DNA of 64,000 nt. Origin: Streptomyces sp. NBC_01788. GTDB taxonomy: Bacteria; Actinomycetota; Actinomycetes; Streptomycetales; Streptomycetaceae. Made by a program: the position numbers and the translations under genes. The stretch lies in NCBI RefSeq assembly GCF_035917575.1, contig NZ_CP109090.1, positions 6,510,001 through 6,574,000 on the forward strand. Direction: 5' to 3'. Below are positions 1 through 64,000 of the stretch, piece by piece; the first letter of the stretch is position 1, and each line of letters opens with the position of its first letter. The notes beneath the pieces were generated by a model. That model saw only the letters and a program-made list of their open reading frames with translations, was not told where the DNA came from and made no database searches.

Positions 1-233
1 GGCACCACGTTGACGACCTGGCCAGACGAGCCGTGACCCTCTGCCAAGACGCGGAGGATGGCTCGGCGCCCCCTCCCCGGCCCGCGGCCTCGCCCTTCGG
101 CACATCATGCGGAAGAACCGCAACGAAGTGCCGCCCCACCTTCTCCCCGCCGCTCCGCCGAGCAGTGCGTACCCGAAGAATGGCAAGGCTCCGGCGCAAG
201 CGATGCGCCGGAGCCCACAGCGTGACCGTCGGG

Positions 234-608
234 TTAGTAGGCGACGTACCCCTCGCTGTAGCCCCAGAAGTCAAGGTAGAACTTCGTACCGCTGAGGACA
301 TTCGTAGCCGCCACGCCCCAGGTGCCCTTCTTGAGTGAGTGCCACCCGTTGCACGTGCCCGTCTTGAGGAAGCAGGTCTGCACCAGCATGTCGCGGTCAG
401 TGGGCTTGACGTTGATGTCGGTGCAGTTGGACGTAGCAGTGGCGTAGGTCCCTCCGACAGGCCACTCCCAGGAGTCATTGGTGTAGTAGGTCTTGGCGCT
501 GCCGTAGCAGGTCGCGGCGCTGGCCGGCGTGCTGGTGACGGCGGTGAGTCCACCACCCGTCAGAACAGCGGCAGCCAGGACGGTCATGGCGCGTGAACGG
601 ATGCGCAC
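234..608 (-). CDS. Small secreted four-cysteine protein, function unknown
   Basis: The protein has 124 residues. It starts with a Sec-type signal peptide: basic MRIRSR, a hydrophobic stretch from about residue 8 to 27, and a likely cleavage site after the Ala-Ser-Ala at residues 29-31. The mature part is about 93 residues, rich in Thr, Tyr and Trp, with exactly four cysteines, so two disulfides are possible. The start is GTG, preceded by a good GGGAGG site 7 nt upstream; an internal ATG (MTVLAAAV) would shorten the basic region. I recognise no family. Its place in the prophage accessory zone makes an exported lysogenic-conversion product possible, but that is inference. Confidence 0.7.
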   Translation of the reverse strand: MRIRSRAMTVLAAAVLTGGGLTAVTSTPASAATCYGSAKTYYTNDSWEWPVGGTYATATSNCTDINVKPTDRDMLVQTCFLKTGTCNGWHSLKKGTWGVAATNVLSGTKFYLDFWGYSEGYVAY

Positions 609-727
609 GTTTTTCCCTCCCCCTTGTGTGTGCCGGTAAGGCCTGTGCCCCCTCGCTGCCAGTCAGCTGGTACCGGCGTCGTGCAGTGTGGCAGTTCCCA
701 ACTTACGTGTAAACAGGCAGTGTTGAG

Positions 728-910
728 TCAATCCAAAGACAGTAAAGATGCAGGAGTAGGACGGGCGGCGATGTTGGTGAGGACGTCGTTGATGCGGACG
801 GAGTGGACGCCGTCGGCGCAGTCGAGGAACTCGCTCCAGGTGGCCAGGGCGGTCTCGGTGTTGCCGCGTTTGAGCTGGACGTGGCCGAGATCGGCGAGGG
901 CGATTGCGCG
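728..910 (-). pseudogene. C-terminal remnant of a TPR-type regulator
   Basis: On the minus strand an open frame with no start runs to a TGA at 728-730. It translates as helical, TPR-like sequence (RAIALADLGHVQLKRGN, then ETALATWSEFLDCADGVHSV, ending PASLLSLD). This is the kind of C-terminus seen in Streptomyces XRE regulators with helical repeats, which normally exceed 350 residues. Only about 60 codons remain. The frame ends abruptly at about 905-913, exactly where the neighbouring + strand lipoprotein gene begins, so one breakpoint truncated both. It is not a copy of the XRE/TPR regulator at 26.8 kb. Confidence 0.6.
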
Positions 911-1359
911 ACGCCACGCCCGTCATCCTCGCCGCCGCCCTCACCGCCTGCGACAGCAGCCCGCAGGCCAAGGCGGACAGCAAGGCACCGGCCGCCGCGC
1001 ACCACTACACCACCGGGCAGGACATCGCCGACGACCTCAAGGCCGCCGGGTTCACCGTGACCAAGCCCCGAGAGAACACCGACGGCTCGTACATCGCCGA
1101 CGTCGGCGGCACCGCCTACGACTTCACAGTCACAGACAAGACCCACCAGCCGGCGCCCGGCGACGCCGGCATCAACCTGTTCCCCAACCCCGAAGCCCTT
1201 AAGGCGTGGATCCCGCTCTCGAAGTCCTTCGGCGGCGTCGCCGTGACCGGCGACACCTGGGCGGTCAGCCTGCCTACCACCAGCAAGACCGCCCGTACCG
1301 ACAGTCAGCGCCTGGCGCCGAAGGTTGCGGAGGCCCTCGACGGGACCGTGCAGCAGTGA
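904..1359 (+). CDS. Putative lipoprotein, probably clipped at its 5' end
   Basis: The frame opens with TTG at 904 and encodes 151 residues. A lipobox-like LTAC followed by DSS sits at about residues 13-16, so the mature protein would be lipid-anchored outside the membrane. The signal peptide is only about 15 residues with one basic residue, short for a bacterial lipoprotein, and no ribosome site precedes the TTG. The first 5-10 codons have probably been lost at the breakpoint shared with the minus-strand TPR remnant. The mature sequence (DDLKAAGFTVTKPRENTDGSY and so on) resembles small hypothetical lipoproteins of Streptomyces. It may no longer be translated. Confidence 0.5.
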   Translation: MRDATPVILAAALTACDSSPQAKADSKAPAAAHHYTTGQDIADDLKAAGFTVTKPRENTDGSYIADVGGTAYDFTVTDKTHQPAPGDAGINLFPNPEALKAWIPLSKSFGGVAVTGDTWAVSLPTTSKTARTDSQRLAPKVAEALDGTVQQ

Positions 1360-1393
1360 ACCTCAGCGCTCAAAACGCGCCCCGGGCCATGTG

Positions 1394-1612
1394 CTACTCC
1401 CGCCCGTCCTCCCTCGTTGCGACGTCGCCGGCGTAGTGCAGCTGCACGCCCGGCTCGAAGCCTTCCTGCTCGATCACCGTGTCGGTGCTGTTCAGCTTGT
1501 ACCGGCAGTGAGTGGCCGCCGCGGTGGGGTGTGGCAGACGAATCTCGCCGACGCCCTCGGTCATCGCTCCGTTGTCGCCCTGGTGCGGGCCGCTCATCAC
1601 GTAGTAGCGCAT
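1394..1612 (-). CDS. Small hypothetical protein (72 aa)
   Basis: Begins MRYYVMSGPHQGDNG and ends in a polar, acidic tail. The frame is open further upstream, but that stretch looks non-coding (mixed composition, several cysteines), so I chose the ATG at 1612. The ribosome site is weak. No signal peptide, membrane segment or known motif is visible. It is transcribed away from the 51-residue membrane protein at 1756, so the stretch 1613-1755 probably holds divergent promoters. Confidence 0.4.
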   Translation of the reverse strand: MRYYVMSGPHQGDNGAMTEGVGEIRLPHPTAAATHCRYKLNSTDTVIEQEGFEPGVQLHYAGDVATREDGRE

Positions 1613-1755
1613 GGCGGGCACTCTGCATCCGGCCGCGTGGATTCGCAAACCGTCTCCTAAATGCCCAGCTCGCGCACAACAGACGTTAAGCGACGGGCCG
1701 TTGTCAGCCCCTCGTGCCATGCTGCACTTCAACTATGTGAAGGAGGTGAGTAGAT

Positions 1756-1911
1756 ATGTCGAAGAAGCAGCAGGCGGCCGTCGTCATGGTCGCGGCCCTG
1801 GCCGGGCAGGCGTACCTCGGCAAGGTCGCCAAGCAGCAGGGGACGGCCCTCGGTCTGTCTGTCGTCGCGATCAGCCTGATCGGTCTTGCCCTGACCCAGG
1901 CCCTCGGCTGA
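1756..1911 (+). CDS. 51-residue membrane protein
   Basis: An ATG at 1756 follows an almost perfect Shine-Dalgarno sequence (AAGGAGGTGAG, 1739-1748) at good spacing. The product begins MSKKQQAAVVMVAALAGQ and has two hydrophobic stretches, about residues 7-21 and 34-49, joined by a basic turn containing Lys-Gln-Gln. That suggests a small double-spanning or hairpin membrane peptide. Its strong translation signal is unusual among neighbours and marks it as a real gene although it is very short. Function unknown; candidates are a phage superinfection-exclusion peptide or a toxin-like peptide. Confidence 0.55.
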   Translation: MSKKQQAAVVMVAALAGQAYLGKVAKQQGTALGLSVVAISLIGLALTQALG

Positions 1912-2061
1912 CCGAGGCGCGAGGGTCCCGGCCCCCCCGTGCCCAGCAGGGAGGCCGGGGCCCTCGCGGAATCCACGGGCCACCGTATGGATATCCGTGC
2001 GGTGTGCCAGGGCGCACCAACAGCAGAATCACCCCCTCCCCCGTTGAGTCATGGAGTTCCC

Positions 2062-3075
2062 ATGCCGTCATCGCTTGACCCGCTGACCGTGCAGCGGCTC
2101 GCATACGTCCGGTACCTGTACCGAGAAGGCATCGAACAGAGCCGACAGCCAGCCCCACTCCGGTCCAGGGCCGTCACTTCCTTCCACGATGCCGTCGAAA
2201 ACTATGTCGGCCTCGTCGCGCAGCACCTGGGTGTCGAGCTACCCCGGGCCACAGAGTTCCTTGGTTACTGGGCAGCGATCAAGCCGAAGTTTGAGCTGCC
2301 CAAGAAGGAACCCATGCGCCGGCTGAACGACGCGCGCGTGGCCCTGAAGCACAACGGCACCTTCCCGTCCAACCATCAGATCGACCAGGCCCGGGAGACG
2401 CTCGCCGACTTCTTCACCACTGTCACACCCAAGGTGTTCGGAGTCGATTTCGATTCAATCGAATTGGTTGACCTGCTAACGCAGCCTGAGACCGCGCGGC
2501 TCGTTCGAGAAGCACAGACACACGCCGACATCGGCGACTACGCCATGGCTATGGCGGGGCTGGTGCTCGCCTTCGACGCTCTCCTGGATCACTATGCAAT
2601 GGGTGACCGACCTGCAGGGAAGTCGCCCTTCAGATTCGGCCCGCGCTTGTACCGGACGGATGTGGTTCAGTTTAAGCTGAGTGAATTCGCCATGAATGCG
2701 CAAGACGCTCTCCGCGTGATCAGCCTCGGCATTGACTATCCGAGCATGGCTCGCTTCAGGGTGATGGCGCCGCCGGTCTACGGCTACGGCGATGGCAGCC
2801 AACGCTTCGTGGACCTCCACTCGGTGCGCGCGCTGAGCGCGGATGACTACGACTGGGCGCGGCACTTCGTGATCGAGTCGGGTCTCCGGGCCTCTCGGGC
2901 TGATGAGATCCGCGGGATGCAGGAGCGAGCACACGAGCTGAACCGGAGCCCGACGGAGCCGTTCGGGGAACGCTCGTGGACGGGGCCGGTAGAACCGAGG
3001 TCAGACGAGGGAGTGCCCGTCTTCGAAGACGAGGCGCTGGCGGAGCGAACGTCTTGGTCTCGACCGCCCGCGTGA
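2062..3075 (+). CDS. Hypothetical protein with a HEPN-like helical domain
   Basis: The frame is open from 1939, but the ATG at 2062 (MPSSLDPLTVQRL) starts the compact coding sequence and gives 337 residues. The first half is helical and contains an R-X4-H motif (RVALKH, about residue 90) followed by NG. This resembles the catalytic or nucleotide-binding signature of HEPN proteins, many of which are RNases in toxin-antitoxin and phage-defence systems. The C-terminal third is polar and ends in a disordered acidic tail. There is no membrane segment. The next gene, a phage HTH protein, starts 36 bp downstream on the same strand. The HEPN assignment rests on one motif and helical character only. 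Confidence 0.55.
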   Translation: MPSSLDPLTVQRLAYVRYLYREGIEQSRQPAPLRSRAVTSFHDAVENYVGLVAQHLGVELPRATEFLGYWAAIKPKFELPKKEPMRRLNDARVALKHNGTFPSNHQIDQARETLADFFTTVTPKVFGVDFDSIELVDLLTQPETARLVREAQTHADIGDYAMAMAGLVLAFDALLDHYAMGDRPAGKSPFRFGPRLYRTDVVQFKLSEFAMNAQDALRVISLGIDYPSMARFRVMAPPVYGYGDGSQRFVDLHSVRALSADDYDWARHFVIESGLRASRADEIRGMQERAHELNRSPTEPFGERSWTGPVEPRSDEGVPVFEDEALAERTSWSRPPA

Positions 3076-3110
3076 GTCCAACTCGATGGGCAGCCAGGCA
3101 CACTGGACGC

Positions 3111-3332
3111 GTGACCACCGCGCGCACCGGCAGAGACGGCCGGCCCCTCGTCACCACGGCCATGGCCGCCTACTCCCTCGGCATGAAGCCCAGCAGCTTC
3201 CGCAGCTGGGCACGCCGCCACAGCATCACCGCCACCACCTACCAACGGGAGCCCGGCACCACCGGCCAGGCCCCCGCACTGTGGGACCTCGCCGACCTCA
3301 CCGACGCCATGCGAAACAAGAACGCCGCTTGA
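3111..3332 (+). CDS. Small HTH-type DNA-binding protein
   Basis: A GTG start at 3111 gives 73 residues. The core (LVTTAMAAYSLGMKPSSFRSWARRH) reads as a helix-turn-helix, with the second helix around SSFRSWARRH, as in small MerR/excisionase-like phage proteins. Proteins of this kind often stand just before the HNH and terminase genes in Streptomyces phages. The longer open frame starting at 2976 overlaps the end of the previous gene and has poor composition, so the GTG is preferred. Role inferred: regulator of the late region or packaging accessory. Confidence 0.6.
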   Translation: MTTARTGRDGRPLVTTAMAAYSLGMKPSSFRSWARRHSITATTYQREPGTTGQAPALWDLADLTDAMRNKNAA

Positions 3333-3383
3333 CCAAAGATCACCTGACACGCATCATCAGTCATGGTGCGCGTACTGCCTCAT

Positions 3384-3407
3384 GAGCCCGGCCACAGAGC
3401 CGGGCTC
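3384..3407. terminator. 9-bp perfect stem-loop
   Basis: Arms GAGCCCGGC and GCCGGGCTC with a 6-nt loop (cacaga). It stands 51 bp after the HTH gene. There is no T-run, as is common for Streptomyces hairpin terminators. Confidence 0.5.
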
Positions 3408-3416
3408 CAGCACGTC

Positions 3417-3517
3417 CGGGGCCCACTCCAACACCGGGGCTGAAGAACCACGGGGCCCACTTCAACACGGGGCCCGAACCACAAGGGGCCCACCAGCACG
3501 GGCCCCCAGACACCACA
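3417..3517. repeat. Six imperfect 17-bp direct repeats upstream of the HNH gene
   Basis: Units begin at 3417, 3434, 3451, 3468, 3485 (16 bp) and 3501. The best-conserved form is CGGGGCCCACTTCAACA, each unit keeping a GGGGCC or GGCCCC core. They lie in a 412-bp stretch without a convincing gene (3333-3744); the remainder (3518-3744) is C-rich and holds nothing else that I recognise. Such phased arrays near terminase genes can be binding sites for the packaging machinery or a repressor. Confidence 0.6.
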
Positions 3518-3744
3518 CCCCCACTCGCGCCCCACGCCGCAGCACACCACCACGCGCAGCTCACCGCGCCACGCCCGGGACACCCGGGCCCATCGACACA
3601 GGGGGCCGCACCAACGGGGCCCCCGACCACCGGCACCCACCCGGCGCACCCCCCCCGGCAGCGCCCTCACACCCGGGCCCACGACAGACACCCACCCCCG
3701 GGGCAACACACCAGCGGCCCCCACCCGCCCCGAGTGAGGTGACC

Positions 3745-4020
3745 ATGGCCAGCAACAACAGCAAGAACACCACCCAGGCCGGCTACGGCTACACCCACCA
3801 GTCCCTACGCCGCGCCCTCCTACCCTCTGCCTACGGCAAGCCGTGTCCGCACTGCCAGCAGCCGATGCTGCCTGGTCAACCGCTCGACCTTGACCACACA
3901 GCTGACCGAACCTCGTATCGAGGTTTCGCTCATGCCTCCTGCAACCGCAGCGAGGGCGCACGCCGCGGCAACGCCCAGCGCAGCGCCCGGCGCACCTGGC
4001 GGACCTCCCGGCAGTGGTAG
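3745..4020 (+). CDS. Phage HNH endonuclease
   Basis: 91 residues from the ATG at 3745, preceded by GAGGTG. The zinc-binding CPHC is at about residue 33-36, the catalytic DLDH follows at about residue 48-51, and the third element FAHASCN at about 62-68, with a basic C-terminus. This is the compact HNH nuclease found beside terminase in many cos-type siphoviruses, where it assists the large terminase in cutting the concatemer. A frame open further upstream (from 3382) crosses the repeat array and is not credible coding sequence. Followed by 460 bp of non-coding DNA before the terminase genes. Confidence 0.85.
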   Translation: MASNNSKNTTQAGYGYTHQSLRRALLPSAYGKPCPHCQQPMLPGQPLDLDHTADRTSYRGFAHASCNRSEGARRGNAQRSARRTWRTSRQW

Positions 4021-4095
4021 CCGACCCGACCGGCCGGCCCCTGGCTCCCGTATTCCTCAACTCGCCCCGCCGTAGCGCCCGGCCCGGCAGGCCGC

Positions 4096-4134
4096 AGCGA
4101 TCAAGCCTCTGACCTGCGCGAATGCTTGATCGCT
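4096..4134. repeat. 11-bp inverted repeat near the packaging genes
   Basis: Arms AGCGATCAAGC (4096-4106) and GCTTGATCGCT (4124-4134), perfect, with a 17-nt spacer. It is much less GC-rich than its surroundings and lies between HNH and terminase, so it could be a protein-binding site. Confidence 0.5.
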
Positions 4135-4172
4135 TCGTCTCGGTGATCTTGCTGCGCCTCGTCGGAGGTGGT

Positions 4173-4196
4173 GGGGCCGGGGGTAGGGGGGTGGGG
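4173..4196 (+). other. G-quadruplex-forming run
   Basis: Four runs of 4, 5, 6 and 4 guanines separated by CC, TA and T. This is a canonical intramolecular quadruplex pattern with very short loops, in the non-coding stretch before terminase. The complementary strand is C-rich. Confidence 0.6.
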
Positions 4197-4274
4197 TCGC
4201 CACGTGATCATGGCGCCCACTGACCCCGCCCCCCTTCAACATTTCTCTCCCTGGGATTTTCGGCAACGTAACAA

Positions 4275-4304
4275 GGGCCCCTCCGGAATTAACCGGAGGG
4301 GCCC
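4275..4304. terminator. 12-bp perfect stem-loop between HNH and terminase
   Basis: Arms GGGCCCCTCCGG and CCGGAGGGGCCC with loop aattaa. Works in either direction. Together with the upstream inverted repeat and G-run it fills the 462-bp gap 4021-4482, a likely cos region. Confidence 0.55.
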
Positions 4305-4482
4305 TGCGGTGGAGATCTTGAGTTCTTGAGGCTTCGAGCCTGACCCGGTCGGTGTTCCGTTCCCGGTGGCTCCGTTCTGCCTGTGGAACTAAGCATGGCA
4401 GTACGGCAGTTGGGTGTCAACCCGAACAACTCCCTTCTTTCCAACATCTTTTGGGGCACACCGGCAGGAAAGGGGGTCGGGC

Positions 4483-4893
4483 GTGAAGAAGCGTTGCGAG
4501 GCCTGCGGCGAGTCCTTCGAGGCGAAGCGGACGACGGCGCGGTTCTGCTCGGACCGGTGCCGGATGCGTGCCCACCGGCGGCCCGCCGAAGGCGACCAGC
4601 CGGCCCCCGTAACGTCACAGCCCCCGGTGCAACGCGAAGACGGGACCGAGTCGCTCGCGGCGGCCGCGCGCGGCGAGCTCGCCGCGGTGGGCCGGGACCG
4701 TACGGCGGCCGGCCAGGCCGTGCTGGTCCTGGCCCGGCGGATCGACGCGAACAGCGCGGAATCCGGCTCGTCCCTGGCAGCGATGGTCCGCGAGTTCCGG
4801 GCCGCGCTGGCCGGCGCCCTCGAGGGCGCCGGGGAGGCCGTGGACCCGGTCGACGAACTGCGGGCGCGGCGTGACCGCAAGCGTTCTGGTTGA
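4483..4893 (+). CDS. Terminase small subunit-like protein with zinc finger
   Basis: 136 residues from GTG 4483, which follows AGGGGGT. An earlier in-frame GTG at 4414 would add 23 residues without a ribosome site. The N-terminus carries a CEAC...CSDRC zinc-ribbon-like motif (residues about 5-28), as in small HTH/zinc-finger proteins that bind nucleic acid. The remainder is a predicted helical domain with alternating Ala, Arg and Glu. It overlaps the start of the large terminase by 23 bp, so the two are translationally coupled. Position and size fit the DNA-recognition subunit of the terminase, but sequence alone is not decisive. Confidence 0.6.
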   Translation: MKKRCEACGESFEAKRTTARFCSDRCRMRAHRRPAEGDQPAPVTSQPPVQREDGTESLAAAARGELAAVGRDRTAAGQAVLVLARRIDANSAESGSSLAAMVREFRAALAGALEGAGEAVDPVDELRARRDRKRSG

Positions 4894-6352
4894 GCCGGCC
4901 TACCGCAGCGAGCCAGAGTGGCACAGGACGCTGGGCCCGGAGGTCGCCGACCTGTCGAGGTTGGCAGGGTTCGCGCCGGATCCTGAGCAGCAGCTGATCC
5001 TCGATGCGACGTTCGCCATCGACAAGCGGGGCAAGTCGGCATCGTTCGAGGTCGCCGCAGTGGTGGGCCGGCAGAACCTGAAGACCGGCACGATGAAACA
5101 AATGGCGCTCGGCTGGCTGTTCGTCACCGAAGAGCGGCTGATCGTCTGGTCGGCGCACGAGTTCCGGACGGCGCAGGAGTCGTTCCGGGACATGGAGCAG
5201 CTGATCGAGTCGTCGTCGTATCTGTCGCGGCGGGTGAAGCACATCCACCGCGGCAACGGCGACGAGGCGATCGAACTCCACGGAGACCGGCGGCTGATCT
5301 TCAAGGCGCGGACGAAGGGCGGCGGCCGCGGCCTGTCCGGCGACAAGGTCATGCTGGACGAGGCGTTCGCGCTGCAGCCGATGCACATGGGTGCGCTGCT
5401 GCCGACGCTCGGTGCCCGCCCGGACCCGCAGGTCGTATACGGGTCGTCGGCGGGCCTGGCCGAGTCGGTGGTGCTCCGCGGGATCCGAGACCGCGGCCGG
5501 GCCGGGCAGGATGCGCGCCTCGCCTATTTCGAGTGGTGCGCGCCGCCGCCGGCGGAGGCCTGCCGGAACGGCGTGAAGTGCACGCACGCCCTGGACGCTG
5601 TCGGCTGTGGCTGCGACCGGCCGGAGTTCTGGGCGATGGCGAACCCCCAGCTCGGCCGGCGGATCAGCCCGGTCACGATGGCGTCGTTCCGGCGGGCGCT
5701 GCCGCCGGCCGAGTTCGCCCGCGAGCACATGGGCTGGTGGGACGAGCCGGTCGGCGGGCTGGTGCCGATCAGCGCGGACGCGTGGAAGGCGTGCGCGGAC
5801 GAAGGGTCGGCGGTGCAGGACCCGGTTGCCATGGCTGTGGACATCACCCCGGACCGGTCGATGTCCGCGATCGCGATGGCCGGGCGCCGCGCGGACGGCC
5901 TGGTCCACGGCGAGCTCGTCGATCACCGGCCCGGGACGGGATGGGTCGTCGACCGGCTGGTGGACCTGGCGAAGAAGTGGCGGCCGTGCGTGCTGGTGCT
6001 GGATCCCTCGAGTCCGGCCGGCTCGCTGGAGAAGGCGCTGAACGAGCGCGGCTTCAAGGTCGAGCCGGTCGGCGGGGAGTGGCGGCTTCAGCTGGTCGGG
6101 TCCCGCGAGTACGCGCAGGCCTGCGGGGCGTTCACCGATGACGTCACCAATGGCCGGTTCCGGCACCCCGACCAGGGTCCGCTGAACAAGGCCGTGGAAG
6201 GGGCGGCGACACGGCCGCTCGCGGAGGCGTGGGCGTGGTCTCGCCGTAACAGCCAGGACGACATCTCCCCGCTGGTGGCGGTCACGCTGGCTCGGCACGG
6301 ACATGCCGCGTTCGGGGTGGCCGAGCCGGTGGAGCCCTTCTTCATCCGATGA
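4871..6352 (+). CDS. terL: Terminase large subunit
   Basis: 493 residues. The ATPase domain shows a variant Walker A, GRQNLKTG (residues 66-73), and a Walker B, VMLDEA (160-165), as in HK97-like and many actinophage large terminases. A C-terminal RNase H-fold nuclease begins around residue 317 with MAVDITPD, whose Asp is the expected first metal ligand. The enzyme cuts concatemeric DNA and drives it into the prohead through the portal. The GTG start overlaps the preceding gene. Full length for the family, with no sign of decay. Confidence 0.95.
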   Translation: MTASVLVEPAYRSEPEWHRTLGPEVADLSRLAGFAPDPEQQLILDATFAIDKRGKSASFEVAAVVGRQNLKTGTMKQMALGWLFVTEERLIVWSAHEFRTAQESFRDMEQLIESSSYLSRRVKHIHRGNGDEAIELHGDRRLIFKARTKGGGRGLSGDKVMLDEAFALQPMHMGALLPTLGARPDPQVVYGSSAGLAESVVLRGIRDRGRAGQDARLAYFEWCAPPPAEACRNGVKCTHALDAVGCGCDRPEFWAMANPQLGRRISPVTMASFRRALPPAEFAREHMGWWDEPVGGLVPISADAWKACADEGSAVQDPVAMAVDITPDRSMSAIAMAGRRADGLVHGELVDHRPGTGWVVDRLVDLAKKWRPCVLVLDPSSPAGSLEKALNERGFKVEPVGGEWRLQLVGSREYAQACGAFTDDVTNGRFRHPDQGPLNKAVEGAATRPLAEAWAWSRRNSQDDISPLVAVTLARHGHAAFGVAEPVEPFFIR

Positions 6353-6376
6353 CGACAGGAGAGGTGGGCGGCGCCG

Positions 6377-6592
6377 GTGGCGGTGTGGGTTGGCCCTGAC
6401 GCGTTCGACGAGATCACCGAGCAGGCGCGGAAGGTCCGGTTCTGGCGGACGGTGCTGACCGTCCTGGCCGGGCTGCTGTTCGGGGTCGGCTGGCTTGCGG
6501 CGAAGGCCTGTGGCGTGCTGTGGCTGGCGGTGGCGTGGGCCGGGACCGCGGTGAAGGTCGGATGGCAGGAGGCGCGCCGTGGGGCTTCTTGA
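6377..6592 (+). CDS. Small single-pass membrane protein
   Basis: 71 residues from GTG 6377, with AGGAGAGG about 11 nt upstream. A charged amphipathic N-terminus (ITEQARKVRFWRT) precedes a long hydrophobic region at about residues 25-60. It overlaps the portal start by 14 bp and sits inside the packaging module. Similar short membrane proteins occur at this position in Streptomyces phages; function unknown. Confidence 0.6.
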   Translation: MAVWVGPDAFDEITEQARKVRFWRTVLTVLAGLLFGVGWLAAKACGVLWLAVAWAGTAVKVGWQEARRGAS

Positions 6593-7937
6593 CCGTGTCT
6601 CCGCCGCGATGGGTGCCGGCGCGCGCCGGCGGGACAGTGCCCCGCTGGGGCTGGATGAGTGGGCGCAGTTCTTCACGTTCGGCGGTCTGAACTATCCGAT
6701 GGTTCAGACGACGATGAACGCGATCAACGAGGAACAGATCGCGCTCACCTCGTCAGCAGCCTTCAAGAGCAACGGGCCCGTGTTCGCCCTGGTCGTCGCC
6801 AGGCTGCAGGTGTTCTCCCAGGTGCGGTTCCAGTGGACCCGCTTCGAAGCCGGACAGCCCACCAGCCTCTTCGGATCCACGGAGCTGGGGGTGCTGGAGC
6901 GGCCGTGGCCGGGCGGCACCACCGGCGACCTGCTCGCCCGCATGGAGGTCGACGCCTCCCTCGCCGGGAACGCCTACATCCGCCGCACACGAGCGGACCG
7001 GCTGAACCGGCTGCGCCCGGACTGGGTCATCGTCGTCCTCGGCTCGAAGGAGAACGCCGACCACCCGTCCGAGGCCGCAGACGTCGAAGTCGTCGGGCAC
7101 GTCTACGACCCGCCCTCCGGGCCGATGAAGTTCTTCCCCATCGACGGCAGCGAGGGCCGTATCGCGCACTACGCGCCGCTGCCCGACCCCGACTTCCACT
7201 TCCTCGGCCAGTCGTGGATCACCCCCGTCATCCGGGAGATGCAGGGCGACAGCCTCGCCACCGAGCACAAGGCGCGCTTCCTGACGAACGCCGCCACACC
7301 GAACATGGCGATCAAGTTCGACCCGTCGGTGTCGCTGAAGCAGGTCCGCGACTTCAAGGAGCTCATGGAGGCCGAGCACAAGGGCGCCTGGAACGCCTAC
7401 AAGACCCTGTACCTGGGCGGCGGCGCGGACGCGAAGGTCATCGGCAAGGACTTCCGCGAACTCGACTTCGCCGCAACGCAGGGCAAGGGCGAGTCCCGGC
7501 TCGCCGCCGCAGCTGGCGTCCCCCCGTCCTGGGTCGGGTTTTCCGAAGGCCTCCAGGGGTCAAGTCTGAACGCCGGAAACTTCACGGCCGCACGCCGCCG
7601 CTTCGCCGACGGCACCATGCAACACCTGTGGAGCAACGCGTCCGCGAGCCTGGAGCCCCTCCTCACCCCGCCCGACGCCGGCGCGAGCCTCTGGTTCGAC
7701 ACCAAGGCCGTCGCGTTCATGCGCGAAGACGCCGGCGACCGGGCCGCGATCGCGCAGAAGGAAGCCTCCACCATCACCGCCCTCGTCAGGGACGGGTTCA
7801 CCGCCCAGTCCGCGATCGACGCGGTCATGAACCAGGACTGGACCAGGCTCCAGCACACGGGCCTGACCTCCGTGCAGCTGCAACGCCCCACCGACGGCGT
7901 CCAGCCCATGCCGAAAATGGAAGGAGCCGGCCCGTGA
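6579..7937 (+). CDS. Phage portal protein (HK97-like)
   Basis: 452 residues, the usual length for HK97-type portals. Typical features are the N-terminal helical entry, the conserved block around GNAYIRR (about residues 127-133) and the middle section EHKARFLTNAATPNMAIKF that precedes the stem and clip helices. The dodecamer forms the DNA entry and exit channel and the docking site for terminase and connector. The GTG start overlaps the small membrane protein; the stop overlaps the protease GTG, preceded by AAGGAG at 7921-7926, so the genes are coupled. Confidence 0.93.
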   Translation: MGLLDRVSAAMGAGARRRDSAPLGLDEWAQFFTFGGLNYPMVQTTMNAINEEQIALTSSAAFKSNGPVFALVVARLQVFSQVRFQWTRFEAGQPTSLFGSTELGVLERPWPGGTTGDLLARMEVDASLAGNAYIRRTRADRLNRLRPDWVIVVLGSKENADHPSEAADVEVVGHVYDPPSGPMKFFPIDGSEGRIAHYAPLPDPDFHFLGQSWITPVIREMQGDSLATEHKARFLTNAATPNMAIKFDPSVSLKQVRDFKELMEAEHKGAWNAYKTLYLGGGADAKVIGKDFRELDFAATQGKGESRLAAAAGVPPSWVGFSEGLQGSSLNAGNFTAARRRFADGTMQHLWSNASASLEPLLTPPDAGASLWFDTKAVAFMREDAGDRAAIAQKEASTITALVRDGFTAQSAIDAVMNQDWTRLQHTGLTSVQLQRPTDGVQPMPKMEGAGP

Positions 7938-10435
7938 CCGGACAGCTCTACTCGCGCGTATTCGCGCTGGACGACATCGCCATCCGGGCCGGCGGGGACG
8001 GCCGCACTGTCACCGCATACGCCGCCGTCTTCGACAGCCCTGCCGAGATCCGCGACCAGGACGGCCACTACCAGGAGCAGATCTCCCGCAGCGCGTTCGA
8101 CAAGACGCTGAAGGAGCGCGCCGGCCGCGTCGGCGTGTTCTACAACCACGCCCGCACCCTGCACGGCACCCCCAGCGAGAAGGGCTCGGTGCCGATCGGG
8201 ACGCCGCTGGAGGTCCGCCCCGACGGGCGCGGCCTGCTCACCGTCACCCGGTACAACAAGACGCCGCTGGCGGACGACGTCCTCGAGGCGATCCGCAACG
8301 GGGACATCACCGGGCAGTCCTTCACCGGACGGTTCATCAAGTCCGACCCGAAGGGCCCCTACCTGCCGGCGCGGGCCGGTGACCTGACGCTGGTCACGCG
8401 GCAGGAGATCGCGCTGATCGAGTACGGGCCCACCCCGATCCCCGCCTACCACGACGCCGAGATCGTCGGAGTGCGAGCGGACGGCACCGCCGCCGACCGG
8501 GGCAACATCGACACCCCCAACGCCGCCGACCTGAACACCGAGGCCCGCGCCTACGCGGCCGCTGAGGGCTGGGCGATGGAAGACGGCTCGTATCCGGTCC
8601 GGCCGCTGGAGATGCACGGCCGCCAGGACCTCGAAGCCGCCATCCACGCCGTCGGCCGCGGCTCCGGATCCCACGACCAGATCCGCGCGCACATCGTCAA
8701 GCGCGCCCACGCCCTCGGCCTCCAGGCGCTCATCCCCGCCGACTGGCCGGGCACCCCCACGACTTCCGGCGGCAGCACGACCGGCACCGCCGCCGGCAAC
8801 ACGACCAGCACTTCGGGCCGGACCGAGCCCGCCAACGGCACTCCAGCCGCCCCCAGCACTGGAGCCGCCACCGGCAGGACCGAGACCACGCACGGAGCCG
8901 CGACCGAGCCGCGAACGCACTCGGTGACCACCCAGACCAGCACATCCCGGGAGGGAACCATGGACGACCGCATGACGGTCGAAGAGCGCGCCGCGCGCCA
9001 GAGCGAGATCCGGGCGCGGCTCCAGGAGATCGAGGGCGAATACTCGGGCGCGACGATGCCCGACGAGATCCAGACCGAGTGGAACGGGCTCCTGGAGGAA
9101 AACGACGAGCACGGGCGGGCCATCGCCGAGTCCGAGCTGCGCAGCGCCCAGCTGCGTGCCGTGCTCGACAACCCGACCGCGACCGAGCGGGTGGCCCCCA
9201 CGACGGTCGGCTACGGCGGCCGCGCCCCGGCAGTCATCACCACCCGGGACATCTACGACCTGACCGAGGCCCGTTCGCAGGCGCGCTCCCTGGAGGAGCT
9301 GCCGGGCATCTACCGGGACCGGGCGATGCGCGCCATTGAGCTGTCGCAGTTCCCGGGCATGGAGTCCCGGGAGGACGCGCAGACCCGCGCGGCCTACCTG
9401 GTGGAGACCATCGACGACGAGCACGGCACGCTCGCCCGGCGCATGCTCCAGACCGGCAGCCCCGTCTACAACCGGGCGTTCGGCAAGATGATCAGCGCGC
9501 TGTCGCAGAACGGGCTCACCGCGGAGGAGTCCCGCGCGCTCCAGCTCGGTGTCGACGCGTCCGGCGGCTTCGCGGTCCCGTTCCAGCTGGACCCCACCGT
9601 CATCCTGACGAGCGATGGCACGATCAACCCGCTGCGGGAGGTCGCGCGGATCGAGCAGATCGTCGGCAAGGAGTGGGATGGCGTCACCTCCGCCGGCGTC
9701 ACCGTCACGCGTGGCGCGGAGAACGACGAGGCCCCCGACTCGTCGCCGACCCTCGCCCAGCCCAAGGTAGTCACGCAGCGCGTCCAGGGCTTCGTGCCGT
9801 TCAGCGTGGAGATCGAGCGGTCGTGGAACGCGATGCGCTCCGAGATCACCATGCTGCTCCAGGACGCCAAGGACACCGAAGAGGCGACTTCGTTCGTTCT
9901 CGGTGACGGCACCGGCACGAACGCAGGCGGCATCATCGGCACCCTGCCGTCGAACCGCCGTGTCTCCTCCGCTGCGACCGGCACCCTCAGCGTCCCCGAC
10001 GACATCTACGCCGTCGAGGAGTCGCTGGCGCCCCGCTTCCGGGCCCGCGCGTCGTGGCTCGGCAACAAGAGCATCTACAACCGGATCAAGTCCGTCGCGG
10101 CCACCATGGGCGGCCTGTCCAACGACCTGTGGGCGCGGCTCGGTGCGGGCCTGCCGCCGGAGCTGGCTGGCTACGCCGCCCGCGAGCTGTCCTCGATGAA
10201 GGACTCGATCGCACCCAGCGGCGGCGGGAACAACCTGGTGCTGCTGTTCGGCGACTACAAGCGGGGCTTCCTCATCGTCGACCGCATCGGCATGAGCATC
10301 GAGCTCGTCCCGCACCTGTTCGGGCCGAACGGCCGCCCGACCGGCCAGCGCGGCATCTACGCCTACTGGGGCAACAACTCCAAGATCCTCGTCCCGCAGG
10401 CGCTGCGCGCCCTGAACGTCGTCAGCCCCGCCTGA
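7934..10435 (+). CDS. Prohead protease fused in frame to the major capsid protein
   Basis: 833 residues. Residues 1 to about 180 are an HK97-type (S78) prohead protease: FYNHARTLHG with likely catalytic His72 and TGQSFTG with likely Ser129. A helical module follows (HGRQDLEAAIHAVGRG ... ALGLQALIPADW), then a Thr/Gly/Ala-rich linker at about 275-335. From about residue 343 (MDDRMTVEERAARQ) come a coiled delta-domain and the HK97-fold capsid protein, with PVYNRAFGKMI, LQLGVDASGG and the C-terminal LVPHLFGPNG region. The protease would process scaffold and capsid during maturation. An in-frame ATG at 8960 with its own ribosome site could give free capsid protein of 491 residues. Confidence 0.92.
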   Translation: MTGQLYSRVFALDDIAIRAGGDGRTVTAYAAVFDSPAEIRDQDGHYQEQISRSAFDKTLKERAGRVGVFYNHARTLHGTPSEKGSVPIGTPLEVRPDGRGLLTVTRYNKTPLADDVLEAIRNGDITGQSFTGRFIKSDPKGPYLPARAGDLTLVTRQEIALIEYGPTPIPAYHDAEIVGVRADGTAADRGNIDTPNAADLNTEARAYAAAEGWAMEDGSYPVRPLEMHGRQDLEAAIHAVGRGSGSHDQIRAHIVKRAHALGLQALIPADWPGTPTTSGGSTTGTAAGNTTSTSGRTEPANGTPAAPSTGAATGRTETTHGAATEPRTHSVTTQTSTSREGTMDDRMTVEERAARQSEIRARLQEIEGEYSGATMPDEIQTEWNGLLEENDEHGRAIAESELRSAQLRAVLDNPTATERVAPTTVGYGGRAPAVITTRDIYDLTEARSQARSLEELPGIYRDRAMRAIELSQFPGMESREDAQTRAAYLVETIDDEHGTLARRMLQTGSPVYNRAFGKMISALSQNGLTAEESRALQLGVDASGGFAVPFQLDPTVILTSDGTINPLREVARIEQIVGKEWDGVTSAGVTVTRGAENDEAPDSSPTLAQPKVVTQRVQGFVPFSVEIERSWNAMRSEITMLLQDAKDTEEATSFVLGDGTGTNAGGIIGTLPSNRRVSSAATGTLSVPDDIYAVEESLAPRFRARASWLGNKSIYNRIKSVAATMGGLSNDLWARLGAGLPPELAGYAARELSSMKDSIAPSGGGNNLVLLFGDYKRGFLIVDRIGMSIELVPHLFGPNGRPTGQRGIYAYWGNNSKILVPQALRALNVVSPA
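8949..8962 (+). promoter_or_regulatory. Internal ribosome site and start for free major capsid protein
   Basis: GGGAGGGAACC stands directly before ATG 8960, in frame with the protease. This is stronger than most starts in the operon and falls exactly at the head of the capsid delta-domain. Confidence 0.5.
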
Positions 10436-10491
10436 TCCGCGCCGGGCCCCGGCCACACGGCCGGGGCCCGACCTCATGAAAGGAGCCTGCG

Positions 10492-10920
10492 ATGGCAGGA
10501 GAGATCCTCGTCGCGAAGGTGAGCGCGTCCGTGATCCACGGCGGGCGCACCATCATCCTGACGGCCGGGAAGACGACCGTGCGGGCCGGGCACGCGCTGC
10601 TGACCGGCCGCGAGCACATGTTCATGCCGCTCCACGTCGACTACGACGTCGAGGCCGCGGGGGAGCCGGGTGACGACTCGGGCGGGGAGCCGGAAGGGGC
10701 CTTGGCCCAGACGATGCGCGCGAGCGTCGCTCCCGACGACACCGAGGCCGCCCCCGAGGACGCCGAGTCGGAGCCGGAGCAGGCCCCCGAACCGGAGCCG
10801 GCGCCGCGGCCGGACGCGAAGACCGTACGGGCGTGGGCGGCCGAGAACGGCGTCGATGTGCCCGCCCGCGGCAAGATCCCCGACAGCGTGTACGAGCAGT
10901 ACCAGGCCGCGCAGGACTGA
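10492..10920 (+). CDS. Head-module protein with Lsr2-like C-terminal DNA-binding motif
   Basis: 142 residues. The N-terminus (residues 1-50) is a small beta-rich segment. Residues about 55-105 are disordered, acidic and Pro/Glu-rich. The end (KTVRAWAAENGVDVPARGKI to the C-terminus, about residues 110-140) closely follows the layout of the DNA-binding domain of actinobacterial Lsr2: helix, turn with an RG-basic triplet, helix with tyrosines. In Lsr2 the triplet is RGR and grips the AT minor groove; here it is RGK. A good AAGGAG precedes the ATG. It lies between capsid and connector, so it may touch packaged DNA or mimic the host silencer. Confidence 0.65.
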   Translation: MAGEILVAKVSASVIHGGRTIILTAGKTTVRAGHALLTGREHMFMPLHVDYDVEAAGEPGDDSGGEPEGALAQTMRASVAPDDTEAAPEDAESEPEQAPEPEPAPRPDAKTVRAWAAENGVDVPARGKIPDSVYEQYQAAQD

Positions 10921-10923
10921 CGC

Positions 10924-11445
10924 ATGGCCATCGTCACGCTCGCCGAGGTCAAGGCGCAGCTGAACAACGTGGACGACACGGACGATGACACTGAGCTGAT
11001 GCTGTACGCGGACGCTGCCACCAGCGCCCTCGAGGAGCACAAGCACGAGGTCATCGAGCGCCGGGAGTTCACCGAACAGGTCACCGCCGGGGGATCGGTG
11101 CTTCGGCTGTCCCACACCCCTGTCGTCGACCTGGTCTCGGTGGTCGGCGTGGACAGCGGGCAGGAGTGGGACACGTCCCGGCTGCGTGTGAGCCCGTCCG
11201 GGCTGGTGCGTGTCCTGTCCGGCCCGGCACTAGTGGGCGCCCTGGAGTTCACTTACACGGCGGGGCCCGCGGTGCCACGGCCGGGCGAGAAGCTGGCAGC
11301 GCTGATCGTCATCCAGCACCTGTGGGAGACGCAGCGCGGCCGCGCCGGCGCCGTCTATGCCGGCGACGTCGTGGTCCCGGCCGGATACGCCATCCCGAAC
11401 CGCGCGGCCGAACTCCTGGGCGCGCCCACCCCGGTGGTGGCGTAG
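10924..11445 (+). CDS. Head-tail connector (gp6-like adaptor)
   Basis: 173 residues. The pattern (VTLAEVKAQLNNVDDTDDDT, then a helical TSALEEHKHEVIERREFTE and a beta-rich middle ending in a helix) matches gp6/gp15-type adaptor proteins that sit under the portal. It begins 3 bp after the previous stop. The order portal, protease-capsid, adaptor, completion protein is the usual siphovirus order. Confidence 0.75.
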   Translation: MAIVTLAEVKAQLNNVDDTDDDTELMLYADAATSALEEHKHEVIERREFTEQVTAGGSVLRLSHTPVVDLVSVVGVDSGQEWDTSRLRVSPSGLVRVLSGPALVGALEFTYTAGPAVPRPGEKLAALIVIQHLWETQRGRAGAVYAGDVVVPAGYAIPNRAAELLGAPTPVVA

Positions 11446-11919
11446 ATGGCCAGCCCCAGCCCGTCCCGCGTCCCGCAGCTCATCGACAACTACCTGGCCC
11501 GCCTCGCCGCCGCACCTGGCCTGTCCGGCGTGAAGATCGTGGACGGGCCTCTCGTCAGTCTCTCCGGGGCCAGGGAGTGGCTGTTCGTCGGCTACGACGG
11601 CGACCCGGAAGGCGAGGCCAACGTCGCCTCGACCACGCAGACGTGGGCGGGCCTGGGCGCTCGCGCGAAGAACGAGGAGATCCAGCTGACCTGCGCAATC
11701 CTCGTGCGGAGGGGGTCCACCGCCGTCAGGCCGCTGCGGGACCGCGCGTTCGCGATCTTCGCCGAGGCCGAGGCCGTCGTGCGGGCTGATCCGTCCCTCG
11801 GCCTGCCCCCACCAACGGTGTGCAGCATCACCGAGACCGCCTTCAGCGCGCCGCAGACCGACAAAGGCATCGAAGGCCGGCTGGCATTCACTCTCGCCAC
11901 CCTCCCAACCCGTATCTGA
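11446..11919 (+). CDS. Tail terminator or head-tail joining protein
   Basis: 157 residues, starting directly after the stop of the adaptor gene. N-terminal helix (VPQLIDNYLARLAAAPGL), then beta strands ending in a typical FTLATLP strand. Proteins with this layout and position usually complete the tail end that binds the head. No diagnostic motif, so position and size carry most of the weight. Confidence 0.55.
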   Translation: MASPSPSRVPQLIDNYLARLAAAPGLSGVKIVDGPLVSLSGAREWLFVGYDGDPEGEANVASTTQTWAGLGARAKNEEIQLTCAILVRRGSTAVRPLRDRAFAIFAEAEAVVRADPSLGLPPPTVCSITETAFSAPQTDKGIEGRLAFTLATLPTRI

Positions 11920-11939
11920 CCCCCAGCAAGGAGAACCCC

Positions 11940-12203
11940 ATGGGCGCCGTACGCCTGCGCAACCTCGGGGAGGCCGTGCACCTGTACGCGCCCCCCGGGA
12001 GCCCCCAAAGCCTGCCCGTCGACGCCGGGCAGGTCATCACCGTCGCCGGGCCGATGACGGAGACCGACGACGCCTACGTCTGCGGCGCGGACGGCCACGA
12101 GCGCGCCTTCCCCAAGTCGCAGTGGGCCGTCGAAGCACCGCCGGCCCGCGCCAAGAAGACCGCCGCCACGGCGGCTGCTGAAGAGAAGGGCGGCGACAGC
12201 TGA
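11940..12203 (+). CDS. Small head-tail region protein (87 aa)
   Basis: Starts at ATG 11940 with AAGGAG 6 nt upstream. Beta-rich N-terminus (VRLRNLGEAVHLYAPPG), with VDAGQVITVAG and a basic/Ala-rich tail. Similar small proteins occur between completion and tail tube genes in actinophages. Its stop overlaps the start of the tail tube gene (TGATG). Function unknown; a minor connector or tube-assembly factor is plausible. Confidence 0.6.
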   Translation: MGAVRLRNLGEAVHLYAPPGSPQSLPVDAGQVITVAGPMTETDDAYVCGADGHERAFPKSQWAVEAPPARAKKTAATAAAEEKGGDS

Positions 12204-13228
12204 TGCCTACCGGATCCGGGCTGGACGCCCAGCTGGTCGTAGCGGAGGAATCCGTGTGGGGCACCAGCGTGACCCCCACCGCCGCCTACGAGTTCAACGA
12301 CGAAGGCCTGAAACTCGAACCCAGCTTCCTTGAGCCCACGGGCCTGGGGGCGGGCCGCAAGTACAAGCGGGCGAGCAGGGTCAGCATCTCCCGCCGTTCG
12401 GTGTCCGGCGACGTCACCATGGAGCACTCGACTCGCGGCATGGGCCTGTGGTGGAAGCACGCCCTGGCCTCCAACGCCACCCCGGTGCAGGTCGCCGACG
12501 GTGACGCCTACGAGCAGGTCCACGTCCCGGGCGACTTCCGCGGCAAGGGTCTCACGGTGCAGGTGGGCCGGCCGGAGCCGTCGACCGGCCTGGTCCGCCC
12601 GTTCACGTACTCCGGCTGCAAGGTGTCGCAGTGGGAGTTCACCGTCTCCGACAACGGCATCCCCACGCTGAAGCTGACGGTGGACGGCCGCGACGAGGAC
12701 ACCACGAAGGCGCTCGCCGCCGCCGCCTACCCGGCCGGCGCGCACGTTTTCTCCTTCGCTGGGGCGTCCCTCAAGCTGGGCGGCACCGCCGCCACATCGT
12801 CGGGAAAGACCACGGTGACCGGCGCGCAGGCGATCGCCACCGTCGTCACCGAGGTGTCGGTGTCCGGTGAGGCGCCCATGGCCACGGAGCGGTTCGGCAT
12901 CGGCAACAGCGGCTTGAAGGCGGAGCAGCTGGAGAACGACACCCCCACCATCACCGGGTCGCTGAGCGCGGAATTCAACAAGACCGAGCTGTACGACCAG
13001 TTCGTCGCGAACGCGACCATGCCGCTCGTGCTGGCCCTGGAGGGTGAGGAGATCGAGTCCGGGCAGCGGGAGCTCCTGGAGATCATCCTCCCCGCCACCA
13101 AGATCAAGGCGGCAGCGCCGAACGTCGGCGGCCCCGACATCGTCGAGATGAGCACGGACTTCGAGGCCTACGACGACGAGGTCAACCCCCCGATCCAGGT
13201 CCGCATCATCGCGAAGGACACCGCATGA
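12203..13228 (+). CDS. Major tail tube protein
   Basis: 341 residues. Opens with GLDAQLVVAEESVWGTSVTP and contains FNDEGLKLEPSFLEPTG, the signature region of actinophage tail tube proteins, followed by repeated beta strands (VSGDVTMEHSTRGMG, PTITGSLSAEFNKTELYD). It would polymerise as rings around the tape measure. Coupled to the preceding gene (TGATG) and to the tail chaperone (ATGA overlap). Confidence 0.85.
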   Translation: MPTGSGLDAQLVVAEESVWGTSVTPTAAYEFNDEGLKLEPSFLEPTGLGAGRKYKRASRVSISRRSVSGDVTMEHSTRGMGLWWKHALASNATPVQVADGDAYEQVHVPGDFRGKGLTVQVGRPEPSTGLVRPFTYSGCKVSQWEFTVSDNGIPTLKLTVDGRDEDTTKALAAAAYPAGAHVFSFAGASLKLGGTAATSSGKTTVTGAQAIATVVTEVSVSGEAPMATERFGIGNSGLKAEQLENDTPTITGSLSAEFNKTELYDQFVANATMPLVLALEGEEIESGQRELLEIILPATKIKAAAPNVGGPDIVEMSTDFEAYDDEVNPPIQVRIIAKDTA

Positions 13229-13662
13229 TCATCAAGCTGACCGTGCAGGGCGCCGTCTACGAGGTCGACGCCCAGCGACTGCTGCTCGCCGAAGCGCGCG
13301 AGCTGAAGACGTACACCGGGTTCACACCCCCGAGGTGGTTCGAGGCGCTCGACGACGCCGACCCGGACGCGACCGCCTACCTCATCTACCTGGCCAAGAA
13401 GCGGGCGGGGGAGGCGTTGCGGTACAGCGACCTGGACAGCCTCGACTACGCGGACATCGAGCTCGACATCATCGAGCCCGGCAACGCCGACGGCGAGAGT
13501 CAGGGCGAGGCGGCGGCCGCGGGTGAGGGCGCTGCGGGGGCGGGGCCGGACCCTACGCCGGCCTCTGGCCAGAGTGGGACGATCCCGAGCGACGGTACTG
13601 GGAGTACCTCGGTGCCCTCGCCTACCGCTTCAAGTACACCCCAGCCGACATTGGCGCCCTGA
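13225..13662 (+). CDS. Tail assembly chaperone, short form (G-type)
   Basis: 145 residues. The first 90 form a compact domain (MIIKLTVQGAVYEVDAQRLL ... YSDLDSLDYADIELD). From about residue 95 the in-frame sequence degrades into Gly, Ala, Ser, Thr and Pro, typical of reading through a frameshift region. The position between tail tube and tape measure is diagnostic for the lambda G/GT pair, which coats the tape measure while the tube assembles. Confidence 0.75.
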   Translation: MIIKLTVQGAVYEVDAQRLLLAEARELKTYTGFTPPRWFEALDDADPDATAYLIYLAKKRAGEALRYSDLDSLDYADIELDIIEPGNADGESQGEAAAAGEGAAGAGPDPTPASGQSGTIPSDGTGSTSVPSPTASSTPQPTLAP

Positions 13663-13733
13663 CGCTGGACGAGTTCGACGTGCTCGCCGAACTCTGCGAC
13701 CAGCTCGCGAAGGAGTACGACGTCGACGACTAG
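13225..13733 (+). CDS. Tail assembly chaperone, frameshifted form (GT-type)
   Basis: After a stop at 13524-13526, the -1 frame is open to TAG 13731-13733 and encodes protein-like sequence: YAGLWPEWDDPERRYWEYLG, then YRFKYTPADIGALTLDEFDV and a charged end. This is the usual extension of actinophage chaperones. The switch must come after 13526 and before about 13556. Candidate slip sites are the guanine runs at 13536-13539 (G GGG before GCG) and 13542-13545 (G GGG before CCG); neither is an ideal X-XXY-YYZ heptamer. Confidence 0.65.
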
Positions 13734-14116
13734 GAGGCGTCGGCGGTCTGCGGCTCACCAAGCCGCAGACCGCACTCGGGGCAACGCGCGTTCCGTTCGG
13801 CGGCCTCATTCGCCTTCCCAGCCGCCCCGCCCACAGCCAGGAAGACCACGAACGCGATCAGCACGGCGAACGCGTGCGGGTGCGCCCACCCGGTCCGGGC
13901 GATCGCGACCGGCCACAGCACGATGCCCGCGGCCCCGTGCACGGTGGCGTCGGAGAAGGTGTGCATCGCGGCGACGAGACACGCTGCAAGCGACGCGAGC
14001 GCCCACAGCACGACCCACATGAGCACGCTCACCCAGCCGTCCTTCACGACTGGCTTCACGTCCTGGCCGCAGTGCCGGCAGTGCTCAACCATCTTGGCTC
14101 TCGACTTGCTGGCCAT
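13730..14116 (-). CDS. Membrane protein with two zinc-ribbon ends, inserted against the tail operon
   Basis: 128 residues on the strand opposite to all surrounding phage genes. The N-terminus carries CRHCG (about residues 13-17), the C-terminus CPECG (about 113-117). Between them lie two to three hydrophobic segments (about residues 29-52, 60-75 and 81-97). The ends would form one split zinc ribbon on the cytoplasmic side. Its stop overlaps the TAG of the chaperone extension within a CTAG palindrome. An extra, oppositely directed gene in a structural operon is the classical form of a moron, often expressed in the lysogen. Family unknown. Confidence 0.7.
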   Translation of the reverse strand: MASKSRAKMVEHCRHCGQDVKPVVKDGWVSVLMWVVLWALASLAACLVAAMHTFSDATVHGAAGIVLWPVAIARTGWAHPHAFAVLIAFVVFLAVGGAAGKANEAAERNARCPECGLRLGEPQTADAS

Positions 14117-14203
14117 CTCTCAACCCCCAGATTTCCGGCCTGTTCCGCCGGATGCTCCCACCAGGCGTATACCCGGTCAACTCGATCACCAGGGGGAGGG
14201 TTC

Positions 14204-14683
14204 ATGGTTGCAGGGCTGGAACTGCGCACCGGCAAGGAGCTGAAGCGGATCGCTTCCGAGCTGCGGCGCATGAACGAGCCGGAGTTGAAGAAGCGGTTCT
14301 CCAGGGAGCTGCGCGAGGCGGCGAAGCCGATGGTGCCCGCGGTGCGTAAGGCGATCCGGGAGATCCCCTCCAAACGCCGGTACACGGCATCCGGGCTGCG
14401 CGGCCGCATGTCCAAGGCCACGAAGCTCGAGGTTCGCACCAGCGGCCGGGACGCTGGCGTCCGTATCCGCGTGGACGGCCGGAAGATGCCCGACAAGGAG
14501 AAGGCTCTCCAGAGCTACATGGAGGGCGTCAAGCCGCGCTGGCGGCACCCGGTGTTCGGCCACGACGTCTGGGTGCAGCAGCCGGCCAAGCCGTACTTCT
14601 TCAAAACGGTTGACCGGCTGGGGCAGCAGACCCGACGGAACGTGAACAAGGCCATCGACCAGGTGGCCAAGGACATCACGTAG
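14204..14683 (+). CDS. HK97 gp10-like tail completion or minor tail protein
   Basis: 159 residues from ATG 14204, which follows GGGGGAGGG. Highly basic and helical at the start (ELRTGKELKRIASELRRMNE), with a later AKPYFFKTVDRL close to the end. That PxFxxxxxx helix ending is typical of gp10-like proteins. These are normally encoded before the tail tube, so the location after the chaperones is unusual. A 138-bp gap (14684-14821) with no gene follows before the tape measure. Confidence 0.6.
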   Translation: MVAGLELRTGKELKRIASELRRMNEPELKKRFSRELREAAKPMVPAVRKAIREIPSKRRYTASGLRGRMSKATKLEVRTSGRDAGVRIRVDGRKMPDKEKALQSYMEGVKPRWRHPVFGHDVWVQQPAKPYFFKTVDRLGQQTRRNVNKAIDQVAKDIT

Positions 14684-14821
14684 CAGCAGATGAGGCCCGG
14701 CGCCGCTGCGCTGGGCGGCCTGATCGGGTGCTCGCCTCTCGCTGAGCCCCTCTCCTTCTCTGATCCATCCTGACCGGCGGTTCCGCCGCGTCCCGACCCC
14801 TTCGAGGGGAGGTGCCGCGGC

Positions 14822-17800
14822 GTGCCCACGCGTACCACTCGTGTCCTGTATGACCTCGTCGCGCGCGACAACGCATCCCGTACGTTCAACCGGGTTGGTG
14901 GCGCGGCCGGCCGGCTGTCGCGGCAGGGCCAGGGCATTGGGACGGCGCTCGCCGCCGGTTTCAAGGTGGGTACGGTCGCCGCCGCCGGGCTGACCTTCAA
15001 CGTTCTGAAGACGTCCGGCGACTTCGAAAAGTCGATGAACCAGGTCCGCGCCGTCAGTGGTGCGACTGGCAAGGAATTCGAGGCGCTGCGCGAGCAGGCC
15101 AAGGAATTGGGCGCCACCACGAAGTACACGGCGTCTCAGGCCGCGGACGGCATGGGCTTTTTGGCCATGACCGGCTACAAGGCCAACCAGATCCTCGCCG
15201 CGATGCCGGGCACCCTGTCGCTGGCCGCGGCCGGGAACATGGATCTTGCGCAGGCCGCCGACATCTCGTCGAACATCATGACGGGCTACGGCTTCAAGGC
15301 GAAGGAAACCAACCGGATCGTCGACGTCCTGGCCAAGACGTTCACGTCGACGAACACCGACCTGATCCAGCTGGGCGAGGCGATGAAGTACGCCGGCCCA
15401 GTCGCTCACGCCGCGGGCGTGAAGTTCGAGCAGGCATCCGCCGCGATCGGCCTCATGGGCAACGCCGGTCTCCAGGCGAGCATGGCGGGTACCTCGCTGC
15501 GCGGTGCGATCACCCGTCTGCTGGCGCCGACGAAGCAGATCTCGGACCGGCTGAAGAAACTCGGCATCACCGTCAAGGACTCCCACGGCAAGCTGCTGCC
15601 GCTGGATCAGATCATCCGGCAGCTGGAGAAGTCCGGAGCGAAGACCGGCGACATGATGACCATCTTCGGTCAGCGTGCCGGCCCGGCCATGCTCGCCCTC
15701 GTCGAACAGGGCTCGGGCTCGCTCGTCAAGCTCACCAAGGAGCTGGAGAAGTCCGGCGGCACCGCCGACCGCGTCGCGAAGATCCAGATGGAGGGCCTGC
15801 AAGGCCAGCTCGTCTCGCTCAAGAGCGCCTGGGAAGGCCTCATGATCGAGATCGGCGACCTGGGCCTGCTCAACCTTGCCACCAAGGGACTTGAGGGCCT
15901 GACGACGGCCACCCGGGACTTCACGGGTTTCGTGCACCAGTACGGCATGCCCGCAGCGAAGAAGTTCGGCGACACGCTCGGCGACCTGCTCCCCCTCGGG
16001 AAGATCAAGAAGCAGTTTTCGGACGCCAAGACGGTCGTCTCCGACTTCTTCAAGGGCCTGGTCGGCGGCAAGAAGAAGTCGGAGGCGAAGCTGCCACTAC
16101 CGACGCCGATGCTGAAGGCCCCGGAGCCACCCGCGTTCCTCGCCAAGCCTGCGCCGCTGCCGAAGATGCCGACGCCGATGCTGAAGGCGCCCGCACCTCC
16201 GGTGATGCTCGCCCGGCCGAAGATCCCCAAGTCTGATGCCCAGAAGTGGGGCGAGGAGATCCGCAAGGCTATCTCCGGCGGCATCGAGAACATCAACTGG
16301 GCGGTGGTCGGCAAATCGGTCGGCTCCGGGCTGGGGAAAGCGATTCAGTGGGTCGCCGCAAACGGTGCAGAGCTGACGAAGAAACTCGGGGAGGTTCTCG
16401 GCTCCCTGGACTGGGTCGACGTCGGTAAGGAGTTCGGGAAAGTCGCGCTGCCGACCGCGATCGGCTTCGTCAACAACTTGTTCGAGCCGCTGTTCCATGC
16501 GGACTTCTGGAAGAAGCACTGGCTCGACACGATCCTCGCCGTCCTCTCCGCCATCCCCTTCGGGAAGGTGTTCGGCGTCATCGGTAAGGGGCTCGGAAAG
16601 ATCCCCTGGGGTGGGCTTTTCAGCGTCGTCGGTAAGGGGCTCGGAAAGATCCCCTGGACGAAGATGATCCCGTTCAGTTCGAAGCTCGGCGAATCCCTCG
16701 GGCCGATCGTCGGGGCTATTTACCGCTGGGGCGCCCGAGTTGCTTCCGGTTTCGGTGAAGCTTTCGCCCAGCAGTTTCCGCGCATCACCCGCTGGTTCCA
16801 GGACCAGCTGATTCTCCTGCCGACCCGGCTGGGAGATCTGGGCCGGCTGCTGTTGCGCAAGGGCACCGAACTCGTCGGCTGGCTGGGCCGCGGCCTGACC
16901 GAGACGCTGCCCGGCATGGGAAGCCGGTTCATCGCCTTCCTCTACAAGACCTTCGCCCGATTCAGCCTCTACCAGATCGGCATCAACGTCGCGAAGTCGA
17001 TGCTGCTCGGCATCCAGAACATCTTGTCGGATATCGGCTCGTGGCTGAAGGCACACCTGGTGGACCCGGTCGTCAACTGGGTCAAGCGCCTGTTCGGGAT
17101 CAAGTCCCCGTCGAAGGTGTTCTCCTCGATCGGCGGCTACCTGGTGGCCGGCCTCAAGGACGGTGTGCTGTCCGCGGCCAAGGGCATCGGCCACTGGGTG
17201 TGGACCAGGCTCGGCAAGCCTGCCATCGACCGGTTCGCGAAGGCCCACACGTGGCTGCTCACCCACGGCCGGAGCTTCGTCGGCGGACTCAAGGACGGCA
17301 TCGTCGACCGGGCCAAGGGCATCGGCGGCTGGTTCTACAACAAGGCCGCGAAGCCCGCCGTCGACACCTTCAAGGACGCCAAGTCGTGGCTGACCAGCAA
17401 GGGCGGCCATCTGATCACAGGCCTGAAGGACGGCATCACCGACAAGGTCAAGGGCATCGGCGACTGGCTGAAGAAGACGTTGGTCGACCCGATCGTCAGC
17501 GCCGTCAAGAAGTGGTTCGGGATCAAGAGCCCCTCGCGCGTGTTCATGGGGATCGGCGGCCACTTGGTCACCGGGTTGGTCAAGGGCCTCGCCTCCACCA
17601 ACGGCGCGCAGATCGCTAAGACGGTCTTCGGGGACCTGCCGTCCGCGCTCGGCTCGATCGTCGGCAAGGGCCTGGTGTCCATCGCCTCCCTGCCGGGCAA
17701 GGCCCTGAAGGCGCTTGGCGGCCTCGGTGGCAAGCTTGCCGGGCTCCTCGGGTTCGGCGGCGGTGGAGGCGGCAAGGGCGTCCAGCAGTGGTCGCCGCTC

Positions 17801-19450
17801 GTCTCCCAGGTCCTTGCCATGCTCGGTGCGCCCGCGTCCGCGCTCGGCCCGGTGCTGAAGCGGATCCAGATCGAGTCCGGCGGCAACCCGAACGCGATCA
17901 ACCTCACGGACAGCAACGCCAAGGCCGGCGACCCGTCCCGCGGGCTGATGCAGACCATCGGCTCGACGTTCAACGCCTACGCCGGCCCCTTCAAGTCGCG
18001 CGGGATCTACGACCCGCTCGCCTCGATCTACGCCGGCGTGAACTACGCCATGCACCGGTACGGCAAGAACTGGATCAGCGTGATGACCCGGCCCGGCGGC
18101 TACGCCAAGGGCACCCGCGGTCGTGGCGCGGCGCCGGGCTGGGCGTGGGTCGGCGAGCAGGGCCCGGAATTGATCAACCTGCGGGGCGGGGAGGACATCC
18201 TCAACCACAAGGACTCGATGTCCGTCGCCAGCGCCTACGGGATCCGGCTGCCCGGCTACGCGTCCGGCACCCTCGGCAACGCCGAGAAGAAGGTGCGGGA
18301 CGCGCAAGATGCGCGAGACCGGGCCCGTGACCGGCTGGAGCGGGCGAAGGCCCGGAAGATCGGCATCAAGGCGGCCGAGCGCGAGCTGAAGGCCGCCGAG
18401 ATGAAGCTGAAGACGGCGAAGCGGCAGCTCGCCGACGCGCGGCGCCGCGGGAAGGCGTCGGTCGCCGACTACATCGCCAACGGGCTGAAGAAGGCCCTGT
18501 CGACGGGCTCGGCGTCGAAGATCGCCTCCGCGATCAAGTCGCTGAACACGCGGCTGCAGAACGCCGGCTTCGGCAGCCTGGTCGCCGGGAACCTGAAAGC
18601 GTCGGCGAAGCTGCAGTCGCTGGCGAACAAGAAGGCCAGCGTCGCGGCGAAGATCAAGGCGGCGAAGGAGTACGCCGCCGACCAGTCCGGGAAGATCCAG
18701 GACTTCCTCGGGATCTCCGGGTCGAACGCCATGTCGGTGGGCGGCCTGATCTCCCAGATGAAGTCCCAGCAGAAGACGGTCACCTCCTTCTCCACCCTGA
18801 CCAAGCAGTTGCAAGCGCGCGGCGCATCCAAGGGGCTGCTGGACCAGCTCGCGGAGGCCGGGCCAGGCAGTCAGCTCGCATCGATCCTTGGCGACCGGAA
18901 GGTCACCACCAAGGACATCAAGCAGCTGAACTCCCTGGTCCAGTCGGGTGACAAGCTGGCCACCAGCTTCGGCCAGTCGATGGCCAACACGATGTTCGAC
19001 TCCGGGAAGCAGGCCGGGAAGGGCTTCCTTAGCGGCTTGAAGGCGCAGGAGAAGGAACTCGCCAAGGCGATGGAGAAGCTCGCGGATGCGCTGCTGACGT
19101 CCATCAAGAAGAAGCTGAAGATCAAGAGCCCCAGCCAGGTGTTCCGCGACCAGGTCGGCAAGCAACTGGCGCTCGGCATGGCCCGCGGCATGGACGAACA
19201 CCGCCCGCACGTCGCCGCCGCGGCCCGCCGCCTCGCCGACACCGCGACCGGCGGCGCCCGGGCGGCCCGCGCGGATGCCACGTTCGATCAGCTCGCCCAG
19301 CTCATCAACAGCGGGCGGCTCGGAGGAACAGAGGTGCACGTGCACTTCGACGACCCGGCCCTGCGCGACCTGATCCGGGTCACCACCAAGCCGCTGATCA
19401 AGTCCTCTCAGAGTGAGCAGGCGTACCGGGCGAACGTCGGGAGGCGCTAG
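14822..19450 (+). CDS. Tape measure protein with lytic transglycosylase domain
   Basis: 1542 residues, GTG start after GGGGAGG. Residues 60-330 hold the TP901-type tape measure core (MNQVRAVSGATGKEFEALRE, MAMTGYKANQILAAMPG-like region). A long hydrophobic and amphipathic middle carries repeated GLKDG...AKGIG units at about residues 777, 820 and 863. Residues about 1000-1095 are an SLT-type lytic transglycosylase: IESGGNPNAI with the catalytic Glu near 1018, then SRGLMQTIGSTF. The C-terminus is helical. It sets tail length and probably opens murein during DNA entry. Confidence 0.92.
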   Translation: MPTRTTRVLYDLVARDNASRTFNRVGGAAGRLSRQGQGIGTALAAGFKVGTVAAAGLTFNVLKTSGDFEKSMNQVRAVSGATGKEFEALREQAKELGATTKYTASQAADGMGFLAMTGYKANQILAAMPGTLSLAAAGNMDLAQAADISSNIMTGYGFKAKETNRIVDVLAKTFTSTNTDLIQLGEAMKYAGPVAHAAGVKFEQASAAIGLMGNAGLQASMAGTSLRGAITRLLAPTKQISDRLKKLGITVKDSHGKLLPLDQIIRQLEKSGAKTGDMMTIFGQRAGPAMLALVEQGSGSLVKLTKELEKSGGTADRVAKIQMEGLQGQLVSLKSAWEGLMIEIGDLGLLNLATKGLEGLTTATRDFTGFVHQYGMPAAKKFGDTLGDLLPLGKIKKQFSDAKTVVSDFFKGLVGGKKKSEAKLPLPTPMLKAPEPPAFLAKPAPLPKMPTPMLKAPAPPVMLARPKIPKSDAQKWGEEIRKAISGGIENINWAVVGKSVGSGLGKAIQWVAANGAELTKKLGEVLGSLDWVDVGKEFGKVALPTAIGFVNNLFEPLFHADFWKKHWLDTILAVLSAIPFGKVFGVIGKGLGKIPWGGLFSVVGKGLGKIPWTKMIPFSSKLGESLGPIVGAIYRWGARVASGFGEAFAQQFPRITRWFQDQLILLPTRLGDLGRLLLRKGTELVGWLGRGLTETLPGMGSRFIAFLYKTFARFSLYQIGINVAKSMLLGIQNILSDIGSWLKAHLVDPVVNWVKRLFGIKSPSKVFSSIGGYLVAGLKDGVLSAAKGIGHWVWTRLGKPAIDRFAKAHTWLLTHGRSFVGGLKDGIVDRAKGIGGWFYNKAAKPAVDTFKDAKSWLTSKGGHLITGLKDGITDKVKGIGDWLKKTLVDPIVSAVKKWFGIKSPSRVFMGIGGHLVTGLVKGLASTNGAQIAKTVFGDLPSALGSIVGKGLVSIASLPGKALKALGGLGGKLAGLLGFGGGGGGKGVQQWSPLVSQVLAMLGAPASALGPVLKRIQIESGGNPNAINLTDSNAKAGDPSRGLMQTIGSTFNAYAGPFKSRGIYDPLASIYAGVNYAMHRYGKNWISVMTRPGGYAKGTRGRGAAPGWAWVGEQGPELINLRGGEDILNHKDSMSVASAYGIRLPGYASGTLGNAEKKVRDAQDARDRARDRLERAKARKIGIKAAERELKAAEMKLKTAKRQLADARRRGKASVADYIANGLKKALSTGSASKIASAIKSLNTRLQNAGFGSLVAGNLKASAKLQSLANKKASVAAKIKAAKEYAADQSGKIQDFLGISGSNAMSVGGLISQMKSQQKTVTSFSTLTKQLQARGASKGLLDQLAEAGPGSQLASILGDRKVTTKDIKQLNSLVQSGDKLATSFGQSMANTMFDSGKQAGKGFLSGLKAQEKELAKAMEKLADALLTSIKKKLKIKSPSQVFRDQVGKQLALGMARGMDEHRPHVAAAARRLADTATGGARAARADATFDQLAQLINSGRLGGTEVHVHFDDPALRDLIRVTTKPLIKSSQSEQAYRANVGRR
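16581..16657 (+). repeat. 29-bp exact direct repeat inside the tape measure gene
   Basis: Copies at 16581-16609 and 16629-16657, 48 bp (16 codons) apart, encode GKGLGKIPW twice. In-frame duplication like this is a plausible way to change tail length. Confidence 0.7.
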
Positions 19451-20920
19451 ATGACCATCTCCTACGTGGGCTCCGGAGCTACGGCGTCCGGCGCGAGCAC
19501 GATCGCCCCCGCATACTCGGCCACCCCGCAGGTGGGCCAGCTCGGCATCCTCCAGGTGGTGTCCGGGCACGCCACCGGCCCTGTCCCGTCCACACCATCG
19601 GGGTGGACGCTCGCAGGCACTCTCTCCGGAGGCGGTGGCGGCTTCGGATCGGGCACGGGCCCCAGGCGGCTGACGTGGTTCGTGCGGGAGATGCGCGGCG
19701 GGGACGCGCCGCCGACCACGGCGATCCCGTCCGGGTCGTCCGGGTCGATCATCGCCGGCACGATCACCTTGCTCGCCCGGTCGGCAGGCAAGGGCTGGCG
19801 GTGGGCCTCCAGCTTCGGCGAGCGCACCACCTCCAGTACCGCATTCACGACCACCGGTCAGAGCCCGCTCACCTTCAAGGCGGGGGACTTCTGCTGGCTC
19901 GGCTACGCCCTGCCCGCCTCCGGCACCACCTTCACCGCCCAGGGCGCCACCGCAGCCGGTGTCACGTTCGGCACCGTGACAGCGAACCGGGTCACCACCG
20001 CGGTGACAACCGGGAACGCGGCACGGACGGCCGCCGCCTCAGTGGCCGTGTCCTCCGGCGCGGCGACCGTCGCCCCCACCATCACCGCGACTCTGTCCGC
20101 GGCCGGTACCGGTGTCGCCGGCATGCTCCGCATCCGGGAAGCCAGCTCCGACGTCACCGCAGCGCCGCAGTCAGTATTCCCACCGCGGAACCTCGTGTCC
20201 GTGACCGGGCTGGCCGGGGACGACATCACGTCCGTCACCGTGTACCGGCAGGTCGGCACCACCCTCACCCCCGTCCGCGCCGCCGCGGGCGTCGACGTAA
20301 CCGACGCCAACGTGCTGCTGCGCGTGGACGCAGAGCAGCCCTTCGGAGTCGCCCACAACTACGCTGCCGACCTCACCGACATCAACGGGCAGACGTGGAG
20401 GGCCTACTCGGGGCCGATCACCTCGACCGTGGACGGGGACGTCATCTCCGATGCGGTCCGCGGCACCGGCGCCCGAGTGTTCATTGAGGACTGGCCGGAG
20501 AAGAGACGGTCGCGGGAAGCGACCGTCTTCAACGTCGGCGGCAGACTCGTCACGGTCGGTAAACCACGGTCCGCGGCGCAGTCCAGCATCACCGTGTCGA
20601 CGGACAGCAGCGAAGACGGCGACGACCTCCAGGAAGTCCTCGACCACGCCACCGAAGGCACCATCCTCATCCGCAAGCAGATCAGCCTTGAGGGGGTGGA
20701 CGGCTACCAGGCGGTCATCGAAGACAGCGAGCGACGCCAGTGGTCCATCCCGTACCGGCTGTGGGAGCTGTCCACCGCTGAAACCGAGCCGTGGCCCGAC
20801 GTGCTGGAAGCAAGCGGGTACACACTCCAGGACATTGCCGACAACGTGAGCACCCTGTCGGATCTGGCCGCCCAGTTCCCCACGCTGCTCGCGATCGCCC
20901 TGTACGACTGGGGTGTCTGA
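19451..20920 (+). CDS. Minor tail protein (distal tail region)
   Basis: 489 residues, starting directly after the tape measure stop. The N-terminal half is a beta-rich Ser/Thr/Gly domain (about residues 1-230). The C-terminal half (from VTGLAGDDITSVTVYRQVG, about 250) ends in a domain like those of distal-tail (Dit-like) proteins. The position between tape measure and hub protein supports a baseplate role. No enzymatic motif seen. Confidence 0.7.
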   Translation: MTISYVGSGATASGASTIAPAYSATPQVGQLGILQVVSGHATGPVPSTPSGWTLAGTLSGGGGGFGSGTGPRRLTWFVREMRGGDAPPTTAIPSGSSGSIIAGTITLLARSAGKGWRWASSFGERTTSSTAFTTTGQSPLTFKAGDFCWLGYALPASGTTFTAQGATAAGVTFGTVTANRVTTAVTTGNAARTAAASVAVSSGAATVAPTITATLSAAGTGVAGMLRIREASSDVTAAPQSVFPPRNLVSVTGLAGDDITSVTVYRQVGTTLTPVRAAAGVDVTDANVLLRVDAEQPFGVAHNYAADLTDINGQTWRAYSGPITSTVDGDVISDAVRGTGARVFIEDWPEKRRSREATVFNVGGRLVTVGKPRSAAQSSITVSTDSSEDGDDLQEVLDHATEGTILIRKQISLEGVDGYQAVIEDSERRQWSIPYRLWELSTAETEPWPDVLEASGYTLQDIADNVSTLSDLAAQFPTLLAIALYDWGV

Positions 20921-22001
20921 CGTGCTGGAGATGTCGGACCGTGCACTGGAGATCGTGCGGCAGTCGTTCACGATGACCGTGCGTGCGGAGTCGTGGCGGG
21001 ACGGGGAACTGCTTGCCGCGGACATCCCTGTCGCCGACGGCAGCGAGGACCGCGACCGGTCCCTGGCCGTGCCCGAGCGGGTGACGTTGTCGGTGCCACT
21101 CAGGGACCGTGGCGTCACCTGGGACCCGGGCGCCGATCCTGGGCACCCGCTTGCCGCATACGGGCAGCAGATCCGCATCCTGTACGGCATCGACGTAGGC
21201 GGCTCGTGGGAGTGGATCGACCGCGGCTGGTTCCTGATCACCGAATCCGGCGCAGACGGCGGCGACACCGTCACAGTGACCGCCCAAGGCCTGCTCACGT
21301 GGGTCGACGAGGCCAAATTTGTCGCACCGTTCCAACCCAGCGGTACTCTCGGATCCACGGTGCGCGCGCTAGTCGAACCGGCCCTGACTGTCGAGTTCGA
21401 CGGGACGCTGCTCGACCGGTCCGTACCCGTCGGGATGCAGTGGGACGACGACCGGATGGCCGGCCTGACGGAAGTGCTGGACGCCTGGGGTGCGGACGCC
21501 TACGTCACCCCGGACGGTATTCTCCGCGTCCAGCCACTCACCGACGACGGATCGCCAGTGATGGCGCTGACCGACGGACTGGGCGGCACGGTGATGCGCT
21601 GGCAGGGCAGCACGTCCCGGGACGGCGCATTCAACTGTGTCATCGCCCAGGGCGAGGACCCGTGGGGCAACCAGATCCAAGGCGTCGCCTACGACCGCGA
21701 CAGCCTGTCGCCGTTCATGTATGGCGGCCCGTTCAACCCGCTCCCGGTGCCGCACGTGTTTCAGTCGCCGCTGATGACGACCGTCGCCCAGTGCCGCAAG
21801 GGCGCACAGACCACGCTGCTGCGGCTGCGCCGCACCGCATCCCGCCGCCTGGGGGTGACCATGGTCCCGCATCCCGGCCTGACCGCCGGTGACATCATCA
21901 CCGCCACCGGCGCAGGCCTCGCCAACACGCCGTGCGTGATCGAGTCGATGTCACTGCCGTACTCGCCCAGCGAGATGAGCCTCGGAATACGGGTCCTGTA
22001 A
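20913..22001 (+). CDS. Minor tail protein, tail hub type
   Basis: 362 residues, GTG start inside the end of the previous gene. The sequence RQSFTMTVRAESWRDGELLA, then RGWFLITES and the end IESMSLPYSPSEMSLGIRVL match tail proteins of actinophages in which a DUF5047-like domain is common (from memory). Likely part of the tail tip hub. Its stop shares the A of the next start (TAATG). Confidence 0.75.
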   Translation: MSDVLEMSDRALEIVRQSFTMTVRAESWRDGELLAADIPVADGSEDRDRSLAVPERVTLSVPLRDRGVTWDPGADPGHPLAAYGQQIRILYGIDVGGSWEWIDRGWFLITESGADGGDTVTVTAQGLLTWVDEAKFVAPFQPSGTLGSTVRALVEPALTVEFDGTLLDRSVPVGMQWDDDRMAGLTEVLDAWGADAYVTPDGILRVQPLTDDGSPVMALTDGLGGTVMRWQGSTSRDGAFNCVIAQGEDPWGNQIQGVAYDRDSLSPFMYGGPFNPLPVPHVFQSPLMTTVAQCRKGAQTTLLRLRRTASRRLGVTMVPHPGLTAGDIITATGAGLANTPCVIESMSLPYSPSEMSLGIRVL

Positions 22002-22834
22002 TGGCTGACTGGGCGGACACGCGCGTCTCTCTCGCAGGTGAAGGCACCCTCGTCGCCCTGGCCGTCACCGCGTCGGCGAACGGCGCCTGCCTGGCAGACG
22101 TCGCCGGGATCCGCGTCACCGTCCGCGTCCCGCCGAACCTGACGATCTCTCCAGAGCAGAACATCTTGATCCTGCGCCGCGGCAGCGTGTACTGGGCGAT
22201 CGCCGTGCTCACCGCGGCCCCCGCAGTGCCGCCCCCGCCTCCGCCGCCGCCTGTCAACGACACCCCGCCCGTCGACCGGGGCGACCCGGCACCCGCACCC
22301 AAGCCCGTGACCACGACGGGCACCTTGGTATGCCCACCTGTGGCCACGTCGTCGTGGCGTGACGGCAAGTGGCGCACGGACATCGGCAGTTCCACCAGTG
22401 CGGACACGTTCCAGGGCCGGTACGGCGGCTCCGGGTACGGTCGCAACACCGGGTGTGCGTTCTACGGATCGAAGCCCCGCAGCATCGCCGGGGCAACAGT
22501 CACCAAGGCCACCGTGCGGCTGCGCAGGCTCACCTCCGGCGACTACGCACGCCGCTCGCCCACGCTACGGCTGGTGTCGCAGGCCACCCGACCCTCCGGC
22601 GCGCCCTCGCTCAACGAAACCACGGCCGGGCCCGCGCTCGGCGTGATCAACCAGGTCAGTCCGTGGGAGAGCACGTTCCAACTGCCCACCTCGTGGGGGC
22701 AGGCCATGGTTGACGGCAGCCGCGGTGGTCTCGCCATCACCGTCGCCTCCGACGACCCATACATCAGGCTGGCCGGCCGTGACTCGTGGTCCGCTGCGTG
22801 GACGCTCACCCTCTACTGGCGACGCAGCTCCTGA
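22001..22834 (+). CDS. Minor tail protein with polyproline linker
   Basis: 277 residues. A small N-terminal beta domain (1-75) is joined by a run of eight prolines within VPPPPPPPPV (about residues 78-85) to a C-terminal beta-rich domain (KATVRLRRLTSGDYARRS, ITVASDDPYIRLAGRDS). That end resembles the DNRLRE-type folds of fibrous surface proteins. Likely a peripheral fibre or stopper of the tail tip. A terminator-like hairpin follows 16 bp after the stop. Confidence 0.65.
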   Translation: MADWADTRVSLAGEGTLVALAVTASANGACLADVAGIRVTVRVPPNLTISPEQNILILRRGSVYWAIAVLTAAPAVPPPPPPPPVNDTPPVDRGDPAPAPKPVTTTGTLVCPPVATSSWRDGKWRTDIGSSTSADTFQGRYGGSGYGRNTGCAFYGSKPRSIAGATVTKATVRLRRLTSGDYARRSPTLRLVSQATRPSGAPSLNETTAGPALGVINQVSPWESTFQLPTSWGQAMVDGSRGGLAITVASDDPYIRLAGRDSWSAAWTLTLYWRRSS

Positions 22835-22850
22835 CACCCACCACCTACCA

Positions 22851-22871
22851 GGCCCCACGCGCAGTGGGGCC
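22851..22871 (+). terminator. 8-bp stem-loop with T-rich tail
   Basis: Arms GGCCCCAC and GTGGGGCC, loop gcgca, followed by TTCTGT. It separates the tail operon from the glycine-rich tip gene. Confidence 0.6.
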
Positions 22872-22899
22872 TTCTGTATGCCCACTGGAGGCGTAGTCC

Positions 22900-23673
22900 A
22901 TGAGCCAGACCACCGGCAAGGGGCTGACCTACCCCGAAAGCTCGGACCACACGAGAATCTGGGAGCACCTCAAGACCCTCGCCGAGAACGCTGACGCGGT
23001 CATCCCCGGCTCGGTCGATGTGCAGACGTTCACCTCCAGCGGCACGTGGACGAAACCGGCCGGGGCCCGCTGGGTGATCGTCGAGGTGCAGGGCGGCGGC
23101 GGCGGCTCAGGCGGCATCCCAGCCATCACCACCACCCAGGGAACGTGTTCCACCGGCGGAGGCGGCGGCGAGTACGCGCGCGGCACCTACGCCGCGTCCG
23201 CCCTGGGCTCCACCGTGTCCGTCACTGTCGGCGCGGGCGGCAGCGCCGGGCCCGCGGGCGCCAACGACGGCGGCAACGGCGGCACCAGCTCGTTCGGGTC
23301 GACCATCACCGCAGTCGGCGGCGGAGGAGGCCAGATGGGGTACGCATCGGCGATCGCGTCGGAGTCTCACGCTGGCGGTGACGGCGGCACCGGCGGCACT
23401 GGCGGTGACTTCCGGATGCGTGGCGGCGGAGGCGGCGTCGGCCAGACCCTGAGCGGCTACCCCGTGAAAATGAATTTCGGCGGAAATGCCTATTTCGCCG
23501 GAATCACCCGGGCTCCCGGTGGGTCCATCAACAAAGCCGGCGGACTCACGGGCCTCAGCTACGGCGCTGGCGCGTCCGGGGCATCCAACTCGAAAGACAG
23601 CAACGACCGAACGTCGGGCCCCGGCAATGCGGGTGGGCCCGGCATCGTCATCGTCACCACCATCCGGGCCTGA
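22900..23673 (+). CDS. Glycine-rich tail tip protein, probable receptor-binding adhesin
   Basis: 257 residues, ATG after CTGGAGG. A short N-terminal attachment segment (TYPESSDHTRIWEHLKTL) resembles tail-associated N-termini. Then come FTSSGTWTKPAGARWVIVEV and long runs of Gly (GGGGGSGG, GGGGGEYA, GGNGG, GGTGGTGG). This glycine-rich domain is widespread in phage tail proteins, and Gly-rich folds of polyglycine-II type form receptor-binding tips in T4-like adhesins. In a Streptomyces phage it would contact the cell surface. Specificity cannot be read from the sequence. Confidence 0.75.
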   Translation: MSQTTGKGLTYPESSDHTRIWEHLKTLAENADAVIPGSVDVQTFTSSGTWTKPAGARWVIVEVQGGGGGSGGIPAITTTQGTCSTGGGGGEYARGTYAASALGSTVSVTVGAGGSAGPAGANDGGNGGTSSFGSTITAVGGGGGQMGYASAIASESHAGGDGGTGGTGGDFRMRGGGGGVGQTLSGYPVKMNFGGNAYFAGITRAPGGSINKAGGLTGLSYGAGASGASNSKDSNDRTSGPGNAGGPGIVIVTTIRA

Positions 23674-23675
23674 CC

Positions 23676-24098
23676 GTGACGAGCCCCGAGGAGCTTCCGC
23701 CGGACGAGAACTTCAGCCCCTCGCCGCCGTACACGAGCGAGCGCCGGGACTCATGCACTGCCGAGCAGTGGGATGTGCCGTCGCGCACCTACCGCCGCTA
23801 CGACTGCGGAGTCCTTGCCGAGGAGCGGCCGTTCACCGATGCGGAGAACGCCTCCGCCGACCAGCAGATCGCCGACACGGCCCGCCGCGCCACGCAGACC
23901 GTGCTCCTGGAGCAGGCCCGCGTCGACCTCGCCGTCAACGAGGCATACCTCGCCGCGGTCGCGTCGGGCGCCGCGGGCCTCGAGGACGCGGTCGCCCAGG
24001 TCGCCGAACTCACCCGCCAAGCGCAGGGAGTCATCCGGCTCACCGTCGGCGCAGACCTGCTCGACCGACCCGCCCCATCGCCCCTCGACGACGGCTGA
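23676..24098 (+). CDS. Hypothetical protein of the tail tip region
   Basis: 140 residues from GTG 23676, two bases after the stop of the glycine-rich gene. The first 50 residues are polar with two cysteines (SCTAEQW, YDCGVL). Residues 60-125 are a long Ala/Leu-rich helical segment (IADTARRATQTVLLEQARVDL), possibly coiled-coil. Might be a chaperone or attached protein of the adhesin. No recognised family. Confidence 0.5.
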   Translation: MTSPEELPPDENFSPSPPYTSERRDSCTAEQWDVPSRTYRRYDCGVLAEERPFTDAENASADQQIADTARRATQTVLLEQARVDLAVNEAYLAAVASGAAGLEDAVAQVAELTRQAQGVIRLTVGADLLDRPAPSPLDDG

Positions 24099-24166
24099 CC
24101 CGGCCCCCTCGTCCCCTGCCCCGCGCCGTCCGGCCGGGGCGTTCTCCGTGACCTGCTGGAGGATCC

Positions 24167-25117
24167 ATGGCACGCATGCCCGGCGCCACTCAGCGCCTCA
24201 TCTCGATCAACTACACCAAGGGTGGCCAGTCGTCCGTGCGGGGCGTCGTCGTCCACATCATGGATGGCAGCTACGCCGGTACGGACTCCTGGTTTCGCAA
24301 CCACCCCGAGGCGAAGGCGTCAGCGCACTTCGGCACCAGCCGCGTCGGCGACCTGTGCCAGTGGGTCGACACAGCCGACCGCGCGTGGGCCCAAGCAGAC
24401 GGCAACTCCAACTGGCTCAGCGTTGAGAACGAGGGCCGCGGCGGCGAAGACCTCACCTCCGCCCAACTCGACCGCAACGCGCAGGTACTCGCATGGGCGC
24501 ACAAGACGCACGGCGTGCCGCTCCAGGTGACCAACGACCCGAACGGGAAGGGTCTCGGCTACCACGCGATGGGCGCGAAGGCGTGGGGCAACCACCCGTC
24601 GTGCCCGGGCGCCCGCGTCGTGGCGCAGCTCGCCGAAATCGTCACCCGCGCGAAGAAGATCGCCGGGGCTGCGTCGGGCGGCACGACCTACACCGTGAAG
24701 GCCGGGGACACCCTGACCTCGATCGCCAAGGCGCACAGCACGACCGTGGCCGAACTGGTGGCGGTCAACGGTCTCAAGGACCCGAACCACATCTCGGTCG
24801 GCCAGGTCCTCAAGCTGCCCGGAGCGTCGAAGCCAGTTCCGCCGGCACCGGCTCCGTACACGCCGCCCCCGTTCCCCGCAGGCCTCGCCCCCAACAAGGC
24901 CAAGCCGTCAGCCCGTGGCCTTCAGCGCGCGCTCAAGGCCGCCGGGTTCATGCCCAAGACGGTCGCGGAGGCCGACAACTACGGCCCGCAGACGCAGAAG
25001 GGGGTGGCCGCGTTCCACAACGCCCACCCGCAGTTCCGGGCCAAGGGCGTGTCCTACGACCCGGCGATCGGCCCGCAGGGCTGGGCTGCGCTGCACCGTC
25101 TCGCCTACGGCAAGTAG
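24167..25117 (+). CDS. Endolysin: N-acetylmuramoyl-L-alanine amidase with LysM and wall-binding domain
   Basis: 316 residues. The catalytic Amidase_2/PGRP domain spans about 1-165: VVVHIMDG with zinc-binding His30, ASAHFG, and GNHPSCPG with further ligands. A LysM motif follows at about 179-224 (TYTVKAGDTLTSIAKAHSTT ... VGQVLKLPG). After a Pro-rich linker, residues 245-316 form a peptidoglycan-binding-like helical domain (ARGLQRALKAAGFMP, NYGPQTQKGVAAFH). There is no signal peptide, so release depends on the holins downstream. ATG 24167 follows TGGAGG. Confidence 0.9.
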   Translation: MARMPGATQRLISINYTKGGQSSVRGVVVHIMDGSYAGTDSWFRNHPEAKASAHFGTSRVGDLCQWVDTADRAWAQADGNSNWLSVENEGRGGEDLTSAQLDRNAQVLAWAHKTHGVPLQVTNDPNGKGLGYHAMGAKAWGNHPSCPGARVVAQLAEIVTRAKKIAGAASGGTTYTVKAGDTLTSIAKAHSTTVAELVAVNGLKDPNHISVGQVLKLPGASKPVPPAPAPYTPPPFPAGLAPNKAKPSARGLQRALKAAGFMPKTVAEADNYGPQTQKGVAAFHNAHPQFRAKGVSYDPAIGPQGWAALHRLAYGK

Positions 25118-25135
25118 CCCACCACCAGAGGGGAA

Positions 25136-25375
25136 ATGAAACCCATGCTGACTCGTGCTTTCTGGGAGGCCAGCGCCGAGCGGGCGGTGCGCACTTTCGC
25201 CCAGTCCACGCTGGCCGTGCTCGGGGCCGGCTCGTTCGGGCTGCTCGATGCGCCGTGGCAGGCGGCGTTGAGTACCGGCGGGTTCGCCGCGGTGCTCGCC
25301 GTGCTCACCGCCGTGGCGACCAGCGGCGGTAGCGAAGGGCCGGGCCTCACCGAGACCGTGACCAAGGACCGCTGA
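25136..25375 (+). CDS. Holin-like membrane protein
   Basis: 79 residues, with two hydrophobic segments at about 23-37 and 43-64 and a charged C-terminus (ETVTKDR). Such small two-span proteins directly after the endolysin are typical actinophage holins. There are two possible starts: ATG 25136, two bases after GAGGGG, and ATG 25145, about 11 bases after it. A two-start arrangement is known for holin/antiholin control, but here it may be accidental. Confidence 0.7.
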   Translation: MKPMLTRAFWEASAERAVRTFAQSTLAVLGAGSFGLLDAPWQAALSTGGFAAVLAVLTAVATSGGSEGPGLTETVTKDR

Positions 25376-25692
25376 TGACCGCGGCCCCGGACCCGACGAC
25401 CAACGTCGCAGTGGAGCTGGCGCAGCTACGAGGGGAGATCAACACGGGGCTGGAGAACATCAAGGGCACGCTGGGCATCCTCGTCGAGCGCACCACGCGA
25501 ACCGATGCGGATGTCCGCCAGCTGCGCGCCGACATGGAAGAGGAGCTCAAGAAGATCCGTGAGGAGCAGCTGAAGCCGCTTCGGGACGAGGTGGAAGCCC
25601 TGAAGCAGGCCCGCTGGCCGCTCGCTCAGCTCGGCGCCCTGGTCGGCGTGGCTGGCCTGGCGGCCGCGGTCGTCGCCTTCTTCATCCACTGA
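25375..25692 (+). CDS. Second lysis protein: coiled coil plus C-terminal membrane anchor
   Basis: 105 residues, start overlapping the stop of the holin (TGATG). Residues 10-75 form a charged coiled coil (LRADMEEELKKIREEQLKPL). Residues about 82-103 are one transmembrane segment ending in FFIH. This resembles small phage proteins encoded after the holin, thought to be a second holin or membrane-disrupting accessory. It is the last gene before the strong terminator. Confidence 0.65.
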   Translation: MTAAPDPTTNVAVELAQLRGEINTGLENIKGTLGILVERTTRTDADVRQLRADMEEELKKIREEQLKPLRDEVEALKQARWPLAQLGALVGVAGLAAAVVAFFIH

Positions 25693-25733
25693 CCTGGCCG
25701 CACCTGCTACAGACGGCTACAGATCGTCTACTG

Positions 25734-25761
25734 GCCCCCGTCGCCTCCGGGCGGCGGGGGC
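25734..25761 (+). terminator. Strong stem-loop ending the late operon
   Basis: A 12-bp stem (GCCCCCGTCGCC / GGCGGCGGGGGC, one T-G wobble) with a 4-nt loop, followed by TTCGTC. It closes the long + strand late transcript. Confidence 0.75.
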
Positions 25762-25768
25762 TTCGTCA

Positions 25769-25794
25769 TGTCCTGAGGCTTGTGTTTCAGGACA
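25769..25794. promoter_or_regulatory. 8-bp inverted repeat, possible operator
   Basis: TGTCCTGA (25769-25776) and TCAGGACA (25787-25794), 10-nt spacer. It lies between the late terminator and the HAD gene and is spaced like a dimeric regulator site. The rest of the 320-bp gap 25693-26012 holds only the hairpin at 25911. Confidence 0.4.
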
Positions 25795-25910
25795 CCATGG
25801 CGCATTGTGGGCGTTCCACCGCCTCACCGGTGCTCTCCGCAAGGGGTCCGGCGCCTCCCGGGGGCGGTGGTCGGCCCCCTTCGATCCCCCCGGGTGGAAG
25901 TGGCGCCACC

Positions 25911-25939
25911 GCCTCTGCTGTTTCATCAACAGCAGAGGC
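25911..25939. terminator. 12-bp perfect stem-loop upstream of the HAD gene
   Basis: Arms GCCTCTGCTGTT and AACAGCAGAGGC with loop tcatc. It is too stable to be chance. It could be a terminator, attenuator or operator for the HAD hydrolase 74 bp downstream. Confidence 0.55.
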
Positions 25940-26012
25940 TCACTTCTGTCAGGACTTCCACGCTGCTGGACTGGCCACTCGGTGTCAGGGCTGCGGGCCT
26001 AGGCTTCCAGGC

Positions 26013-26654
26013 GTGATTGAGACCATCGTGTTCGACATCGGCGAGACGATCACCCGCGACGACCGATACTGGGCTTCCTGGGCCGACTGGCTGGACGTCC
26101 CCCGGCACACCCTCTCCGCCCTTGTAGGAGCAGTCGTCGCCCGAGGGCAAGACAACGCCGAAGCCCTCCGCCTCGTCAGACCGGGCATCGACGTCGCTGC
26201 CGAGTACCAGGCCCGCGAAGCCGCCGGCCGAGGCGAGTACCTGGACGAGAGCGACCTCTACCACGATGTGCGCCCTGCCCTGACCGCGCTGCACGAGCTC
26301 GGGGCGCGTCTGGTCATCGCTGGGAATCAGACACCCCGGGCCGGTGAACTGCTGCGCGGTCTGGGCCTCCCTGCAGACCTCATCGTCACCTCGGGGGAGT
26401 GGGGGGTCGCCAAGCCGCAGCCGGAGTTCTTCGAGCGGGTACTGGATGTCACGCAGGCAGCACCGAGCGCAACCCTCTACGTCGGCGACCACCCGGCCAA
26501 CGACATCTTCCCGGCGAAGGCCGCAGGTCTGCGCGCAGCGCTGATCCGTCGTGGCCCGTGGGGGCACCTGTGGGCGGATACTCCCGACGTCGTGAAGGCG
26601 GCCGACTGGCGGATCGACAGCCTCACCGAGCTGACCGCCGTCCTCGACCGCTGA
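26013..26654 (+). CDS. HAD-family hydrolase
   Basis: 213 residues from GTG 26013. The longer open frame (from 25782) crosses the hairpin and lacks protein character. Motif I is VFDIGET (nucleophile Asp near residue 7; the second Asp of DxDxT is replaced by Gly). Motif II is the IAGNQT region, motif III Lys in KPQPEFF, motif IV VGDHPANDI. A helical cap lies at about residues 15-95. Substrates could be small phosphate esters; the altered motif I may affect acid-base catalysis. It stands alone between hairpins and precedes the XRE regulator. Cargo of the phage arm or of an adjoining island. Confidence 0.85.
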   Translation: MIETIVFDIGETITRDDRYWASWADWLDVPRHTLSALVGAVVARGQDNAEALRLVRPGIDVAAEYQAREAAGRGEYLDESDLYHDVRPALTALHELGARLVIAGNQTPRAGELLRGLGLPADLIVTSGEWGVAKPQPEFFERVLDVTQAAPSATLYVGDHPANDIFPAKAAGLRAALIRRGPWGHLWADTPDVVKAADWRIDSLTELTAVLDR

Positions 26655-26662
26655 TGGTGTGA

Positions 26663-26698
26663 AACGGCCCCACGAGCCCGGGGGTTGGTGGGGCCGTT
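26663..26698 (+). terminator. 11-bp perfect stem-loop after the HAD gene
   Basis: Arms AACGGCCCCAC and GTGGGGCCGTT with a 14-nt loop, 8 bp after the HAD stop. Confidence 0.65.
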
Positions 26699-26703
26699 CA
26701 GGT

Positions 26704-26716
26704 ACACGCGACGTGT
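26704..26716. promoter_or_regulatory. Short palindrome in the XRE regulator promoter region
   Basis: ACACG-CGA-CGTGT, nested inside GGTAC...GTACC arms (26701-26728). It is 46 bp before the regulator start and suitable for autoregulation. Inference only. Confidence 0.3.
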
Positions 26717-26761
26717 AGACGCGGGTACCGTTCGGAGTGGACGCACCGAACTGGAGCCAGT

Positions 26762-27949
26762 ATGCCCGCACATGCCGACGACGGCGTAGGCAGGCGCATC
26801 GCCTACTACCGCAGCGTCGTACGCCCGAAGATGACACAGCAGCAGCTCGCCGACATGGCCTGTGTCTCGCTCGGCACTATCCGCAAGATCGAGCGCGGTG
26901 AGCGAGGCGTCACCGACGCCACCCTGGAAGCCATCGCGGACGCCCTCGGTGTCGACCCGAGCCGTCTGCGCACCGATCGCGACGCCACACCTACCCGAGT
27001 CCACGACGCACTTCCCGCGCTCTCTGCAGCGATCGCCACCTATGACCTTCCCGAGGACGGTCCTGTCCGACCCCTGCACGAGCTGCGGACAGCGGTCGAA
27101 GAAACCGTCCGGTGGCGAGTCGCCGCTCAGTACACGCGGATCGTCCGTGTGCTCCCCGATCTGCTGACCGAGCTCGCCCGCGCCTACCACTCGGCCCCGA
27201 CGGAAGACCGAGCCGAACTCGCGGGCCTCCTCGTCAAGGCGTACCGCTCCGCTGACGCTGTCGCCTACAAGTTCGGATCCCGGGACCTGTCCGCCCGCCT
27301 GATCGACCTGATGCGGTGGGCCGTCCCCGAGGCCAACGACCCCACACTGACCGCATCCGTCGCCTACGTGCGCACCGAGACATTCTTCGCTGCTCGCGCC
27401 CACACGGCTGGCCTACGAGCACTGGAGCAGGCGCTGGACGCCGCACCTGCTCCAGCGGCCACACCCGCCATCGCGGCACGAGGCGCGCTCCACATGCGGG
27501 CGGCCGTCATCGCAGGTCGGGACCACGACAACTCAGCCGCGGCTCACCACCTGGACGAAGCCCGTGCGCTGGCCGACCAAGTCCCCGAAGACGTCTACTG
27601 CGGAACCGCCTTCGGCCCTGACTCAGTGCGCATTCATGAGGTGTCGGTCGCCGTCAGCCTCGGAGACGCCCACATCGGCCGCGCGCTGGACCTCGCCACC
27701 GAGTGGAAGCCCCCCAAGGACCTGCCGGCGGAACGCCGGAGCGGCTTCTACATCGAACTCGCCCGCGCCCAGCTCTGGACTGGCCTGGCAGACGACGCCT
27801 TCGAGTCTCTGAAGGTCGCCCGGCACATCGCGCCACAGCACACCCGTGAGCACCCGTGGGTCCGCGAGGACGCCGCGACACTGCGCCGCCTGAAGCGCGC
27901 CGACTCCGAGACCCTCACCAACTTCGCCGAGTGGTGCGCCGCCACCTGA
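26762..27949 (+). CDS. XRE-family regulator with C-terminal TPR-like helices
   Basis: 395 residues. The HTH covers about residues 10-68 (QQQLADMACVSLGTIRKIER, DATLEAIADALGVDP). From about 100 to the end helical repeats follow, with TPR-like spacing (AALHMRAAVIAGRDHDNSAA-type segments, YIELARAQLWTGLADDAFES). Regulators with this architecture are common in Streptomyces beside small accessory and RiPP genes. Here it heads a same-strand series leading to the graspetide operon. The ligand of the helical part is unknown; a small peptide or protein partner is usual for HTH-TPR proteins. Confidence 0.8.
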   Translation: MPAHADDGVGRRIAYYRSVVRPKMTQQQLADMACVSLGTIRKIERGERGVTDATLEAIADALGVDPSRLRTDRDATPTRVHDALPALSAAIATYDLPEDGPVRPLHELRTAVEETVRWRVAAQYTRIVRVLPDLLTELARAYHSAPTEDRAELAGLLVKAYRSADAVAYKFGSRDLSARLIDLMRWAVPEANDPTLTASVAYVRTETFFAARAHTAGLRALEQALDAAPAPAATPAIAARGALHMRAAVIAGRDHDNSAAAHHLDEARALADQVPEDVYCGTAFGPDSVRIHEVSVAVSLGDAHIGRALDLATEWKPPKDLPAERRSGFYIELARAQLWTGLADDAFESLKVARHIAPQHTREHPWVREDAATLRRLKRADSETLTNFAEWCAAT

Positions 27950-27964
27950 GCGAGCTACCCCAAC

Positions 27965-27981
27965 TACCCCTCGCTGGGGTA
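27965..27981 (+). terminator. Short stem-loop after the XRE regulator
   Basis: TACCCC-tcgct-GGGGTA, followed by CTTGTTG. An alternative stem, AGCGAG (27949-27954) with CTCGCT (27970-27975), would exclude it, so the two are mutually exclusive folds. Confidence 0.45.
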
Positions 27982-28004
27982 CTTGTTGCCCATTCGAGCC
28001 CCCA

Positions 28005-28037
28005 CCATCTGCTGCACGCGTAGGAACCAGCAGATGG
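28005..28037. promoter_or_regulatory. 10-bp perfect inverted repeat before the small-gene series
   Basis: CCATCTGCTG (28005-28014) and CAGCAGATGG (28028-28037), 13-nt spacer, ending 9 bp before the start at 28047. It could be an operator for the XRE regulator, or a leader hairpin that hides the ribosome site. Confidence 0.5.
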
Positions 28038-28046
28038 GAATCGGGG

Positions 28047-28244
28047 ATGCCCAACGCACTCCCGCTCGCGCCCACGGTCATCGACGGGCGCGTGAGCATT
28101 GTCCGCCTGCACGGTGAGGCCTGCTTCGACTGCGGAGCGGTTCACAAGGCCCTGCGCGCGGCTGGACACGTCGTGGTCCGTGGCAGCACTCGCGTGTGGG
28201 AGATCTTCACGTGCGGATGCCGCAGCAAAGGGGCTGCTGCGTGA
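28047..28244 (+). CDS. Small cysteine-containing protein (65 aa)
   Basis: Two pairs of cysteines, CFDC at about residues 26-29 and CGC at about 57-59, could bind a metal ion. The rest is basic and short. Small proteins of this type accompany XRE/TPR regulators in Streptomyces accessory cassettes. The ATG follows TCGGGG. Function not known. Confidence 0.55.
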   Translation: MPNALPLAPTVIDGRVSIVRLHGEACFDCGAVHKALRAAGHVVVRGSTRVWEIFTCGCRSKGAAA

Positions 28245-28332
28245 CCGGTGCACCGAGGATCAGTGGACCCCGGCGGCCGAGCGACCGGCCCCGGGGCGCG
28301 GCCAACGCTCAATCCGGAGAGGGAGCGTCGAC

Positions 28333-28713
28333 ATGAGGAACGCTACAACCCCAGCCCCAGCCACGACAGAGCGGGACGCGTGCCCGCCGGACATCGTCAC
28401 GATGCGCGCCAGCGTCCGCCGGCTGCTCGCTGAGGACGTCGAACCGCCCGCGCCGGACGAGCTGCCCACGCTGGCCTTGCTGCTGCGCGGCCACATCAAC
28501 ACGCTCATCCCGGCCGTGGAAGCCGCCACCCGCAGCCTGCCCAAGAACGACGTGCCCAAGGCCTGCGCGATGGCGTGCGTCGGCGAGGCGCGGATGAGGC
28601 TGCGCATCGGCGACGGGGACAACGACGCCGTCCGCCTTGCCGTGGCCGTCAGGCTGGCCCGCTCAGTGAACGCGCTCGCCGACCACTACGAGAACCTCGG
28701 AGGCCCGCGGTGA
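28333..28713 (+). CDS. DUF6415-like protein
   Basis: 126 residues from ATG 28333, preceded by GGAGAGGGAG. A mostly helical protein (IVTMRASVRRLLAEDVEPPA, TLALLLRGHINTLIPAVEAA, CVGEARMRLRIG) resembling the family annotated, from memory, as DUF6415 natural-product biosynthesis protein. Members occur next to HTH regulators and RiPP or other biosynthetic genes in Streptomyces. No catalytic motif is evident. Its stop overlaps the start of the next gene. Confidence 0.6.
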   Translation: MRNATTPAPATTERDACPPDIVTMRASVRRLLAEDVEPPAPDELPTLALLLRGHINTLIPAVEAATRSLPKNDVPKACAMACVGEARMRLRIGDGDNDAVRLAVAVRLARSVNALADHYENLGGPR

Positions 28714-28916
28714 TCACGGCCGCTCGCCTCTGCCAGGCCTGCCGCGAGGACATCACCGACCCGGACGACGCCGTGTTCCTCGGGCACGAGGAAGGCAACT
28801 CGGGGCCCGGCTGGGACATCTACGCACACCGCGCGCACGTCGACCAGGTGCACCCGGACCCGGTCGCGGAGCGGGCCCTGGCCCGCGTCCTGATCGCGCT
28901 GGCCTTCGAGTCATGA
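28710..28916 (+). CDS. Small hypothetical protein with CxxC motif
   Basis: 68 residues from GTG 28710. CQAC at about residues 8-11 and His-rich middle (AHRAHVDQVHPDP) suggest a metal site of zinc-finger type. It is overlapped at both ends by neighbours, consistent with one transcript: DUF6415-like gene, this gene, the tiny membrane peptide. Confidence 0.55.
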   Translation: MITAARLCQACREDITDPDDAVFLGHEEGNSGPGWDIYAHRAHVDQVHPDPVAERALARVLIALAFES

Positions 28917-28999
28917 GAGCCATCGTCGGCCTGCTCGCCTACGTGATGGCCGTGACCGCCCCCGTCCTCGCCCTGGTGCTGGCGCGGACCCCGCACTGA
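28913..28999 (+). CDS. 28-residue membrane peptide
   Basis: Start in an ATGA overlap with the preceding stop. MRAIVGLLAYVMAVTAP continues into a hydrophobic stretch covering almost the whole peptide and ends in a basic Arg-Thr-Pro-His tail. Translational coupling supports it, but it is so short that chance cannot be excluded. Confidence 0.4.
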   Translation: MRAIVGLLAYVMAVTAPVLALVLARTPH

Positions 29000-29052
29000 C
29001 GCACCCCCATGGCGGCCGCTCCGGGGGACAGGGCCGCACACCCTTTCAAGCC

Positions 29053-29090
29053 CCCGTCCCGCCGGGCCCTGCAAGACCCGGCGAGACGGG
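29053..29090 (+). terminator. Two-part stem-loop in the graspetide leader region
   Basis: Outer arms CCCGTC/GACGGG and inner arms CGCCGGG/CCCGGCG, separated by one mismatch, around a 10-nt loop. It lies 78 bp before the precursor gene. Either it ends the small-gene transcript or acts as an attenuator for the RiPP operon. The gap 29000-29167 also contains the presumed tgmA promoter. Confidence 0.5.
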
Positions 29091-29167
29091 TCACAGCCCC
29101 CTTCGGCCAATACGGCCGCACGCGGGGGGACACCGTTTCAGCGATTCGAGCAAAGGACAGACAACCG

Positions 29168-29461
29168 ATGACAGTTGTGGATGTGCGGGAAGCGTTCCCG
29201 CTCGCGCCCGAGGGCGGGCGCATCCCGCACAGCACCGAGCCCCCGACCGGGCCGGACAGCCGACCGTGGGCCCTGCGCTTCGCCCGCGTCCCCGACGCCA
29301 CGCAGGCGACCGTCCTGCCGCCCGCGGTCTACGACCCGGCCGTGCAGATGTCGGTCGGCCTGTACGACGGGCCGCTGCCGTACATGCAGACCCACAGCCC
29401 GACCATCCCCGACGGCAACGTGAAGAACCCGCCGCCGCTCGACGAGGGCACGAAGGACTGA
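29168..29461 (+). CDS. tgmA: Graspetide (omega-ester RiPP) precursor peptide
   Basis: 97 residues. The ATG follows AAAGGAC at good spacing. A leader-type motif PWALRF (residues 33-38) and the following VYDPAVQ block (54-60) are the conserved features of the ATP-grasp target RiPP family that precedes tgmB. The C-terminal segment after about residue 61 (MQTHSPTIPDGNVK, then PPPLDEGTKD) contains Thr75, Ser77, Thr79 and Thr95 as possible hydroxyl donors and Asp82, Asp92, Glu93 and Asp97 as acceptors for ester crosslinks. At 97 residues it is longer than many graspetide precursors. It is immediately followed by tgmB and tgmC. Confidence 0.85.
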   Translation: MTVVDVREAFPLAPEGGRIPHSTEPPTGPDSRPWALRFARVPDATQATVLPPAVYDPAVQMSVGLYDGPLPYMQTHSPTIPDGNVKNPPPLDEGTKD

Positions 29462-29465
29462 TGCC

Positions 29466-30434
29466 GTGATGCCCGCCGTTCTCGTGATCGCGGCACGCGA
29501 CGACTGGCCCACCGACCGGGTCGTCAAGACGCTCACGGACGGCGGTGCGGAGGTGTTCCGCATGGACACCGCCGAGTTCCCGCAGGACCTCACCCTCGCC
29601 GGGCGCATCGACGCCCGGCGAGGGTGGGCCGGCGGGCTCGCCTCCCCGCACCGTGCCGTCGACCTCGCCGACATCACCGCCGTCTACTACCGCGCCCCGA
29701 ACGCGTTCGCGCTGCCCGCCACCATGTCCGAGCCCGAGAGGCGGTTCGCCGCCGCGCAGGCCCGCTCCGGACTGGGCGGCATCATCACAGCCCTCGACTG
29801 CCGCTGGGTCAGCCATCCGGCGGTCATGTCCCGGGCCGAGTACAAGCCCTTGCAGCTCGCCACCGCGCGCGCCTGCGGGCTCACCATCCCGGCCACCCTC
29901 ATCACCAACAACGCCGACGCCGTCCGGGCGTTCGTCGGCGACGTCGGCGGCCAGGTCGTCTGCAAGCCGGTCGCCTCACCGGTGCTGATCGAAGACGACC
30001 AGCTCAAGACCGTCTACACCCGCCGCCTCACCGAGGGCGACCTTTCCGACCTGCGCGGCATCGACACCACTGCCCACCTGTTCCAGGCCTGGGTCGACAA
30101 GGCCCACGAGGTGCGGCTCACGGTCGTGGGGGAGCGGCTGCTCGCCGCCGAGGTCCACGCGGGAAGCGACGCGGCCCACACCGACTGGCGCAGCGACTAC
30201 GCCTCCCTCACGTACCAGGTCACCGAAGTGCCTGCCGACGTCGCCGACGGCGTGCGACGCTACATGGACCGGCTCGCGCTGCGCTTCGCCGCCATGGACT
30301 TCATCGTCGGCCCCGACCGGCAGTGGACGTTCCTGGAGGCCAACCCGTGCGGGCAGTGGGACTGGATCGAGCACGCCACCGGCCTTCCCATCGCCCAGGC
30401 CATCGCCGACGAGCTGCAAGGAGTGCCCGCATGA
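29466..30434 (+). CDS. tgmB: ATP-grasp ligase for graspetide macrocyclisation
   Basis: 322 residues, GTG 29466 (ATG 29469 possible), 4 bp after the precursor stop. ATP-grasp features: GGQVVCKPVASP with the ATP-binding Lys (about 160), the hinge-like region HLFQAWVDKAHEVRLTVVGE, and C-terminal metal-binding FAAMDFIVGPDRQW...FLEANPCGQW. The N-terminal pre-ATP-grasp domain (1-110) holds DDWPTDRVV and would bind the leader. It activates Asp/Glu side chains as acyl phosphates and joins them to Ser/Thr hydroxyls (or Lys amines). This is the SAV_5884-type maturase family. Confidence 0.92.
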   Translation: MMPAVLVIAARDDWPTDRVVKTLTDGGAEVFRMDTAEFPQDLTLAGRIDARRGWAGGLASPHRAVDLADITAVYYRAPNAFALPATMSEPERRFAAAQARSGLGGIITALDCRWVSHPAVMSRAEYKPLQLATARACGLTIPATLITNNADAVRAFVGDVGGQVVCKPVASPVLIEDDQLKTVYTRRLTEGDLSDLRGIDTTAHLFQAWVDKAHEVRLTVVGERLLAAEVHAGSDAAHTDWRSDYASLTYQVTEVPADVADGVRRYMDRLALRFAAMDFIVGPDRQWTFLEANPCGQWDWIEHATGLPIAQAIADELQGVPA

Positions 30435-31606
30435 CCCTCCCCGTCGACACGGCCCGCCCGCACATGCTGGACCTCGCCGGCGAGCTGACCAAGACCGGCG
30501 CCGTCCGCACCGCCCCGTGGGCCGAGGCGTTCGCGAGCACCCCGCGGCACCTGTTCGTCCCTCAGTGGCTGGAGCAGGAGACCAACGACCGGGGCATCAC
30601 CGTGTGGCGTCACCGGCACGCCTCCGATGAGGGCGCCCTCGCCGCCGTCTACCGCGACGTGACGCTCGTGACGGCCCTGGACCCCGCGACCGCCGAGCAG
30701 GTCGACGACACCGCATGGACGGGCATCCCCACCTCGTCCAGCACGCTGCCGAGCCTCATGGCCGGCATGCTCGAGGACCTGGCGGTGGACGACGGACACA
30801 AGGTCTGGGAGATCGGCACCGGCACCGGCTACAACGCCGCCCTGCTGTGCGCCCGCCTCGGTGACGCCTTCGTCCACTCCAGCGACGTCGACCCCGAGCT
30901 GCTCCAGACCGCGCGGGAACGCCTCGCGGGCCTCGGCCACCGGCCGCACCTCGCCGCCGGCGACGCACGCGGCGGCTACCCGAACGACATCGTCTTCGAC
31001 CGCGTCATCGCGACCTGCTCGGTTCCGTCGATCCCGGCCGCCTGGATCGCGCAGACACGACCCGGTGGCGTCATCGTTGCCGACGTCGCGCTCGGCATCG
31101 AGGGGGGCCTCGTACAGCTCGCCGTGGACAAGGAAGGAGGCGCCGCAGGCGCCTTCACAACGACGGCGGGCCGCTTCATGCCCGCGCGCGGCGAGGCCCG
31201 CACCTACCCGACGTCGCCGCGGTCCGAACGCGCGCCGGATGCCGGACGCCGGCCGACCACGCTCACCGCGGCCGACATCCGCGCCCACTACCCGCTGCGC
31301 CTGGTCCTGGCCCTGCATCTGCCAGGCGTGGAGCTCGTCTACCACGTCGACGAGGCCGGCGTGATGGCGCTCCAGCTCCAGGACCGTGACGGGGCGTGGG
31401 CTCGCGTCCCGCTTGCCGGCGACGACACCGGCACGGTCTGCTACGGCGGTGACGGCGAGCTGTGGAGGCAGGCGGAAGCCGCCTGGGACTGGTGGAACAG
31501 GGCGGGCCGCCCCGCCCAGGACCGGTTCGGCTACGCCCGGGACACCGACGGTGTCACCCAAGCCTGGTACGAGCCGGACGGAACACGCTGGAACCTGCCC
31601 GGCTGA
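30431..31606 (+). CDS. tgmC: PIMT-like methyltransferase of the graspetide system
   Basis: 391 residues, ATGA overlap with tgmB. SAM-binding motif I is WEIGTGTGYNAALL (about residues 120-133). N-terminal TPRHLFVP and TSSSTLPSLMAGMLE are hallmarks of protein L-isoaspartate methyltransferases. The C-terminal extension (about 240-391; TLTAADIRAHYPLRLVLALH ... WYEPDGTRWNLPG) is typical of the RiPP-associated family rather than housekeeping Pcm, which is about 210-230 residues. In characterised graspetides such enzymes methylate an Asp of the cyclised peptide, giving aspartimide. Product chemistry here is unverified. Confidence 0.9.
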   Translation: MTLPVDTARPHMLDLAGELTKTGAVRTAPWAEAFASTPRHLFVPQWLEQETNDRGITVWRHRHASDEGALAAVYRDVTLVTALDPATAEQVDDTAWTGIPTSSSTLPSLMAGMLEDLAVDDGHKVWEIGTGTGYNAALLCARLGDAFVHSSDVDPELLQTARERLAGLGHRPHLAAGDARGGYPNDIVFDRVIATCSVPSIPAAWIAQTRPGGVIVADVALGIEGGLVQLAVDKEGGAAGAFTTTAGRFMPARGEARTYPTSPRSERAPDAGRRPTTLTAADIRAHYPLRLVLALHLPGVELVYHVDEAGVMALQLQDRDGAWARVPLAGDDTGTVCYGGDGELWRQAEAAWDWWNRAGRPAQDRFGYARDTDGVTQAWYEPDGTRWNLPG

Positions 31607-31619
31607 TCGCCCCATGACC

Positions 31620-31661
31620 GGCCCCGCTCGTCCGCTTCCCCCGTGGCGGATGGGCGGGGCC
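31620..31661. terminator. Bidirectional stem-loop between tgmC and the XRE repressor
   Basis: Outer arms GGCCCCGC/GCGGGGCC and inner TCCGC/GCGGA; followed by TTCCCCT. It stands between convergent genes. Confidence 0.7.
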
Positions 31662-31672
31662 TTCCCCTGCCG

Positions 31673-31903
31673 TCAGCCGACGAGAACGGAGACGCGGGTG
31701 TCGAGCACAGCCGCAATCCGAAGTAAGTCGCTGTAGCGGGGGTCGCCCTCACCGGACTCGATGCGCTGGAGCGTGCTGCGGCTCAGCCCTGTGGCCTCAC
31801 AGAAGGATTCCTGGGTGTGGTGCGCCGCGGTGCGCAGGTCTGCGATTCGTTCGCCCAGCTCCCGGCGCCGCTGAATGATCCAGTCCGGGTGATCGCGAGG
31901 CAC
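31673..31903 (-). CDS. Small XRE-type repressor
   Basis: 76 residues, consisting almost only of an HTH of Cro/CI type: RIADLRTAAHHTQESFCEAT, then LSRSTLQRIESGEGDPRYSD and LLRIAAVLDTRV. Transcribed from the right, convergent with the graspetide operon. Could be the lysogeny-maintaining repressor, a regulator of cargo genes, or a stand-alone antitoxin-like HTH. Its promoter lies in the relatively AT-rich stretch 31904-31969. Confidence 0.75.
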   Translation of the reverse strand: MPRDHPDWIIQRRRELGERIADLRTAAHHTQESFCEATGLSRSTLQRIESGEGDPRYSDLLRIAAVLDTRVSVLVG

Positions 31904-31969
31904 TCGACAAACGTGGAGTGTGCATGTTCATATGTCAGCACCAGCCCTGATGCTTTTGGTGATGGCCCG

Positions 31970-32242
31970 TCACATGTGGTGTCCGGTGCTGTTGAGCTCC
32001 CGCCCCACTGGAGGACTGCAAGCCTCCGGTGGGGCGGGTTTCTGCTGTGTGCGGTCCGCCGTTCGATCGCGCAGCAACAGCCACGGTCCGGCGGCGCCGG
32101 CGCTCGGTTGGTCGGCTGCGTCCAGGAGCGTGGCGTAGGCGGCCGGACCCGCCCTTCGCGCAAGGGGGTCGTCCAGGGCCTGGTCGCGGGCGGGGCGAGT
32201 CATGGCCTTCCATGCCTGGTCAGCGCGTGATGCGCTCAGCAC
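31970..32242 (-). CDS. Possible small protein at the phage right end
   Basis: 90 residues from a GTG at 32242, with GGGGAGG 4-5 nt upstream. MLSASRADQAWKAMTRPARD opens a helical, protein-like section, but the last 30 codons run through a stem-loop (31999-32038) and look degenerate. It may therefore be a shortened or decayed gene. No family recognised. Confidence 0.35.
   Translation of the reverse strand: MLSASRADQAWKAMTRPARDQALDDPLARRAGPAAYATLLDAADQPSAGAAGPWLLLRDRTADRTQQKPAPPEACSPPVGRELNSTGHHM
31999..32038. terminator. Long stem-loop near the phage right end
   Basis: Arms CCCGCCCCAC/GTGGGGCGGG and GGAGG/CCTCC, joined by a T-G wobble, give a 16-bp stem with loop actgcaag. It is followed by TTTCT in the + direction. 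Confidence 0.65.
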
Positions 32243-32264
32243 TGTGCCTCCCCGGCAAATAGGG

Positions 32265-32525
32265 TCATGGAGTGAAGTGCACGCACGCGTGCGTGCAGCC
32301 GCGGTACGGGTTGACCGTCCACTCGAAGGGCATGCGCGAAGCGCCCGGCACCCGGTTGATGATCGAACGGGCCCGGATCTCGTGGAAGGTGATCCCGCGG
32401 AACTCGGGAGTGTCGAAGGTACGTGTGGTGACCGCGTCCGCCCCGAAGAGCGCGGCGTCGGCGGCCCGGCCGTGACCGGGGTCCCCGGAGTTCTCCGGGT
32501 CCACGGTGAGGTTGTCCCAGCGCAT
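32265..32525 (-). pseudogene. 5' fragment of an Rv2578c-family radical SAM gene
   Basis: The ATG at 32525 follows GGAGGAGGCGCC. The product MRWDNLTVDP...VTTRTFDTPEFRGITFHEIR, then NRVPGASRMPFEWTVNPYRG and CTHACV, is the conserved N-terminus of Rv2578c-type radical SAM proteins, normally about 340 residues. It is cut after the second cysteine of the CX3CX2C iron-sulfur motif, so no active enzyme can be made. The rest of the gene is not in the window and should lie beyond the left end of the integrated element. This marks the insertion point. Confidence 0.85.
32278..32297. other. Probable right attachment junction (20-bp palindrome)
   Basis: TGCACGCACGCGTGCGTGCA is a perfect palindrome. Its host-derived part encodes Cys-Thr-His-Ala-Cys-Val of the radical SAM motif on the minus strand. 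Homology to that gene family stops right after the Val codon, and the frame then reads HFTP and a stop. The intact host gene would read TAC TGC TTC here, so the crossover lies at or just left of 32280. Confidence 0.6.
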
Positions 32526-32557
32526 GGCGCCTCCTCCGGTAGTGCTGGCCCCAGAAT

Positions 32558-32571
32558 AGAACACATGTTCT
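32558..32571. promoter_or_regulatory. LexA (SOS) box
   Basis: AGAACACATGTTCT contains GAAC-N4-GTTC, the core of the actinobacterial LexA site, 33 bp upstream of the radical SAM start. As I recall, Rv2578c and the adjacent gene belong to the mycobacterial LexA regulon, which agrees. Confidence 0.6.
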
Positions 32572-32716
32572 CTTGATCGTGCGGCTGACCGTACAGGCGC
32601 CGTTCCCGATCACTCGCTGTGCCGGATCCGATCACTTGAGGGCCCCGATTTGGGGGGCCGGGCGGCGGGGTGATTGGCTTGGCCCAAGCCTGAGAACGGA
32701 TGTCCTGGAGGAAGCC

Positions 32717-33160
32717 ATGGCGCAGGTCGAGGCCACTACGGAGCGGGTCGTCGCCGCCGACGCGGAGACGGTGTTCGACGCGGTCGCCGACTACAGCGGC
32801 ACCCGTCCGAAGGTGCTGACCGAGCACTTCAGCGAGTACGAGGTGCGCGAGGGCGGTGACGGCGAAGGCACCCTGGTCCACTGGAAGCTCCAGGCCACCA
32901 GCAAGCGGGTCCGCGACTGCCTGATGGAGGTCTCCGAGCCCACCGACGGCGAGCTGGTCGAGAAGGACCGCAACTCCTCCATGGTGACCGTCTGGCGGGT
33001 CACCCCGGCCGGCGAGGGCGCGTCCCGTGTCGTGATCACCACCACCTGGAAGGGCGCCGGGGGCATCGGCGGCTTCTTCGAGCGGACGTTCGCCCCCAAG
33101 GGCCTCGTCCGGATCTACGACGGGATGCTCGCCAAGCTCGCCGGCGAGGTCGAGAAGTAG
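32717..33160 (+). CDS. SRPBCC-fold polyketide cyclase/ligand-binding protein
   Basis: 147 residues, ATG after CTGGAGGA. Pattern of the START/Bet v1-like superfamily: VEATTERVVAADAETVFDAV, then AGEGASRVVITTTWKGAGG and a long C-terminal helix (PKGLVRIYDGMLAKLAGEVE). Binds a small hydrophobic ligand in a groove in related proteins; the ligand is unknown. First complete chromosomal gene right of the junction, transcribed away from it. Confidence 0.8.
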   Translation: MAQVEATTERVVAADAETVFDAVADYSGTRPKVLTEHFSEYEVREGGDGEGTLVHWKLQATSKRVRDCLMEVSEPTDGELVEKDRNSSMVTVWRVTPAGEGASRVVITTTWKGAGGIGGFFERTFAPKGLVRIYDGMLAKLAGEVEK

Positions 33161-33318
33161 CCCGACTGGAGCAACTCCGCTGCCGACGGCCCCCGTTGGC
33201 TCCTCACCGGTTCGGGTGGATCTCTCCGCGGACCGGACGCCCGCCGTAACCCGTCGCCTTGCCCACAGTTGTCGCTTTGCGCGGCAATCGTGCGGCAGGT
33301 GCGACGAGGGAGCGGTAC

Positions 33319-35709
33319 GTGGGCGGGATCACTCTGGTGCAGGACGAGCCGGTCGCGGCGCCCCCCAGGATCCCCTTCCCGCCGCCCGTCCCCGCCGCAC
33401 CGCTCGCCCCCCGCCGGGTGCGGCTGGTCTTCTTCGGGCTGATGCTCGCGCTGCTGCTGGCCGCCCTCGACCAGATGATCGTCGCCACCGCGCTGCCGAA
33501 GGTCGTCGGTGAGCTGCACGGCCTGGACCGCATGTCCTGGGCGATCACCGCCTATCTGCTCACCGCCACGGTCGGCCTGCCCGTCTACGGCAAGCTCGGC
33601 GACCTGATCGGCCGCAAGGGCGTCTTCCAGTTCGCCATCGCCGTCTTCGTCGCCGGCTCCGCGCTCGCCGGGCGGGCGCAGACCATGGACCAGCTCATCG
33701 CCTTCCGCGCCGTGCAGGGCATCGGCGCGGGCGGGCTGATGATCGGTGTGCAGGCCATCATCGCGGACATCGTGCCGCCCCGGCAGCGCGGCCGGTTCAT
33801 GGGGCTCATCGGCGCGGCCTTCGGACTCGCCTCCGTGGCCGGACCGCTGCTCGGCGGCTACTTCACCGACCATCTGTCGTGGCGGTGGTGCTTCTACATC
33901 AACGTGCCCTTCGGCCTGATCACGTTCGCCGTGATCACCGCCGTGCTCAAGCTGCCCCGGCCCCGGGTCAGGGCCCGCTTCGACGTGCTCGGCGCGCTGC
34001 TGCTGGCCGCCGCCTCCACCTGCCTGGTGCTGCTGACCAGTTGGGGCGGCACCGAGTACGCCTGGGGATCGCGGGTCATCCTGGGCCTGGGCGCAGGCGC
34101 CGTCGCGGCCACCGCGCTCTTCCTCGTCGCCGAGCGCTTCGCCGTCGAACCCCTCATCCCGCTGCGGTTGTTCCGCGACTCCGTCTTCAACGTCAGCGCC
34201 CTGGTCGGGCTCGTCGTCGGCGTCGCGCTGTTCGGCGCGGCCAGCTACCTGCCCACCTTCCTGCAGATGGTCGACGGCGCCTCGGCCACCGAGTCCGGAC
34301 TGCTGATGCTGCCCATGATGGGCGGCATCGTGGGCGCGTCCATCGTCTCCGGTCAGCTCATCAGCCACACCGGCCGCTACCGGATGTACCCCCTCCTCGG
34401 CACCGCCCTGTCCGCCCTCGGCATGTGGCTGCTGTCCCGGCTCGAAGTCGACACGCCCCGGCTCCAATACAGCGTGTGGATGGCCGTACTCGGCGCCGGG
34501 ATCGGCCTGGTGATGCCGGTGCTCGTGCTCGCCGTGCAGAACTCCGTGCGCCCCGCCGACCTCGGCACGGCGACCAGCGCCAACAACTACTTCCGGCAGA
34601 TCGGCGGCAGCGTGGGCGCCGCCGTCTTCGGCACCCTGTTCGCCGGCCGGCTCACCGACGCCCTGCGCCACCGCGTGCCCACGCGCGCGGGTGCCGCCCT
34701 CCCCGACCCCGAGTCGATCACCCCGCAGGCCGTGCGGGCGCTGCCGCCGGCCCTGCGCGACGCCTATGTGCGGGCGTACGCGGACGCCATGCCGCGGATC
34801 TTCCTCTACCTGGTGCCGGTGCTCGTCCTCGGCCTGCTCATCGCCTTCTTCCTCAAGGAGAGACCACTGGTGTCCCACAACGCCCATGTCACCGACCCGG
34901 AGACCGCGCCGCTGAACCCCGGCGTGCCGCAGGCCCGCTCGCCCTTCGCCGCCGGTGTTCCCGTCTGCGGCACCGTGCAGCACCCGGACGGCACCGTCGT
35001 GCCCCGCGCGGCGCTCACCCTGATCGACGTCGCGGGACAGCAGATCGGGCGGGGCGCGAGCGGCGACGACGGGCGGTACGCGCTGTCGACGCCGGGCACC
35101 GGTTCGTACGTCCTGATCGCGGCGGCCGGCGGGCACCAGCCGCAGGCCGTCTCCGTGACCGTCGGCGAGCGGCCGGTCGAACTCGACGTCGTCCTCGGCG
35201 GCGCCGGCCGCCTCACCGGCACCGTACTCACCGCCGACGGCAGCCCCGTGCGCGACGCCACCGTCACGCTGACCAACGTGCACGGCGAGGTCGTCGCCAG
35301 CACCCGCAGCGGACGCGAGGGCGGCTACGCCATCACCGAACTCGTCGCCGGGGAGTACACCCTCGCCGCCAGCGCCCCCGCCTTCCGCCCGGCCGCGCTA
35401 CCGGTCAGCGTGCAGGCCGCGCGGGAGACCCGCCAGGACGTCGAACTCGCGGGCGGGGCCGTGCTGCGCGGCACCGTCCGGGCCGGCGGCGGGCGGCCCG
35501 TCGAGGAGGCGCGCGTCACCCTCCTCGACGCCGCGGGCAACGTCGTCGACACGCTCACCACCGGACCCGACGGAACGTTCCGGTTCGTCGACCTGTCCTC
35601 CGGCGAGTACACCGTGATCGCGGCCGGCTACCCGCCCGTCGCCACGGTCCTCCAGGTGGCGGGCGGAGGCCGCACGGAACGCGATCTCCAGCTCGGACAC
35701 GAGGACTGA
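33319..35709 (+). CDS. DHA2-type MFS transporter with C-terminal carboxypeptidase-regulatory-like repeats
   Basis: 796 residues from GTG 33319 (GAGGGAG upstream); TTG 33259 is a less likely start. Residues 30-520 form a 14-helix DHA2 drug/proton antiporter: [32 protein letters not shown] (motif A), [34 protein letters not shown] (motif C region). From about residue 555 to the end follow three Ig-like carboxypeptidase-regulatory-type repeats ([60 protein letters not shown]). This is an unusual fusion, although such proteins occur in Streptomyces. The repeats should lie on one side of the membrane as a binding platform. Confidence 0.88.
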
Positions 35710-35723
35710 CCAGCGTACAAGGG

Positions 35724-35753
35724 GGAGCGCACCACCGCGCGCCGGCGCGCTCC
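35724..35753 (+). terminator. Stem-loop after the MFS gene
   Basis: Arms GGAGCGC and GCGCTCC around a 16-nt loop, 14 bp after the stop. Confidence 0.45.
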
Positions 35754-35768
35754 TCCTGACGCCAATTC

Positions 35769-35774
35769 GGGTAT
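35769..35774 (+). promoter_or_regulatory. Sigma-B-like -10 element before the phosphatase gene
   Basis: GGGTAT matches the -10 of Streptomyces sigma-B-type promoters. I find no clear -35 at the right distance, so this is tentative. It would be 87 bp upstream of the start. Confidence 0.25.
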
Positions 35775-35860
35775 TGCCGCACATCGTGACGGGCCGTCCC
35801 CGTACCGTGGTCCCCGGGGGAACAGATCTTGCGGAGCCGTGGGGAGAGGGGCCTGGGGTC

Positions 35861-38344
35861 ATGGACCGTGGCACCGAAAGGGACGTACCTCCGGGCCGCG
35901 GGGCCGTGAACCGCGCGGTGGAGGACGTCCCCGCCGGAAGGGTCCCGCTGGCCGTGGTCGTGGTCGACGACGACGGTCTGGTGTCGCACTGGAGCAGCGG
36001 CGCGCGGCGGCTGCTCGGCAGGGCCAAGGAGGAGGCGATCGGCCGGCCGGCGGCCGACCTGCTGCCCGTCTCCGGTGTCCTGCCCGACGAGGCGGACGGC
36101 GTCCCGCACAGGTTGCACGGCGGCTACGACGGGCTCGGACCCGGTCTGGAGCCGTCCCTGGGCGGACGGCTGTCCTACCCGGCCGCCGGACGGGCCAGGC
36201 TCGCCGTGCCGGAACGGGACCGGGTGGACCTCCTGTGGTGGGCCTACCCGCTGGCCGGCCCGGGGCGGGAGCGGCTGCTGGTGCTCGCCGCCGACGCGGA
36301 GGCGCTGCGCTGCGGCGACGGGCCCGAGGAGGCGTCCCGGGAAGAGGAGACGGGTGCCTTCGAGCGGGTCGCACCGGCCTTCGCCCTGCACACCGACTTC
36401 CCCGGCGCCGAGGAACTCGCGCGCCGGCTGCCCGAGATCCTGCCCAGCATGAGCGTCGGCGAGAGCGCCCGCATCGCCGCGCAGGTGCTCGAACTGGGCT
36501 ATCCGGTCATGGAGTTCAGCCGGAACGACCGGGTGCCCGTCACCCCCGACTGGGGGGTGCCGCGGCGAGCCGGGCGCAGGGCGCGCCGCGAGCGTGCCGC
36601 GCGGGCGGTGGCCCAGGGGCTGCCCTTACCGGAGCGAGGGGCCGACGACGAGGGCGAGGACCTGGAGTACGCCGCCGTGCGCGAGCGCCTGGAGTTCCTC
36701 AACGAGGTCAGCGGCAGGATCGGCACCTCGCTCGACCTCGCGCGGACCATCGTCGAGGTCAGCAGGGCCGTCGTGCCGCGCTTCACCGACGTCGCCGGCA
36801 CCTACCTGCGCGAACAGGTCGTCGCCGGCGAGGGGTTCCCCGAGGGGGTGCCGGACACCAGGACCATGTGGCACCGGGTGGCTCTCGAACACACCGACGA
36901 ACCCGGCCGCTGGGACGACGTGGTGCCGGTCGGCGAGGCCATGCCGTTCCCGGCGCACACGCCGTTCTTCCAGTGCATGACCTCGGGCGAGCCCGTGCTC
37001 GTGCCGCGGATCAGCGAGGAGATGGGCCATGCCATCGCCTCGCAGTTCGAGAAGCGGGACATCCGTCCGCTGATCACCCACCGCTCCATGCTCGTCGTCC
37101 CGCTGAAGGCGCGGGACGTCGTCCTCGGCTTCATGATCCTGCTGCGCCATCCGGAGCGGGCCGAGTTCAACGACATGGACCGGGTCACCGGAGCCGAACT
37201 CGCTGCCCGGGCAGGCCTCGTGCTCGACAACGCGCGCATGTACACCTACCAGGAGAGCGTCGCCGAGACACTTCAGGACAGCATGCTGCCGAGTATCCCG
37301 GCGCGGATGGCGGGCTGCGACATCGCCACCCGCTATCTGCCCGGCACGCTGCTCGGCCGGGTCGGCGGCGACTGGTTCGACTCGGTCAAGCTGCCCGGGG
37401 CCCGTACCGCCCTGGTCGTCGGCGACGTCATGGGGCACGGCCTGAACTCGGCGGCGATGATGGGGCAGTTGAGGACGGCCGTGCAGACCATGGCCGCGCT
37501 CGACCTGCCGCCCGCCCAACTGCTGCGCAACCTGGACGACCTCGCGCAACGGCTCGGCGACACCTACCTCGCGACCTGTCTGTACGCCGTGTACGACCCG
37601 ATCGCCGGCGAGGTGCACCTCGCCAACGCCGGCCACATCCCGCCGGTCCTGGTGCACGCCGAAGACGGCCGCAGCGAACTGCTCGACCTGCCCACGGGTG
37701 CGCCCATCGGCGTCGGAGGGGTGCCCTTCGAGGCGGTACGCGTGCCCGTACGACCCGGCGACCGGCTGGTGATGTGCACCGACGGCCTGGTCGAGGTGCG
37801 CGGCGAGGACATCGGTGTGGGGCTCGCCACACTGTGTGCGTCCGCCGCCCACCCGGCCGCGTCCATGGACGACGCCTGCGACACCATCATCCGCGCCCTG
37901 AACACACGCGGTGGCCGCAAGGACGACGTGGCGCTGCTGATGGCCCGCCTGAACGGCATCGGGCCGGACGACGTCGCCGAGTGGCGTCTCGCCCGCGATC
38001 CGGCCGAGGTGGGCCGGGCCCGTGCCGTGGTCCGCGAGCAACTGCACGAGTGGGGCCTGGCCCGGCTCGCCGACCCCACCGAGCTGATGGTCAGCGAGCT
38101 GGTCACCAACGCGGTACGGCACTCCCACGGCCGCCCCGTGGCACTGCGCCTCGTCCGCGGCGACACGCTGCTGTGCGAGGTGGACGACGACGACCACGAC
38201 CTGCCCACCCTGCTGAGCGCCGGCCCGGCCGACGAGTCCGGCCGCGGCCTGCGTGTGGTCAGCACCCTGGCCCGCGAGTGGGGCACCAGCCGTACGAACA
38301 CCGGCAAGACGGTCTGGTTCGAACTCACCCTGCCCCGCCGCTGA
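35861..38344 (+). CDS. PAS-GAF-PP2C (SpoIIE)-HATPase regulator
   Basis: 827 residues from ATG 35861, after GGGGAGAGGGG; an earlier in-frame TTG at 35774 is less likely. Domains: PAS about 25-150 (VPLAVVVVDDDGLVSHWSSG), a helical linker, GAF about 268-430, SpoIIE-type PP2C phosphatase about 468-690 (GRVGGDWFDSVKL with metal-binding Asp, LVVGDVMGHGLNSAAMMG), and an RsbW/anti-sigma type HATPase about 735-827 (SELVTNAVRHS with N-box Asn, DESGRGLRVVS). Such proteins adjust stress sigma factors by dephosphorylating anti-anti-sigma factors while their own kinase-like domain opposes it. Soluble; sensing inputs unknown. Confidence 0.92.
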   Translation: MDRGTERDVPPGRGAVNRAVEDVPAGRVPLAVVVVDDDGLVSHWSSGARRLLGRAKEEAIGRPAADLLPVSGVLPDEADGVPHRLHGGYDGLGPGLEPSLGGRLSYPAAGRARLAVPERDRVDLLWWAYPLAGPGRERLLVLAADAEALRCGDGPEEASREEETGAFERVAPAFALHTDFPGAEELARRLPEILPSMSVGESARIAAQVLELGYPVMEFSRNDRVPVTPDWGVPRRAGRRARRERAARAVAQGLPLPERGADDEGEDLEYAAVRERLEFLNEVSGRIGTSLDLARTIVEVSRAVVPRFTDVAGTYLREQVVAGEGFPEGVPDTRTMWHRVALEHTDEPGRWDDVVPVGEAMPFPAHTPFFQCMTSGEPVLVPRISEEMGHAIASQFEKRDIRPLITHRSMLVVPLKARDVVLGFMILLRHPERAEFNDMDRVTGAELAARAGLVLDNARMYTYQESVAETLQDSMLPSIPARMAGCDIATRYLPGTLLGRVGGDWFDSVKLPGARTALVVGDVMGHGLNSAAMMGQLRTAVQTMAALDLPPAQLLRNLDDLAQRLGDTYLATCLYAVYDPIAGEVHLANAGHIPPVLVHAEDGRSELLDLPTGAPIGVGGVPFEAVRVPVRPGDRLVMCTDGLVEVRGEDIGVGLATLCASAAHPAASMDDACDTIIRALNTRGGRKDDVALLMARLNGIGPDDVAEWRLARDPAEVGRARAVVREQLHEWGLARLADPTELMVSELVTNAVRHSHGRPVALRLVRGDTLLCEVDDDDHDLPTLLSAGPADESGRGLRVVSTLAREWGTSRTNTGKTVWFELTLPRR

Positions 38345-38357
38345 CCCGCCCCGTTCG

Positions 38358-38388
38358 GGACCCCGCGTTCCCCGCGTTCCCCGGGTCC
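38358..38388 (+). terminator. Stem-loop after the phosphatase gene
   Basis: Arms GGACCC and GGGTCC around a loop containing a direct duplication of CCGCGTTCC; followed by TGTTCC. Confidence 0.35.
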
Positions 38389-38475
38389 TGTTCCGACTCC
38401 CCGTGGTTGTGGGGCCGGGCCTCGGCAGGTAGACCGGAGAAACCCGAACAGGGCTTCTTCTCAAGGGAGTTGGGC

Positions 38476-39201
38476 ATGAGTGCGACGAGTCGGTACCGGA
38501 AGGCGTGGGAGGGGTTCTGGAGTGAGGCGCCCGAGGAGCCGGGTGCGGTGTTCTGGGACGCGGAGCCCGAGGTTACCGCCCAGCTCCATCTGCCCCTGCT
38601 GCGACCGCACCTGGCCGATCCGGCGCTGCCCCTGGTCGACCTGGGCTGCGGCAACGGCACGCAGACCCGTTTCCTCGCCGGACGCTTCGGGCGCGTCGTC
38701 GGCGTCGACATCGCCGCGGAGGCCGTCGAGCGGGCCCGGCGCGGCGACCGCGCGGGCCGGGCCGTGTACCGGGTGCTGGACGCCGCCGACAAGAGCGGGA
38801 CGGAGGCGCTGCGCGCCGAGCTGGGCGAAGCGAACGTGTACATGCGGGGCGTGCTGCACCAGTGCGATCCGGACGACCGGCAGGCACTCGCCGACGGGAT
38901 CGCCGCCCTCCTCGGCACGCGAGGCCGGGCCCTCCTCGTCGAACTGTCCGAGTCGGCACGCCCGGTCCTGGGCCGGCTCGCGCAGGACCCCGCCGGTCCG
39001 CCGCCCGGACTCGTCCCGGTCCTGCGGCACGGCATCGCGCCCGGTGAAGTCGCCGACGCCGCGGTGCCGGAGTACCTGCGCTCTGCCGGCCTCACCGTTC
39101 TGGCGGACGGCGAAATACCGTTGAGTACCAACGAGTTCACCGCGGACGGAGTCCGTGTCGAGCTGCCGTCGAGGTGGTTGGTGGCCGGCCGCACCCACTG
39201 A
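38476..39201 (+). CDS. Class I SAM-dependent methyltransferase
   Basis: 241 residues, ATG after AAGGGAG. Motif I VDLGCGNGTQTRFLA at about residues 53-67 and the following VVGVDIAAEAVERARR with the acidic residue that binds the ribose. No further substrate-specific motif, so the acceptor is unknown. Monocistronic, between the phosphatase and wall-polymer genes. Confidence 0.8.
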   Translation: MSATSRYRKAWEGFWSEAPEEPGAVFWDAEPEVTAQLHLPLLRPHLADPALPLVDLGCGNGTQTRFLAGRFGRVVGVDIAAEAVERARRGDRAGRAVYRVLDAADKSGTEALRAELGEANVYMRGVLHQCDPDDRQALADGIAALLGTRGRALLVELSESARPVLGRLAQDPAGPPPGLVPVLRHGIAPGEVADAAVPEYLRSAGLTVLADGEIPLSTNEFTADGVRVELPSRWLVAGRTH

Positions 39202-39292
39202 GCGGCACAGTCCGGTGGTTGTGCTCTGCGTGTCAGTGGGACGGCGTATTGTCGCATTGGCGTAGTTTGAAGGTGGTGGGGGCCGGAGCGAC

Positions 39293-39309
39293 CCCTACAC
39301 GCTGTAGGG
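39293..39309. promoter_or_regulatory. 7-bp palindrome before the wall-polymer genes
   Basis: CCCTACA-cgc-TGTAGGG, 43 bp upstream of the GT2-TagF start. Its size suits a dimeric repressor overlapping the promoter. Confidence 0.35.
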
Positions 39310-39352
39310 TTACGCCCACCCCCCACGGAACGAACAGAGACGAGAGGTGGCC

Positions 39353-42229
39353 GTGTCGATCGTCGCGCCCGAGCCGGACGTCAGTGTCGTCGTCATCGTC
39401 TACAACGACGAAGAGCGACTTCCGACAGCCGTCGGTTCCGTCCTCGAGCAAACACTCCGCAATGTCGAGGTGATCATCGCCGACGACTGCTCGACGGACG
39501 GCTCCCACGAAGTCGCGAAGGCGCTCGCCGCGGCCCACCCCGACCGGGTGCGGGCGATCCGGCTCCCGGAGAACAGCGGCGGCTGCGGAGAGCCCCGCAA
39601 CCAGGGCGTCAAGGTGGCCCGCGGCCGGTACGTGATGTTCCTGGACAGCGACGACACGCTGGAGCGGAACGCCTGCCGCAACATGATCGAGGCCGCCGAC
39701 CGCACCGGAGCCGACCTCGTCTCCGGCCTCTGTGTCCGGGTTCACACCGACAGCCGGCACGACAAGCGGGTGCTCTGGTACCCCTGGCTGTACCGCGGCA
39801 CCCGCACGCTGGACTCCGTCGCCGAGCTGCCGGACCTGTTCGTCTTCGACACCCTGTCGACCAACAAGTGCTACCGGCGCGAGTTCCTGATCGACAACGG
39901 CCTCGCCTTCCCCCGGGGCATCCACTACGAGGACCTGCTCTTCTCCGCGCAGGCCTATCTGGCCGCGCAGCGGATCACCCTCATCCCCAACACCGTCTAC
40001 CACTGGAACGTCGTCCAGAAGACCGCCGTCAAGTCGATCAGCAACCGGCGCGGTGAGATCAGCAACTTCGCCGACCGGGTCGAGATCCACCGCCGTATCG
40101 ACGCCATCCTGGACCGCCAGGGCCAGGACGAGCTGAAGCTGCGCAAGGACATCAAGTTCCTCAAGCACGACCTGGTGCTGTACCTGCGGGAACTGCCCTT
40201 CCTCGACGACGACTACCGCCACCGCTTCGCCGAACTGGCCCGCTCCTACGTCCAGGGCTTCCCCGAGGCGGCCTACGCCGAGCTCGACCGCGTCCACGCC
40301 ATCTGCGCCCAGCTGCTGCTGCGCGAGGACTGGACCGACCTGATGCCGGCCATCGACACGCTCATCAACCGGCACAAGATCTCCGCGCCGCTGGCCGAGC
40401 GGAGCGGCCGGATCTACTGGACCGACCGCTACCTCGACGACGCCGAGATGCGCTCCGTCCTCGACGTCACCACCCTCGGCTACCACGCCAGGCCGCTCAA
40501 CCGGATGGCCCTGCGCAACCGGCTCACCGAGTACGCGGTGCGCGGCGGCGACGTGGTGCTCGCCGGCGAGATCGTCAACCCGCTGCAGACCATCGATCCG
40601 GGCGTCGAGCTGAGCGCCGAGCTGGAGTTCCGGGCCCGCCGCCGCAGCCTCCAGACCTTCCGCTTCCCGGTGCCCGCCCCGCGCCACGAGGGCGACGCCA
40701 TCGCCTGGCGGGCCGAGGTGCCGCTGGCCCGGCGGCTCAGACCGCTCGGCATCGTCGACGACGTCTGGGACGTCCGGCTGCACCTGACCGCCGGAGGCAA
40801 GCGCACCACCAGTCGGCTCACCGTCGGCGCCGTCGACCTGGAGAGCGCCGAGTCCCTGCCCGTCCGGCCCCGCCTGACCCGGCTCATGGCCGACCGGCTG
40901 GAGGCGCAGGTGTCCGCCAAGGGCCACCTCGCCTTCCGGCTCGCCCAGCAGGGCCGGCTCGCCCGCACCGGCCGCGCCGCCGTGGAACGCAATCTGCACG
41001 GGCGCCCCGCGCGGGCCGCCAAGCGCGCCTACCGCACTCTGCGGGCCGTGCGCCGCGACCTGAACTCCGGCGCCCGCAAGATCCAGGTGTACGACCGGAT
41101 GCTGCGCAGGCTGCCCGTCCGCAAGGGCACCGTCGTCTTCGAGAGCCACCTCGGCAAGCAGTACAGCGACAGCCCGCGCGCCGTCTTCGAGGAACTGCGC
41201 CGCCGCAAGGCGCCGATCACGCCGATCTGGTCGTACGCCGGCGAGCGCCCCACCGGCTTCCCGAAGGACGTGGAGCTGGTGCGCCGCTGGTCCTGGCGCT
41301 ACCTCAAAGCGCTCGCCCAGGCGGAGTTCTGGATCGACAACCAGGGCTACCCGCTGCGGCTGGCCAAGCGCCCGGAGACCACGTACATCCAGACCTGGCA
41401 CGGCTCGGCGCTGAAGCGGATGGGCTTCGACGAGCCCACCCACCGGATGATGTCCGAACCGGAGCAGCGCTCCTACCAGCAGGCACTGGACCGCTTCGAC
41501 CACTTCGTCGTCCGCGGCGAGCACGATGTGCGCACCCTCGCCCGCGCCTACCGCATCCCCGAGGAGAAGCTGCTGCGCACCGGCTACCCGCGCAACGACG
41601 CCCTGGTGCGGGTCCGCGAGGGGGCGCCGCTGCCCGCCGAGGCGCAGCGGCTGGCCAAGCGGCTGGGCCTCGACCCGGAGCGGCGCGTGCTGCTGTACGC
41701 GCCGACGTTCCGCGCCCATCCCGACGGCCGGGTACGGGACTTCGAGTTCCCCTTCGACATCGAGGACTTCGCCGCCCGCTTCGGCGACGACCACACCCTC
41801 CTCGTCCGCGCGCACTACCTGAACAAGCTCACCCTGCCGCCGTCGGTCGCCGGGCGCGTGATCGACGTCAGCGCCGAACCGGACATCACCCCGCTGCTGC
41901 TGCTCGCCGACTGCCTGATCACCGACTACTCCTCGGTGATGTTCGACTACGCGCTGCTCCGCCGCCCCATCGTCTTCTACGCCCACGACTGGGAGGAGTA
42001 CGCCAAGGACACCCGCGGCACCTACTTCGACCTGCTCGCCGAGGCACCGGGCCCCGTCCCGCGCACCGGGGACGAACTGTTCTCCGTCATCGGCGACCTG
42101 AGCACCGTGCGGTCGACGTACGAGGCCCGCCTGAAGGAGTTCGTGGACAAGTACGGCGAGTACGACCGCGGGGACGCCGCGGCGCAGATCGTGGACCGCT
42201 TCTTCGGCCCCGCGGGAGAGACCCGATGA
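39353..42229 (+). CDS. GT2 glycosyltransferase fused to TagF-like CDP-glycerol/ribitol phosphotransferase
   Basis: 958 residues. The preceding GAGAGG fits GTG 39353; GTG 39347 overlaps it. Residues 8-240 are a GT-A domain: VSVVVIVYNDEERLPTAVGS, IIADDCSTDGS and the FLDSDD metal motif. A middle region (about 330-560) is beta-rich. Residues about 590-950 form a TagF-like GT-B domain: TYIQTWHGSALKRMG with the catalytic-type His, LLRTGYPRNDALV, LLADCLITDYSSVMFDYALL. The combined enzyme would build a glycosylated polyol-phosphate wall polymer (teichoic-acid type) at the membrane. Overlaps the next glycosyltransferase by 4 bp. Confidence 0.88.
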   Translation: MSIVAPEPDVSVVVIVYNDEERLPTAVGSVLEQTLRNVEVIIADDCSTDGSHEVAKALAAAHPDRVRAIRLPENSGGCGEPRNQGVKVARGRYVMFLDSDDTLERNACRNMIEAADRTGADLVSGLCVRVHTDSRHDKRVLWYPWLYRGTRTLDSVAELPDLFVFDTLSTNKCYRREFLIDNGLAFPRGIHYEDLLFSAQAYLAAQRITLIPNTVYHWNVVQKTAVKSISNRRGEISNFADRVEIHRRIDAILDRQGQDELKLRKDIKFLKHDLVLYLRELPFLDDDYRHRFAELARSYVQGFPEAAYAELDRVHAICAQLLLREDWTDLMPAIDTLINRHKISAPLAERSGRIYWTDRYLDDAEMRSVLDVTTLGYHARPLNRMALRNRLTEYAVRGGDVVLAGEIVNPLQTIDPGVELSAELEFRARRRSLQTFRFPVPAPRHEGDAIAWRAEVPLARRLRPLGIVDDVWDVRLHLTAGGKRTTSRLTVGAVDLESAESLPVRPRLTRLMADRLEAQVSAKGHLAFRLAQQGRLARTGRAAVERNLHGRPARAAKRAYRTLRAVRRDLNSGARKIQVYDRMLRRLPVRKGTVVFESHLGKQYSDSPRAVFEELRRRKAPITPIWSYAGERPTGFPKDVELVRRWSWRYLKALAQAEFWIDNQGYPLRLAKRPETTYIQTWHGSALKRMGFDEPTHRMMSEPEQRSYQQALDRFDHFVVRGEHDVRTLARAYRIPEEKLLRTGYPRNDALVRVREGAPLPAEAQRLAKRLGLDPERRVLLYAPTFRAHPDGRVRDFEFPFDIEDFAARFGDDHTLLVRAHYLNKLTLPPSVAGRVIDVSAEPDITPLLLLADCLITDYSSVMFDYALLRRPIVFYAHDWEEYAKDTRGTYFDLLAEAPGPVPRTGDELFSVIGDLSTVRSTYEARLKEFVDKYGEYDRGDAAAQIVDRFFGPAGETR

Positions 42230-43359
42230 CCCAGCGCGACATCTTCTTCGTGGCCAACGAGGTCGACGAGCTCGGCGGCGTGGGCCGCTGGCAGGCCCAG
42301 ATGGCCGGACTGCTGGCCGGCCGCGGCCACCGGGTCACCGTCATCGGCATCGCCCCGGCCAACCATCCGATGGACCTCGGCGAGGAGCCCCCGTTCCGGA
42401 CCGTGACCCTGTACGCCCGCCGGCCCCCCGGCCGCCCCCGGGCGCGCCGCTTCCTCGGCCGCGCCGACCCCGCAGTCCGCCGCCACGAGACCCACATGCG
42501 CACGGCGGCGAGCCGGCTCACGGGCCTGTTCCGCGCCGCCCGGCCCGGTGCGGTGATCATCGTCGGCCAGGTCTGGGCGATGGAGTGGGTGGCGCTCGCG
42601 GACACCGCCGGGCACCAGGTGATCGGCATGACCCACGAGTCCTTCGAGACGGCCCGCAAGTCGTCGCGGTTCGGACGGGTGAAGCGGTACTACAAGGACG
42701 TCGACCGCCTGCTGGCGCTCACCCGGGAGGACGCGGACCGCTGGGTGTCCGAGGGCATGAACAACGTCGGCTTCATGCCGAACCCGCTGCCCATCGCGCC
42801 CGGCACGCCGTCGCCGCGCACCGAGAAGGTCGTGGTCAGCATCGGCAGGTTGTCCCACGAGAAGGGCGTCGACCTGCTCCTGGAGGCCTGGGCCGAGGCC
42901 GCGCCGAAGCAGCCCGGCTGGACCCTGCGCATCCACGGCAGCGGAGAGTCCGAGGCGCTGCTCAGACGGCAGTGCGCGGAGCTGGGGCTGAAGGACTCGG
43001 TGGACTTCGCCGGGCAGACGGACGACGTGCCCGGCGCGCTGCGCGCCTCCTCCGTCTTCGTCCAGTCCTCCCGCGGCGAGGGCTTCCCGCTGGTCCTCCT
43101 TGAGGCCATGGCGACCGGGGTGCCGTGCGTGGCGTTCGACTGCGCGCCCGGCGTCCGCGAGATCGTCACCCACGAACGGGACGGTCTGCTGGCCCGCCCC
43201 GGCAACACCTCCGAACTCGCCCGCCACCTCGTCCGGTTGATGTCCGACGAGCAGGTGCGCGACACGATGGGCGACCAGGCCCTGCGCAGCGTCCAGCGCT
43301 TCGACCCGGACGTCATCACCGGGCGCTGGGAAGAGCTCTTCGCCTTCCTGGAGCGCTGA
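42226..43359 (+). CDS. GT4-family glycosyltransferase
   Basis: 377 residues, ATGA overlap with the GT2-TagF gene. GT-B fold: N-terminal ANEVDELGGVGRWQAQMAGL and C-terminal VSIGRLSHEKGVDLLLEAW, then SRGEGFPLVLLEAMATGVPC with the E-X7-E motif of retaining enzymes. Substrate unknown. Coupling suggests it adds a sugar to the same wall polymer or its linkage unit. Confidence 0.87.
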   Translation: MTQRDIFFVANEVDELGGVGRWQAQMAGLLAGRGHRVTVIGIAPANHPMDLGEEPPFRTVTLYARRPPGRPRARRFLGRADPAVRRHETHMRTAASRLTGLFRAARPGAVIIVGQVWAMEWVALADTAGHQVIGMTHESFETARKSSRFGRVKRYYKDVDRLLALTREDADRWVSEGMNNVGFMPNPLPIAPGTPSPRTEKVVVSIGRLSHEKGVDLLLEAWAEAAPKQPGWTLRIHGSGESEALLRRQCAELGLKDSVDFAGQTDDVPGALRASSVFVQSSRGEGFPLVLLEAMATGVPCVAFDCAPGVREIVTHERDGLLARPGNTSELARHLVRLMSDEQVRDTMGDQALRSVQRFDPDVITGRWEELFAFLER

Positions 43360-43375
43360 GCCCGGACCACCCGTC

Positions 43376-43414
43376 GCCCGCGCCCCGGCGCCCCTCGGTG
43401 CCCGGGACGCGGGC
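43376..43414 (+). terminator. Stem-loop after the wall-polymer genes
   Basis: Outer arms GCCCGCG/CGCGGGC with an inner GC-rich pairing; 17 bp after the GT4 stop. Confidence 0.5.
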
Positions 43415-43509
43415 GGCGCGCGGGGTACGTCCCCGCCCCTGTGCCGACTCGCCGACTTTCACCGCTTCTCCGTAGCCGGTTCGCTGATCGGCGCGTAACG
43501 TGACGCTCC

Positions 43510-44343
43510 ATGAAGATCCTCATCAGCGCCGACATGGAGGGCGCCACCGGTGTGACCTGGCCCGCCGACGTGCTGCCGGGCACTCCGCAGTGGGAGCGGT
43601 GCCGGACGATGTTCACCTCGGACGTCGACGCGGCCGTGCGCGGCTTCTTCGACGGGGGCGCCGACGAGGTCCTCGTGAACGAGGCGCACTGGAGCATGCG
43701 CAACCTGCTCCTCGAACGGCTGGACGAGCGGGCACAGATGCTCACCGGACGGCACAAGTCTCTGTCCATGGTGGAGGGCGTGCAGCGCGGCGACGTGGAC
43801 GGGGTCGCCTTCGTCGGCTACCACGCCGGCGCCGGCATGGAGGGCGTCCTCGCCCACACCTATCTCGCCAACTCCATCACCGGCGTGTGGCTGAACGACG
43901 TACGCGCCAGCGAGGGGCTGCTCAACGCGCATGTGGTCGCCGAGTACGGGGTGCCGGTCGTACTGGTCACCGGGGACGACCTGGCCTGCGAGGACGCCCT
44001 CGGGTACGCGCCGGAGGCGCTGAAGGTCGCCGTGAAGGACCACGTGTCGCGGTACGCGGCCGTGTGCCGTACGCCGTCCCGCACCGCGGCCGACATCCGC
44101 GCGGCCGCCAAGCAGGCGGCCGGGCTGGCGGTCCGCCACGAACCGGCCGACGGCGGCCCGTTCACCGTCGCGGTCGAGTTCGACGCCGAGCACCTCGCCA
44201 TGGCCTGCACCGTCGTGCCGGGAGTGGGCCGGGCCGGCGAGCGCAAGATCGCCTACACCAGCGCGACCATGTACGAGGCGATCCGCACCTTCAAGGCGGT
44301 CACCACGATCGCCTCGTCCGCGATCGAGGAGCAGTATGGCTGA
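43510..44343 (+). CDS. M55-family D-aminopeptidase (DppA-like)
   Basis: 277 residues, close to Bacillus DppA. Zinc ligands appear as ISADMEG (Asp8, Glu10), NEAH (His60) and GYHAG (His105). LANSITGVWLND is another family block. DppA releases D-amino acids from the N-terminus of peptides, especially D-Ala peptides. It heads a four-gene peptidase operon and overlaps the M20 gene by 8 bp, so D-Ala-containing wall fragments are a likely substrate. Cytoplasmic; no signal peptide. Confidence 0.9.
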   Translation: MKILISADMEGATGVTWPADVLPGTPQWERCRTMFTSDVDAAVRGFFDGGADEVLVNEAHWSMRNLLLERLDERAQMLTGRHKSLSMVEGVQRGDVDGVAFVGYHAGAGMEGVLAHTYLANSITGVWLNDVRASEGLLNAHVVAEYGVPVVLVTGDDLACEDALGYAPEALKVAVKDHVSRYAAVCRTPSRTAADIRAAAKQAAGLAVRHEPADGGPFTVAVEFDAEHLAMACTVVPGVGRAGERKIAYTSATMYEAIRTFKAVTTIASSAIEEQYG

Positions 44344-45640
44344 CGCGCAGGCGCTGGACGAGGTCGTCGGCTTCACGTCCGACCTGATCCGCATCGACAC
44401 CACCAACCGGGGCGGCGGCGACTGCCGGGAGCGCCCGGCGGCCGAGTACGCCGCCGAGCGGCTCGCCGGGGCGGGCCTGGAGCCCGTGCTCCTGGAACGC
44501 ACCCCGGGCCGGACCAACGTCGTGGCCCGGATCGAGGGCACCGACCCGTCGGCGGACGCGCTGCTGGTGCACGGTCACCTGGACGTGGTGCCTGCGCGCG
44601 CCGAGGACTGGAGCGTGCACCCGTTCTCCGGCGAGGTCCGCGACGGGGTCGTGTGGGGCCGGGGCGCGGTCGACATGAAGAACATGGACGCGATGATCCT
44701 CGCCGTGGTCCGCGCCTGGGCCCGGCAGGGACTGCGGCCACGGCGGGACGTGGTGATCGCCTTCACCGCCGACGAGGAGGCGAGCGCCGAGGACGGATCC
44801 GGCTTCCTCGCCGACCGGCACGCGGGACTGTTCGAGGGCTGCACCGAGGGCGTCAGCGAGTCGGGGGCGTACACCTTCCACGACGGCGCCGGACGGCAGA
44901 TCTACCCGATCGCCGCCGGTGAGCGCGGCACCGCCTGGCTGCGGCTGTCCGCCCGCGGGCGGGCGGGCCACGGCTCCCGGGTCAACCGGGAGAACGCGGT
45001 GACCCGGCTCGCCGCGGCGATCGCCCGGATCGGCGCCCACGAATGGCCCGTTCGGCTCACCCCGACCGTGCGCGCGGCCCTCACCGAACTCGCCGCCCTG
45101 TACGGCATCGAGACGGACCTGCGGGACGTGGACGCGCTGGTGGACAAGCTGGGCCCGGCGGCCCGGCTGGTCGAGGCGACCCTGCGCAACAGTGCCAACC
45201 CCACCATGCTGGAAGCGGGTTACAAGATCAACGTGATCCCGGGGGAGGCCGTCGCCCACGTCGACGGGCGGTATCTGCCCGGCGGCGAGGAGGAGTTCCG
45301 CGCCACCCTCGACGAACTGACCGGCCCGGACGTGGACTGGGAGTTCGAGCACCGCGAGGTGGCGCTCCAGTCGCCGGTCGACTCGCCGTCCTTCGCGGCG
45401 ATGCGGGCCGCCGTCGAGGAGTTCGCGCCGGAGGGCCATGTCATGCCGTTCTGCATGCCCGGCGGCACCGACGCCAAGCAGTTCTCGCGGCTGGGCATCA
45501 CCGGGTACGGATTCTCGCCGCTGAAGCTGCCCGAGGGCTTCGACTACAACGCCCTGTTCCACGGAGTCGACGAGCGCGTCCCCGTCGAGGCGCTGCACTT
45601 CGGCGTCCGCGTCCTGGACCGCTTCCTGCGGACCGCCTGA
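44336..45640 (+). CDS. M20-family metallopeptidase
   Basis: 434 residues. Zinc site: VHGHLDVVPA (His and Asp), GRGAVDMKN (bridging Asp), FTADEEAS (catalytic Glu pair), and PFCMPGGTDA/LFHGVDE near the C-terminus with the final His. The dimerisation lid lies at about residues 190-310. Related enzymes cleave dipeptides or remove acyl groups from amino acids. Context suggests peptides released by the M55 enzyme. Confidence 0.88.
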   Translation: MADAQALDEVVGFTSDLIRIDTTNRGGGDCRERPAAEYAAERLAGAGLEPVLLERTPGRTNVVARIEGTDPSADALLVHGHLDVVPARAEDWSVHPFSGEVRDGVVWGRGAVDMKNMDAMILAVVRAWARQGLRPRRDVVIAFTADEEASAEDGSGFLADRHAGLFEGCTEGVSESGAYTFHDGAGRQIYPIAAGERGTAWLRLSARGRAGHGSRVNRENAVTRLAAAIARIGAHEWPVRLTPTVRAALTELAALYGIETDLRDVDALVDKLGPAARLVEATLRNSANPTMLEAGYKINVIPGEAVAHVDGRYLPGGEEEFRATLDELTGPDVDWEFEHREVALQSPVDSPSFAAMRAAVEEFAPEGHVMPFCMPGGTDAKQFSRLGITGYGFSPLKLPEGFDYNALFHGVDERVPVEALHFGVRVLDRFLRTA

Positions 45641-45644
45641 GCCC

Positions 45645-47609
45645 ATGGGGGAAAACGTGCGAACCCTGCCCTGCGGATCCTGGCCCTCGCCCATCGACGC
45701 GGCCCTCGCGGCCGCGCACGACGGCAGGCCGGAGTTCCCCGGATTCGTCGGCGACGAGGTGTGGTGGACCGAGCCGCGGCCCGCCGAGGGCGGCCGCCGG
45801 GCGCTGGTGCGGCGGAACGCCGACGGCTCGCAGTCCACGGTGCTGCCCGCACCGTGGAACGTGCGCAGCCGCGTCATGGAGTACGGCGGCCGGCCCTGGG
45901 CGGGAGCCGTCGTGGACGGCATACCGCTCGTGGTGTTCGTGAACTTCGCCGACCAGCGCCTGTACCGGTACGAACCCGGCGCAGAGCCCCGCCCGCTCAC
46001 CCCGCTCTCCGAGGTCGGCGGCGGACTGCGCTGGGTCGAACCGCAACTGCGCCTGGAACACGGCGAGGTGTGGTGCGTGCTGGAGGAGTTCACCGGGGAG
46101 GCGCCCACCGACGTACGGCGGGTCCTGGCCGCGGTGCCGCTGGACGGCTCGGCCGCCGAGGACAGGGCAGCGGTACGTGAACTCACCGATGAACGGCAGC
46201 GGTTCGTCACCGGCGCCCGGCTCTCGCCCGACGGGCGGCGGGCGGCCTGGCTGGCCTGGGACCACCCGCGGATGCCGTGGGACGGCACGGAGCTGCTGGT
46301 GGCCGAGGTGCGCGCCGACGGCACGTTCGACGCGCCCCGGACGGTGGCCGGCGGCCCCGAGGAGTCCATCGCCCAGGCGGACTGGGCCGCCGACGGCTCC
46401 CTGCTGTACGCGAGCGACCGCAGCGGCTGGTGGAACCTCTACCGCGACGGCGAGCCCCTGTGCGTCCGCGAGGAGGAGTTCGCCGGCCCGCTGTGGCGGC
46501 TGGGCCAGCGCTGGTTCGCGCCGCTGGACTGCGGCCTGATCGCGGTCGTGCACGGCCGCGGCACCACCGCCCTCGGCGTGCTCGACCCGGAGACGGGCGA
46601 GGTCGTCGACGCGGCGGGACCCTGGACCGAGTTCGACGCGGCGCCGGTGGTGCACGGCGACCGGGTCGTCGCGGTGGCCGCCGGCCCCCGCAGCGCCTAC
46701 GAGGTCGTCGAGCTGGACACCCGGACCGGCCGGGCGCGGGTGATCGGCGCCGCCCACGACGACCCGGTCGACCCCGCCTACTACCCCGAGCCGCAGATGC
46801 GCACCTTCACCGGTCCTGACGGCCGGGAGGTGCACGCCCACATCTACCCGCCGCACCACCCGGAGTGCGTGGCGCCCGCCTGCGAGCTGCCGCCGTACGT
46901 CGTGTGGGTGCACGGCGGACCCACCAGCCGCACACCCCTCGTGCTCGACCTGGAGATCGCCTACTTCACCTCGCGGGGCATCGGGGTCGCCGAGGTCAAC
47001 TACGGCGGATCCACCGGGCACGGCCGCGAGTACCGCAACCGGCTGCGCGAGCAGTGGGGCGTCGTCGACGTCGAGGACTGCGCGGCCGTCGCGCTCGCCC
47101 TCGCCGACGAGGGCACCGCCGACCGCGCCCGGATGGCGATCCGCGGCGGCAGCGCGGGCGGCTGGACCACGGCGGCCTCCCTGACCACGACCGACGTGTA
47201 CGCCTGCGGCACGATCAGCTACCCGATCCTCGACCTGACCAGTTGGAGCACGGGGGAGACCCACGACTTCGAGTCGCAGTACCTGGAGTCCCTGGTCGGG
47301 CCGCTCGCCGAGGTGCCGGGCCGGTACGCCGAGCGCTCGCCCGCCGAGCACGCCGACCGGATCACGGCGCCCTTCCTGCTGCTCCAGGGCCTGGACGACG
47401 TGATCTGCCCGCCGGTCCAGTGCGAGCGGTTCCTCGCCCGGCTGGCCGGCCGGCGGCTGCCGCACGCGTACCTCGCGTTCGAGGGCGAGGGGCACGGCTT
47501 CCGCCGGGCCGACACCCTGGTACGGGCGCTGGAGGCGGAGCTGTCGCTGTACGCTCAGGTCTTCGGCCTGGACCCGGCCGGCATCCCGACCCTGGAGCTC
47601 GGCACGTGA
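45645..47609 (+). CDS. S9-family prolyl oligopeptidase
   Basis: 654 residues. ATG 45645 has a weak ribosome site; GTG 45657, five bases after ATGGGGGAAAAC, may be the true start. Residues 1 to about 370 form a beta-propeller (WDHPRMPWDG, QADWAADGSLLYASDRSGWW). The alpha/beta-hydrolase domain follows: RGGSAGGW with Ser503, LQGLDDV with Asp584 or 585, and GEGHGF with His617. The propeller limits substrates to short peptides. Cytoplasmic. Its stop overlaps the S66 start. Confidence 0.9.
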   Translation: MGENVRTLPCGSWPSPIDAALAAAHDGRPEFPGFVGDEVWWTEPRPAEGGRRALVRRNADGSQSTVLPAPWNVRSRVMEYGGRPWAGAVVDGIPLVVFVNFADQRLYRYEPGAEPRPLTPLSEVGGGLRWVEPQLRLEHGEVWCVLEEFTGEAPTDVRRVLAAVPLDGSAAEDRAAVRELTDERQRFVTGARLSPDGRRAAWLAWDHPRMPWDGTELLVAEVRADGTFDAPRTVAGGPEESIAQADWAADGSLLYASDRSGWWNLYRDGEPLCVREEEFAGPLWRLGQRWFAPLDCGLIAVVHGRGTTALGVLDPETGEVVDAAGPWTEFDAAPVVHGDRVVAVAAGPRSAYEVVELDTRTGRARVIGAAHDDPVDPAYYPEPQMRTFTGPDGREVHAHIYPPHHPECVAPACELPPYVVWVHGGPTSRTPLVLDLEIAYFTSRGIGVAEVNYGGSTGHGREYRNRLREQWGVVDVEDCAAVALALADEGTADRARMAIRGGSAGGWTTAASLTTTDVYACGTISYPILDLTSWSTGETHDFESQYLESLVGPLAEVPGRYAERSPAEHADRITAPFLLLQGLDDVICPPVQCERFLARLAGRRLPHAYLAFEGEGHGFRRADTLVRALEAELSLYAQVFGLDPAGIPTLELGT

Positions 47610-48529
47610 AGGAACTCGTCCGCCCCGCCCGGCTCGCCCCCGGCGCCCGCGTGGCCGTCGTCGCGCCCAGCGGGCCCGTGCCCGAGGAGCGGCTGCAGGC
47701 GGGCCTTGACGTGCTGCGCGGCTGGGACCTGGATCCGGTGGTGGCGCCGCACGTGACGGCACGGCACGCCACGTTCGACTATCTGGCGGGCGCGGACCGC
47801 GACCGCGCCGCCGATCTCCAGGGCGCCTGGTGCGATCCGTCGGTGGACGCGGTGCTGTGCGCCCGCGGCGGCTACGGCGTGCAGCGCATGGTGGACCTGC
47901 TCGACTGGGAGGCCATGCGGGCGGCCGGCCCGAAGGTGTTCGTGGGCTTCAGCGACATCACCGCGCTGCACGAGGCGTTCGCGACCCGCCTGGGCCTGGT
48001 CACGCTGCACGGGCCGATGGCCGCCGGTGCCGACTTCGTCAAGAACGACCGGGCGCAGCGGCATCTGCGGGCGACCCTGTTCGCGCCCGAGACGGTCCGC
48101 ACGATCGCCTCCGGCGGCCCGGCGCTGGTCGCCGGGCGGGCGCGGGGCGTGACCCTCGGCGGCTGCCTGGCCCTGCTCGCCGCCGACCTCGGCACCCCGC
48201 TCGCGCGGCCCGGCGCGGCCGGCGGTCTGCTGTGCCTGGAGGACGTGGGCGAGGAGGTCTACCGGCTGGACCGGTACCTCACCCAGCTGCTGCGCGCCGG
48301 CTGGCTCGACGGGGTGCGCGGGGTGCTGCTCGGCTCCTGGGCGGACTGCGAGACCCCGGACCGGGTGCGGGCCCTGCTCGCCGACCGGCTCGGCGGTCTC
48401 GGTGTACCGGTCGCGGAGGAGTTCGGCTTCGGGCACTGCGAGGGCGCGGTGACGGTGCCCTTCGGCGTCGCGGCCGAACTCGACGCCGACGCGGGCACGC
48501 TGACGCTCGACGAGCCCGCGCTGCGCTGA
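47606..48529 (+). CDS. S66-family LD-carboxypeptidase
   Basis: 307 residues, GTGA overlap with the S9 gene. Nucleophile Ser116 in VGFSDIT, Glu212 in CLEDVGE and His277 in FGHCEG make the Ser-Glu-His triad of LdcA. The N-terminal domain starts with ARVAVVAPSGPVP. The enzyme splits the L,D bond before the terminal D-Ala in murein tetrapeptides in the cytoplasm, a wall-recycling step. It gives the whole operon its meaning. Confidence 0.9.
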   Translation: MKELVRPARLAPGARVAVVAPSGPVPEERLQAGLDVLRGWDLDPVVAPHVTARHATFDYLAGADRDRAADLQGAWCDPSVDAVLCARGGYGVQRMVDLLDWEAMRAAGPKVFVGFSDITALHEAFATRLGLVTLHGPMAAGADFVKNDRAQRHLRATLFAPETVRTIASGGPALVAGRARGVTLGGCLALLAADLGTPLARPGAAGGLLCLEDVGEEVYRLDRYLTQLLRAGWLDGVRGVLLGSWADCETPDRVRALLADRLGGLGVPVAEEFGFGHCEGAVTVPFGVAAELDADAGTLTLDEPALR

Positions 48530-48661
48530 CCGCGCGCAGCCGGCGCCGCGCTGACCGGATCTGGGCCGGCTCCGTGGCACGCGATCTGCCGCCGACCGCG
48601 CGGCACCCGACCTGCGCCGACCGCGCGACGGCCGGGCGCGCGTGCCGCGTAGGGTGACGGC

Positions 48662-49207
48662 ATGCCGCACACCGCAGCCCGCTTTCTCGCCGAGGGGCCC
48701 CGCGTGGGCATCCGCCCCTTCACGCAGGAGGACGGCCCCGAGTTCACCGCCCGCGTCCGGGAGAGTGAGGACCTGCACCGCCCGTGGCTCTTCCCGCCGG
48801 ACACGGCCGAGGCGTACGCCGGCTACGCCCGGCGGCTGATCGAGGATCCGGCGAGGGCCGGCTTCCTGGTCTGCGAGAAGGACAGCGGCGCCCTCGCCGG
48901 GTTCGTGAACATCAACAACATCGCGCACGGCGCCTTCCGGTGCGGCGCGCTCGGCTACGGCGCCTTCGCGCACGCCGCCGGGCGCGGACTGATGCGCGAG
49001 GGCCTCGACCTCGTCGTCGGGTACGCCTTCGGCCCGATGCGGCTGCACCGGCTGGAGATCAACGTGCAGCCGCTCAACACCGCCTCGATCGCGCTGGCCC
49101 GCGCCTGCGGCTTCCGCCTGGAGGGCTTCTCGCCGGACATGCTGTTCATCGACGGGGCCTGGCGCGACCACGAGCGGTGGGCGCTCACCGCCGAGATGCG
49201 CGCTTGA
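48662..49207 (+). CDS. GNAT-family acetyltransferase (RimJ/RimL type)
   Basis: 181 residues. GVRPF-like start GIRPFTQEDGPEF, acetyl-CoA region LGYGAFAHAAGRGLMREG, and the conserved end RLEINVQPLNTASIALARAC. This is the ribosomal-protein alanine N-acetyltransferase branch; the real acceptor is uncertain. A TAGGGT element 14 bp upstream may be part of the promoter. Convergent with, and overlapping by 23 bp, the DUF6204-like gene. Confidence 0.85.
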   Translation: MPHTAARFLAEGPRVGIRPFTQEDGPEFTARVRESEDLHRPWLFPPDTAEAYAGYARRLIEDPARAGFLVCEKDSGALAGFVNINNIAHGAFRCGALGYGAFAHAAGRGLMREGLDLVVGYAFGPMRLHRLEINVQPLNTASIALARACGFRLEGFSPDMLFIDGAWRDHERWALTAEMRA

Positions 49208-49532
49208 CGTTGACCTTCATGGTGTTCAGGTCCGTCACGGTCGACCGCAGGTCGCGGAAGCCGTATCCGAGGCCGCGCAGGGCGGTCTCCGCGCGGTCCT
49301 CGGCGATCGCGGCCGCCATCTCCTCGCCGTCGTCGGCGTCGCCGACCACGACGTAGCGCATCGAGAAGTGCTTCAGCGGGGACGGCTCGTACGACAGCGA
49401 GCCCTCCTCGGTGAACCGCATGCTGAGCATGCCGTGCTCGTCCGCCTCCGCGCGCAGCCGCTGCCGTGCCTCGTCGGTCAGTGCGTCCCAGGTGCCCCGG
49501 ACGATCACCCGGTAGGTGTGCTGCTCGCTCAT
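49185..49532 (-). CDS. DUF6204-like hypothetical protein
   Basis: 115 residues from MSEQHTYRVIVRG, chosen because GGAGATCCG stands directly upstream (a 7-codon longer frame exists). Contains TWDALTDEARQRLRAEADEH, HFSMRYVVVGDADDGEEMAA and a basic C-terminus. It matches, from memory, the Streptomyces family DUF6204; fold and role unknown. Confidence 0.6.
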   Translation of the reverse strand: MSEQHTYRVIVRGTWDALTDEARQRLRAEADEHGMLSMRFTEEGSLSYEPSPLKHFSMRYVVVGDADDGEEMAAAIAEDRAETALRGLGYGFRDLRSTVTDLNTMKVNVKRASRR

Positions 49533-49638
49533 CGGATCTCCGTACTTCTCCATGGTCGGCCGTGGCCCACAGGGGCCGACCGGCCGACTCTACGGCGCCC
49601 GCGACGCGCTGCCCACGGAATATCGCCGCGCCGCCCGC

Positions 49639-49986
49639 TCAGCCCCGGCGGTCCATGTACTCGTACACCGTGCCGTCCGGGTGCAGGGCGATCAGGTTGC
49701 GGCCGACCGGGGTGGGTACCGGCCCGGCCACGATCTGCGCGCCGAGTCCGGTCAGCACGCGGTGAGCCTCGTCGACGTCCTCCACGGCTATCGTCGCCGC
49801 GACCTTGCGCAGCACCTCCAGCTGCGACTCGGGGCCGCTCATCAGCAGGAAGCAGCCGACCGCGGCGACCTGGACGCCGGCCTGTTCGAAGCGGAGGGCT
49901 CTGGCTCCCGCGAGGCCTTCGTAGAAGGGGACGGCGGTGTCCAGATCGTTGACGCAGACGCGCAGGCTGGTTCCCAGAATCTCCAT
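49639..49986 (-). CDS. VOC-family (glyoxalase-like) protein
   Basis: 115 residues from MEILGTSLRVCVNDLDTAVP; longer frames upstream run into the divergent promoter. FYEGLAGA and the ending NLIALHPDGTVYEYMDRRG are typical of one-domain VOC proteins. Metal ligands are not fully clear. Substrate unknown; may be a dioxygenase-like or resistance-type protein. Confidence 0.8.
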   Translation of the reverse strand: MEILGTSLRVCVNDLDTAVPFYEGLAGARALRFEQAGVQVAAVGCFLLMSGPESQLEVLRKVAATIAVEDVDEAHRVLTGLGAQIVAGPVPTPVGRNLIALHPDGTVYEYMDRRG

Positions 49987-50111
49987 GCGTACGAGCGTAG
50001 TTGGGGGTGGCCCGGCAGGTGATCCTTTCACCGGATCGCCCGCGGGACCCACCTGCTCCGCCACATCCCCGGGCGGTGTTATGCGTACGCGTGTGCGGGT
50101 ACCCGCGCTGC

Positions 50112-50645
50112 ATGAAGGGCTTGGATCACTTGGAGCACTTGGACAAGCAACTGGTCGACGAACTGGCGCAGGTGGCGCGCGAGACGGTGCGCGACGAACT
50201 GCGCGAGCAGACCCGCAGGCAGCGTCGCACCGCGACGCTGTACGCCGCGTCCGGCGCCGTCGCCCTGTACGCGGGCGCGGCTCTCGCGCTCGCCGTGGGG
50301 CTGGCCCTCGCGATCGGCCTGCCCGGCTGGGCCGCCGCGCTGATCACCGCGGCGATCCTGGGCGCTGCGGCCTACGCGCTGCGTGAGGCCGCCCGCCCGT
50401 CGGCGTCGCACCCCGCACCGGGTCCCGGCACGCACTTCGGCGCCGACACGGGCGCCCAGCCGACGGGCGACACCGGCGCGACGACAGGCGCGGCCGGCCG
50501 GGCGGCGGGCGCGGCCGGTGAGGCGGCGGGCGCGGCATACCCGCCCACACCGCCGGCCCCGCCGGTCCCGCCCGCGCCTCCGGCCGGGACGACCCGTCCG
50601 GACCACCCCGGTGAGACCGACCCGGGACCGCAGCACCGGGCCTGA
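50112..50645 (+). CDS. Holin-X-like (phage holin family) membrane protein
   Basis: 177 residues. N-terminal amphipathic charged helix (HLEHLDKQLVDELAQVARET), two transmembrane segments at about 44-65 and 70-90, then a disordered Ala/Gly/Pro-rich tail (about 95-177). It matches chromosomal proteins called phage holin family protein (Holin-X) in actinobacteria, which are not part of a phage. The 3' end of its coding DNA is partly repeated in the downstream repeat tract. Confidence 0.7.
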   Translation: MKGLDHLEHLDKQLVDELAQVARETVRDELREQTRRQRRTATLYAASGAVALYAGAALALAVGLALAIGLPGWAAALITAAILGAAAYALREAARPSASHPAPGPGTHFGADTGAQPTGDTGATTGAAGRAAGAAGEAAGAAYPPTPPAPPVPPAPPAGTTRPDHPGETDPGPQHRA

Positions 50646-51260
50646 CCCCGCCCCGTTCCCCGTGGGCGGAGCCCGGGACACATGTCACCGGACGCCCGCC
50701 CCGCGAGGCCGGCCGGGTTCGCGGGGGCGCTGCCCTGCGGGCGGACGACTGGCACGTCTCGCCGGCCGTGCGGGCTCCGCGCCCGCACGGACGCCCTCGG
50801 CCTCCGGCGCGGGCCGCGTCCACGGGCGGGGCGCCGGGCCGGGGCGTGGCGAGGCGAGGCACTCGCGCTCCAGGATTGGCCTGGGACCGCGGCACCCCGG
50901 CGTGCCACCCTCGCGCGTTCCTGTGGGCGGAGCCCGGACGAATGTCACCGGGAGCCCGCTCGCGAGGCCGGCCCGGGTTCGGGGGCGGTGCCCTGCGGGC
51001 GGACGGCCGCCCTCGGCCTCCGGCGCGGGCCGCGTCCACGGGCGGGGCGCCGGGCCGGGGCGTGGCGAGGCGAGGCACTCGCGCTCCAGGGTCGGCGTGC
51101 ACCAGCCCGCGGCCCGACCCGGGAGGCCCGCGGGTCCGACCCGGGGCCTCAGCACCGGGCCTGACACCCGCTCGCGTTCCCGTGGGCAGAGCCCGGACGA
51201 ATGTCACGGCGCGCCCGCCCGCGAGGCCGGCCGGGTTCGCGCGGCGGCGCCCTGCGGGCA
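50623..51260. repeat. Degenerate ~250-bp tandem repeat tract
   Basis: Recognisable units recur at about 50671, 50923 and 51182, each containing GTGGGCGGAGCCCGG or a variant, ATGTCAC, GCGAGGCCGGCC and a CCCTGCGGGC block. The end of the Holin-X-like gene (CAGCACCGGGCCTGA, about 50631) reappears at about 51147. No convincing gene is in 50646-51596; the remainder (51261-51596) holds only the promoter region of the NDH-2 gene. All frames are open because of the extreme GC content, not because of coding. Confidence 0.7.
50793..51090. repeat. Pair of identical 82-bp direct repeats
   Basis: Copies at 50793-50874 and 51009-51090 are identical over 82 bp, 216 bp apart. Such identity in a tract otherwise about 80 percent similar suggests recent duplication or gene-conversion-like exchange. 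Confidence 0.75.
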
Positions 51261-51596
51261 GCGTGCGCGGCCTGGAGGCGGAGGCTCGGATCGCCTTGGG
51301 GCAGCGCGTCGGCTGTGTGGGCTCCGCGCTCGGCGGCGACCTGTCGTGTTGGCCTGCGGGCGATGCGCCGGACGACTGACGCCTGGGCGCCCGTTCGCCG
51401 GGACAGGCGGCGGGCGTCTGCTCGTGTCCCACCGCGATCTTGGTCGGCGGGGGCCGTCCGCGTTTCGCCGCAGGCCCCGGGACAGCGGGAGCGTGTCCGC
51501 GGCCTGCCGCGGCCCCCGACGCGGAAGTTTGGGGGTTTCGGGCAGGGGGACGCGGAAGGTCCCGTACCAGGTATGCGACCGCGCCGGAGGCGAACC

Positions 51597-53045
51597 GTGA
51601 GTCGACCCCGCATCGTGATCGTCGGTGCCGGCTTCGCCGGCTACCGCGCGGCCCGGACCCTGTCGAGGATGTCCCGGGGCAAGGCCGACATCACCCTGCT
51701 GAACCCGACCGACTACTTCCTGTACCTGCCCCTGCTGCCCCAGGTCGCCGTGGGCATCCTGGAGCCGCGCCGGACCGCCGTCTCCCTCGCCGGCTCGCTG
51801 CGCCACGTACGGCTGGTACTCGGCGAGGCCCACGGCATCGACCTGGACGCCCGCACCGTGCACTACACCGACCCCGAGAACGGCGAGGGCACCCTGGCCT
51901 ACGACCGGCTGGTGCTCGCCGTCGGCAGCGTCAACAAGCTGCTGCCGATCCCCGGCGTCGCCGAGCACGCGCACGGCTTCCGCGGTCTGCCCGAGGCCCT
52001 GTACCTGCGGGACCACATGACCCGCCAGATCGAACTGGCCAGCAGCGAGGACGACCCCGAGACCTGCGCGGCCCGCCGCACGTTCGTCGTCGTGGGCGCC
52101 GGCTACACCGGCACCGAGGTCGCCGCGCACGGCATGATGTTCACCGACTCGCTGGTGCGCCGGCACCCGCCCCGGCGGGACATCCGGCCTCGCTGGCTGC
52201 TGCTGGACATCGCACCCCGGGTACTGCCCGAGCTGGACGAACGGCTCTCGGCCACCGCCGACCGCGTGCTGCGGCGGCGCGGCGTCGAGGTGCGCATGGG
52301 CACCTCCGTGAAGGAGGCCACGCACGAGGGCGTGCTGCTGACGGACGGCGAGTTCGTCCGCAGCCGCACGCTCGTGTGGTGCGTCGGCGTACGGCCCGAC
52401 CCGCTCGTGGAGAGCGCCGGGCAGCCGCTGGAGAGGGGGCGGCTCGTCGTCGACCCCTTCCTCCAGGTGCCGGGGCGGCCGGACGTGTTCGCGTGCGGGG
52501 ACGCCGCCGCCGTGCCCGACCTGGACAACCCCGGCCGGTACACCCCGATGACCGCCCAGCACGCCTGGCGGCAGGGCAGGACCGCCGCGGTCAACGTCGC
52601 CGCCTCCCTCGGCGTCGGCGAGGCCCGCCCCTACCGCCACCGCGACCTGGGCTTCGTCGTGGACCTGGGCGGTGCGCAGGCCGCCGCTGACCCCCTCGGC
52701 GTTCCGCTGTCCGGGCCGGTGGCGGGCGCGGTCACCCGCGCCTACCACCTCGCGGCGATGCCCGGGAACCGGGTCCGGGTGGCCGCGGACTGGCTGCTGG
52801 ACGCCGTACTGCCGCGCCAGTCCGTCCAGTTGGGCCTCGTTCGGTCCTGGTCCGTGCCCCTGGACACGGCCTCCCCGGAGCTGGCACGAGTGCCGGGCGG
52901 CAACGAGCAGCGGGCGAGGCCGCCGGCCACCTCGGGCCTGGCCGGTGAGCCCGCGAGCGACGCTCCCGGCGACGGGACCACCGGGAGCCACCCCGCCCCC
53001 GGCCCGGTCAAGCGAGACGACATACCCGCGGAAGGAGACTCATGA
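51597..53045 (+). CDS. Type II NADH dehydrogenase-like flavoprotein
   Basis: 482 residues, GTG after GCCGGAGG. FAD-binding IVIVGAGFAGYRAA (residues 6-19), NAD-binding FVVVGAGYTGTEVAA (about 163-177), and FACGDAAAV (about 299-307) for the second FAD contact. Together these are the NDH-2 layout. NDH-2 transfers electrons from NADH to quinone without pumping protons. The last 60 residues are a disordered Pro/Gly/Ala tail. Start and stop overlap (ATGA) with the transketolase gene, an unusual pairing. Confidence 0.87.
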   Translation: MSRPRIVIVGAGFAGYRAARTLSRMSRGKADITLLNPTDYFLYLPLLPQVAVGILEPRRTAVSLAGSLRHVRLVLGEAHGIDLDARTVHYTDPENGEGTLAYDRLVLAVGSVNKLLPIPGVAEHAHGFRGLPEALYLRDHMTRQIELASSEDDPETCAARRTFVVVGAGYTGTEVAAHGMMFTDSLVRRHPPRRDIRPRWLLLDIAPRVLPELDERLSATADRVLRRRGVEVRMGTSVKEATHEGVLLTDGEFVRSRTLVWCVGVRPDPLVESAGQPLERGRLVVDPFLQVPGRPDVFACGDAAAVPDLDNPGRYTPMTAQHAWRQGRTAAVNVAASLGVGEARPYRHRDLGFVVDLGGAQAAADPLGVPLSGPVAGAVTRAYHLAAMPGNRVRVAADWLLDAVLPRQSVQLGLVRSWSVPLDTASPELARVPGGNEQRARPPATSGLAGEPASDAPGDGTTGSHPAPGPVKRDDIPAEGDS

Positions 53046-54889
53046 ACACCGACGAACTCGTCGAACTCGGCCAGCAGCTGCGCGTCGACAGCGTGCGCGC
53101 CGCCGCCGCGGCGGGCTCCGGGCACCCCACGTCCTCCATGTCCGCCGCCGACATCATGGCGGTCCTGCTGGCGAACCATCTCCGCTACGACTTCGACCAG
53201 CCCGAGCACCCCGGCAACGACCGCTTCGTCCTGTCCAAGGGACACGCCTCCCCGCTGCTGTACTCCGCCTACAAGGCGGCGGGCGCCATCGACGACGAGG
53301 AACTGCTCACCTTCCGCAAGCTGGGCAGCCGCCTGGAGGGGCACCCCACCCCGCAACGGCTGCCGTGGGTGGAGACCGCGACCGGATCCCTCGGCCAGGG
53401 CCTGCCCATCGGCGTCGGGATCGCGCTCAGCGGTAAGCGCCTCGACCACGCCGACTACCGGGTGTGGGTGGTGTGCGGGGACAGCGAGCTGGCCGAGGGT
53501 TCCATCTGGGAGGCCGCCGAGCACGCCGGGTACGAGCACCTGGACAACCTGACCGTGATCCTCGACGTCAACCGGCTGGGCCAGCGCGGCCCCACCCGGC
53601 ACGGCCACGACCTGGACGCCTACGCCCGCCGCTTCCGGGCCTTCGACTGGCACACGATCGAGATCGAGGGCCACGACGTGGACGCCGTCGACCGCGCCCT
53701 CGGCGAGGCCGTCTCCACGAAGGGGCAGCCCACCGCGATCATCGCCCGCACCTTCAAGGGCAGGGGCGTCAGGGACGCCGAGGACCGCGAGGGCCTGCAC
53801 GGCAAACCGCTGAAGGACCCCGACGAGGCGATCGAGGAGCTCGGCGGGGTCCGGAACATCCGCGTCCACGTGCACGAGCCCGGCTCGGTCCGCGCGCTGC
53901 ACGCCGTGGGCGACGGCAGCCTCGAACTGCCCCGCTGGGACAAGGGTGAGGAGGTCGCCACCCGCGACGCCTACGGGCAGGCGCTCGCCGCGCTCGGCAC
54001 CGCGCGCGGCGAGGTCGTGGCTCTCGACGGCGAGGTCGGCGACTCCACCCGCGCGGAGTTCTTCGCCAAGGAGCACCCCGAGCGCTACTTCGAGTGCTAC
54101 ATCGCCGAACAGCAGATGGTCGCCGCCGCTGTCGGGATGGCCCGGCGCGGCTGGGTGCCGTACGCCTCGACGTTCGCGGCCTTCCTGACCCGCGCGCACG
54201 ACTTCGTGCGGATGGCCGCCGTCAGCGGCTCCGGCATCAACCTCAACGGCTCCCACGCGGGCACGGCGATCGGCGAGGACGGGCCCAGCCAGATGGGCCT
54301 GGAGGACCTGGCGATGATGCGTGCCGTGCACGGCTCGACCGTGCTCTACCCGTGCGACGCCAACCAGACCGCCGAGCTCGTCGCGCGGATGGCCGACCTG
54401 GACGGCGTCCGCTATCTGCGCACCTCGCGCGGGGCCGGCCCGGTGCTCTACGGGCCCGAGGAGGACTTCCCGGTGGGCGGCAGCAAGGTGCTGCGCTCCT
54501 CCGCGCGGGACCGGCTGACCGTCGTCGCCGCGGGTGTCACCCTGCACGAGGCGCTCGCCGCCGCGGACATCCTCGGCCGGGACGGCATCGCGGTCCGGGT
54601 GATCGACCTCTACTCCGTCAAGCCGGTCGACCAGGAGACGCTCCGGAAGGCCGCCGAGGACACCGGCTGCCTGCTCACCGTGGAGGACCACCACCCGGAG
54701 GGCGGCCTCGGCGACGCCGTGCTCGACGCCTTCACCGACGGACGCCCGGTGCCGCGCCTGGTGCGCCTCGCCGTCCGGGACATGCCGGGCTCGGCCTCGC
54801 CCGCCGAGCAGCTGCACGCCGCGGGCATCGACGCCGAGTCGATCGCGGCCGCCGCGCGGCTGATGGTGGAGGAGGCGGTCGTGCGGTGA
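53042..54889 (+). CDS. Transketolase
   Basis: 615 residues, close to the mammalian-type (shorter) transketolase. ThDP/metal motif: GDSELAEGSIWEAAEHAGYE...DVNR (about 144-180). GSGHPTSSMS (about 25-34) and KGHASPLLY mark substrate-binding. ECYIAEQQM has the catalytic Glu in the pyrimidine domain (about 358-366). The C-terminal domain starts near 480. Chromosomal Streptomyces tkt is normally about 695 residues, so this is a second type. It links sugar phosphates with the NDH-2 gene in one transcript; precise role unknown. Confidence 0.88.
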   Translation: MNTDELVELGQQLRVDSVRAAAAAGSGHPTSSMSAADIMAVLLANHLRYDFDQPEHPGNDRFVLSKGHASPLLYSAYKAAGAIDDEELLTFRKLGSRLEGHPTPQRLPWVETATGSLGQGLPIGVGIALSGKRLDHADYRVWVVCGDSELAEGSIWEAAEHAGYEHLDNLTVILDVNRLGQRGPTRHGHDLDAYARRFRAFDWHTIEIEGHDVDAVDRALGEAVSTKGQPTAIIARTFKGRGVRDAEDREGLHGKPLKDPDEAIEELGGVRNIRVHVHEPGSVRALHAVGDGSLELPRWDKGEEVATRDAYGQALAALGTARGEVVALDGEVGDSTRAEFFAKEHPERYFECYIAEQQMVAAAVGMARRGWVPYASTFAAFLTRAHDFVRMAAVSGSGINLNGSHAGTAIGEDGPSQMGLEDLAMMRAVHGSTVLYPCDANQTAELVARMADLDGVRYLRTSRGAGPVLYGPEEDFPVGGSKVLRSSARDRLTVVAAGVTLHEALAAADILGRDGIAVRVIDLYSVKPVDQETLRKAAEDTGCLLTVEDHHPEGGLGDAVLDAFTDGRPVPRLVRLAVRDMPGSASPAEQLHAAGIDAESIAAAARLMVEEAVVR

Positions 54890-54917
54890 GTGGCGGGAGT
54901 GACGAGAGTGAGGGGCC

Positions 54918-54930
54918 GCGCACGGTGCGC
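54918..54930. promoter_or_regulatory. Palindrome upstream of the gas vesicle cluster
   Basis: GCGCAC-g-GTGCGC, 106 bp before gvpO, in the 146-bp gap after transketolase. It may be an operator or part of a transketolase terminator. Confidence 0.3.
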
Positions 54931-55035
54931 ACCGGCCGCGGTCCCAGGGGATCCCGCCCCCGTGTGTAAGAGACGTCCGCGCTCGCGCAGGTTTGGCCGT
55001 GGAGGTTGCGGCCACCCGAAGGAGAAGAGGTGGCC

Positions 55036-55365
55036 ATGGTGAAGAAGGACAACACCGCGGAGTCGCAGGGCTCGGGAGAGCCGGTGTCCCGGCCGCGGCC
55101 GATGGAGGTGCTGCGTGAGGCGCGGGCCCAGTTCGCCGAGTTGACGGGTCTGACCCCCGAGTCGGTGACGACCTTCGAGCAGACGGAGGACGGCTGGTCG
55201 CTGGAGATCGAGGTCCTGGAACTGGCCCGGGTGCCGGACACCATGAGCCTCATGGCGAGCTACCAGGTCGACCTCGACCCGGAGGGGCAGCTCACCGGGT
55301 ACCGGCGGCTGCACCGCTACGAACGCGGACGCTCCGACGCCCGCCGCTCCGGCGGCGGCCGCTGA
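55036..55365 (+). CDS. gvpO: Gas vesicle protein GvpO
   Basis: 109 residues from ATG 55036, preceded by GAGAAGAGG. The conserved core is PMEVLREARAQFAELTGLTP ... WSLEIEVLELARVPDTMSLMASY and the YQVDLDPEGQLTGYRRLHRY ending, followed by a basic tail. First gene of the gvp cluster. GvpO is essential or regulatory in halophilic archaea; its role in Streptomyces is not established. Confidence 0.9.
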   Translation: MVKKDNTAESQGSGEPVSRPRPMEVLREARAQFAELTGLTPESVTTFEQTEDGWSLEIEVLELARVPDTMSLMASYQVDLDPEGQLTGYRRLHRYERGRSDARRSGGGR

Positions 55366-55414
55366 GGCGGAACAAAGCCTCATACACAGACAACAGACGA
55401 GGAGTGCGGTTGGC

Positions 55415-55846
55415 ATGACCGTTGTCCCGGCACAGACGTCCGGCGGCGGAGGCGGCAGCAGCGGCCTGTACGACGTCCTGGAACTCGTTCTCGACAGGGG
55501 GCTGGTGATCGACGCGTTCGTGCGGGTCTCGCTGGTCGGTATCGAGATCCTGAAGATCGACGTGCGGGTCGTCGTCGCGAGCGTCGACACCTACCTGCGC
55601 TTCGCCGAGGCCTGCAACCGGCTCGACCTGGAAGCGGGCCCCCGCAAGGCTCCGGGCCTGCCCGATCTGGTGGGCGAGGTCACCGAGTCCGGCGCGCGCG
55701 GCAAGGCGAAGGGGGCGTTGTCGGGGGCGGCGCAGACCGTTTCCGACGCCTTCCAGCAGGCCCGTGACGAGCGCTCGGGTGAGGGCGAGGGGCGGCCGCG
55801 GGCGCGCAAGGCGGCGCCGACCCGTCGGAAGGAGGAGCAGGAGTGA
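55415..55846 (+). CDS. gvpA: Gas vesicle structural protein GvpA
   Basis: 143 residues. The GvpA core is at about 17-70: SGLYDVLELVLDRGLVIDAF, then VRVSLVGIEILKIDVRVVVA and SVDTYLRFAEA. This hydrophobic protein forms the ribbed shell. The tail (about 75-143; charged, Lys/Arg/Glu-rich) is much longer than in typical GvpA (about 70-75 residues), as is usual in Streptomyces. Preceded by GAGGAG. Confidence 0.92.
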   Translation: MTVVPAQTSGGGGGSSGLYDVLELVLDRGLVIDAFVRVSLVGIEILKIDVRVVVASVDTYLRFAEACNRLDLEAGPRKAPGLPDLVGEVTESGARGKAKGALSGAAQTVSDAFQQARDERSGEGEGRPRARKAAPTRRKEEQE

Positions 55847-56616
55847 GCACGTATGTGTACGGGATCACGGCCGCCTCGGATATGTCGTCGCTGCCCGAGG
55901 AGTTGGGCGGGGTGGGCGAGCCGGCGCGGCCGGTGCGGGTGCTGACGGCGGCTGGGCTGGCCGCGGTGGTCAGTGACGCGCCGGAGGGGTTGCGGCCCAA
56001 GCGGCGCGACCTGCTCGCGCATCAGGCGGTGCTCAGTGAGATGGGCGCGGGCCGGTGTGTGCTGCCGATGCGGTTCGGCAGTGTCGCTCCGGACGACGAG
56101 GCGGTCACGAGTGTGCTCGCCGAACGCGCCGAGCATTACCGGGAGAGGTTGGGGGCGTTGGAGGGCAGGGTCGAGTACAACGTCAAGGGCAGTCATGTCG
56201 AGGACGCGGTGCTGCACCGGGTGATGGCCGAGAACCCGGAGATCCGGGGCATGGCGGAGGCCAACCGGCGTGCAGGTGGCGGTAGTTACGAGGACAAGAT
56301 CCGCCTCGGTGAGATGGTCGCCGCGGCCGTGCAGGCCCGTGAGGCGGAGGACGCCCGCGAGGTGGTGCACGCTCTGGAGCCGCTCGCCGCCGCGGTCAGC
56401 GACGGCCCGCCGTCCACCGGCTGGCTGGTCAACACGTCGTTCCTGGTGGACCGGGAGGCGGCGGAGGAGTTCGTGACCGCCGTCGAGCGGGCCCGCAAGG
56501 ACCTGCCCCACCTCGATCTGCGCGTCAACGGGCCGCTGCCGCCGTACAGCTTCGTCGAACCCGGCCCCGCCGAGCCCGCGAGCACCACGGCGGGGGCCGA
56601 CGCGGGAGCGGAGTGA
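55843..56616 (+). CDS. gvpF: Gas vesicle protein GvpF
   Basis: 257 residues, GTGA overlap with gvpA. N-terminal STYVYGITAAS and VLPMRFGSVAPDDEAVTSVL are diagnostic of GvpL/GvpF. NTSFLVDREAAEEFVTAVER is the second conserved block. GvpF interacts with GvpA and is thought to prevent its aggregation before shell assembly. Confidence 0.93.
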   Translation: MSTYVYGITAASDMSSLPEELGGVGEPARPVRVLTAAGLAAVVSDAPEGLRPKRRDLLAHQAVLSEMGAGRCVLPMRFGSVAPDDEAVTSVLAERAEHYRERLGALEGRVEYNVKGSHVEDAVLHRVMAENPEIRGMAEANRRAGGGSYEDKIRLGEMVAAAVQAREAEDAREVVHALEPLAAAVSDGPPSTGWLVNTSFLVDREAAEEFVTAVERARKDLPHLDLRVNGPLPPYSFVEPGPAEPASTTAGADAGAE

Positions 56617-56620
56617 CGCC

Positions 56621-56884
56621 ATGGGACTCATCTCCGAGGTGCTGCTGCTGCCGCTCGCACCGGCGCGCGCAAGCGGCTGGGCGATCAGGCAGGTACTGCG
56701 CGAAGCCGAGCGCATCTACTACGACCCGGCCACGGTACGGGCCGAACTGGCGCGGTTGGAAGAGCAGTTGGAGGCGAGCGAGATAACCGAGGAGGAATAC
56801 GACCGCCGGGAGGACGAGCTCCTGGACCGGCTGGAGACCGGCATGCGCGGGGGCCCGGGGACAGGCGAGGGGACGGCACGATGA
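56621..56884 (+). CDS. gvpG: Gas vesicle protein GvpG
   Basis: 87 residues. MGLISEVLLLPLAPARASGW then an alpha-helical LARLEEQLEASEITEEEYDR that is typical of GvpG. An accessory assembly protein, 4 bp after gvpF. Its stop overlaps the start of gvpY. Confidence 0.92.
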   Translation: MGLISEVLLLPLAPARASGWAIRQVLREAERIYYDPATVRAELARLEEQLEASEITEEEYDRREDELLDRLETGMRGGPGTGEGTAR

Positions 56885-57693
56885 ATCGAGTGGCACTCGG
56901 CCTCGCGGTAGGGGCCGGCTACCTCCTGGGACGGACCAAGAAAGCGAAATTCGCCCTCGCCGTGGGCAGCATGGTGGCGGGCAAGAAGCTGAACCTCGGT
57001 CCGCGCGGAATCGCGGACCTGGTCAACCAGCAGCTGATGAACAACCCGCAGTTCAAGGAGATCGGGGACCAGCTGCGCCAGGAACTGCGGGGCGTCGGCA
57101 AGGCGGCTTCGGGGGCCCTGGTCGAACGGCAGATGACCGCGCTCGCCGACCGGCTGCACGAGCGGACCGCCCAGGTCCGTGACGAACTCGCCGGCGTCGT
57201 GCCGCAACCTGACGAGCCTGACGAGGGGGAGCGCGAGGAGGAGACCGAGGGGGAGCGCGAGGAGGAGACCGAGGGGGAGCGCGAGGAGGAGACCGAGGGG
57301 GAGCGCGAGGAGGAGACCGAGGGGGAGCGCGAGGAGGAGACCGAGGGGGAGGACGGGTACGAGGACCGGGAGGGCCGCGAGGCCGAGGAGGAGACCGGGG
57401 GCGAGGCCGGGAACCAGGGTGCGCCGGCGCGGAAGGAAGCGGCGAGGAAGGCCCCCGCGAAGGAGGGGCCGACGAAGAGGGCTCCCACCAGGCAGACCGC
57501 GAAGAAGGCATCGGCGGATGCGCCGGCCGGGAAGGAAGCGGCGAGGAAGGCGCCCGCGAAGAAGGCCCCCGCCAAGAAGGCGGCGGCGACGAAGGCCGCG
57601 GCAGGCAGGACGGCCGCGAAGAAGACCGCCGCTCCCGGCGGCGCGACCCGTGCCGCCCGCTCCCGGCGGCCGAAGGGTGGTGGTGACCGATGA
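56881..57693 (+). CDS. gvpY: Gas vesicle-associated protein GvpY
   Basis: 270 residues. N-terminal region (1-110; GLAVGAGYLLGRTKKAKFAL, KLNLGPRGIADLVNQQLMN) is the conserved part and has a short hydrophobic segment. Then five exact copies of EREEETEG (residues about 117-156), another acidic stretch, and a Lys/Ala-rich, histone H1-like tail (KKAPAKKAAATKAAAGRTAA). Acidic and basic blocks in one protein suggest electrostatic association. Assigned by position between gvpG and gvpZ. Function unknown. Confidence 0.82.
   Translation: MNRVALGLAVGAGYLLGRTKKAKFALAVGSMVAGKKLNLGPRGIADLVNQQLMNNPQFKEIGDQLRQELRGVGKAASGALVERQMTALADRLHERTAQVRDELAGVVPQPDEPDEGEREEETEGEREEETEGEREEETEGEREEETEGEREEETEGEDGYEDREGREAEEETGGEAGNQGAPARKEAARKAPAKEGPTKRAPTRQTAKKASADAPAGKEAARKAPAKKAPAKKAAATKAAAGRTAAKKTAAPGGATRAARSRRPKGGGDR
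57229..57348 (+). repeat. Five exact 24-bp repeats in gvpY
   Basis: Each unit encodes EREEETEG and all five are identical at DNA level, so copy number may vary between strains. Confidence 0.9.
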
Positions 57694-58877
57694 CCGAGGC
57701 ACTCGGATCCGCGACCTCCGCCGCCGGCAGTGCGACGGCCGGCGCGGCGAAGGACAATCCGCTGAGCGACCTCGCCCACAGCGAGGCCGCCGACCGCCTC
57801 AAGGCCGAGGTGCGGGACTACCTCGCCGCCCAGGCCCAGCGACTGCTGGCCGGCTTCGGCCACAAGCTCGGCGAGACCACCGGCAAGCTGAACGACATCG
57901 CCGAGGGCAACGGCCCCGGCTTCGCCAAGCTCGCCCTCGACGCCGGCCGCAAGGTCGCCGAGGGCAAGGGGCCGGTGCGCTCGATCCTGGAGCTGGGTGC
58001 CTCCCGCGCCAAGGACCGCGTCATGGGCGCGCTGAAGAACATCGGAGGCGGCGGGAGCAAGCGCAAGCGCGGCGGGGGCAACAAGCCCATCGTCATCATC
58101 GAGTCCGTCGACGTCGGCGTGCCGCTGCGCACCGCCTACGACCAGTGGACGCAGTACCAGGACTTCAGCACCTTCGCCAAGGGCGTCAAGAGCGCGAGCC
58201 GCGCCGACGACACCCACTCCGACTGGCAGCTGAAGGTGTTCTGGTCCAGCCGGAGCTGGAAGGCCCACACCACCGAGCAGGTACCCGACCAGCGCATCCA
58301 GTGGACGTCGGAGGGCGCGAAGGGCACCACGAAGGGCGTCGTCTCCTTCCACCGCCTCGACGAGAACCTCACCCGGGTCCTGCTGGTCATGGAGTACTAC
58401 CCCAGCGGGTTCTTCGAGAAGACCGGCAACATCTGGCGGGCCCAGGGCCGCCGCGCCCGGCTGGACCTGAAGAACTACGTCCGTTACATCACCCTCAAGG
58501 GGGAGGCCGAGGACAGCTGGCGCGGTGAGATCCACGACGGCGAGGTCGTCCGCAGCCACGAGGACGCGGTCGCGGAGGAGGAGCGGGAGGCCGCCGAGAG
58601 GGACGAGGAGCCGGACGAGGAAGAGGGCCCGTACGCCGAGGAGGAGAACGGCGAGTACGAGGAAGAGGAGGAAGAGCCGGAGGAAGAGCCGGAGGAAGAG
58701 CCGGAGGAAGACGCCGAGGAGCAGCCGGAGGAAGAGTACGAGGACGAGGGCGGGGAGCAGCCGGAGGAAGAGGCCGAGGGCGAGTATGAGGCCGAGGGCG
58801 AGTATGAGCCCGAGGAAGAGGAAGAGCCCGAGGAAGAGGAAGAGCCCGAGTACGCCGAGGGCAGGGGCCGCCGATGA
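57690..58877 (+). CDS. gvpZ: Gas vesicle-associated SRPBCC protein GvpZ
   Basis: 395 residues. N-terminal helical part (1-110), then an SRPBCC/cyclase-type domain at about 130-270 (VIIESVDVGVPLRTAYDQWT, HRLDENLTRVLLVMEYYPSG). The C-terminal 100 residues are extraordinarily acidic, with runs of Glu and Pro-Glu repeats (EEEPEEEPEEE). It overlaps gvpY and gvpJ by 4 bp. Role unknown; the acidic tail could keep the shell surface soluble or bind cations. Confidence 0.85.
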   Translation: MTEALGSATSAAGSATAGAAKDNPLSDLAHSEAADRLKAEVRDYLAAQAQRLLAGFGHKLGETTGKLNDIAEGNGPGFAKLALDAGRKVAEGKGPVRSILELGASRAKDRVMGALKNIGGGGSKRKRGGGNKPIVIIESVDVGVPLRTAYDQWTQYQDFSTFAKGVKSASRADDTHSDWQLKVFWSSRSWKAHTTEQVPDQRIQWTSEGAKGTTKGVVSFHRLDENLTRVLLVMEYYPSGFFEKTGNIWRAQGRRARLDLKNYVRYITLKGEAEDSWRGEIHDGEVVRSHEDAVAEEEREAAERDEEPDEEEGPYAEEENGEYEEEEEEPEEEPEEEPEEDAEEQPEEEYEDEGGEQPEEEAEGEYEAEGEYEPEEEEEPEEEEEPEYAEGRGRR

Positions 58878-59356
58878 CGACGCCCGGCCGACTGCCCGAA
58901 CCGTACGGCCCGAGCAGCGGGGCGAACCTCGCCGACATCCTCGAGCGCGTGCTCGACAAGGGCATCGTCATCGCGGGCGACATCCGCATCAACCTGCTCG
59001 ACATCGAACTGCTCACCATCAAGCTCCGGCTCGTCGTCGCCTCGGTCGACAAGGCCAAGGAGATGGGTATCGACTGGTGGGAGAGCGACCCGGCGCTCTC
59101 CTCCCGCGCGCGACGCGACGAGCTCGCCCGGGAGAACACCGAGCTGCGCGAGCGGCTGGCACGACTGGAGGAACTGGAGCTGGACCGCGGTCGCCGGGAG
59201 CCTGACCACCTGGACCGCGGCCGGGCGGACCGGGACCGGGACAGCCTGGACCGGGGCCGCGCGGATCAGGACCGCGCGGATCAGGACCGCGCGGATCAGG
59301 ACCGCGCGGATCAGGACCGCGCGGATCAGGACCGCGCCCGCGAGGAGGAACGATGA
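58874..59356 (+). CDS. gvpJ: Gas vesicle protein GvpJ (GvpA family)
   Basis: 160 residues. The GvpA-like core (about 16-68: SGANLADILERVLDKGIVIA ... LLDIELLTIKLRLVVASVDK) is followed by a helical IDWWESDPALSS. From about 108 the tail is highly charged and ends in five exact copies of ADQDR. GvpJ is a minor shell component, important for the conical tips and size control in other species. Confidence 0.9.
   Translation: MTTPGRLPEPYGPSSGANLADILERVLDKGIVIAGDIRINLLDIELLTIKLRLVVASVDKAKEMGIDWWESDPALSSRARRDELARENTELRERLARLEELELDRGRREPDHLDRGRADRDRDSLDRGRADQDRADQDRADQDRADQDRADQDRAREEER
59261..59335 (+). repeat. Five exact 15-bp repeats in gvpJ
   Basis: GCGGATCAGGACCGC, five times without a gap, encodes ADQDR repeats at the C-terminus. 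Confidence 0.9.
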
Positions 59357-60111
59357 CCGGACTGCGGTACGTCTACGCCGTCTGCCGGCCCCCCGGCGCA
59401 CCCCTCCAGGCGCAGCTCACCGGGGTGGCGGGCGCTCCGGCGAAGCAGCTCAACCACCACGGCCTGGTCGCCGTCGTCAGCGAGGTGCCCGAGCGCGACT
59501 TCGCCGAGGAGCCGCTGCGCGCCCATATGGAGGACCTCGACTGGCTCGCCGCCACCGCCCGTGCCCACCAGGGCGTCATCGACGCGCTGACCGTCGTCAC
59601 CACACCGCTGCCGCTCAGGCTCGCCACCGTTTTCCGTGACGACAGCGCCGTGCGCTCGATGATCGAGGCCCGCGAGGAGCACATCCGCCGCACCCTGGAC
59701 CGGCTGGAGGGGCGCGTGGAGTGGGGCGTCAAGATCTACGCCGAGACCGAGCAGCCTCAGCAGGCCGCGCAGCCCGCGGCGAAGGCGGCCTCCGGCCGCG
59801 ACTACCTGCGGCAGCGGCGGCAGCAGACGCGGGCGGGGGAGGACCTGTGGCAGAAGGCGGAGGCCTTCGCCACCCACCTGCACGAGCAGCTCTCCGCCTT
59901 CGCCGAGGACTCCCGGCTGCACGCCCCGCAGAACCCCAGCCTCTCCGGCGCGGCGGGGCGCAACGTTCTGAACGCCGCCTATCTGGTGCCGCGCGGGGAC
60001 TCGGAGGAGTTCGTGGAACTCGTGGACCGCACCAAGGACGACGTACCGGGGCTGCGCGTGGAACTCACCGGGCCGTGGGCGGCGTACTCCTTCGCGGGGG
60101 AGGAGGCATGA
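59353..60111 (+). CDS. gvpL: Gas vesicle protein GvpL
   Basis: 252 residues, ATGA overlap with gvpJ. GLRYVYAVCRPPGAPLQAQL and VTTPLPLRLATVFRDDSAVR are GvpL/F hallmarks; LNAAYLVPRGDSEEFVELVD corresponds to the second block of gvpF. The middle contains a Gln/Ala-rich insertion (about 135-160). Confidence 0.92.
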   Translation: MTGLRYVYAVCRPPGAPLQAQLTGVAGAPAKQLNHHGLVAVVSEVPERDFAEEPLRAHMEDLDWLAATARAHQGVIDALTVVTTPLPLRLATVFRDDSAVRSMIEAREEHIRRTLDRLEGRVEWGVKIYAETEQPQQAAQPAAKAASGRDYLRQRRQQTRAGEDLWQKAEAFATHLHEQLSAFAEDSRLHAPQNPSLSGAAGRNVLNAAYLVPRGDSEEFVELVDRTKDDVPGLRVELTGPWAAYSFAGEEA

Positions 60112-60293
60112 CGGTCGTCGAACGCCGGGAGATCGCCCTGGTCGACCTGCTCGACCGGCTGCTGGCCGGCGGTGTCGTCATCACCGGGGACATCACCCTG
60201 CGCATCGCCGACGTGGACCTCGTCCGCATCGACCTGAACGCGCTGATCAGCTCGGTGAACGCACAAGTGCCGTCGCCCTTCGAGGAGCAGTAG
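60108..60293 (+). CDS. gvpS: Gas vesicle protein GvpS (GvpA family)
   Basis: 61 residues from ATG 60108 (AGGAGG upstream). IALVDLLDRLLAGGVVITGD then ITLRIADVDLVRIDLNALIS is the GvpA-type core with hardly any extension. This makes it the third GvpA-like protein in the cluster. ATGA overlap with gvpL and TAGTG overlap with gvpK. Confidence 0.92.
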   Translation: MTVVERREIALVDLLDRLLAGGVVITGDITLRIADVDLVRIDLNALISSVNAQVPSPFEEQ

Positions 60294-60574
60294 TGGCCCC
60301 GCGCAAGCACATGGACCTGGAACCCGACACCGTCGAGCGGGACCTGGTGAAACTCGTGCTCACCGTCGTCGAGCTGCTGCGCCAGCTCATGGAGCGGCAG
60401 GCGCTGCGCCGCTTCGACGAGGGGGATCTGAGCGAGGAGCAGGAGGAGCGGATCGGCCTCACGCTCATGCTCCTGGAGGACCGCATGGCCGAGCTGCGCG
60501 ATCGCTACGGGCTGCGGCCCGAGGACCTGAACCTCGACCTCGGACCGCTGGGACCCCTGCTTCCCCGGAAGTGA
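60293..60574 (+). CDS. gvpK: Gas vesicle protein GvpK
   Basis: 93 residues, GTG start sharing the G of the gvpS stop. MDLEPDTVERDLVKLVLTVV, ELLRQLMERQALRRFDEGDL and LMLLEDRMAELRDRYGLRPE are the conserved GvpK sequence. Last gene of the cluster, before a bidirectional stem-loop. Confidence 0.93.
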   Translation: MAPRKHMDLEPDTVERDLVKLVLTVVELLRQLMERQALRRFDEGDLSEEQEERIGLTLMLLEDRMAELRDRYGLRPEDLNLDLGPLGPLLPRK

Positions 60575-60601
60575 GCACCCGGGAACGAGGGGGACGAGGA
60601 G

Positions 60602-60628
60602 AAGGAGGCGCGGGGGTCAGGCCTCCTT
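60602..60628. terminator. Bidirectional stem-loop between gvpK and the methyltransferase
   Basis: Arms AAGGAGGC and GCCTCCTT with an 11-nt loop that includes the methyltransferase stop codon. Confidence 0.6.
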
Positions 60629-61435
60629 GCGGCACAGGATCTCCCCGTGCAGGACCGCGAACCAGCCGTCGTGCCGCTCGCCCCACTCCCGCCACGCCGC
60701 CGCCACGGCCCGCAGCCGGTCCTCGGTCGCGTGTCCGCCGTCGACGGCGCGCCCGGCGTAGGCCGACGCCAGGGTGCGGTCGGCCCAGAGCCCGCTCCAC
60801 CAGGCGCGCTCGTCCTCGGTGGCGTAGGTCCAGGTGCTGGAGCCGGCCGTGACGTCGGTGAAGCCGGCCGCCAGCGCCCAGGACCGCAGCCGGCGTCCGG
60901 CGTCCGGCTCGCCGCCGTTGGCGCGGGCGACCCGCCGGTACAGGCCGAGCCAGTCGTCCAGTCCTTCCACCCGCGGGTACCAGCTCATCGCCGCGTAGTC
61001 CGCGTCGCGCACGGCGACGTACCCGCCCGGCTTCGTCACCCGCCGCATCTCGCGCAGCGCCCGCACGGGGTCGCCCACGTGCTGGAGCACCTGGTGGGCG
61101 TGGACGACGCAGAACGTGTCGTCGGGGTGGTCGAGGGCGTGGACGTCGGCCACCGCGAAGTCGACGTTGGTCAGACCCCGCCCGGCGGCCGTGGCCCGGG
61201 CCTGCTCCAGGACGCCGGGCGCCCGGTCGACACCCGTGACGTGCCCCTGGGGGACCAGGGCCGCCAGGTCGGCGGTGATGGTGCCGGGGCCGCAGCCGAT
61301 GTCGAGGATCCGCATATGGGGCCGCAGCGAGCCGAGCAGGTAGGCCGCGGAGTTGGCGGCGGTGCGCCAGGTGTGCGAACGCAGCACGGACTCGTGGTGC
61401 CCGTGCGTGTAGACGGCCGTCTCCCGCTTCGGCAT
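60617..61435 (-). CDS. Class I SAM-dependent methyltransferase
   Basis: 272 residues from ATG 61435 with AAGGGGT upstream; a longer frame goes on upstream without protein character. ILDIGCGPGTITADLAALVP is motif I, followed by VTGVDRAPGVLEQARATAAG, VVHAHQVLQHVGDPVRALRE and MRRVTKPGGYVAVRD, as in UbiE/Coq5-like enzymes. Substrate unknown. Confidence 0.87.
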   Translation of the reverse strand: MPKRETAVYTHGHHESVLRSHTWRTAANSAAYLLGSLRPHMRILDIGCGPGTITADLAALVPQGHVTGVDRAPGVLEQARATAAGRGLTNVDFAVADVHALDHPDDTFCVVHAHQVLQHVGDPVRALREMRRVTKPGGYVAVRDADYAAMSWYPRVEGLDDWLGLYRRVARANGGEPDAGRRLRSWALAAGFTDVTAGSSTWTYATEDERAWWSGLWADRTLASAYAGRAVDGGHATEDRLRAVAAAWREWGERHDGWFAVLHGEILCRKEA

Positions 61436-61563
61436 GGCTGTACCCCTTGTCGTCCCCTGATCCCGTGGGGCCCGCGGCCCCGGCCGGCACGGATCACGGT
61501 ACGCCCCCGTGCCGGATGGTGAGACCCCGGTGTCAGAATCCGAGACGGATGACGGGTGGGCGG

Positions 61564-63057
61564 TCAGCCGCGGGAGAGCGGCCGGTACACCGCCAGCGCC
61601 TCGGGCAGCTTCTCCAGCCACAGCTCGTCGGCCACCTCCATCACCTCGCCGTCGTGGGCGAGCAGGGTGCCGGGCGCGACACCGGTCAGACGCAGCCGTC
61701 GCACCTGGACCGCCGCGTGGGCCGGGGACCGGGTCAGCGGGCCGGCCAGGGCCGCTGACAGCAGGCGCAGGGCGGGCCTGCGGCCCCCGTGCACCACCCG
61801 GACGTCGAGCTTTCCGTCCGTCAGGTCGAGCCGGCGGCCCAGCGCGAGCCCCCTGCGGTGGTAGGTGCCGTTCCCGGCGAACAGCAGCCACAGCGGGTGG
61901 GTGTGGCCCTCCACCACCGCCCGCAGCGGATGGCGGTCGGCGCGCAGTACCTTCAGCGCCGCCAGCACCCCGGCCGGCCAGCTGCCCATCCGGCCGGACC
62001 GGCGTTCGCGCTCACGCACCAGCTCCGGGTACACGCCGAGGCTGAAGGTGTTGAGGAAGACGCCCCGCTTGCTCCCGGAGCGGAAGCGGCCCACGTCGAC
62101 GCGGACTCCGTGACCGTGCTCCACGGCCCGGGCCAGGGCCCGCGCGTCCTCCACGCCCAGATCGAGGGCGAAGTGGTTCAGGGTGCCGCCGGGCAGCACC
62201 GCGAGCGGCAGGCCGCGGCACAGGGCGACCTCCGCGGCCGTGTTCACGGTGCCGTCGCCGCCGCACACCCCGAGCACCCGGGCGCGGTCCGCCGCCTTCT
62301 CCAGCTCGGCCCGGACCTCCTCAGGCCCGCACTCGACGACCTCCGCCTCCGGCAGCAGGTCCACCAGCGCACCGGCGCGGTCCGCGGTGCCCGAGGCCCG
62401 GTTGGCCACGAGTACCAGGCCCTTGCCGCCGGGCAGCGCCGGCAGGTCGGCGTGGGAGCGGGCCGGCGGGTCGGTCCGGGCACGGGTGGGCACCAGGGCC
62501 CGGGCCGCGAACGCGACGCCCGCCCCCAGCGCGGCACCCGCCAGCACATCGCTAGGGAAGTGGACCCCGGTGTAGACGCGCGAGAGCGCGACCGACGCGG
62601 CGACCGGGGCCACCGCCGCCCCCCAGGCCGGGGACTCCAGGGCGACGCCCGTCGCGAAGGCGGCCGCGGACGCCGCGTGCCCGGACGGGAAGGACGTGGT
62701 GAACGGCTGCCGCTTGAGCCGGCGCATGAGCGGGACGGGGTCCAGGGCCGGCCGGTCGCGGCGCACCGAGCGCTTGCCGATCGTGTTGACGGTCAGGGAC
62801 GCCAGGCTCAGCGAGGCCAGGCCGCGGGCCGCGGCCCTGCGGGCCCTCGGGCTGCGGCTCGCGGTGATGGCGGCGGCCACCGCGCACCACAGCACGCCGT
62901 GGTTCGCGGCCCGGCTCAGTCTCGGCAGCACCGGGCCCGCGCCGGGCCAGCGGCGCTCGGCCGCGAACTCGAACAGCCGGCCGTCCAGGGCCGACAGGCG
63001 GTGCAGGAGGGCGTGGGCGCCGGATTTCGGGGCGGTGAGGTCGACGTCTGGGCTCAT
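61564..63057 (-). CDS. PAP2 phosphatase-diacylglycerol kinase fusion
   Basis: 497 residues. N-terminal PAP2 (about 1-190) with the three phosphatase motifs: KRSVRRDRP, FPSGHAAS and SRVYTGVHFPSD, with several hydrophobic segments. C-terminal diacylglycerol kinase/sphingosine kinase-like catalytic domain (about 205-497): VANRASG, VCGGDGTVNTAAEVAL and LPGGTLNHFALDLG. The fusion could recycle lipid phosphates, removing phosphate from one lipid and phosphorylating another at the membrane. Known as a bifunctional type in Streptomyces. Divergent from the histidine phosphatase gene. Confidence 0.9.
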   Translation of the reverse strand: MSPDVDLTAPKSGAHALLHRLSALDGRLFEFAAERRWPGAGPVLPRLSRAANHGVLWCAVAAAITASRSPRARRAAARGLASLSLASLTVNTIGKRSVRRDRPALDPVPLMRRLKRQPFTTSFPSGHAASAAAFATGVALESPAWGAAVAPVAASVALSRVYTGVHFPSDVLAGAALGAGVAFAARALVPTRARTDPPARSHADLPALPGGKGLVLVANRASGTADRAGALVDLLPEAEVVECGPEEVRAELEKAADRARVLGVCGGDGTVNTAAEVALCRGLPLAVLPGGTLNHFALDLGVEDARALARAVEHGHGVRVDVGRFRSGSKRGVFLNTFSLGVYPELVRERERRSGRMGSWPAGVLAALKVLRADRHPLRAVVEGHTHPLWLLFAGNGTYHRRGLALGRRLDLTDGKLDVRVVHGGRRPALRLLSAALAGPLTRSPAHAAVQVRRLRLTGVAPGTLLAHDGEVMEVADELWLEKLPEALAVYRPLSRG

Positions 63058-63165
63058 AGGGGACCGCTACCCTGAAGTGGCCGTTTCTTGTGTGGGCCGT
63101 TTCCGGTGGGCTGTGCGCCGTGTCCGGTGTGCGCGGGGCGGCGCCGGCGATCGTAGGGACCCCGC

Positions 63166-63819
63166 ATGCGTCTGCTCCTCATCCGCCACGCCCAGACCCC
63201 CTCCAACGTGGGCCACCTGCTGGACACGCGGATCCCCGGACCGGGCCTGACGCGGCTCGGCGAACAGCAGGCCGCGGCGCTGCCGCGGGCGCTCGCCGGG
63301 GAGGACATCCAGGCGCTCTACGCCTCCACCCTGGTCCGCACCCAGCTCACCGCCCGGCCGCTGGCCGCCGAGCGCGGACTCGACGTGATCGTCCGCGACG
63401 GCATCCGCGAGGTGTCCGCGGGCGACCTGGAGACGGAGCCGGGCGACTCCGAGCGCGGCCGGATGTACATGCGCACGCTGCTGGGCTGGGCCGCCGGTGA
63501 CACCCGGTCCCGTATCCCCGGGGGCGAGAGCGGCACCGAGGTGCTGGCCCGCTACGACGCCGTCGTCGCCGAGGCCACCGCGGACGGCGCCGGAACCATC
63601 GCCCTGGTCAGTCACGGCGCGGCCATCCGCCTGTGGACCGCGGTCCGCGTCCGCAACCTCGACGCGGAGTTCGCCGCCACCCACCCCCTGGAGAACACCG
63701 GCGTGGTGGTCCTACAGGGCTCGGCCCCGACCGGATGGACGGCCCTGGCGTGGTCGGACGCCCTCGTCACCCCGGCGCGGGAGAGCGGCCCGACGGGACG
63801 GCCCGTGGACTTCGGATAA
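63166..63819 (+). CDS. Histidine phosphatase-family protein
   Basis: 217 residues. LLIRHAQT with Arg7-His8, STLVRTQLTARP, and VSHGAAIR with the second His are the phosphoglycerate mutase-like motifs. Substrate likely a small sugar phosphate or nucleotide-related phosphate. In the divergent region 63058-63165 the motif GGCCGTTTC occurs twice, 16 bp apart (63079 and 63095). Confidence 0.87.
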   Translation: MRLLLIRHAQTPSNVGHLLDTRIPGPGLTRLGEQQAAALPRALAGEDIQALYASTLVRTQLTARPLAAERGLDVIVRDGIREVSAGDLETEPGDSERGRMYMRTLLGWAAGDTRSRIPGGESGTEVLARYDAVVAEATADGAGTIALVSHGAAIRLWTAVRVRNLDAEFAATHPLENTGVVVLQGSAPTGWTALAWSDALVTPARESGPTGRPVDFG

Positions 63820-63861
63820 GAGTTTGCCGGACCCGTACGGGCACCGTCACAATGCCTGACC

Positions 63862-64000
63862 ATGGGACATCTGGAAGCCGCGCACCTGGAGTACGTCCTC
63901 CCCGACGGGAGGACGCTGCTCGGCGACGTGTCCTTCCGGGTGGGAGAGGGGGCCGCCGTGGCCCTCGTCGGACCCAACGGCGCCGGCAAGACCACCCTGC
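63862..64000 (+). CDS. ABC-F-type ATPase, 5' part only
   Basis: The frame is cut by the window end after 46 codons. GHLEAAHLEYVLPDGRTLLG and the Walker A GPNGAGKTTL close to the N-terminus are typical of ABC-F proteins, which have no membrane domain and work on the ribosome or in antibiotic resistance. An ordinary ABC exporter ATPase cannot be excluded because the second ATPase domain is outside. Confidence 0.8.
   Translation, partial: MGHLEAAHLEYVLPDGRTLLGDVSFRVGEGAAVALVGPNGAGKTTL

Follow-up and report, generated by a model that had tools for sequence, protein, structure and literature searches.

A graspetide gene cluster as probable cargo of a temperate Streptomyces phage

Introduction

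Within a 64,000-nucleotide stretch of Streptomyces sp. NBC_01788 (NZ_CP109090.1, positions 6,510,001 to 6,574,000; hereafter the window), a set of graspetide-type genes, tgmABC, lies between phage lysis genes and a broken host gene, an arrangement that raises the question of whether the cluster belongs to the phage or to the chromosome, and what it might do there. A sequence-only reading had proposed that this RiPP pathway is phage cargo, and that carriage by a phage would be a new setting for it. Phage-borne biosynthetic clusters were reportedly the subject of work by Dragos in 2021. Class I lanthipeptide clusters are carried in Streptomyces prophages, according to excerpts of an actinobacterial survey (PMC10023795); these are small natural-product clusters as here but of other classes, and the excerpts describe neither a conserved slot nor a graspetide. 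A literature search found no report of a phage-borne graspetide. The claim of a new setting is thus narrowed: RiPP clusters in phages are already known, and it is the graspetide class in such a vehicle for which no report was found.

A prophage within a radical SAM gene

Junction comparison places the break in the host gene at a CACGCA core (Table 1). The N-terminal half of this radical SAM gene, matched in 53 of 61 genus genomes (its own included), lies at the right of the break, whereas the C-terminal part, an Rv2578c-family piece, is found left of the window at genome positions 6474839-6475645, side by side with a serine integrase at the left end of the prophage, 66,631 bp from the right-hand break; the partner attL core is at 6475649. 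Joining the flanks at the shared core restores the radical SAM open frame and leaves tgm out of the join. A homologous integrase occurs in four of 392 genus genomes, its own included (E <= 1e-100), and in all three of the others it adjoins a piece of the same gene. Because both ends, the empty-site join and this repeated pairing of integrase and target agree, the tgm cluster can be placed inside the prophage; the attachment site proposed at about 32280 and the element boundaries put forward with it are borne out. An attachment site at 25.7-26.0 kb, left of tgm, had been named as grounds for abandoning the idea, and this candidate was rejected, the best match to the 36-bp attP centre across 25.5-26.2 kb having 18 mismatches.

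The element encodes an integrase, terminase, tail proteins, tape measure, endolysin and holin (PHROG), as well as a portal and a fused protease/major head protein, so that integration, packaging, head, tail and lysis genes accompany the att junctions at both ends and the target gene restored on joining, as in a temperate phage. The sequence shows a conserved radical SAM gene occupied by a prophage of 66.6 kb, whose integrase is a large serine enzyme. The lysis block ends at 25692, and tgm lies between it and the broken host gene, where the sequence-only reading had put it. A hairpin pattern scan of 25300-32400 returned 6 sites against a mean of 1.5 in shuffles, including a terminator-like hairpin at the right end of the element; Rfam gave nothing at gathering thresholds over 20-36 kb, and a promoter scan, which is weak evidence for Streptomyces, gave no sigma-70-like site.

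Table 1. Features of the prophage right arm, in window positions
Feature	Position	Strand	Evidence
Endolysin (amidase + LysM), left neighbour of cargo slot	24167..25117	+	Pfam Amidase_2, LysM; PHROG endolysin
Holin	25136..25375	+	phrog_443 holin, 1.8e-21
Small protein after holin	25375..25692	+	phrog_5225, PHROG entry of unknown function
HAD-family hydrolase, left border gene of slot	26013..26654	+	Pfam HAD; phage VWB gp55, 71% identity
XRE1, HTH regulator with TPR-like superhelix	26762..27949	+	phrog_5823, 289.7 bits; 60% to VWB gp56
ZnR, 65-aa Cys-containing protein, conserved slot gene	28047..28244	+	tblastn relatives in 32/36 HAD contigs; no family match
DUF6415 protein	28333..28713	+	PF19979 on longer frame 28099-28713
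68-aa small protein	28710..28916	+	open frame; no family match
28-aa hydrophobic ORF	28913..28999	+	sequence
tgmA, graspetide precursor, 97 aa	29168..29461	+	TIGR04186, 33.6 bits (cut-off 25); conserved core
tgmB, ATP-grasp macrocyclase, 322 aa from 29466	29466..30434	+	TIGR04187, 390.7 bits (cut-off 350)
tgmC, PIMT-like methyltransferase, 391 aa	30431..31606	+	TIGR04188, 329.5 bits (cut-off 380); PF01135; phrog_13505, 358 bits
XRE2, small HTH-type regulator bordering slot on right	31673..31903	-	HTH_31/HTH_3; 36% to VWB gp58
Terminator-like hairpin, 16 pairs, right end of element	31999..32038	+	pattern scan
attR core CACGCA	32280..32285	.	junction comparison, empty-site join, attR alignment with S. 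echinoruber
N-terminal half of host radical SAM gene (attB gene)	32286..32564	-	genus matches; C-half located 66.6 kb off

Viral relatives and chromosomal copies

Taken together, two near-identical IMG/VR contigs, IMGVR_UViG_3300031939_000002 (G199) and 3300031996_000201 (G200), form a closed circle of about 59 kb, where the tgm cassette runs into an integrase with no host DNA between. This pair has the slot genes in common with the element, a tgmABC 70-87% identical, and many structural and early genes; its integrase differs (best matches 28-32%), which makes another attachment site likely. A related phage with a tgm cassette is therefore present, as far as contig order indicates, in excised form in metagenome data, and for this relative the sign named in the sequence-only reading, excised circular phage DNA containing tgmB, is matched at the level of contig order. 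More broadly, a TgmB relative occurs in 34 distinct IMG/VR contigs. In 10 of them a lysin-like gene precedes it in the same orientation (one counted match, L203, being only 28% identical), and in 9 an integrase-like gene follows within 5 kb downstream (some matches at 28-29%); phage tail genes lie upstream of tgm in the G199/G200 pair, in G199 only across contig ends, and in 22 contigs neither a lysis nor a tail gene was seen upstream. Because the query sets were our own, small and drawn partly from the same contigs, genes that went unmatched may still be present, and rows at 100% are self-matches. INPHARED yielded only two distant TgmB relatives (31-32%). Close relatives of TgmC were not found in viral contigs.

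That tgm is an old chromosomal cluster beside which the phage merely inserted might be argued from the distribution of TgmB, relatives of which occur in 147 of 199 Streptomyces genomes (E <= 1e-30); the nearest overall (89%) is chromosomal, in S. cinerochromogenes (L103), where the phage gene sets used had no match within 10 kb of tgm, DUF6415 excepted. It might also be argued from S. echinoruber, in which the same radical SAM gene is interrupted at an identical position by tgmA and a truncated tgmB with no phage, the case named beforehand as refuting phage carriage. That case is only half realised: part of the host gene is missing, and the remnant keeps part of XRE2, a homologous attR arm, a phage-type regulator and a flavoprotein gene (79-81% identity to two viral contigs) of a type that adjoins tgm in viral contigs. 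The locus is read, from these remains, as a decayed prophage and not as an ancestral chromosomal cluster. With attR beyond tgm on the right, attL and the C-half 66.6 kb away on the other side, joined flanks that, provided attR is placed correctly, restore the gene without tgm, no att-like site between lysis genes and cluster, and tgm joined to the integrase in the excised order of G199/G200, an origin of tgm as neighbouring chromosomal DNA was rejected and is scarcely credible.

Predicted product of the cluster

All three tgm reading frames are uninterrupted, in agreement with the sequence-only reading that precursor, ligase and methyltransferase are intact, although tgmC scores below its family cut-off. 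TgmB (ATG at 29469) exceeds the curated NCBIfam cut-off for ATP-grasp peptide maturases; its residues K127, K167, D278, E291 and N293 are invariant among 9 aligned relatives, and its closest relative of solved structure is the ATP-grasp ligase 5ig9. The adjacent TgmA has conserved hydroxyl and acidic core residues in an alignment of 18 sequences. The stop of tgmB overlaps the start of tgmC, which encodes a PIMT homologue (PF01135, 80.5 bits versus 20.3); its TIGR04188 match extends over most of its length and falls short of the cut-off, so TgmC is best termed TIGR04188-like, that being its best family but not one of which it is a member.

A close parallel is SsfA/SsfB/SsfM of Streptomyces sp. 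F-3, PIMT-associated graspetides of group 13, whose cluster likewise unites a precursor with an ATP-grasp enzyme and a PIMT homologue, and in which, according to excerpts of that study, SsfM was shown to make isoaspartate in SsfA at D81-G82-N83 (PMC10787088). In the same excerpts (PMC10787088) the numbering of SsfA runs to 97, and its last 12 residues have four Asp and no Glu. TgmA also has 97 residues and its D82-G83-N84 matches the SsfA motif, but its core acidic residues differ, the peptide ending NPPPLDEGTKD. Unlike its counterpart, tgmABC resides on a temperate phage, and its product, predicted from sequence, is a graspetide with aspartimide or isoaspartate.

A cargo slot in the right arm

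Rightward from the lysis genes the order is HAD hydrolase, HTH-TPR regulator (XRE1), small Cys-containing protein, variable cargo, antisense small XRE gene, attP and integrase. HAD relatives occur in 36 IMG/VR contigs, VWB included; XRE1 is immediately 3' of HAD in all 36, and 17 have an XRE2-like gene. Judged by these contigs, HAD and XRE1 form a conserved phage module, and the slot takes several cargos, of which tgm is one. The module is absent at 11 of 12 distant tgm loci mapped, and a sequence resembling the 28-aa hydrophobic ORF precedes tgm in L103 (end of the L103 ORF at -822). The isolated phage VWB (NC_005345) has the same order, with gp55 (HAD), gp56 (HTH regulator) and gp58 (antisense small XRE), then attP and integrase, but carries gp57 in place of tgmABC; its integrase is a tyrosine and not a serine enzyme, and few other element proteins match VWB. 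In PapayaSalad and relatives (Austintatiousvirus) gp24 is a TgmC-like methyltransferase, located in PapayaSalad between lysis genes and a serine integrase; TgmB had no match in these phages, a TgmA-type core was not seen in any peptide next to gp24, and the orientation is reversed relative to the element. PapayaSalad gp25, a Gly/Ser-rich protein of 48 aa lacking that core, was rejected as a TgmA-like precursor, and an FxLD-like peptide following the L152 methyltransferase was dropped, being antisense to an XRE2 gene.

Role of the cargo

The best explanation of the locus as a whole, held at a probability of about 0.78, is that a temperate Streptomyces phage carries tgmABC as RiPP cargo, with a predicted chemistry and a presumed lysogen advantage; the proposal of phage cargo made from the window is supported by the att ends and the tgm-integrase join of the related phage. 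The slot between lysis genes and attR, here filled by intact tgmABC, would supply a TgmB that, by its enzyme family, would link side chains in the C-terminal core of TgmA into rings through ester or amide bonds, and a TgmC that would methylate the conserved Asp82 before Gly83, giving aspartimide and then isoaspartate. The cluster would be expressed in lysogens and the peptide would benefit them, most probably when they compete with bacteria or phages around them; in this way cargo and phage would spread together. Pfam, NCBIfam, PHROG and other family searches of the cassette brought out neither an exporter nor a leader protease nor an immunity gene, which weakens the reading of the peptide as a secreted weapon.

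A slot that is real but filled passively or selfishly, by host clusters copied into phage right arms through illegitimate recombination and functionless for phage and lysogen alike, would suit the TgmB tree, on which phage-labelled and other rows are intermixed with 9 label changes, and the decayed copies in S. echinoruber (L123) and G007. The tree, built without L179 (internal stop) and without partial or broken copies, indicates that TgmB moved repeatedly between phages and chromosomes; phage labels were assigned manually according to adjacent genes, and IMG/VR rows L026, L181, L185 and L186, with no phage genes seen, are unlabelled. Against passive carriage, which is unlikely, stand the dN/dS values of the window against L154, L106 and L103 for tgmA (0.24, 0.41, 0.29) and tgmB (0.31, 0.21, 0.14), the presence of two TgmB lineages in the same HAD-XRE1 slot of different phages, and the fact that all three genes stay together. 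With tgmC at 0.37, 0.35 and 0.38, the three genes are, by these ratios, under purifying selection; the DUF6415 values (0.74-1.14) came from poor alignments and were not used.

Whether the modified peptide instead shields the lysogen from other phages, by superinfection exclusion or defence, is rather doubtful. The cluster does lie next to the end of the phage that serves lysogeny (XRE2, attP, integrase), and two other slot cargos have partial PADLOC matches: mad2 is matched by the L142 methyltransferase (76.5 bits, about 115 of 492 profile residues), viperin by the radical SAM protein of L137 (37 bits). However, TgmB, HAD, ZnR and DUF6415 have no PADLOC match at 0.001, TgmC matches mad2 over its methyltransferase part only (49.5 bits), and excerpts of the actinobacterial prophage survey report no clusters for known antiphage molecules (PMC10023795).

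XRE1, kept with or without tgm, is a candidate regulator of lysogeny or cargo. Its predicted fold combines HTH and TPR (pLDDT 87.5), an architecture matching RRNPP-type regulators, but the TPR similarity is broad and no Foldseek match was obtained at E <= 0.001; that the peptide is a signal read by XRE1, a phage communication system built from a RiPP, is quite improbable. A wider reading, also rather doubtful, is that a single right-arm slot is common to many temperate phages of Streptomyces, bordered by a gene for a HAD protein or a flavoprotein, an HTH-TPR regulator resembling a peptide receptor and an antisense XRE gene; peptide-modification modules (two lineages of tgmABC, a radical SAM with a PIMT-like gene, or the latter by itself) would be swapped into it, and the modified peptide would be the phage's weapon or a signal read by the regulator.

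Related viruses have such gene sets in the same position, so that these natural-product genes could pass from one bacterium to another with the virus, one possible route for small clusters between Streptomyces strains. The natural role of graspetides becomes tractable here because a lysogen, a cured strain and a tgm deletion can be compared directly. The slot and its conserved border genes provide a precise anatomy that can be searched for in any Streptomyces phage; the interval 26013..32297 initially assigned to the tgm cluster also spans HAD, XRE1 and the small XRE gene of the phage module.

The prophage and its target gene

The sequence-only reading had tentatively taken the break in a host radical SAM gene for a phage attachment site, placing tgmABC within a prophage, and this is upheld by the 8.27-Mb genome of strain NBC_01788, a single contig containing the window. 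The other half of the gene lies with an integrase at the far end of the element, CACGCA is common to both junctions, and joining the flanks by script yields a single 380-residue frame, stop to stop, in which CTHACVYC is restored. Both ends of the inserted DNA were found, and the prophage is 66,631 bp long.

Features of the prophage and its surroundings
Feature	Location	Strand	Remarks
C-terminal part of host radical SAM gene	genome 6474839-6475645		tblastn; Rv2578c-family radical SAM, NF038135, 406.5 bits
Large serine integrase	genome 6475637-6477097		PF00239 + PF07508; phrog_95; adjoins C-terminal radical SAM piece
Phage-encoded Ku protein	genome 6507684-6508598 (L002:17684-18598)		PF02735, phrog_4873; in prophage, left of window
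Predicted protease-capsid fusion	window 7937-10435		single 832-aa frame: head maturation protease part + major head protein part (phrog_80, phrog_10)
28-aa hydrophobic ORF	window 28913-28999		shortly before tgmA; conserved in window phage and S. cinerochromogenes (L103)
tgmA, tgmB, tgmC	window 29168-29461, 29466-30434, 30431-31606	+	precursor, ATP-grasp macrocyclase, PIMT-like methyltransferase
Terminator-like hairpin, 16 pairs	window 31999-32038		closes right end of element
N-terminal part of host radical SAM gene	window 32286-32564	-	matches in 53/61 genus genomes, this one counted
Gas vesicle gene cluster	window 55006-60574		host chromosome; GvpA-like and GvpF/L-like proteins tested, others assigned by eye

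The integrase occurs at E <= 1e-100 in 4 of 392 genus genomes, this one counted. Because it borders or sits near a piece of this gene in each of the other three, its placement ties it to the radical SAM gene as target: in G149 it lies ~640 bp from the N-terminal half (the C-terminal half was not seen in the stretch covered), in G390 residues 75-345 are next to it and the N-terminal half is ~8 kb off, and in G143 its neighbour is the C-terminal part, residues 1-58 being ~2 kb off. Since no element protein except the integrase was matched in the stretches covered around it, and the C-terminal half was unseen in G149, all three seem to be tgm-free elements that are small or have decayed. The phage target is near the expected intein position of intein-containing Rv2578c radical SAM proteins (the C-terminal half begins at position 78 of NF038135 and at position 335 of the intein model NF038136), and phage and intein may exploit the same conserved Cys-motif codons. 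In the isolated Streptomyces phage VWB, too, a terminator hairpin is annotated close to the right end.

The tgm genes and their predicted product

The claim that the cluster is complete and intact is borne out: the three genes are uninterrupted and co-directional with next to no intergenic gaps, and tgmA and tgmB exceed the TIGR04186 and TIGR04187 cut-offs, although tgmC, at 329.5 bits against TIGR04188, falls under the cut-off of 380. TgmB residues K127, K167, D278, E291 and N293, positions with roles in ATP-grasp enzymes, are invariant across 9 aligned relatives. Among 18 aligned precursors TxPDG is present in the core of all 18, and within the window lineage THxPTxPDG and NPPPLDEG are each found in 16 of 17. 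Measured against loci L154, L106 and L103, the window's dN/dS lies at 0.14-0.41 in tgmA and tgmB and at 0.35-0.38 in tgmC, a sign of purifying selection on all three genes.

A model is offered by the PIMT-associated system of Streptomyces sp. F-3, where the precursor SsfA belongs to a cluster of the same type as TgmA's: SsfB closes its five ester rings, and SsfM converts Asp81, before Gly82, to aspartimide and then isoaspartate (PMC10787088). Asp82-Gly83-Asn84 of TgmA is in the position equivalent to SsfA Asp81-Gly82; by analogy, TgmB would close rings on TgmA and TgmC would act at Asp82, and the product is likely a graspetide whose residue 82 is an aspartimide or isoaspartate. A first guess at its role would be competition, by analogy with bacteriocins borne by other prophages, such as sublancin on SPbeta. 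Searches of open-access full texts turned up no description of a phage-carried graspetide cluster, and one may exist elsewhere. An ocean study of RiPPs and phages removed contigs that were mostly viral from its RiPP set (PMC11118758), and the cited part of another describes small clusters in prophages of 13/2112, with class I lanthipeptides in Streptomyces, and mentions no graspetide (PMC10023795).

Excised and decayed relatives

Phage DNA in excised order and carrying tgm, a check proposed by the sequence-only reading, was found in a relative, but was not seen for the window's own phage. Contig G199 (IMG/VR 3300031939_000002; 58,798 bp) carries a HAD hydrolase, the HTH-TPR regulator XRE1, the 65-aa Cys-containing protein ZnR, tgmABC, the small antisense HTH gene XRE2, a serine integrase and early genes, then structural genes ordered as in the prophage. 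G200 (IMG/VR 3300031996_000201), from a separate IMG dataset, is 99.95-99.98% identical to it and bridges its two ends over 283 bp; the two contigs thereby describe a genome of ~59 kb, either closed or permuted, where tgm runs on to the integrase with no host DNA in between.

A tgm cluster at the same site without the phage would have told against phage carriage, and the nearest case is S. echinoruber (L123), whose radical SAM gene is interrupted at the identical position. The two halves enclose genes for a flavoprotein, an XRE1-type regulator, DUF6415 and tgmA, along with residues 2-163 of tgmB and a portion of XRE2, whereas searches for tgmC, the integrase and residues 81-250 of the radical SAM protein found nothing. 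The attR arms of L123 and the window can be aligned as far as the core, its flavoprotein and regulator share 79-81% identity with tgm-adjacent genes of viral contigs L178 and L183, and we read it as a decayed relative.

A slot with exchangeable cargo

New here, besides the excised relative, is a conserved slot with exchangeable cargo. HAD and XRE1 belong to phages: in VWB, gp55 is HAD, gp56 XRE1 and gp58 XRE2, with gp57 in between. Both were present in one of 12 mapped loci with distant TgmB (G089, 46% TgmB) and, among closer relatives in bacterial genomes mapped alongside, in L106 and G007; they do not habitually accompany chromosomal tgm. At locus L085 (G089:C1 ~943500-951800), HAD and XRE1 have two distinct TgmB genes for neighbours (46% identical to the window's; 62% to the nearer of two TgmB queries).

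Searching IMG/VR with 11 aligned HADs gave 36 contigs, VWB included, with XRE1 after HAD in 36/36. ZnR is present in 32, 17 have an XRE2-like gene, and in 17 an integrase-like gene lies no more than 7.1 kb away, counts that are lower bounds because 7 contigs stop <4 kb from HAD. Four carry tgmB, two being one virus, and one more (L157) has tgmA at its broken end. Other slots hold a TIGR04188-like methyltransferase (247 bits) accompanied by a radical SAM protein (L137/L169, one contig), such a methyltransferase alone (L152, 293 bits) or a different methyltransferase (L142); no precursor was recognised in these slots, whose contents we infer to be peptide cargo. At L137:12181-14198 the radical SAM protein adjoins the PIMT-like methyltransferase, possibly another RiPP module. 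The predicted XRE1 fold, HTH plus TPR (mean pLDDT 87.5), resembles in architecture peptide-sensing regulators.

Spread of TgmB

TgmB relatives occur on 34 distinct IMG/VR contigs. With our own query sets, 10 show a co-oriented lysin-like gene upstream (in one case at just 28% identity) and the G199/G200 pair shows phage tail genes there; no lysin or tail gene was seen upstream on the other 22. An integrase-like gene follows downstream, at most 5 kb away, on 9 of the 34. Of the 22, 10 are divergent (30-39% identity, contigs of 59-199 kb), with tgmA and tgmC not recognised.

When 54 TgmB sequences are placed on a tree, that of the window clusters with L103, L023 and L106. The 13 phage-labelled rows require 9 label changes, compared with 11.9 for shuffled labels, and a value this low arose in 11 of 500 shuffles, so the cargo has moved several times between phages and chromosomes. 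L103, the row closest to the window and chromosomal as judged by the genes seen, is nested among phage rows and may therefore be a cluster left behind, or the donor.

A TgmC-like methyltransferase occurs in 8 records of Streptomyces phage isolates, representing five named phages (e.g. NC_047793 17861-19045, L192), which gave no TgmB match; in PapayaSalad it lies between lysis genes and serine integrase.
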